From: Candidatus Alcyoniella australis
GTDB taxonomy: Bacteria > Lernaellota > Lernaellaia > JAVCCG01 > Alcyoniellaceae
Assembly (NCBI GenBank): GCA_030765605.1
Contig: JAVCCG010000079.1
Location: 1-21,974, forward strand
DNA length: 21,974 nt
Direction: 5' to 3'
Shown here: positions 1 to 21,974 of the stretch, piece after piece
Layout of the letters: the number at the start of each line of letters is the position of its first letter
Position numbering within the stretch: position 1 is the first letter of the stretch
Made by a program: the position numbers and the translations under genes
The notes under the pieces: model-generated
What the model saw: only the letters and a program-made list of their open reading frames with translations
Told to the model about the DNA's origin: nothing
Databases searched by the model: none

Positions 1-386
1 CCGCGACCTCCGGCGCCGCCCATTCCCATGCCGAAATGGCTCTGCACGTTGGGGGCGGAGGCGCTGGACAATGTACCGGATTTGTACTGCTCAACAGCCT
101 GCCGCACTTGGCCGCTGACACCGGTAATCACCTGTATTCCGGCCGCGCCGAATGTCTGAAATGCGTTCGGGCCACAATTGCCGGTCAGCACGATCGACAC
201 GTCTTCGTTCGACATGAGCTGCGCGGACTGGATCCCTGCGCCGCCCCCCAATGCAATATTGGGGTTTTGAATGGACTTGAACTCTAATGTGTCCGGATCG
301 ATGATTAAAAAGTAGGAGCAACGCCCGAAACGTGTCTCAATCGTATCATCAAGCGTCGGTCCGGTGGATGTTACGGCAATCTTCAT
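1..386 (-). CDS. NifX/NifB-family (dinitrogenase Fe-Mo cofactor biosynthesis-like) protein, C-terminus cut by window edge
   Basis: Translating the minus strand from the ATG at 386 gives an open frame to base 1 of about 128 residues. It starts MKIAVTSTGP and continues with a RFGRC motif, a GGGAGIQSAQ segment and LTGNCGPNAF. This is the RNase H-like fold family PF02579, whose members carry or bind Fe-S or Mo-containing clusters (NifX, NifY, the NifB tail, and the ORP orange protein). The last visible part is rich in Gly and Met (SHFGMGMGGAGG), a common tail in stand-alone members. GGAG lies about 9 nt before the ATG, and only 14 nt separate it from the ATPase gene upstream, so the two are probably co-transcribed. 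Cluster type and partner are inferred from the neighbours. The true C-terminus lies outside the window. Confidence 0.85.
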   Translation of the reverse strand, partial: MKIAVTSTGPTLDDTIETRFGRCSYFLIIDPDTLEFKSIQNPNIALGGGAGIQSAQLMSNEDVSIVLTGNCGPNAFQTFGAAGIQVITGVSGQVRQAVEQYKSGTLSSASAPNVQSHFGMGMGGAGGR

Positions 387-400
387 TTCTATATTCTCCT

Positions 401-2209
401 TTATTGTATTGCTTTGCTGAGTTGATCCCCAAGATGAACAATGGCCTTAAAAGCCGGCCCTTTCCCGTACTCAATGACTGTTTTTCCCGCCATCAGTGCA
501 TCGTTCACATTGTGATCAAAAGGAATCCTGCCGATAACGCGGGATCCCATTTCTTGGGCAATGGTTTCGATCCGCTGGGCCTGTTCCATATTAAGATCGG
601 CCTTGTTGATAACGATAAGTGCGGGAATGCGGAAATGTTCTGTGAGTTGAAGCACGCGCTGCATATCGTGAACGCCCGAAACCGTGGGTTCGGTGACAAT
701 TAAAACTCGATCCGCGCCGCTGACGGAGGCAATTACAGGGCAACCGGTTCCCGGTGGGCCGTCGCCAAGGATAAGTTCCTTTTTCAAATCCCGGGCAAGA
801 TCCGCGGCAACATTGCGCACCTGGGCCACAAGCCGTCCTGAATTTTCCTCCGCGATTCCCAGCCGTGCGTGTGCCATCGGCCCGTAGTCCGTTCCCGATA
901 TATACCATTTGCCCACAGTACTCGGCGTGGTGCTAATGGCGTCAAAATCGCACACGTGTTGACACAGACCGCAGCCTTCGCAGGCCAGGTCGTCAACTCG
1001 ATAGGTTCCCTGCTCATCATCAGGACGGATCGCGCTGAAATGGCAGGCATCAGCGCACAGGCCGCAACCTGTGCACTTTGAGGCGTCAATTACTGTTTTC
1101 TGTCCGCCGACAAAGTCATGCGCTTCGCGAACTGTGGGCGCGAGAAGCAGGTGCAGATCCGCGGCGTCCACATCGTTATCAGCCAAAATCTTGTTGTCGG
1201 AAAGCAGGGCCAGCGAGGCAACCACCGTGGTTTTGCCCGAACCTCCCTTCCCGCTGATTACAGTTATTTCATTGTAATTATCAGCAGTTCCAGTTGAAAA
1301 TGGTTTTAACGTTTCCGTTGTTACAAAAAAGTCTTCTTCCTCGGGAGGATCGGGCGGCAAACTCCCAACCAAACCCAGAAGGTCGTCGTAAATGCCCAGG
1401 AGATTGTCCTTTAATTCGGGAAAAATGTGTGTCAATACCGCTCCGCCGGAATATGCCTCTGCATATTCGCGCTTATATGGAATTCGGCCGACAATTGGGA
1501 CACCGACGCGTTCGGCGTATTCCGCGATAATTGTATCGGTTCCATCCGAACGGTTGACGATGATGCCGGTCGGGACTTTTCTCTCCAAAGCAAGTCCCAC
1601 CGCCAGCTTTAAATCGTTCAGACCGAAAGGCGTGGGTTCCGTGACCAAAATAGCCACATCCGCATCGGTAACGGATTCGACCACCGGGCATGAGGTGCCC
1701 GGCGAGGCGTCAATGATATTGATCGTCTCGGGGTCGCAATATGTTTTTACCTGCCGAACCACGGAAGGAGCCAAAGCTTCCGCGATATTCAAAATACCGT
1801 GCGCGAAAAAGAACGGCTGATTTTCAGGGGCGAGCTCAACCCACCCGATCTCGACCGGCTTTTCCCAGAGTGCCTTTTCCGGGCAAATATAGGAACAAAC
1901 CCCGCACGAATGACAGAGTTCATTAAAAATCAAGACTTTGCTTTTTACCACCGCGATGGCGTTGTAATGACAGGCTTCAGCGCACTTACCACAGCCCGTG
2001 CATAATTTTTCTTTCCACACGGGTTTCATGACTTCAACGGGTTTTCTCTCGGTGAATTCCGGTTGAACAAATAGATGATCGTTGGGCTCTTCAACATCAC
2101 AGTCAAGGAGACGGACCTTATCTCCACGTTCAGCCAGCGCATAAGCCAAATTAACTGCGAAAGTAGTTTTGCCAGTCCCGCCTTTGCCGCTGGCGATTGC
2201 TATATTCAT
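401..2209 (-). CDS. Fused tandem MinD/Mrp-type P-loop ATPases, each with an inserted 2x[4Fe-4S] ferredoxin domain
   Basis: The protein has 602 residues in two homologous halves. Half one has a deviant Walker A (GKGGTGKTT, 8-16) and two ferredoxin motifs (Cys 70/73/76/80 and 99/102/105/109). A Pro/Glu-rich linker (about 285-312) leads to half two, with Walker A GKGGSGKTT at 320-328 and Cys 379/382/385/389 and 410/413/416/420. Both halves keep the switch-like DASPGTSCP or GDGPPGTGCP segments. Such ATPases normally occur as two adjacent genes of about 290 residues, as in the ORP operons of Desulfovibrio, where they join a complex with the orange protein. Here they form one chain. I chose the ATG at 2209 because AGGAGG lies 7 nt upstream; an in-frame TTG at 2212 is too close to it. 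The likely role is ATP-dependent Fe-S or metal cluster handling with the NifX-like neighbours, and this is inferred. Confidence 0.9.
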   Translation of the reverse strand: MNIAIASGKGGTGKTTFAVNLAYALAERGDKVRLLDCDVEEPNDHLFVQPEFTERKPVEVMKPVWKEKLCTGCGKCAEACHYNAIAVVKSKVLIFNELCHSCGVCSYICPEKALWEKPVEIGWVELAPENQPFFFAHGILNIAEALAPSVVRQVKTYCDPETINIIDASPGTSCPVVESVTDADVAILVTEPTPFGLNDLKLAVGLALERKVPTGIIVNRSDGTDTIIAEYAERVGVPIVGRIPYKREYAEAYSGGAVLTHIFPELKDNLLGIYDDLLGLVGSLPPDPPEEEDFFVTTETLKPFSTGTADNYNEITVISGKGGSGKTTVVASLALLSDNKILADNDVDAADLHLLLAPTVREAHDFVGGQKTVIDASKCTGCGLCADACHFSAIRPDDEQGTYRVDDLACEGCGLCQHVCDFDAISTTPSTVGKWYISGTDYGPMAHARLGIAEENSGRLVAQVRNVAADLARDLKKELILGDGPPGTGCPVIASVSGADRVLIVTEPTVSGVHDMQRVLQLTEHFRIPALIVINKADLNMEQAQRIETIAQEMGSRVIGRIPFDHNVNDALMAGKTVIEYGKGPAFKAIVHLGDQLSKAIQ

Positions 2210-2260
2210 CAAACATCCTCCTGATACGGATCTTTTCCTGCTTGGCTATTTCTACTAAAT

Positions 2261-2296
2261 AAGGATAAACCACCAAATATTCGGCGGCTTATCCTT
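2261..2296 (-). promoter_or_regulatory. Strong intra-operon RNA hairpin between DUF5320 and ATPase genes
   Basis: A 14-bp stem pairs 2261-2274 with 2283-2296 around an 8-nt loop. On the minus-strand RNA the arms read AAGGATAAGCCGCC and GGTGGTTTATCCTT, fully paired with two G-U wobbles. The following sequence is ATTTAGT rather than a U tract, so it is a weak intrinsic terminator at best. It is more likely an attenuator or an mRNA-stability or processing element that sets unequal levels of the flanking genes. Confidence 0.6.
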
Positions 2297-2330
2297 TTGG
2301 AACAGCCGAACCTTCCGTTATCTTCGTCGA

Positions 2331-2693
2331 TTATTCTTTTGGTGCTTTGGTTTCCAGTTCGTCAATCCGTTTTTGGATTTGCGCAAGGGAGTTTGCGAAA
2401 TAGCTCGCTTGTCCCTTAAGCGCCTCGATCGACTGTTCCCGAGTCGGCGACGCGCCATAAGGCATGGCATACGGCGCGCTATATCCATACCCGGCATAGG
2501 GCACGGCCCAACGCCCGCCTCGGCCTCCGCGGAAACCGAAGCCCATGCCGCGACCGCGACCGAAACCAACGCCGTATCCACGTCCCGAAATCGGATTGGC
2601 GAATCCGGGCTCCTGGTATCCGGCACAATAACCCGCGGCTCGCCCTGTCATGGATCCCATTCCACCAGGACCGGTTCCATCTCCACGTGGCAT
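2331..2693 (-). CDS. DUF5320-family glycine-rich small protein
   Basis: This is a 120-residue protein. Its N-terminus MPRGDGTGPGGMGSMTGRAAGYC is the signature of DUF5320 proteins, which have the pattern MPxGDxTGPxGxGPxTGRxxGYC. The middle (about 35-80) is low complexity, rich in Gly, Arg, Tyr and Phe. The last 40 residues look like an amphipathic coiled coil (LKGQASYFANSLAQIQKRIDELE). Family members sit beside NifX-like and ferredoxin-MinD genes in anaerobes, as here, but have no defined biochemical role that I know of. A GGAAGG ribosome site precedes the ATG. The ends are well supported; the function is unknown. Confidence 0.85.
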   Translation of the reverse strand: MPRGDGTGPGGMGSMTGRAAGYCAGYQEPGFANPISGRGYGVGFGRGRGMGFGFRGGRGGRWAVPYAGYGYSAPYAMPYGASPTREQSIEALKGQASYFANSLAQIQKRIDELETKAPKE

Positions 2694-2737
2694 GATATTA
2701 TCCTTCCTTTGTTATTGTAAAATTACATTCATCTCTT

Positions 2738-3127
2738 TCAGGCGCGCCACCCGCGAAAACGTTTGCGGTGGTTAATCTCGAATCCCGGCATATGGAATGT
2801 GCCCGCCATCAAGCTGCCGCTTAAGTAGGCTTCGAGCACTTGTTGAGCTTCGCCGGATATAAAAGGAATCACCTGAATGCGGTAAACTTCGATCGTACGC
2901 GCAAATCCAACGGAGATAGCCCCGCAAATCAAAACCCGTGTTCCCCATCCGGACAATTTCAACGCGCGCGAATAGGGCAATTCAGCCCCCAGCAATTCAC
3001 GGCGCTTGCCGACCACCTTTCCGTCTTTGATTTCAGCAACAAGCACCGTGCGAGCGGAATCAAAAACAGGTGAAATTCTATTGCCCCACACAGCCAGGGC
3101 GATTTTCAGTTGGCGCTCACTCATCAT
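2738..3127 (-). CDS. NifX-family (dinitrogenase Fe-Mo cofactor biosynthesis-like) protein
   Basis: The family core begins almost at the start with LKIALAVWGNRISPVFDSA, followed by RALKLSGWGTRVLICGAIS and a conserved MPGFE near the end. This matches PF02579 single-domain proteins such as the ORP orange protein and MTH1175. The length of about 129 residues is typical. The frame extends upstream to a GTG at 3169, but that extension is not family-like and would span the sigma-54 promoter at 3139-3154, so I place the start at the ATG at 3127 (or the adjacent one at 3124). No clear Shine-Dalgarno site precedes it, and the promoter predicts a nearly leaderless mRNA. It is the first gene of the ORP-like operon. 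Confidence 0.8.
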   Translation of the reverse strand: MMSERQLKIALAVWGNRISPVFDSARTVLVAEIKDGKVVGKRRELLGAELPYSRALKLSGWGTRVLICGAISVGFARTIEVYRIQVIPFISGEAQQVLEAYLSGSLMAGTFHMPGFEINHRKRFRGWRA

Positions 3128-3138
3128 CGGACATATAA

Positions 3139-3154
3139 AGCATTTTGTGTGCCA
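3139..3154 (-). promoter_or_regulatory. Sigma-54 (-24/-12) promoter
   Basis: The minus strand reads TGGCACACAAAATGCT. This matches the consensus TGGCAC-N5-TTGCW at every position except the first T of TTGC, and the GG and GC pairs have the required spacing. It lies just before the NifX-like gene and downstream of a gene for a sigma-54 activator. Counting 12 bases from the GC element puts transcription start at about 3128, one base before the ATG chosen for that gene. Confidence 0.85.
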
Positions 3155-3252
3155 GATGTGCAAGCACACGACAGAAGTAATAATTACGCTTTGATTACTT
3201 AGTGTTATGCGACCTAGGGGCAGGTTGGCAGTCAGTTACCACAGCAGATAGA

Positions 3253-3299
3253 GTCGCACTAATGCAATTATAGGAGCGCATAGGGTCGCGTCAATGCAA
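3253..3299 (-). promoter_or_regulatory. Candidate enhancer (UAS) repeats for the sigma-54 activator
   Basis: Two 15-bp direct repeats occur at 3285-3299 and 3253-3267. On the minus strand they read TTGCATTGACGCGAC and TTGCATTAGTGCGAC, with 12 of 15 identical and a spacing of 32 bp, about three helical turns. A partial inverted copy (TGCGACCTA) starts at 3208 on the plus strand. They lie roughly 100-150 bp upstream of the -24 box, where AAA+ activators normally bind. The assignment to the neighbouring regulator is inferred. Confidence 0.55.
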
Positions 3300-3301
3300 C
3301 C

Positions 3302-4678
3302 CTACCTTTCCCTTTTTAGCCTGGACCGGCCATCAATTTTCGGAACGTCTATTTCGAAAGCCTTAAGTTTTCTGAAAAGCGTACTTTTATGCATGCCAAG
3401 TTCGCGGGCGGTCGCCTGGCGGTTGTAATTGTTGCGCTTTAGTGCATCCAGTATCGCCTGAGCTTCCACTGATCTCAAAGCGACGTCAATTGTGCCGCGT
3501 GTGGTCGGGCGGGGAATCGGGCCTATCAGGCTCTCCGGCAGGCAATGCAGTTCGATCTGTCCCTCAGGGCAAATCACAAACGCATGCTCGATGATGTTCT
3601 CCAATTCCCGAATATTGCCAGGGTAATTGTGCGACATGAGCAAAGCAAAGGTCTCCCGGCTGATACCCGTGATATTTTTTCCGCGTAAGAGGTTGAGCCG
3701 ATTGATAAAGCGTTCAACAAGCAGCGTGATATCTTCCTTGCGGTCGCGCAAGGGCGGAAGCTCGAGGCGCACCACGTTTATGCGGTAAAAAAGGTCCTGC
3801 CGAAAAGTCCCGCTTTTCACCATTTTTGAGAGATCTCTATTTGCGGCGGTAATGACGCGCACATCCGCCTTGACCTCATGCGTAGCCCCAAGCGGCTGAA
3901 AGGTCCGCTCCTGCAATACTCGCAGCAGCCGCACCTGGAAGGCGGCGCTGACATCCCCGATTTCATCCAAGAAAATGCTTCCACCTTCAGCACGAGAAAA
4001 GTGCCCTGGTTTGTCTTTGGTCGCGTTGGTGAAAGCCCCGGCTTTATATCCAAAAAGCTCCGATTCCAATAAGGTTTCCGGCAGGGCGCCGCAGTTGATC
4101 GCGACAAACGGCTTTTCCCGACGAGAACTCAACTCGTGAATGGCGCGGGCCAGAAGCTCCTTTCCTGTCCCTGTTTCTCCCTGAATCAATACCGTGCTGT
4201 CGCTTTCCGCCACCTGGGGCAGAATGCTGAAAATTTTATGCATAGATGAACTGCGGCTAACCATGTCGCCGACTTGAAAACGACCATCCAATTCCTTTCG
4301 CAATTCTTCCACTATGCTCATATCGCGGAATGTTTCAACGCCGCCCAACACCTTGCCGGTTTCGTCCTTGAGCAAGGAGGTGCATACCACGACCGGTATC
4401 CGCCTTTGCTTGCTGTTGACGATGTGTGTGGACGTGTCGACAAAATCCTTGCCCAGCTTCAACGTGCGGCGAAGGGCGCAGTCTTTTTCGCACATGTTGG
4501 AACGAAACACCTCCCAGCAGTGCTTGTCGATGGCCTCTGCTCGAAGAATTCCCGTGATCTCCTCGGCAGCGCGGTTGAACGAAGTGATGCGCCAGTTGTG
4601 GTCCACGGTGAACACTCCGTTGGAAATGCTCTCCAAAATGATTTCCGTTACGTGGTGGTTTAGGCTGCCGGATTTCAT
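3302..4678 (-). CDS. PAS-AAA+-Fis sigma-54-dependent transcriptional activator
   Basis: This is a 458-residue bacterial enhancer-binding protein. A PAS sensor covers about 10-125 and holds three cysteines (54, 63, 67) in one loop. The AAA+ core has Walker A GETGTGKE (167-174), Walker B GGSIFLDE (232-239), FRQDLFYRINV (292-302) and NYPGNIRELEN (351-361). The Fis-type helix-turn-helix covers about 404-445. The sigma-54 contact loop reads GAFTNA (214-219) instead of GAFTGA. There is no receiver domain, so control is probably by direct ligand or redox sensing in the PAS domain. It lies upstream of a sigma-54 promoter in an ORP-type cluster, matching the Desulfovibrio arrangement in which a cognate regulator drives the orp genes. 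An AGGGTGG ribosome site precedes the ATG. Confidence 0.93.
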   Translation of the reverse strand: MKSGSLNHHVTEIILESISNGVFTVDHNWRITSFNRAAEEITGILRAEAIDKHCWEVFRSNMCEKDCALRRTLKLGKDFVDTSTHIVNSKQRRIPVVVCTSLLKDETGKVLGGVETFRDMSIVEELRKELDGRFQVGDMVSRSSSMHKIFSILPQVAESDSTVLIQGETGTGKELLARAIHELSSRREKPFVAINCGALPETLLESELFGYKAGAFTNATKDKPGHFSRAEGGSIFLDEIGDVSAAFQVRLLRVLQERTFQPLGATHEVKADVRVITAANRDLSKMVKSGTFRQDLFYRINVVRLELPPLRDRKEDITLLVERFINRLNLLRGKNITGISRETFALLMSHNYPGNIRELENIIEHAFVICPEGQIELHCLPESLIGPIPRPTTRGTIDVALRSVEAQAILDALKRNNYNRQATARELGMHKSTLFRKLKAFEIDVPKIDGRSRLKRER

Positions 4679-4831
4679 TTCTTGTCCACCCTATCCAGGT
4701 CAATGCTTTAAAATCCCTGATGAAAGATGATACACCATTGTGCCTTATCCCCGTAAATTATTGCTAATAGTCAGTGATCTTAATTCCTTAGCACCTATAT
4801 CGGATAGCGGTGAAGATGAATGCCGGTCGAT

Positions 4832-4948
4832 AGGAGGTGGTCTGCCCCCCGATTTCTGGACTGCTCAGACTCTCACTTTGCCGGTATGATCCGGCGGTGA
4901 GCAAAGGAACTGGGAAATCGGCCGGTGCGGAGACCGTGTGCACCTCCT
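4832..4948. repeat. Nested long inverted repeat (possible structured RNA or mobile-element end)
   Basis: The paired arms nest as follows. AGGAGGTG (4832-4839) pairs with CACCTCCT (4941-4948). GGTCT (4839-4843) faces AGACC (4931-4935). CCGATTTC (4849-4856) pairs with GAAATCGG (4914-4921). CTCAC (4872-4876) pairs with GTGAG (4897-4901). GCCGG (4880-4884) pairs with CCGGC (4891-4895) around a TATGAT loop. No reading frame spans it. It ends 3 nt from the stop codon of the transposase remnant. No sequence family was recognised. Confidence 0.65.
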
Positions 4949-4950
4949 GT

Positions 4951-5217
4951 TTATAAAGGTAGGTCTATCGTCGGCTTGTACAGACTGGCGTATACATCCG
5001 GTGATGTGAGCGTTCCAGAAGTAGCCTTATGCAAGTACTCCTCGCCAAGAAGCCGATAGCCAAATATTCCTAAATGCTGACGCAGGGCGACGTTCGCCAG
5101 GACCAGGCCATTTTGTGAGCGGAACCAAGAAACCAGGAAACAGAGCAGCAAACGAACCATTTTCAGCGGATTTTGAGCCTTCATGTTGACAAGGTAGCCC
5201 GATTCAGCCATGCTCAT
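4951..5217 (-). pseudogene. Truncated integrase-type (DDE) transposase, N-terminal fragment
   Basis: The 88-residue frame contains KMVRLLLCFLVSWFRSQNG followed by LVLANVALRQ. This resembles the N-terminus of the rve-type IS transposases that read RSxxxLxLENLALRQQLAVL. Homology fades after ALRQHLGIF and the remaining ~45 residues look like junk, so the DDE catalytic domain is gone. The original start was probably the ATG at 5184, because the sequence from there (VNMKA) also occurs in a second, more decayed copy at 5344. A matching IS end lies upstream at 5243-5262. Family assignment is from memory of this motif. Confidence 0.6.
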
Positions 5218-5422
5218 AACATCTTGATTTCATTGACGGACGAGTTTTGGCGAGGGACAGGTGCGGACAGGCTTTCGATCGAACCCAGGACCCCAGGAAA
5301 CCGAGCATCAGACGAACCATTTTTGGTAAATGATGAGCCTTCATGTTGACAAAATAACTCGATCCGGATATCTTATAAATTCGTTAATTTCATTGCCGAA
5401 TGAGTTTTGGCGAGCGACAACG
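5121..5422 (-). repeat. Two direct copies of an IS 5' end, period 160 bp
   Basis: Segments 5121-5262 and 5281-5422 align at a constant offset of 160 bp. The shared blocks are GAACCATTTT (5154/5314), GAGCCTTCATGTTGAC (5175/5335) and GAGTTTTGGCGAG (5242/5402). Each copy carries the transposase start region and the outer IS end. Copy 2 on the minus strand still reads MKAHHLPKMVRLMLGFLGSW, parallel to the copy 1 pseudogene. The copy 2 end is more decayed (GCGACAA in place of GGGACAG). This looks like a tandem insertion or partial duplication of the same IS. Confidence 0.7.
5243..5262 (-). repeat. IS terminal inverted repeat, upstream end
   Basis: Read inward on the minus strand this is ACCTGTCCCTCGCCAAAACT. 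The same 20-mer with one mismatch occurs in opposite orientation at 7726-7745. The transposase fragment starts about 60 nt inside it, which is the expected distance for a 5' IS end. Confidence 0.65.
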
Positions 5423-5455
5423 CCGCGAGCACGCCCTTGATAGAAAGGCCGCGTA

Positions 5456-6085
5456 GTGAAATTTTGTGTCCAAGAACCTGGGTGCGGTACATCTCGCGGT
5501 CTCGCTGTTATAGTTCTGGTTTCATTTCTGGCCCTATCCTGTTCGACTCTCTATCGCGAGCCCCCTCGGGAACAGATAACGGTCGCCCTCGACCGTAAGA
5601 TGCCGGAGCGAATCGCCGTGATGCCGGTAAAGAACATGACCGCGGACATGGACGCCCCCGAGGAATTTCAGAACCGGACCGTCGGGTCCGTAATCGCCCG
5701 CGGTTACTCTGTTGCCCCCCCGGAGATGGTCAAACGCAAGCTCGAAGATGAAGGAATATATATAGCGGAAGAGCTCTACCTGATACCGATTAAGGAGCTC
5801 GGCGAAATCATGGACGTGGACGGCATCCTGATGACCACAGTCACCGAATGGGACATGGTTATCCTGCCGACGCATACCAGATTCGAGGTGGGAGCCAGGT
5901 TCGAGCTGTATCTGACACAGTCCGAGACCCTTGTCTGGTCATGGGATGATCGAATTAAAATAACGACGCCCTACATGCCCAGCGCTCACTTTACCGGAAA
6001 CGCGTGGGTCAGCCTGTTATGCGGCAAGGCATTTTCGACTTTGCCTAAATGCCGGTCCTCATCTAGAATACCGGTTGTGTTTTAA
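5456..6085 (+). CDS. DUF799/GNA1162-like putative lipoprotein, C-terminus probably altered
   Basis: The 209-residue protein starts at GTG 5456, with AAAGG 8 nt upstream. A signal segment (about 14-29) ends in LALSC, an imperfect lipobox with Cys 29 as the likely lipid site. The core ERIAVMPVKNMTADMDAPEEF, then SVIARGYSVAPPEMVKRKLEDEGI and a MDVDGILMTTVTEWD segment match the DUF799 family. These are small outer-membrane-associated lipoproteins with a CsgG-like fold, as in neisserial GNA1162. The last ~35 residues (after KITTPYMPSAH) do not look like the family, so the 3' end may be frameshifted or replaced. It sits between transposase remnants, 20 nt upstream of the next lipoprotein gene, and the two are likely co-transcribed. 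Confidence 0.65.
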   Translation: MKFCVQEPGCGTSRGLAVIVLVSFLALSCSTLYREPPREQITVALDRKMPERIAVMPVKNMTADMDAPEEFQNRTVGSVIARGYSVAPPEMVKRKLEDEGIYIAEELYLIPIKELGEIMDVDGILMTTVTEWDMVILPTHTRFEVGARFELYLTQSETLVWSWDDRIKITTPYMPSAHFTGNAWVSLLCGKAFSTLPKCRSSSRIPVVF

Positions 6086-6105
6086 AACCGAGCAAGAGAG
6101 AGAAA

Positions 6106-7665
6106 ATGAGAAAAACAACGGAATTAATATCTTTCATCGCAGCGTTGTCTTTCCTGCTGTTTCAGTTGAATGGTTGCTTTAGCTTGGCTTCGCAAGGTAA
6201 CGAAATGTTGGGTGCCATTGGTACCGAGTATCAGGATAAACCTGATGTTGCAATCGAGTCAGATTTGGAATCCAGAAGCGAGGCGGAGGACAACATTTGG
6301 ATCGACGAGGATTTCCTCGAAAAGAATCCACAAGCTAGAATTGTTCATCTATTAAGCTTTGAAGCCGCGCAGTACAAGACCGTTTTCGATAGGAAAGATA
6401 AATGGATCGATGCGGTCATGTCGCCGAACGGTCGGTATGTGGCTTATCGGCTGGATGCGCCTGAAATCAATTTTGACGGGCGCTGGCAACAAAACGAACT
6501 AATTGGCATCGATTCAACTAAAGTTCCTCGGCTGTATATATTGGATGTCGATAATCAAAACACGCTGGCAATCCCCGGAGACAATGAAAAAGTCGTGGTG
6601 TTCTCCAAGGGAAGAACGAATAGCGCACCAAGATGGGCGTTCTCCTCGGATTCGCAACGTTTCGCTTGTGTCGTGTTCGATATCGCCAGCCAGAGTTATC
6701 TATTGAGAATCGTGGATATAAATACCGGCCAAACAGAGGATATAGCGGGTCTGGGACTGCTTACCGGCTTGCCGAGCTTCGTCGGATGGCTGAATAACGA
6801 TGAAGGTTTGGTAGTTTTAATGGCCCGTAGATCAGAATATACTTATCAGTTTTCTAACAATCCTTACTCCAGGGAAAACGCTACCAAGGATATAAACCAG
6901 TGGAGGGCGGCGAGCAGTACCAATTTAGAGCTCTATATAATGAAACAGGGGCAAATCGACAAGCCTGAAATTATCATAAAAAACATAGAGCGTTATTATG
7001 TCGATTATGCTAATGACCGCTTGTGTGTCGGCTACGTGACGGTTAATCTGAGCATGCCCGAGGGCAGTAATTATTCCTATGGTATTAAAGCATATGATAT
7101 AGATCAAGGTGAAATATTCGAATTTAACGAGATCATAGATATCGGCTTTACAAAAAGCTACGATGCACCGTGGGTGTCGGTGAGTGCGAGCGGAACGTAC
7201 TTGGCGGCTCCCATATCCTTGAAAGGCAAAGGGCTGCGTTTGATAAATATAGATACCGGGAACAACATCGACTTCGAAAATGTATCGAGATGGGGCTGTT
7301 ACGGCGTCTGGTCGAAAGACGAAAGTTATTTTATTCGAAGAGACATACATCCGATTAAGTATTTCTGCAACGGGCGGATGGAAAAGCTCGACCTGCCTCC
7401 CCAGTCAAAAATGCACTGGCTGCCCAATGGAAATAGCATGCTCTATTTCGATGGTACTTTAGGCGGTCTGCTATCGTCGAGCGCAAAGCTGATACTTGCG
7501 GATGTAGATGACCAATGCCATACCATTGTGATGATTTCAGAGCTTGGAAGCAATACGAATTTGCGTTCGCTGACAGAAGACGGGGAAAGGGCGTTGATCA
7601 CGACCAACAAACCTAAAAAGACGATCGATATCTGGTTGCTGGAGCTTCCCGATTTTGAGCAATAA
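6106..7665 (+). CDS. Hypothetical lipoprotein with TolB/PD40-like beta-propeller repeats
   Basis: This is a 519-residue protein. An N-terminal hydrophobic stretch (9-23) ends in LNGC, a good lipobox with Cys 24. The rest shows repeated propeller-blade-like units, each with a serine-pro/ser-glycine/asp turn and a beta strand: VMSPNGRYVAYRL, AFSSDSQRFACVV, SVSASGTYLAAPI and SLTEDGERALITT. It ends in TIDIWLLELPDFEQ, typical of the last strand of TolB-like propellers. I do not recognise a specific family. GAGAGAG precedes the ATG. The base composition is unusual: 33% GC in 6961-7020 against 72% in 15361-15420 of the glycyl radical gene. With flanking IS remnants this suggests horizontal acquisition. 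The likely location is the outer membrane or periplasm. Confidence 0.7.
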   Translation: MRKTTELISFIAALSFLLFQLNGCFSLASQGNEMLGAIGTEYQDKPDVAIESDLESRSEAEDNIWIDEDFLEKNPQARIVHLLSFEAAQYKTVFDRKDKWIDAVMSPNGRYVAYRLDAPEINFDGRWQQNELIGIDSTKVPRLYILDVDNQNTLAIPGDNEKVVVFSKGRTNSAPRWAFSSDSQRFACVVFDIASQSYLLRIVDINTGQTEDIAGLGLLTGLPSFVGWLNNDEGLVVLMARRSEYTYQFSNNPYSRENATKDINQWRAASSTNLELYIMKQGQIDKPEIIIKNIERYYVDYANDRLCVGYVTVNLSMPEGSNYSYGIKAYDIDQGEIFEFNEIIDIGFTKSYDAPWVSVSASGTYLAAPISLKGKGLRLINIDTGNNIDFENVSRWGCYGVWSKDESYFIRRDIHPIKYFCNGRMEKLDLPPQSKMHWLPNGNSMLYFDGTLGGLLSSSAKLILADVDDQCHTIVMISELGSNTNLRSLTEDGERALITTNKPKKTIDIWLLELPDFEQ

Positions 7666-7725
7666 CGGCTCGGAGATCCACCTGTTGGGATTGAGGTTGA
7701 AAGCGAAAATTAGGGCCTAAAAACA

Positions 7726-7745
7726 ACCTGTCCCTCTCCAAAACT
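7726..7745 (+). repeat. IS terminal inverted repeat, downstream end
   Basis: ACCTGTCCCTCTCCAAAACT read on the plus strand differs at one of 20 positions from the inverted copy at 5243-5262. It faces into the transposase C-terminal remnant, as expected for the 3' end of a minus-strand IS. Confidence 0.65.
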
Positions 7746-7913
7746 AGATCGTGGGTGATTTCAACCGTGAATTTGGGTCATCGCCCATCCGTAGCAGCGG
7801 GTCGCCATCAGTGGGAGCATCGGCCTGGACAGGGGTTCAAGGTAAATTCCGTCAGCTGGACGCACCGCGGCCTATTCGACGTATCCCGCGCCTCAGCCTG
7901 AACTCGCCGAACC

Positions 7914-8040
7914 CTACGCCACGTCGCGCCACTCGTAGCGATGGTGCAGGCCGCCGATTCTCGGTAGGGCGATAACCCGCGCGGCATAAGAAGTGCGGCG
8001 TTGGGCGGGCCGTGAGATCGGCGCGTCCTTCGCCAATCCA
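7914..8040 (-). pseudogene. Integrase-type transposase, C-terminal remnant
   Basis: On the minus strand ending at TAG 7914-7916 the frame reads RVIALPRIGGLHHRYEWRDVA. The GGLHHxY tail is characteristic of the C-terminus of rve-type IS transposases. Upstream, the plausible continuation RPTPHFLCRAG lies in another frame, so at least one frameshift separates them. The start at 8040 is approximate. The stop lies about 170 nt inside the IS end at 7726-7745. Confidence 0.5.
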
Positions 8041-8335
8041 TAGTGGCAGCGGTCGGAGCAGCACGGCGGATCGCGCCTTGCTCATCGCGGGTACGGTCAT
8101 CCTGTTGCGGCAAAAAGTTTTTCCACCTCAGCCATCATTGAGAAGTCCTGGACGCCCATTCGAAAATCGTCTATCCAACCCCGCCAAAAATAAGGACTCG
8201 CAAGTCTTCGAACCTACGGGCCTTTTCTCCTTTGACCACGGCTTGCACATGCTATTTATAAAACCCTTGTTGCAGCGTAGAATCTGCTCGCAGCAGTCGG
8301 TTTAAACAATTCGGCCCTGATGGAAGAAGTCCGCT

Positions 8336-9817
8336 TTGAGAATACACCCTGATGCCGCGATCTGGACGCTCGTCGTGGCGTTGCTGCTTTGCTGCGCCTG
8401 TGCCGCGGACAGCGACGCGGACGATGATGACGACGATGCAGCCGGGGACGACGATGCTGTGGATGACGACGATTTTGGCGATGACGACGACGCGCCCAAT
8501 CCATACCAGGGGATGCAACCCGACGGCCTGATGATCGTCGAGATTCTGGGCATCGCCAGCCACATGTCCACCGGCCCGCAATACAGCTGGCCGCGTGAGT
8601 TCGAGATCGAGCAATCGGTGGCCGCGGGCGTGCACACCTCGCGCCGCGGGTTCTATTGGAACCACATCGAGCCCCAGGACGACCAGTGGCAGTTCGCGGG
8701 CTACGACGTGATGATCGACCTGTTGGTCCAGGCCGGGCTGACTCCGATGGCGATGCTCACGCGCGGCGTGAGCTGGGCCATGCCCAACGGCAGCCCCAGC
8801 GACATCGACCCTGCGGTCTTCGCGGACTTCACCGGCACCGTGGCCCAGCGCTACGCCGATCAGATCGACCTCTACGAGATCTGGAACGAGCCCAACATGG
8901 GGCGCTTCTGGTCGCCCCAGGCTGATCCCGAGCATTTCGGGCTGCTGCTCAAGGCCGCCTATGCCGGCGTGCATGAGCAGGACCCCACGGCCCAGGTATT
9001 GTTCGGCGGCCTTAGCCCGCTTGACGACAACCTGTTCGACCCGCGCGGCATCTGGAACTTCGTCGCGCGCGTGGGCGAGGCGCATCCGGACCTCTGCCAG
9101 CACATCGACGGTCTGGCGATCCATCCCTACACTTTCCTGCAACAGCCCGGGCCGGAGTACTCGCTGGACCTGGGTTTCTATCGCTACCCCAACCTGCGCG
9201 ACAGCATCGGCCAGGCGCGCGGCCTGCTCGAGCAGCTGGGCTGCGGCGAGATCCCGATCCACCTGACGGAGATGGGCTGGCCGAGCCTGCTGATCGGCCA
9301 GGAGCGTCAGGCCGCGTATTTTCAGCGGGGCGTGCTGCTTGCGGCCTCGATCAATGTGCAGAGCTTCTGCTGGTACACGTTCTTTGATGAGACGCCCGAT
9401 TCAACGATTCCAACCGAGGACTACTTCGGCCTCTACCACTTGCCCGACGAGGACGAGCTGACCGACCCGCCGCCCAAGGAGGCTTATCACACGCTGGTCG
9501 GCCTCAACCAGGTGTTGGGGCAATCGCGCTACGCCGGCGACCTGGGCGCGGTCCTGGGGTGGGATGAGGCAAACTTCGCGCTGGTCTTTGTCGACGACGC
9601 CGACGCCTGGACCGTGGCCCTCTGGCACTTCAGCGAAAAGTTCAACGAGCAGGCGCAGGCCGCCGTGCCATTGCACCCCGCGGCCGTGGGCCAATGGACA
9701 CTGTTCGACGAACACGGAGCCGAGCTCGAGAGCGGAGATGCGACGGACGCGGAGCTCGAGTTGACGATCTCGGGCGAGGTGCGCTTCCTGCGCTTCTGGG
9801 TCCAGCCGGAATCGTGA
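8336..9817 (+). CDS. Asp-rich-linker lipoprotein, clan GH-A glycoside hydrolase (GH39/GH5-like)
   Basis: The 493-residue protein uses a TTG start at 8336; GGAAG lies 9 nt upstream and no in-frame ATG exists before the catalytic domain. A signal segment ends in LLLCCACAAD, with Cys 22 the likely lipid site. It is followed by an Asp/Ala linker (25-55) with runs of four to six Asp. The TIM-barrel domain runs from about 65 to 400. EIWNEPN puts the acid/base at Glu 185, and HLTEMGWPS puts the nucleophile at Glu 312; both are clan GH-A signatures. A small beta domain likely forms the C-terminus (about 400-493). Substrate is unknown, perhaps xylan- or arabinan-like polysaccharide if GH39-like. It is likely exported and surface anchored. 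The neighbours give no pathway context, and it converges on the operon to its right. Confidence 0.8.
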   Translation: MRIHPDAAIWTLVVALLLCCACAADSDADDDDDDAAGDDDAVDDDDFGDDDDAPNPYQGMQPDGLMIVEILGIASHMSTGPQYSWPREFEIEQSVAAGVHTSRRGFYWNHIEPQDDQWQFAGYDVMIDLLVQAGLTPMAMLTRGVSWAMPNGSPSDIDPAVFADFTGTVAQRYADQIDLYEIWNEPNMGRFWSPQADPEHFGLLLKAAYAGVHEQDPTAQVLFGGLSPLDDNLFDPRGIWNFVARVGEAHPDLCQHIDGLAIHPYTFLQQPGPEYSLDLGFYRYPNLRDSIGQARGLLEQLGCGEIPIHLTEMGWPSLLIGQERQAAYFQRGVLLAASINVQSFCWYTFFDETPDSTIPTEDYFGLYHLPDEDELTDPPPKEAYHTLVGLNQVLGQSRYAGDLGAVLGWDEANFALVFVDDADAWTVALWHFSEKFNEQAQAAVPLHPAAVGQWTLFDEHGAELESGDATDAELELTISGEVRFLRFWVQPES

Positions 9818-9854
9818 TCAACCGCGTCGCGCGGAAGATCGTCTTACTTGCGAT

Positions 9855-11021
9855 TTATGATCCGGACCGCTGGTCGAAGCGCCGCGCAAAGAGAATGCTG
9901 GCCATGGTGACCCTCAACATCTGGACCGTGCCGCCTGCCACGCGCCAAGCCAGCGCGTCGCGGTGCATGCGCTCCACCGGAAACTCGCGGCTGTAGCCGT
10001 ATCCGCCGAAAATCAACATCGCCTCGTTGGTCACCTCGGCCACCATCTCGTTGGCAAAACACTTGCCCATGGCCGATTCGTACATCGAGGGGAAGCCGCG
10101 CCCGGCTCCCAGTGCCGCGCGGTAGACCAGCAGACGCGCTGCGTCGAGCTTGGTGGCCATGTCCACGATCTTGAACTGCACGTCCTGAAACTCGCAGATC
10201 GGGCGGCCGAAGGCCTGGCGCTCCACAGCGTAGCGCTTGGCCTCATCCACCGCGGCCCCGGCCACGCCCAGGCACATCGCCGAGTTGCCGCAGCGTTCCA
10301 GGTCGAAGGTGGTCATCAGGTTGCGGAACTCGCCGATCTTGATCACCACCGCTTCGCTCGGCACGAACACGTCCTCGAAGATCAGGTCGCACGAGGGCAT
10401 GCCGCGCAGGCCCATGAATTGTTCCTGCCTGCCGAAGCTGAACCCGGGCGCGCCCTTGGGCACCAGCACCGCGCCGATCCCCTTGTACCCCGGCGTGTCG
10501 CCAAAGCGGCAGTAGACCAGGTAGTGGCTGGCCACTCCCGCGCCGGTGATGAAGGTCTTGCGGCCGTTGAGCAAATAGCCGCCGTCGTGTTCCACCAGTT
10601 TGGTGCTCAGGCTCGTCAGGTCGGAGCCGGCCTCGGGCTCGGTCATGCAGACCGACACGCTCAGCTCACCGCGACACACGCCGGGCAGCACTTCCTGTTT
10701 GTGTTCCGTGGTGCCGAAAGAATCGATCACGCGCACCGGCCCGACGTTGGATTCGAACACCGGCGCCGCGATCATCGGCGAGAAACGCGCCAGGGTTTCG
10801 ATCGCCAGCACCGCGTCGATTCCCGGCCGCCCGCCGCCGCCGTACTCAGGCGAGACAGTCATGCCCAGCAGCCCCATCTCGCCAAAGGTCTTCATCAGCG
10901 CGTGCGGGAACTCGCCGCTCTCGTCGACTTCGGCGGCCAGCTTGCGGAAGTTCTCGCGCTCGCCCATGCGCTGCAAGGTATCAACGAGCATTTTCTGTTC
11001 GTCGCTAAATTCGAAATTCAT
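9855..11021 (-). CDS. Acyl-CoA dehydrogenase (isovaleryl-CoA-type active site)
   Basis: This is a 388-residue flavoprotein of normal family length. It contains the FAD/substrate segment VCMTEPEAGSDLTSLST (124-140), LNGRKTFITGAG, RQAFGRPICEFQDVQ and IFGGYGYSREFPVERMHRD. The usual catalytic Glu of the YEGT motif is absent: that site reads AGGT (362-365). Glu 242 in FDLER sits where isovaleryl- and long-chain-acyl-CoA dehydrogenases carry their base, so the enzyme is probably active with that geometry. AAGGAA precedes the ATG, and only 27 nt separate it from the MmgE/PrpD gene. As the last gene of the operon it would introduce an alpha,beta double bond in the CoA thioester made by the CoA-transferase. 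The substrate is unknown. Confidence 0.93.
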   Translation of the reverse strand: MNFEFSDEQKMLVDTLQRMGERENFRKLAAEVDESGEFPHALMKTFGEMGLLGMTVSPEYGGGGRPGIDAVLAIETLARFSPMIAAPVFESNVGPVRVIDSFGTTEHKQEVLPGVCRGELSVSVCMTEPEAGSDLTSLSTKLVEHDGGYLLNGRKTFITGAGVASHYLVYCRFGDTPGYKGIGAVLVPKGAPGFSFGRQEQFMGLRGMPSCDLIFEDVFVPSEAVVIKIGEFRNLMTTFDLERCGNSAMCLGVAGAAVDEAKRYAVERQAFGRPICEFQDVQFKIVDMATKLDAARLLVYRAALGAGRGFPSMYESAMGKCFANEMVAEVTNEAMLIFGGYGYSREFPVERMHRDALAWRVAGGTVQMLRVTMASILFARRFDQRSGS

Positions 11022-11048
11022 TTACTGTTCCTTATTGGGTCGGGTTGA

Positions 11049-12416
11049 TCAGGCAAGCGCGGTCAGCTGCCGCACGTCGGCCAGTTGGTCAAGCCCCATC
11101 GTTAGTGCGCAGATTCGATCGAGCGTTGCCGGGTCTTGGCTGCGGCCAAACGCGCGCAGCTTGGCCGCCAGGTCATCGGCGCTCAGCGGGTCGCGTGGAT
11201 CGCCCTTGGGAATATCGATCTGTTTGCTGCGCAGCTCACCGTCATCCATGGTGATCTGCACCCGGCTCGCCGTGTACTCGGGGTAGCGATCGTTGAGCTC
11301 CGGATCGATGCTCACGCGCACCTTGGCGGCCAGGCTTTGCAGCTGCGGGTCGCTGATCCGCTCCTCGCGCACCTGGGCCGGGCCCATGGCCCGGTCCAGC
11401 AGGCAGGCGGCAACTACATAGGGGATCGAGAATTGCGCGGAGACGAACGTGCTCGATGCGTCAACCGGCTTGCCCACGGCGATCATCGCGATGCCGTAGG
11501 TCAACGCTTCGATGGTTGTGATTCGTTCCACCGCGAACCCCGGCTGATCCGCCAGCTCCAGCGCGGCCTGGGCGCAGCCGTGCGTGTGACGGCAGGCGGT
11601 GAACGGTTTGAAATAGATGTCCATGATCGAGAACGACTCGCCCAGCCCCTCCGTGATGCGATCCATCTGCGGCTCGCTGTTAGTGGTGATCTTGGTGAAC
11701 CCGCCGCCCAGATGCGAGCCCTCGAGCACGTAGGGCGGGCCGCTGATTCCGGCCGCGGCCAACCCGGCGGCACTTAGGGCGACGCTGGCAGCCTGGCCGC
11801 CTTGTAGGATCTTGGCCGTGAATCCACCCATCAGGGTTTCGGCCATACTCAGCGGCAGCAGATATCCGGCAATGCCCAAGGCGTTGAGCAGCGTTGCGTT
11901 ATCCAGACCCATCAGCATCCCGGCAGCCGCGGTCGCGCCGAACGTCCCGCAGGTGCCGGTGGGTAAAAAACCGCCCAGGGTGTGGAATGGATGTATGGCG
12001 GCCGCGATCCGGCCCGCGACCTCGTACCCGGCCACGATCGCGGTGATCAGCTCCTTGCCCGAACAGCCGCGCTGCTCGGCCACGGCCAGTGCCGCGGGGA
12101 TCACGGCCACCCCCGGATGATTGCCGCCGAAGCGCAGCCCGTCCTGCGCCTCGATCGCCTCTGCCGCCACGCCGTTGAGCAACGCAGCTTGGTGCGCTCC
12201 GGTGCGCAATTTGCAACCCAGGGCCGTGGCCTGGGGCGGCCCGTCCAGGGAGCGCACATAGTCGGTCACGCTGCGCACGGCCTCGAGCTCGTGCGAGCCG
12301 TAGACGTTGGCCAAAAAATCGAGGAAGCACAGCCGAGTCTTTGCGACCACCGGCTGCGGCAATTGATCGAAGGTCAGATCGGTACAGAACTTTGCCAGCT
12401 TGCGCGCGTACTCCAT
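11049..12416 (-). CDS. MmgE/PrpD-family protein (2-methylcitrate dehydratase-like)
   Basis: This is a 455-residue protein. Family landmarks are the N-terminal helix pair ending in FLDFLANVYGS, AQDGLRFGGNHPGVAVIPAAL, a long Gly/Ala-rich helical stretch with GTFGATAAAGMLMGL, and FKPFTACRHTHGCAQAALEL. Members catalyse dehydration or hydration of (methyl)citrate, cis-aconitate decarboxylation, or other unassigned lyase reactions. The frame opens upstream at 12563, but that part lies in the CoA-transferase gene and is not family-like. The ATG at 12416, with GAGGG upstream and 8 nt after the previous stop, is the natural start. Next to an acyl-CoA dehydrogenase and a CoA-transferase, a hydratase or dehydratase step on a branched di- or tricarboxylate is plausible. 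PrpB/PrpC partners are absent, so it is not the methylcitrate cycle. Confidence 0.9.
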   Translation of the reverse strand: MEYARKLAKFCTDLTFDQLPQPVVAKTRLCFLDFLANVYGSHELEAVRSVTDYVRSLDGPPQATALGCKLRTGAHQAALLNGVAAEAIEAQDGLRFGGNHPGVAVIPAALAVAEQRGCSGKELITAIVAGYEVAGRIAAAIHPFHTLGGFLPTGTCGTFGATAAAGMLMGLDNATLLNALGIAGYLLPLSMAETLMGGFTAKILQGGQAASVALSAAGLAAAGISGPPYVLEGSHLGGGFTKITTNSEPQMDRITEGLGESFSIMDIYFKPFTACRHTHGCAQAALELADQPGFAVERITTIEALTYGIAMIAVGKPVDASSTFVSAQFSIPYVVAACLLDRAMGPAQVREERISDPQLQSLAAKVRVSIDPELNDRYPEYTASRVQITMDDGELRSKQIDIPKGDPRDPLSADDLAAKLRAFGRSQDPATLDRICALTMGLDQLADVRQLTALA

Positions 12417-12424
12417 GGTTGCCC

Positions 12425-13225
12425 TCACACGTATCCGCGGCTCTCGTAGACCGCGATCATCCCTTGAGGATCGAGCACCTCGCGCAGCACCCGCAGTTCC
12501 TCGGCGCTGGGCGGCGGTGTTTCGCACACGTCGTCGGCGATGCGCAAATCCCACGGCGTGCACTGCACGATCTCGTCGATGGTGTTCCCCGGGTGATAGC
12601 TGGCCAGATAGGCCTCGCCCGTTGATTTGTCAAAACGCATCAGCGCCTTGTTGGTGATCAAGGCGTGCGGCCCGGTGTCCGGCGGCAGCCCGGCCCGTTC
12701 GCGACCGTCCGGGCCGTCGATGTACCCCGGCGTGGTGATGAAGTCCACGCGCGCGGCCAGACGGCGCTTGTCGTGCAGCGCGATGATCAGCACCTTGCGG
12801 GCCAGCGAGCCGATCGGGTTGGCGCCGCCGCTTCCGGGCAGGCGGCTGCGGGGATTGTCGTAGGGGCCGATGCAGGTGGTGTTGATGTTGCCGAAACGGT
12901 CGACCTGGCTGCCGGCCAGAAACCCGACGTCGACCCAGCCGCCCTGGAGGAACATGCCCATCACCTCGATCAACCCGCCGATCATCGCCGCGCCGGGATT
13001 GAGGCACGGATCGCCCACCGAGAGCGCCGGGCGCTTGGGCGCGGCGTCGTAGACCCCGGACTCCTGCATCATCCGCGCGTTGGGCGCGTGGGTGTGACGC
13101 GCGATGTTGGCCGACATCGTGGGGAAGCCGGTGCCCACGATCACCACCTCGTGGTCCTCGATCTCGCGCGCGCCGCAGCAGGCGATCAGTTCCGGTTTGA
13201 TGTAGTCGCCCAAGTCAGTGCCCAT
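12425..13225 (-). CDS. Family I CoA-transferase, beta subunit (glutaconate CoA-transferase B-like)
   Basis: This 266-residue subunit has the CoA-transferase I fold. NARMMQESGVYDA presents Glu 55 at the place of the catalytic glutamate of glutaconate CoA-transferase B, which forms the glutamyl-CoA intermediate. The conserved GFLAGSQVDRFGNINTT and FITTPGYIDGPDGRERAG segments follow. Because the glutamate is kept, a true transferase is more likely than an IpdAB-type ring-opening hydrolase. GGGGTGA lies 3 nt before the ATG, and the gene starts 14 nt after the alpha-subunit stop, so the two are co-expressed. It would activate an acid produced by the operon as a CoA thioester using an unidentified donor such as acetyl- or succinyl-CoA. 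Confidence 0.9.
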   Translation of the reverse strand: MGTDLGDYIKPELIACCGAREIEDHEVVIVGTGFPTMSANIARHTHAPNARMMQESGVYDAAPKRPALSVGDPCLNPGAAMIGGLIEVMGMFLQGGWVDVGFLAGSQVDRFGNINTTCIGPYDNPRSRLPGSGGANPIGSLARKVLIIALHDKRRLAARVDFITTPGYIDGPDGRERAGLPPDTGPHALITNKALMRFDKSTGEAYLASYHPGNTIDEIVQCTPWDLRIADDVCETPPPSAEELRVLREVLDPQGMIAVYESRGYV

Positions 13226-13239
13226 CGTTCACCCCGAAT

Positions 13240-14175
13240 TTAATATGCGTAGCTCACCGGGTAGCTGTAATCGAACTCCGACTGCAACCCCTTGAAGGTC
13301 GAGTATCCGAACGTCTCGATGAAGTGCTGGACGTATTCCTCACGGTTCGTCACGCCGAAAACCCACTCGTCGAGAAAGGCCTGGAAGCCCTCGGTGGTCT
13401 CGGATGCGGACTTGTAGAGGTTGGCAAACGTCATGTCCACGTCGTAGAACCCCGGCGCATAACCCGGGTGCGCTCCGAACGGCTCCTGGACCACCGCGAC
13501 CACCTTGAAGTCCGGGACAATGGTGCGCGAGGGGTCCTTGCCGATCACCTCGCGGTCCACGATCCGCTCGCAGCTGACGATCACCTTGCGTGCGGCGTTG
13601 GCGCCCATCTGGCAGTCGCCGCCGATGCCCCAGATCTGGGCGTTGCCCTCGGCGTCGGACTGCTGCACGTGGATGATCGCCACGTCGGGATTGAGCGCCG
13701 GGACCAGCAGCGTGTTCTTGCCGTCGAAGGGCGATTGAATCAGCTTGTACTTGTCCTCGCCCATGAACGAGCGCACGTTGAGCAAATCCGAGCCGAGCAT
13801 GTCCTTACTGGGCACGAACGGCAGGCCCATGGCACCGGCCATCAGCATCAGCGGCAGCGAGAGGTTGGTGTACTCCTCGACCTCAATCGCGTGGGGGATC
13901 TGCTGCTCCATCGCGCGGCGATAGCAGCGCCCCAGGCCGAAAAATCCCAGCGAGAGAAACGTCGAGACGAAGCGTTTCACCGCGCCCGCGCCGATCAGCA
14001 TGTCGAAATCGTCGGCCGCGTTGCTGCGCACGATGGTCAGGCCGCTGCGGCGCTGGCGGATAATCTCGTGGATCGCGGCGAACGGCGTGCGGCAGATGTA
14101 CCCGCCGATAAACAGGAAGCTGTCGTCGGGCACGTGGTCGGCCACCGCCTCGCGCATGGTGCAAACTTTACTCAT
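13240..14175 (-). CDS. Family I CoA-transferase, alpha subunit (glutaconate CoA-transferase A/IpdA-like)
   Basis: This is a 311-residue protein. MREAVADHVPDDSFLFIGGYICRTPFAA is the Gly-rich oxyanion/CoA-binding start of family I alpha subunits. PALNPDVAIIHVQQSDAEGNAQIWG is the family's central signature. The open frame continues upstream to 14724 inside the glycyl radical gene, but the ATG at 14175 has an excellent GGAGGAGG site. It also overlaps the preceding stop by 4 nt (ATGA), a sign of translational coupling to the glycyl radical enzyme. It forms the heteromeric transferase with the next gene. The substrate acid is unknown; the coupling suggests it is the product of, or close to, the glycyl radical reaction. 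Confidence 0.9.
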   Translation of the reverse strand: MSKVCTMREAVADHVPDDSFLFIGGYICRTPFAAIHEIIRQRRSGLTIVRSNAADDFDMLIGAGAVKRFVSTFLSLGFFGLGRCYRRAMEQQIPHAIEVEEYTNLSLPLMLMAGAMGLPFVPSKDMLGSDLLNVRSFMGEDKYKLIQSPFDGKNTLLVPALNPDVAIIHVQQSDAEGNAQIWGIGGDCQMGANAARKVIVSCERIVDREVIGKDPSRTIVPDFKVVAVVQEPFGAHPGYAPGFYDVDMTFANLYKSASETTEGFQAFLDEWVFGVTNREEYVQHFIETFGYSTFKGLQSEFDYSYPVSYAY

Positions 14176-16568
14176 CGTCCTCCTCCGCCCGCCTCGTATT
14201 CGGTGCGGCTGATGATCTCGTCCTGGGCAATGTCGCTCAGTCCGGTGAACAGCGCCGAGTAGCCGCTGACGCGCACCACCAGGTCCGCGAAATTCCCGGG
14301 CCGCTGCTGCGCATCGCACAATGTCTGCGAATCGACCATGTTGAACTGCACCTGCACACCGCCGTCGGCAAAGTAGGTGCGCAACAGCGCGGCCAAGGTC
14401 TGCGGATCCAGCCGCGTCGGGTGAAAACGCAGGTTGAGGTTCACGCCGTTGGTCGCCCGATTCAGCGGCAGCTTGGTCACCGAGTTCATTACCGCGGTCG
14501 GCCCGTTGAGCGCGTTGCCGTTGGTGGGAGTGATGCCGTTGCCCAGCACGTCGCCGGCGTTGCGCCCATCGGCGCTGGCAGCGGCGAACGCGCCCATTGC
14601 GATGTGGAACCCTACCGAGAATACGCCGGGCCAGAATCGTCCGCCACGGAAGTGGGGCAGTGCGCCGGCCCGCTGACAGAAGTGCTCCAACACCCGAGCC
14701 GCCAGCGCGTCGACCTCGTCGCAATCGTTGCCGTACTTGGCAATCTTGTGCAGGAAGTAGCTGCGTTGCTCCTCGGCGTCCTCCCAGTCCTCGGCCAGCA
14801 GCTCGGCCAGCTTTGCCAGTGGCAGCGTGTGATCCTCGAACACGGCCTTGCGGATCGCGTACAGGCTGTCCGCGACGTTGGCGAAGCCGATCAACTGTAG
14901 GCCCGTGGAGTTGTAGACCGCGCCGCCGGAGGTGAGGTCGATCCCCTTTTCCAGCGGCCCCTCGATCATCGCCGAGGCAAACGGCGAGGGGACGAGCTGG
15001 GCGATGGTGCTGTCGAGCACCTCCATGCCCGTGGCCATCTGCCCCAGGAAGTGCGTCACCTGGCTATCGTAAGCGTTCCAGATATCCTCGAACGAGTCGA
15101 ACTGCGCCGGATCGCCGGTCTGCGGCCCTGAACGGTAGCCGAAGATGTGATCGATGCCGTCGGAAAGCGCCAGTTCCAGGCACTTGATGCCGCTAAACTG
15201 CACGGCGAATGTCGAGCCGAAGGTCTTGCCCTGGGCGCTGGGCTCGAGACAGCCCACCACGCCGTAGTCGCGTGCGTCCTCGAGAGTGTGCCCAGCGCGG
15301 GTCAGGGCATCGATGATCGCCGCGTCGTTAAACAGATGCAGGGCCACGCCGTCCTTGGCGTATTGCAGCGCCCGCAGCATCAGCTCCTGCGGCGCGTCCG
15401 GGCCGAGGCGCACACCGAAGTTGGGCTGCACCGTGCGCACGTCGGCATAGGCGTCCAGGCCGATGTAGCTCAGCTCGCAGGTGGCGTCAGCGCCGTCGCG
15501 GCCCAGGCCGCCCACGGTCACGTTCTGCGTGGTCTTGCCCTCGGTCCCCTCGCCGCCGGGAATGAAGGCCTCCTCGAGGATGTTCCAGATCTCGTTGGTC
15601 TTGATAAACAGGCACGCCAGCAGCTCGCGCGCCTGCTGCGGCTGGATGCGGCCGGCCTGCAGGTCGGCCTCGTAATAGGGGCGCAGCACCTGATCGATGC
15701 GGCCCAGCGAAATCGAGTTGCCGCCCGATTCGATCTGCGCGATGAGGTGGATGAAGTACACGCTTTGCAGCGCCTCGTGGAACGTGGACGCCGGATGTTC
15801 GGGCACGCGACGGCAGACCGCGGCGATCGTGCGCAGCTCGTCCGCGCGCAGCGGGTCGGCGCAGATCGCGGCCTGGCGCTCGGCCTCGTCCGCGTAGCGG
15901 TTGGCAAAGACTATGGCGGCCCCCAGAGAGCGGATCACCGCCCCGTAGAACAGCCCTTTTTCGCCCGAGCGCTCCTGCGGCACCAGCGCGTCCAGCCGTT
16001 GCTGCGTCTCGGCGATCACCCCGCGAAGCCCCAGGCCGAGCATCCGCGAATGGTTCATCGTGAAGTGGCCGATGCCGTAGGTGATCTCGAGGATCATCGT
16101 GAAGATGTACTTGTCTATGTCCGCGGCCACGTCAGCGGGCAGGCGCTGCTCAAGCAGCTCCTCCACCGTGCGTCCGCGCCAGAACGGCAGAATCTCCTCG
16201 CGCAGCTCGCGCTGCTCAAGATCGGTGATCCCGACCTTTTGCAGCACACGATCTTCGAACGAATCCAGGTCGGTCTCGATCCAGCGCGCCTTGTTCTCAG
16301 GAAAGAACGGCGCGCCCTTGAGCTTGGAGGTTCGGCAGCCGACGATCAGCTCGTCGTCGCGGATGATCACGCTGATGTTGGCCAGAATGTTTTCAAGCGC
16401 CAGGCTGATGCGCGTCAGCGCGTGCTCGTCCCAATGCTGGGACATCGCCTGGGTCAGATAGCGCGCGCGCTCCACGCAGGCCTCGCGCGGCGCGTTGATG
16501 ATCCGCTGGCGCAGGCGGCCGATGCGGCCGTCGCGCTGCTTGGTCAAGTCGATCGCCGGTTCGGTCAT
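14172..16568 (-). CDS. Glycyl radical enzyme (PFL-like), unassigned type with Cys-x-Glu active site
   Basis: The 798-residue protein has normal length for the family. Near the C-terminus VVRVSGYSALF carries the radical-bearing Gly 769. The active-site loop GVVGCLEPSAQGKTF gives thiyl Cys 440 and, two residues on, Glu 442. A Cys-x-Glu loop is found in eliminating or decarboxylating members (glycerol/diol dehydratase, choline lyase, hydroxyphenylacetate decarboxylase) and not in pyruvate formate-lyase, which has Cys-Cys. The substrate-side loop GHFTMNHSRML (168-177) differs from the GHxxPDYxxVL pattern I recall for the dehydratases, so the substrate is probably different. The ATG at 16568 (AAGGTGTGA upstream, 4 nt after the SDR stop) is preferred over the longer frame. 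No activating radical-SAM enzyme is in the window. Confidence 0.93.
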   Translation of the reverse strand: MTEPAIDLTKQRDGRIGRLRQRIINAPREACVERARYLTQAMSQHWDEHALTRISLALENILANISVIIRDDELIVGCRTSKLKGAPFFPENKARWIETDLDSFEDRVLQKVGITDLEQRELREEILPFWRGRTVEELLEQRLPADVAADIDKYIFTMILEITYGIGHFTMNHSRMLGLGLRGVIAETQQRLDALVPQERSGEKGLFYGAVIRSLGAAIVFANRYADEAERQAAICADPLRADELRTIAAVCRRVPEHPASTFHEALQSVYFIHLIAQIESGGNSISLGRIDQVLRPYYEADLQAGRIQPQQARELLACLFIKTNEIWNILEEAFIPGGEGTEGKTTQNVTVGGLGRDGADATCELSYIGLDAYADVRTVQPNFGVRLGPDAPQELMLRALQYAKDGVALHLFNDAAIIDALTRAGHTLEDARDYGVVGCLEPSAQGKTFGSTFAVQFSGIKCLELALSDGIDHIFGYRSGPQTGDPAQFDSFEDIWNAYDSQVTHFLGQMATGMEVLDSTIAQLVPSPFASAMIEGPLEKGIDLTSGGAVYNSTGLQLIGFANVADSLYAIRKAVFEDHTLPLAKLAELLAEDWEDAEEQRSYFLHKIAKYGNDCDEVDALAARVLEHFCQRAGALPHFRGGRFWPGVFSVGFHIAMGAFAAASADGRNAGDVLGNGITPTNGNALNGPTAVMNSVTKLPLNRATNGVNLNLRFHPTRLDPQTLAALLRTYFADGGVQVQFNMVDSQTLCDAQQRPGNFADLVVRVSGYSALFTGLSDIAQDEIISRTEYEAGGGGR

Positions 16569-16572
16569 GGTC

Positions 16573-17400
16573 TCACACCTTGATGTCCATCTGGTTGAGC
16601 AGGATCTTGTCACGTAGCGCCGCGGGCAACAGCCGGTTGATCTGCATGAAAAAGCGGCTCTTGAAATCGATCTGGTTATGCATGGCCATCTTGTCCGCGC
16701 GTATCACCTGGATGATCTTCTGCGCGGCCTGCAGCGGATTGGGCGCGGTCTTGATCAGCTCGTTGTCGCGATCGATGAAGCGCTTGGCGCGTGCGCGATA
16801 GGGCGAGCCCTCGGGCGGCAGCTTGTGGATTTTTGCCGCGAAATCCGTGGAGACCTGCGCCGGTTGCACCAACGCCACCTGAATGCCGTACGGCTCCACT
16901 TCGTAGCGCAACGAGAGCACCAGCCCCTCGACCGCGAACTTGCTGGCCGAGTAGATCGACTCGAACGGGAACGGGATCTGCCCGACCAGCGAGGACATGG
17001 CGATCAGTTTGCCCGCGCCGTGCTCGCGCATCGAGGGGACAAAGGCCTGGAAGATCGCCGCAGTGCCGATGACGTTGATCTCCATGCACTTGTTCGCGCG
17101 CTCCAGGTCGACCTCCTCGAACGGGCCGAAGAAGCCGATCCCCACGTTGGAGAGCACCACGTCGACGTGGCCGAACTTTTTGAGCACGCTGTCACGGAAA
17201 CGCAGAATGCCGGGACGATCGTCGATGCTCAGCGCCTCGAGCAGCGACTGGCCCTTGAGCGCGTCGAGCTCGCTACGCAGCGAGTCGATCCCCTTGGCGT
17301 CCACGTCAAAACCAGCCACCGCGTCCCCGTTGGCTGCCAGAAGTTTTGCTACTTCGCGACCGATTCCCTGGGCCAATCCCGTGATCACCACAACCTGCAT
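16573..17400 (-). CDS. Classical short-chain dehydrogenase/reductase
   Basis: This is a 275-residue Rossmann enzyme. The cofactor motif is TGLAQGIG (7-14), followed by LSNVGIG in place of NNAG, catalytic Ser in AMSSLVGQ, and YSASK for Tyr/Lys. FDVDA after beta strand 2 carries an Asp, which favours NAD(H). AAAGGGG precedes the ATG. The C-terminal ~50 residues (RADKMAMHNQIDFKSRFFMQINRLLPAAL) are amphipathic, as in membrane-associated SDRs acting on lipids. It lies directly upstream of the glycyl radical gene with 4 nt between them. The likely role is oxidation or reduction of a hydroxyl/keto intermediate of the same pathway. The substrate cannot be read from sequence. Confidence 0.9.
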   Translation of the reverse strand: MQVVVITGLAQGIGREVAKLLAANGDAVAGFDVDAKGIDSLRSELDALKGQSLLEALSIDDRPGILRFRDSVLKKFGHVDVVLSNVGIGFFGPFEEVDLERANKCMEINVIGTAAIFQAFVPSMREHGAGKLIAMSSLVGQIPFPFESIYSASKFAVEGLVLSLRYEVEPYGIQVALVQPAQVSTDFAAKIHKLPPEGSPYRARAKRFIDRDNELIKTAPNPLQAAQKIIQVIRADKMAMHNQIDFKSRFFMQINRLLPAALRDKILLNQMDIKV

Positions 17401-17420
17401 CTGCGACCCCTTTCTTTAAT

Positions 17421-17449
17421 GCTGACGAACCCTCATGAATAATCCTGGC
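17421..17449. repeat. Solo end of the MITE-like element
   Basis: CGAACCCTCATGAATAATCC (17426-17445) is the exact reverse complement of 19576-19595, the left end of the 270-bp element upstream of this operon. Similarity extends to 17421 with one mismatch. It fills most of the 48-nt gap between the SDR and epimerase genes, and its outer end abuts the epimerase stop codon. The rest of the element is missing here. Confidence 0.75.
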
Positions 17450-18426
17450 TAGTCGCTTTGCTGCGCGCCGATTTGGCGCATCGACTCGGCGAAATCCGGA
17501 TAGATCAGTTTATATCCAGTCGCCTTGAGGCGACTGTTGTCCAACACGTAATCGTCGTACAGATAACGCACCGCGTCCGGCTCCAGGTCCGGAATGCGGC
17601 CGCGTCGGCCCGCGATCAGCGCGTCGACCCGGGCCACGGCGCTGACCAGCGCCAGCGGCAAATGCAGTTGCGGAGGTTTGGATTCGAACGTCTTGGCGGC
17701 CAATGTCAGCGCCTGCTCGAGCGTCGGATGGCTGTCGTCGACTAGGTTGAACGCCCGGCCCACAGCCTGCTCCTGGTGCGACAAATGCTCGACAGCTCCG
17801 GCCACATCCTCGGCCCGGATGTTGGACAGCAGCTGCCCGCCTTTTCCGGGAATGGCGAAGATCGAGGTCGGACGCGAGAAGGCCTTGCCCGCGCCGTCGT
17901 TGCACCCCGGGCCGTAGACCGTGCACGGCCGGGTGATGATCGCGGGGAAACCCTGCTCGATCCGTTTCCAAACCACGTCCTCGCCGTCGCGCTTGCTGCG
18001 GCCGTAATCCTCCTGCGGTTGGCGCGGATCGTCCTCTTTAAACGGTCGACCGCAATACGGGCCGTACACGCTGCTCGAGCCCACATGCACATAGGCCCGC
18101 ACCCCCGCGTCCAGGGCGAGCTGCGTAATGCGCTCCACGCCGATCACGTTGGTGGGGCGCAGCTTGGCATAGGGCGTGGAGAAATTGCAGATTGCGCCCA
18201 GGTGAAACACGCGGTCCACGCCGCCCTCAAACAGCGGCGGCAGGGTCTCGGGCAAGGTCAGATCAGCGGCCACATACTCGACGCCCAAGCGCTCGAAAAA
18301 CGAGAGGTCGCGCCGCGGACGGGCCGTGGCTCGCACGCGCACGCCCTGGCGCGCCAGATGTTCCACCATGTGCCGACCCATGAAGCCGGCCGCCCCGGTC
18401 ACCAGCGTTATACCGTCGAATTGCAT
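17449..18426 (-). CDS. Extended SDR, NAD-dependent epimerase/dehydratase or 3-beta-HSD-like
   Basis: The protein has about 325 residues. LVTGAAGFMGRHMVEHL gives the TGxxGxxG NAD(P) motif, followed by YVAADLTLPE, FHLGAICNF, VHVGSSSVYG and the catalytic YGRSK. RPCTVYGPG and SNIRAEDVAGAVEHL complete the atypical/extended SDR pattern. Sugar epimerases and 3-beta-hydroxysteroid dehydrogenases share it. With an SCP2-like protein upstream, a hydroxylated lipid substrate is as likely as a sugar, which is inferred. I chose the ATG at 18426, 2 nt after the PadR stop; a TTG at 18432 overlapping that stop is possible. The 3' end abuts a MITE end. Confidence 0.88.
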   Translation of the reverse strand: MQFDGITLVTGAAGFMGRHMVEHLARQGVRVRATARPRRDLSFFERLGVEYVAADLTLPETLPPLFEGGVDRVFHLGAICNFSTPYAKLRPTNVIGVERITQLALDAGVRAYVHVGSSSVYGPYCGRPFKEDDPRQPQEDYGRSKRDGEDVVWKRIEQGFPAIITRPCTVYGPGCNDGAGKAFSRPTSIFAIPGKGGQLLSNIRAEDVAGAVEHLSHQEQAVGRAFNLVDDSHPTLEQALTLAAKTFESKPPQLHLPLALVSAVARVDALIAGRRGRIPDLEPDAVRYLYDDYVLDNSRLKATGYKLIYPDFAESMRQIGAQQSD

Positions 18427-18428
18427 GC

Positions 18429-19007
18429 TCAACCCGTTGCGCGGTCCGCTGCCCGCTGCTGTTCGGTTTTTTTAGATGAGTTCGCCGCATCCGATTCGCG
18501 CAGCTCCACGGCCGCGCGCCTAAGCCAGCCCAGCATGGTCTGATTGAGCTCCAGTCCCAGCTCGGCCACCAGGCGCGCGTAATCGCTGCCCCGCAGGCGC
18601 GTGGACAGATACTCCTCGCGCTCGCGCAACTCTTGCTCGTATTGGTCGATCTGCTCCTGCACGGCCTGGAGCGCGGCTTGCGAATCGCCCAGGCCAAAGA
18701 ACGGAAAACGGATCAGGAACGAATCGCGCAGCACCATCCGTCGCTCTGGAGGGCTGTTGAGCCAGGCGGCGAAAACCTCGCGCCCCTTGGGAGTGATCGA
18801 GTAAAGCTTGCGCGGCGGCGCGGCAGGTTGCGGCACCTGGGTCATGCTCACCAGCCGCTCTTTGTGCATCGCGGAAAGGGCCGGGTAGATCTGGCCGAAG
18901 TTGATCGTCCACATTGCGCCGAAGTCGCGCTCGATGATCTGTTTGATGCGGTAGCCGTGCAGGTCTTTGTTCTGCAGCAGCCCCAGGATCACGTACTTGA
19001 TCGACAT
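18429..19007 (-). CDS. PadR-family transcriptional repressor
   Basis: This 192-residue regulator has an N-terminal winged helix with the family pattern YVILGLLQNKDLHGYRIKQII, then INFGQIYPALSAMHKERLV and YSITPKGREVFAAWL. A C-terminal coiled coil (about 105-150, QAVQEQIDQYEQELREREEYL) serves for dimerisation. The tail is charged (SSKKTEQQRAADR). The start at 19007 is the first residue of the conserved domain; the longer frame is antisense-like to the SCP2 gene. PadR proteins usually repress adjacent genes, and their own, until a ligand, often a phenolic, binds. The 21-bp dyad at 19528-19548 is the obvious operator. It is the second gene of the operon, 11 nt after the SCP2-like gene. Confidence 0.92.
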   Translation of the reverse strand: MSIKYVILGLLQNKDLHGYRIKQIIERDFGAMWTINFGQIYPALSAMHKERLVSMTQVPQPAAPPRKLYSITPKGREVFAAWLNSPPERRMVLRDSFLIRFPFFGLGDSQAALQAVQEQIDQYEQELREREEYLSTRLRGSDYARLVAELGLELNQTMLGWLRRAAVELRESDAANSSKKTEQQRAADRATG

Positions 19008-19018
19008 CGCCAGTCCCG

Positions 19019-19456
19019 CTATTTGGTAAGGATCAGCTCGGTCAGCCCCATTTCCTGCAGCGCGATGGGGAACATGCGGAAGGCCGGTTTGACCACAGGC
19101 AGCAGCTTGAGCATCTTGATTATGTTCCCGCCCTGCTTGACCTTGCCCCTGGCCACTGCGGCGATGGGGTTCTCCATGCCGTGCCAGAAGCGGTGCGAGT
19201 GGTCGGCCGATTGCTTGGACCACACGTCCTCTTTAATCTGGCAGGGGCCCAGGTAGAACGTGCCGTAGTGGTCGGGCTGCGCAGGCGGGTTCTTCAGATC
19301 GATAGTGATCTCGCCGTCGGGATCAGTGTAGATGAACTTGATTACGATCCCGGCCTTGGCCATCTTCGGGCCGATCTTCTCGTCGGTCAAAATGCGCTTG
19401 AGGAAATAGCCGTAGATCTCGTAGAGCTGGTCCAGGTCTTTGTAATAAGTTCCCAT
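19019..19456 (-). CDS. SCP2 sterol-binding-domain-like protein
   Basis: The 145-residue protein has an SCP2-type layout. An early helix (LDQLYEIYGYFLKRIL) leads to IVIKFIYTDPDGEITIDLKNPP, a beta sheet. SADHSHRFWHGMENPIAAVARGKVKQGG corresponds to the conserved D-x-A-H-x-x-W segment with the aliphatic pocket helix, and KMLKLLPVVKPAF follows. Such domains bind sterols, acyl chains or acyl-CoA in a hydrophobic tunnel. The ATG at 19456 is preferred to that at 19471 because GGGGAGG lies between them, 6 nt before the chosen codon. It is the first gene after the promoter and suggests that the pathway substrate or intermediate is hydrophobic. Confidence 0.75.
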   Translation of the reverse strand: MGTYYKDLDQLYEIYGYFLKRILTDEKIGPKMAKAGIVIKFIYTDPDGEITIDLKNPPAQPDHYGTFYLGPCQIKEDVWSKQSADHSHRFWHGMENPIAAVARGKVKQGGNIIKMLKLLPVVKPAFRMFPIALQEMGLTELILTK

Positions 19457-19525
19457 GCCGCGCCTCCCCATAGTGCCCGGCCGGTATTGCGCCGGCCCGG
19501 AGTTCCCCTGATCGGCTACAGCGAA

Positions 19526-19554
19526 ATACTATATTGAAAGTATATAGTGGTCAA
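19526..19554 (-). promoter_or_regulatory. Sigma-70-type promoter of the glycyl-radical operon
   Basis: On the minus strand TTGACC (19554-19549) and TAGTAT (19531-19526) are separated by exactly 17 bp, close to the ideal TTGACA-17-TATAAT. Transcription would start at about 19519, leaving a leader of roughly 63 nt. The leader contains a GC hairpin (GGCCGG/CCGGCC, 19479-19497) before the ribosome site of the SCP2-like gene. Confidence 0.8.
19528..19548. promoter_or_regulatory. Palindromic operator, probable PadR site
   Basis: ACTATAT-TGAAAGT-ATATAGT is a perfect 7+7 bp dyad with a 7-bp centre. It fills the spacer of the promoter from the -35 edge to inside the -10 box, so a bound dimer would block RNA polymerase. 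AT-rich dyads of this type suit PadR proteins, and the second gene of the operon encodes one. The match of protein to site is inferred. Confidence 0.75.
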
Positions 19555-19571
19555 TTCCAATGTCACTGCTG

Positions 19572-19841
19572 GCCCGGATTATTCATGAGGGTTCGTTAGC
19601 GAGGCACACAAGGCGCCGCAAATACAAGGAAGCGCTCCAAGCTCAAAGTACAACGATGATCTGCACGACGCGGAGCGACTCGTTGACCAACGACTAGAGC
19701 AATACGCGAGTTTTGCAGGCGGCTCAAGGCCGCCTCCGCAGGCGTACCCGCTGCGGTACGTCGAGGACGGATCGGCGAGGATGACGAAGTTATTGCGAGC
19801 AGATTGTGCGCCGTAGTAGAAGCTTCATGAATAATGCGGGC
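19572..19841. mobile_element. 270-bp MITE-like element with terminal inverted repeats
   Basis: The left end GCCCGGATTATTCATGA (19572-19588) and right end TCATGAATAATGCGGGC (19825-19841) are inverted repeats with one mismatch over 17 bp. Weaker similarity continues inward (GGCACACAAGG versus GGCGCACAATC). The body has no credible gene. It holds hairpins AGGCGGC/GCCGCCT (19717-19723/19729-19735) and CCGCAG/CTGCGG (19736-19756). It separates the operon promoter from typA, and its right end stops 5 nt from the typA stop codon. A copy of one end lies at 17421-17449. No target-site duplication is obvious. Confidence 0.75.
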
Positions 19842-19846
19842 TGGCG

Positions 19847-21721
19847 TCAGGTCGAGGCGCGTTGATCCAGGGTTACGTTGTCAGCCTTGACGTTGGCGTG
19901 TTTGCGGTCGTTGTGATCGAGAATGCGCTTACGCACTCGAATCGAGCGAGGCGTGAACTCGACCAGTTCGTCGTCGTTGATGAACTCGATCGCCTCCTCG
20001 ATGCTCAGGACCTTGTGCGGCTTGACAAAGTTTTTTTCGTCAGCGCCTGCCGAGCGGACGTTGCTGAGTCTCTTGGCCTTGCCCGGGTTGATCACGAGGT
20101 CGTTGTCCCGCGTGTGCCAACCCACGATCTGCCCGGCGTAGACCTTGGTCCCCGAGCCCATGAAAAACACACCGCGGTCCTCGAGCTTCCACAGCGCGTA
20201 AGCCACGGTCGTACAATCCTCCAAGGCAATCATCGCGCCGTTCACACGATCGGCGATCTCACCGGCCCAGGGCCCGTATTCGTGGAAGACCGCGTTGAAC
20301 ACGCCGGTGCCGCGCGTCTCGGTGAGGAACCGCGAACGGTATCCGATCAATCCCCGCGTGGGGACCACGAATTCCACGCGCGTACGCCCTTCCCCCACGT
20401 CCCGTATATTGATGATCCGGCCGAAACGCTGGCTCAGCGATTCGATAATCGTGCCGACGTGCACGCTCTGGACATCGGCCGTGACGATCTCATAAGGTTC
20501 GAGCGTCTCGCCGGATTCGTCCGTCTTCGTCACGACCTTGGGGCGCGAGACCATGAATTCGTAGCCCTCGCGGCGCATGGTTTCGATCAAGACCGAGAGG
20601 TGCAGCTCGCCGCGTCCGATGACGTTGAAGGAGTCCGGCGAATCCGTCGTTTCCACGCGCATGGAGACGTTCGATTTCTTTTCCCGTTCCAGACGCTCGG
20701 CGATCTTGGCGCTGGTGACGAACTTGCCTTCCTTGCCGCAGGTGGGCGAGGTGTTGGTCATCATCGCAATTTTAACGGTCGGCGCGTCGATCTGGATCAT
20801 CGGCAGGACGCGCGGGTTGTCCACCGAGGTCAGCGTCTCCCCGACGCCCGGCGCTTCCATGCCGGTAATGGCCACGATGTCCCCGGCCACCGCCTGGTCC
20901 TGCGCCAGCCGGTGCAGCCCGCGGAATCCGAAAATCTGGTTGATGCGAAACTCGTCCCGGCTGCCGTCGTGGCGGATCATCAACGCGTGCTCGCCGGGCC
21001 GGAAAACGCCCGACTCCACACGGCCGATGGCCATGCTCCCCACGAACCCGTCATGGTCGAACGTCGCCACCTGCATCGCGGGCGCGGCCTGCGGATCGAT
21101 CATCGGGGCCGGCACGTGTTCGCAGATCTTTTTCAGCAGCGGGGTCAGATCGCCAGGCTCGTCATCGGGTGAGGCCTGCGTATAGCCCAGCTTCGCCGAG
21201 GCGAAGATCACCGGGAACTCGCACTGCTTTTCAGTGGCTCCCAGCGAGATGAACAGATCGAGTACCGCGTCCGCCGCGGCCTGGGGATCGCAGCCCGGCC
21301 GGTCGATCTTGTTGATTACCACGATCGGGTGCAGCCCGCGCGCCAAAGCTTTTTGGGTTACGAAACGCGTCTGCGGCATCGGGCCTTCGAAAGCATCGAC
21401 CAGCAGCAGCGCAGAGTCAACCATGTGCATCACGCGTTCGACCTCGCCGCCGAAATCCGCGTGCCCGGGGGTGTCCACCACGTTAATATGATATCCGTCG
21501 AATTCCAGCGACGTGCACTTGGAGAGGATCGTGATGCCGCGCTCCCGCTCGAGCTCCCCTGAATCCAGGGCCTGTTCGATCTCGTCCTCGCCGCGCTTAA
21601 AACTGCCCGACTGCCCCAGTAGCTTGTCCACCAGCGTGGTCTTGCCGTGATCAACGTGGGCGATGATTGCGATGTTCCTGATTTTCTCGGCTGTTCGCTC
21701 TGTAGCGGGCACATAGCCCAT
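19847..21721 (-). CDS. typA: TypA/BipA ribosome-associated translational GTPase
   Basis: This is a 624-residue GTPase. G1 is AHVDHGKT (21-28), followed by ERERGITI (G2), [15 protein letters not shown] (G3), NKIDRPG (G4) and FASAKLGY (G5). The EF-G-like domains then follow: APGVGETL, the TypA-specific [39 protein letters not shown] and [19 protein letters not shown]. The C-terminal [21 protein letters not shown] and the final [15 protein letters not shown] are diagnostic of TypA rather than LepA or EF-G. The frame opens at GTG 21745, but GAGGA lies between that codon and the ATG at 21721, which I take as the start. TypA binds the 70S ribosome and supports assembly and stress growth. It is a housekeeping gene outside the operon. 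Confidence 0.96.
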
Positions 21722-21745
21722 GGGAATTCCTCGCGTGCAGATCAC

Positions 21746-21974
21746 GTTTAATGCATTGCGCCGTCTTTGTTGGGAGACGTACGGACGGATCCCCGGTTGA
21801 CCGGGATCTTCGATGGTGCTTTCTACACCCAGTCGGGGCGGTTTCGCAATGGTCCAGGTTGCTTTCGCCGAAAAATTACAGCGGATGCCGACAAAGGTTT
21901 TGCGGGCCGTTCAGAAGAATGCGGGCGCGTCGGCCCCGGGCGCGCTTGTTATCTGTGTATAACCTTTTTTATCG
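21746..21974. other. typA upstream region with leader hairpin
   Basis: No gene is visible to the window edge. GATCCCCGG (21788-21796) and CCGGGATC (21801-21808) form a stem with one bulge in what would be the typA leader. I do not see a convincing -35/-10 pair. Confidence 0.4.

Follow-up and report, generated by a model that had tools for sequence, protein, structure and literature searches.

Newly assigned glycyl radical enzymes (GREs), which are oxygen-sensitive, have tended to uncover new anaerobic metabolisms, as in the cases of choline, hydroxyproline, isethionate and indoleacetate. The conserved mark of the eliminase class of GREs is a Cys-x-Glu (CXE) motif (PMC8473560) and, in the diol dehydratases, CutC and IslA, the aldehyde arises from the hydroxyl bound by the Glu (PMC7077986). 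A GRE followed by a CoA-transferase and an acyl-CoA dehydrogenase (ACAD) is found in the anaerobic toluene and limonene pathways (bss/bbs and lss, PMC12583861), and the same combination occurs in the operon described here, which lies in a window of 21,974 nucleotides (the whole stretch of DNA analysed) from Candidatus Alcyoniella australis. Unlike in those pathways, however, the GRE of the window is on another branch, the CoA-transferase belongs to family I instead of family III, the cluster has no fumarate-adding accessory subunits, and SCP2, MmgE/PrpD and aldehyde oxidation are added. The limonene pathway was rejected as the origin of the cluster, since its GRE is an X-succinate synthase and its operon is different (PMC12583861). 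No published description of the cluster was found in the open-access literature, including for a GRE with CoA-transferase, SCP2, PadR, MmgE or ether/hopanoid lipids. With moderate confidence, we propose that the operon serves the PadR-regulated catabolism, in strict anaerobes, of a hydrophobic alcohol or diol, probably derived from lipids.

Layout, recurrence and regulatory site of the operon

The preliminary description of this DNA had reported nine tightly packed genes in one direction, and all nine ORFs are present on the minus strand (9855-19456, Table 1). The intergenic distances, in order from the SCP2-like gene to the ACAD gene, are 11, 2, 48, 4, -4 (an overlap), 14, 8 and 27 nt, and Pfam agrees with eight of the nine family assignments, the exception being SCP2. 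Within the window, there is no activase gene in or adjoining the operon, nor an adjoining aldehyde:ferredoxin oxidoreductase (AOR), and the rest of the genome has three AORs and three activase matches.

Table 1. Positions of the operon genes and of the candidate operator in the window.
Feature	Position	Strand	Evidence or remark
Candidate PadR operator TATATACTTTCAATATA	19530..19546 (extended palindrome 19528-19548)	-	73 bp upstream of the SCP2-like start
SCP2-like lipid carrier (putative), 145 aa	19019..19456	-	AlphaFold2 + Foldseek/VIA-align; Pfam SCP2 sub-threshold
PadR-family transcriptional regulator, 192 aa	18429..19007	-	PF03551 69.4 bits, PF10400 30.9 bits
Extended SDR (3beta-HSD / epimerase type), 325 aa	17449..18426	-	PF01370 108.8 bits
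Classical SDR, 275 aa	16573..17400	-	PF00106 152 bits; PDB search
GRE, 798 aa	14172..16568	-	PF02901 613 bits, PF01228 89 bits
CtA, CoA-transferase family I alpha subunit (glutaconate CoA-transferase type)	13240..14175	-	PF01144; 1poi chain A
CtB, CoA-transferase family I beta subunit, catalytic Glu E55	12425..13225	-	1poi chain B
MmgE/PrpD-family protein, 455 aa	11049..12416	-	PF03972 198.7 bits, PF19305 132 bits
ACAD, 388 aa	9855..11021	-	PF00441/02770/02771

A scan with the GRE as the sole query returned 61 loci. All nine genes were found in one order in at least 20 loci (Desulfobacterota, Spirochaetes, Zymogenaceae and SAR324 MAGs), and this order is nearly identical across uncultured anaerobes from several bacterial phyla, with SCP2 in the first position in the window and two relatives. 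As a query with the GRE only still recovers the neighbours in a constant order, the grouping of the genes is not due to chance. Moreover, all nine genes diverge congruently with the GRE (Mantel r 0.65-0.78, with 0 of 999 permutations as high). Hence, the synteny on which the preliminary description had staked its proposal is conserved, and the genes are not scattered in relatives. Its wording of a nine-gene unit was slightly too strong, however, because several loci lack CtA/CtB/MmgE as one module and others lack PadR. The distribution of the cluster is patchy: it was found in three of the seven genomes of the window's own phylum and in seven of 147 in one other class. The in-frame TGA in three GRE matches (G002, G004 and G000:C64) was rejected as a selenocysteine codon, as it is simply the normal stop codon, which the match runs past at its end.

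An aldehyde-oxidising enzyme, either an AOR or an aldehyde dehydrogenase (ALDH), adjoins or lies within the cluster at 19 of the 32 loci with room for one, and the AOR in relatives is located immediately downstream, in the same direction as the operon. Two loci (L061 and L083) lack CtA/CtB/MmgE but carry an AMP-forming ligase, which scores highest against long-chain fatty acid and steroid acyl ligases. An activase is encoded within or adjoining the cluster at five loci (L032, L036, L062, L086 and L108), and an MFS transporter is co-located with it in some relatives.

The textbook PadR operator is ATGT-N8-ACAT, which was rejected here, as it occurs in none of the 35 upstream regions (shuffles give about one); the conserved site is an AT-rich one. 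This operator-like site precedes the first operon gene at 29 of the 35 PadR-carrying loci, compared to none of the five loci without PadR. The pattern of the window has a single exact match in the whole 4.29 Mb genome, and its chance expectation in the window is 0.02 even with three mismatches allowed. In a whole-genome scan, no further exact site turned up, and the exact pattern has no match in nine related genomes, where the sites differ from it, so these scans give no pointer to the activase or AOR of the pathway. A PadR-autoregulated operon is characterised by a conserved palindromic operator at its promoter, a description that the present candidate site fits; PadR would bind this site and repress from it. 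The site was absent from the preliminary description and lends support to the PadR control suggested there.

The GRE forms a clade of its own

The GRE has both domains of the superfamily, the PFL-like barrel (PF02901) and the C-terminal glycyl radical domain with its RVxGY loop (PF01228), and its catalytic set, Cys440-x-Glu442, His168, Ser285 and Gly769, is invariant in 34 of 34 orthologues, including the active-site Cys440 and Gly769 of the glycyl loop. The Cys loop reads C440-L441-E442, with C and E conserved in all 34, and so carries the eliminase motif. However, CXE is also found in some arylacetate decarboxylase GREs, and the motif alone is therefore no proof of elimination.

The closest described enzyme is the B12-independent glycerol/1,2-propanediol dehydratase (1r8w, 5i2g, 9rco), with about 37% identity and a TM of 0.93 to the AlphaFold2 model, whose confidence is lowest in the loops of the active site (pLDDT below 50 at 332-346 and 767-771). 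Both enzymes have the Cys-x-Glu loop, the glycyl loop, the His (glycerol dehydratase 164) and the Ser (glycerol dehydratase 282), whereas the GRE of the window has additional residues in the loop IPGGEGTEGKTTQN, and its locus has neither microcompartment genes nor an adjoining activase. The positions aligned to His281, Tyr339 and Asp447 of glycerol dehydratase, which we take to be its diol contacts, are Asn284, Thr347 and Phe454 in all 34 members, and this replacement suggests a different, probably less polar, substrate. The GRE also misses the TIGR01774 cut-off (662 vs 678 bits) and does not reach those of the NCBIfam models for HypD, CutC, HpfG/HpsG, PflD, IAD, HPAD and PFL, the best score being 535 of 1000 bits, given by the sulfopropanediol dehydratase model. 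In the GRE tree, it belongs to a monophyletic clade (support 100) outside every named subfamily tested. Thus, the enzyme, which the preliminary description had left unassigned, does not fall inside a characterised subfamily and forms a separate group. We infer that it is an eliminase acting by 1,2-elimination, with an aldehyde or ketone as product, a role for which the AOR/ALDH neighbours are indirect support.

The other products of the operon

The SCP2 identity of the first gene product, for which Pfam gives 15.8 bits against a cut-off of 21.3, is supported at the level of the fold. SCP2 domains are the closest solved folds to its AlphaFold2 model (pLDDT 88.8), with Z about 12.5-12.9 and Foldseek E values as low as 3e-7, and they include the SCP2-like domain of human peroxisomal MFE-2 (1ikt, Z about 12.5), which likewise has a lipid beta-oxidation setting. 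In contrast to that domain, the window protein is bacterial and stand-alone, with a sequence likeness under the Pfam cut-off. The model supports an SCP2 alpha/beta fold, from which lipid carriage is predicted. The classical SDR has human 17beta-HSD1 as its closest solved structures in a PDB search, with YxxxK invariant in 43 orthologues; in the extended SDR, YxxxK and GxxGxxG are invariant in 38 orthologues.

As the preliminary description had stated, the CoA-transferase is not of family III. It is a two-subunit family I enzyme of the glutaconate type, with near full-length alignment of CtA and CtB to the two chains of glutaconate CoA-transferase (1poi chain A, 178 bits; chain B, 189 bits), and the catalytic Glu of its Glu-Ser-Gly motif lies in the beta subunit (E55-S-G, invariant in 41 of 41 orthologues), but the locus has no 2-hydroxyglutaryl-CoA dehydratase context. 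The substrates of glutaconate CoA-transferase are small, partly dicarboxylic acids, which makes this closest relative a poor fit to a long lipid acid. The nearest solved relatives of the MmgE/PrpD protein are iminodisuccinate epimerase and cis-aconitate decarboxylase (about 100 bits), and we know of no enzyme of this family that acts on lipid acids; family membership is the one pointer to a hydration that this protein might carry out. In the ACAD, E242 is invariant and the medium-chain-type position is Ala/Gly (both 35 of 35), so the catalytic Glu is apparently at the isovaleryl/long-chain-type position.

Proposed pathway and alternatives

In the proposed catabolism, the SCP2-like protein would carry the substrate and the two SDRs would adjust its hydroxyl groups. 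A radical on Gly769 would give a thiyl on Cys440, which would abstract the hydrogen adjacent to a hydroxyl gripped by Glu442 and His168, and the loss of a neighbouring group, most likely water, would leave an aldehyde or ketone. The aldehyde could then be oxidised to the carboxylate by a tungsten-type AOR or an ALDH, whose genes adjoin the operon in many relatives and presumably lie at another place in the present genome. CtA/CtB would convert the acid to its CoA ester, which the ACAD would desaturate, while MmgE/PrpD may act on some carboxylate intermediate, and PadR would repress the operon through the TATATACTTTNNATATA operator. This route, from a diol-like substrate via aldehyde and acid to acyl-CoA and desaturation, is suggested by the aldehyde-oxidising neighbours together with the variants carrying a fatty-acid-type CoA ligase. 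The AOR, ALDH and acyl-CoA ligase of the variants point to an aldehyde-to-acid step that the preliminary description did not have, and the GRE catalytic set with its lost diol contacts, the SCP2 fold, these neighbours and the operator are additions to it.

The GRE could instead cleave a C-C bond, as a decarboxylase or lyase like those of indoleacetate or hydroxyphenylacetate, in an aromatic or steroid-like pathway whose other fragment is processed by the CoA-transferase and ACAD. The fold family is shared, and MmgE/PrpD-fold enzymes include a decarboxylase; however, the decarboxylase models (351 of 1100 and 260 of 1150 bits) stay under their cut-offs and under the dehydratase scores (535 bits, sulfopropanediol dehydratase), the diol dehydratases are closest in both fold and sequence, and a decarboxylation needs no aldehyde-oxidising neighbours, which makes C-C cleavage unlikely. 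We consider it similarly improbable that the operon is anabolic and serves to make or alter a lipid of the membrane or another hydrophobic metabolite, the CoA-transferase, ACAD and SDRs running reductively. SCP2, SDR and extended SDR families (HpnA-like and 3beta-HSD-like) are also known in lipid biosynthesis, and acryloyl-CoA reductase ranks second for the ACAD, but the patchy occurrence, the dedicated regulator and the co-located MFS transporter, AOR and CoA ligase variants look catabolic.

A GRE beside a CoA-transferase and an ACAD also follows the logic of toluene degradation, in which a hydrocarbon is activated by fumarate addition before CoA transfer and dehydrogenation. This is very improbable here, as the weaker matches of the GRE include those to benzylsuccinate and methylalkylsuccinate synthases (25% identity; 217 and 234 bits, vs 522 bits for glycerol dehydratase), the small subunits of X-succinate synthases are absent among the nine conserved genes and annotated recurrent neighbours, and the CoA-transferase is a family I enzyme with the catalytic Glu, not one of family III. 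A bolder form of the elimination chemistry, to which we give only a slim chance, is that the GRE would cleave C-O bonds in lipids without oxygen, which no lyase is yet known to do. It would then eliminate an alkoxide, or water, from ether lipids of glycerol or from side chains with several hydroxyl groups, such as those of bacteriohopanepolyols.

For the proposed catabolism of a hydrophobic alcohol or diol, the GRE marks a coherent pathway that is common to lineages of sediments and the subsurface with few cultured members and has a regulator and operator of its own; one compound should therefore account for many MAGs. Both the operator and the gene order can be used directly to survey expression and to screen substrates. 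With a lipid as the substrate, the pathway would close a gap in the anoxic breakdown of recalcitrant membrane lipids and, should the GRE prove to be a C-O lyase, it would be a missing recycling route for ether or hopanoid lipids in anoxic sediments.

Organization and spread of the operon

All nine genes that the preliminary description had assigned to one co-directional operon were found at their expected positions, separated by 11, 2, 48, 4, -4, 14, 8 and 27 nt in operon order. Pfam identified PadR, an Epimerase-type extended SDR (eSDR), a classical SDR, a glycyl radical enzyme (GRE; PFL-like plus glycyl radical domain), two CoA_trans subunits (CtA and CtB), MmgE/PrpD and an acyl-CoA dehydrogenase (ACAD). 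The first gene had no Pfam match above the cut-off and a sub-threshold match to SCP2, and its description as SCP2-like was borne out by its AlphaFold2 model (pLDDT 88.8), which is closest to SCP2 domains; the best fold matches include the SCP2-like domain of human MFE-2 (Z about 12.5). The convergent gene encodes a secreted glycosidase-like protein with a very aspartate-rich stretch at its start, and the cluster at 3-5000 appears, by inspection only, unrelated to the operon.

Features of the window
Feature	Position	Orientation	Remark
Tandem MinD/Mrp-like ATPase with ferredoxin motifs	401-2212		by inspection only
NifX-like small proteins	within 3-5000		by inspection only
Sigma-54-type PAS regulator	3302-4678		by inspection only
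Convergent gene	8336-9817	convergent	abuts 3' end of operon
Nine-gene operon	9855-19456	minus strand	
Candidate PadR operator	19530-19546		ahead of operon
typA	19847-21745	same strand as operon	upstream, ~390 nt ahead of operon

A homologue scan with GRE as the sole query returned 61 loci, in most of which GRE is 60-74% identical to that of the window. Nearly all lie in MAGs of Thermodesulfobacteriota/Deltaproteobacteria (Desulfobacterales, Syntrophales, Smithella), Spirochaetes, Chloroflexi (Dehalococcoidia, Ardenticatenales), SAR324, Zymogenaceae and Fibrobacteres; some of the contigs are short and possibly mis-binned, and the long ones include a 2.2 Mb Dehalococcoidia chromosome and contigs of 216-248 kb from Desulfobacterota, Spirochaetes and SAR324. 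The synteny proposed earlier as a check was found, all nine genes being co-directional in 20 loci in the order PadR-eSDR-SDR-GRE-CtA-CtB-MmgE-ACAD-SCP2. SCP2 comes first in the window and in two same-class relatives (L087 and L088), and neither PadR nor SCP2 was seen in the Dehalococcoidia loci L025 and L065. In L087, a stop divides MmgE/PrpD into two frames (14773-16137), which may reflect misassembly or a pseudogene.

GRE pairwise distances correlate with those of each other gene (Mantel r 0.65-0.78; 0/999 permutations as high), so the genes have travelled together, although common organismal descent contributes to the correlation. In the GRE tree the phyla are mixed, the window clustering with Dehalococcoidia and Spirochaetes with Smithella, which suggests horizontal transfer of the gene unit. 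Its occurrence is sporadic (3/7 genomes of the window's phylum; 7/147 in the class of locus L055), and a decayed relic persists in L105 (genome G166, 4.96 Mb contig), where GRE has two stops and a gap, SDR is truncated, and PadR and eSDR are kept.

PadR and its candidate operator

The proposed control by PadR gained a candidate site. A 17-bp AT-rich sequence with at most three mismatches to TATATACTTTATATATA lies ahead of the first gene in 29/35 loci; shuffled sequences, to which the final consensus was applied, gave 0.9 on average, and other parts of these loci gave 3/2728 bins. The counts lean upward because the consensus was refined on the same upstream regions. No such site was found in the five PadR-less loci examined. 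In the window's own genome (G000), TATATACTTTNNATATA occurs exactly once, ahead of the operon, and the site is still perfect in the L105 relic. From this pattern, we conclude that PadR is probably a dedicated local regulator acting at the upstream site; we infer its binding there, and repression rather than activation.

Placement and probable reaction of the glycyl radical enzyme

GRE scored under the cut-off of every named NCBIfam equivalog, and slightly under that of the broad PFL2-3 subfamily (662 bits; cut-off 678). In a phylogenetic tree, a branch with 100% support sets its clade apart, outside the named subfamilies compared: it is separate there from HypD, YbiW, PflD-like, propanediol dehydratase and glycerol dehydratase (GD) references, while CutC, IslA, HPAD and X-succinate synthase were compared by score and fold only. 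The sister of the clade is a protein of L089 with 52% identity, identical signature residues and other neighbours. This sister (2514-4868) carries the signatures GGNSIS, EGKTTQN and STF, and a neighbouring gene is sulfatase-like by sequence.

The dehydratases of 1,2-propanediol and glycerol are the closest matches to the GRE model (TM 0.93, ~37% identity). All 34 members have Cys440, Glu442, His168, Ser285 and Gly769, and all have Asn, Thr and Phe at the positions of GD His281, Tyr339 and Asp447, which we take to be substrate contacts in that enzyme. GRE eliminases are characterised by conservation of the CXE motif (PMC8473560), whose Glu in diol dehydratases, CutC and IslA binds the hydroxyl destined to become the aldehyde (PMC7077986). 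The motif and the role of its Glu make elimination the probable reaction class, probably from a hydroxylated substrate with one end less polar than glycerol. The motif is not proof of elimination, since some arylacetate decarboxylases also carry CXE.

The 4.29 Mb genome G000 holds at least seven GRE loci (the window and contigs C35, C64, C109, C143, C94 and C78), and the six that were scored in addition to that of the window all fell short of the NCBIfam cut-offs. On C78 (L111, 2930-6265), one open frame of 1112 aa is an apparent natural activase-GRE fusion: its N-terminal part resembles a radical SAM activase of GREs (motif CALRCLWC), and a whole GRE (motifs GCVE and RVAGY) comes next. The fused gene is followed by one for an Asp-rich secreted protein similar to the product of the window's convergent gene.

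Cluster variants and the proposed pathway

Among the 32 loci that include the 3' end with 2.5 kb or more of sequence past it, an aldehyde:ferredoxin oxidoreductase (AOR) lies downstream in 16, and 19 have an AOR or aldehyde dehydrogenase next to the cluster or within it; AOR is co-directional and downstream in all cases except one (upstream, other strand). A GRE activase lies within or adjoining the cluster in L032, L036, L062, L086 and L108, those of L036 and L086 exceeding the TIGR02494 cut-off. Neither an AOR nor an activase was found near the operon in the window; candidates for both occur elsewhere in G000, the best AOR relative having 46% identity (L094). In L061 and L083, CtA, CtB and MmgE are absent, and a different acyl-CoA dehydrogenase is present with an AMP-forming ligase similar to acyl-CoA ligases of the long-chain fatty acid and steroid types; L057 and L072 retain just eSDR-SDR-GRE-SCP2. 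From these variants, the core of the cluster is SDR, GRE and SCP2, usually with eSDR, and the downstream part, for acid activation and desaturation, is an exchangeable module.

CtA and CtB are the two subunits of a family I CoA-transferase of the glutaconate type, whose catalytic Glu (E55) is present in 41/41 members. ACAD has Ala/Gly at the base position of medium-chain enzymes and an invariant Glu242, presumably the isovaleryl/long-chain position of the catalytic base; its best family scores, to 3-sulfinopropionyl-CoA desulfinase and acryloyl-CoA reductase, are both below cut-off. Both SDRs retain the catalytic Tyr-x-x-x-Lys, the classical one being closest to human 17beta-HSD1, and MmgE/PrpD scores only about 100 bits against solved relatives.

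In the proposed pathway, SCP2 would carry a hydrophobic alcohol, which the SDRs would adjust before GRE converts it by elimination into an aldehyde or ketone; this product would be oxidised to an acid, then subjected to CoA transfer and desaturation. That the nine genes form one regulated functional unit is very likely and elimination as the GRE chemistry is rather likely, while we lean slightly towards the whole sequence of steps from carriage through desaturation. Long-chain diols, glycerol ethers, polyhydroxylated hopanoids and amino-diols such as sphinganine may be considered as substrates, each being doubtful when named singly. The GRE subfamily and its pathway are well supported and apparently undescribed, and they fall within a known kind of enzyme.
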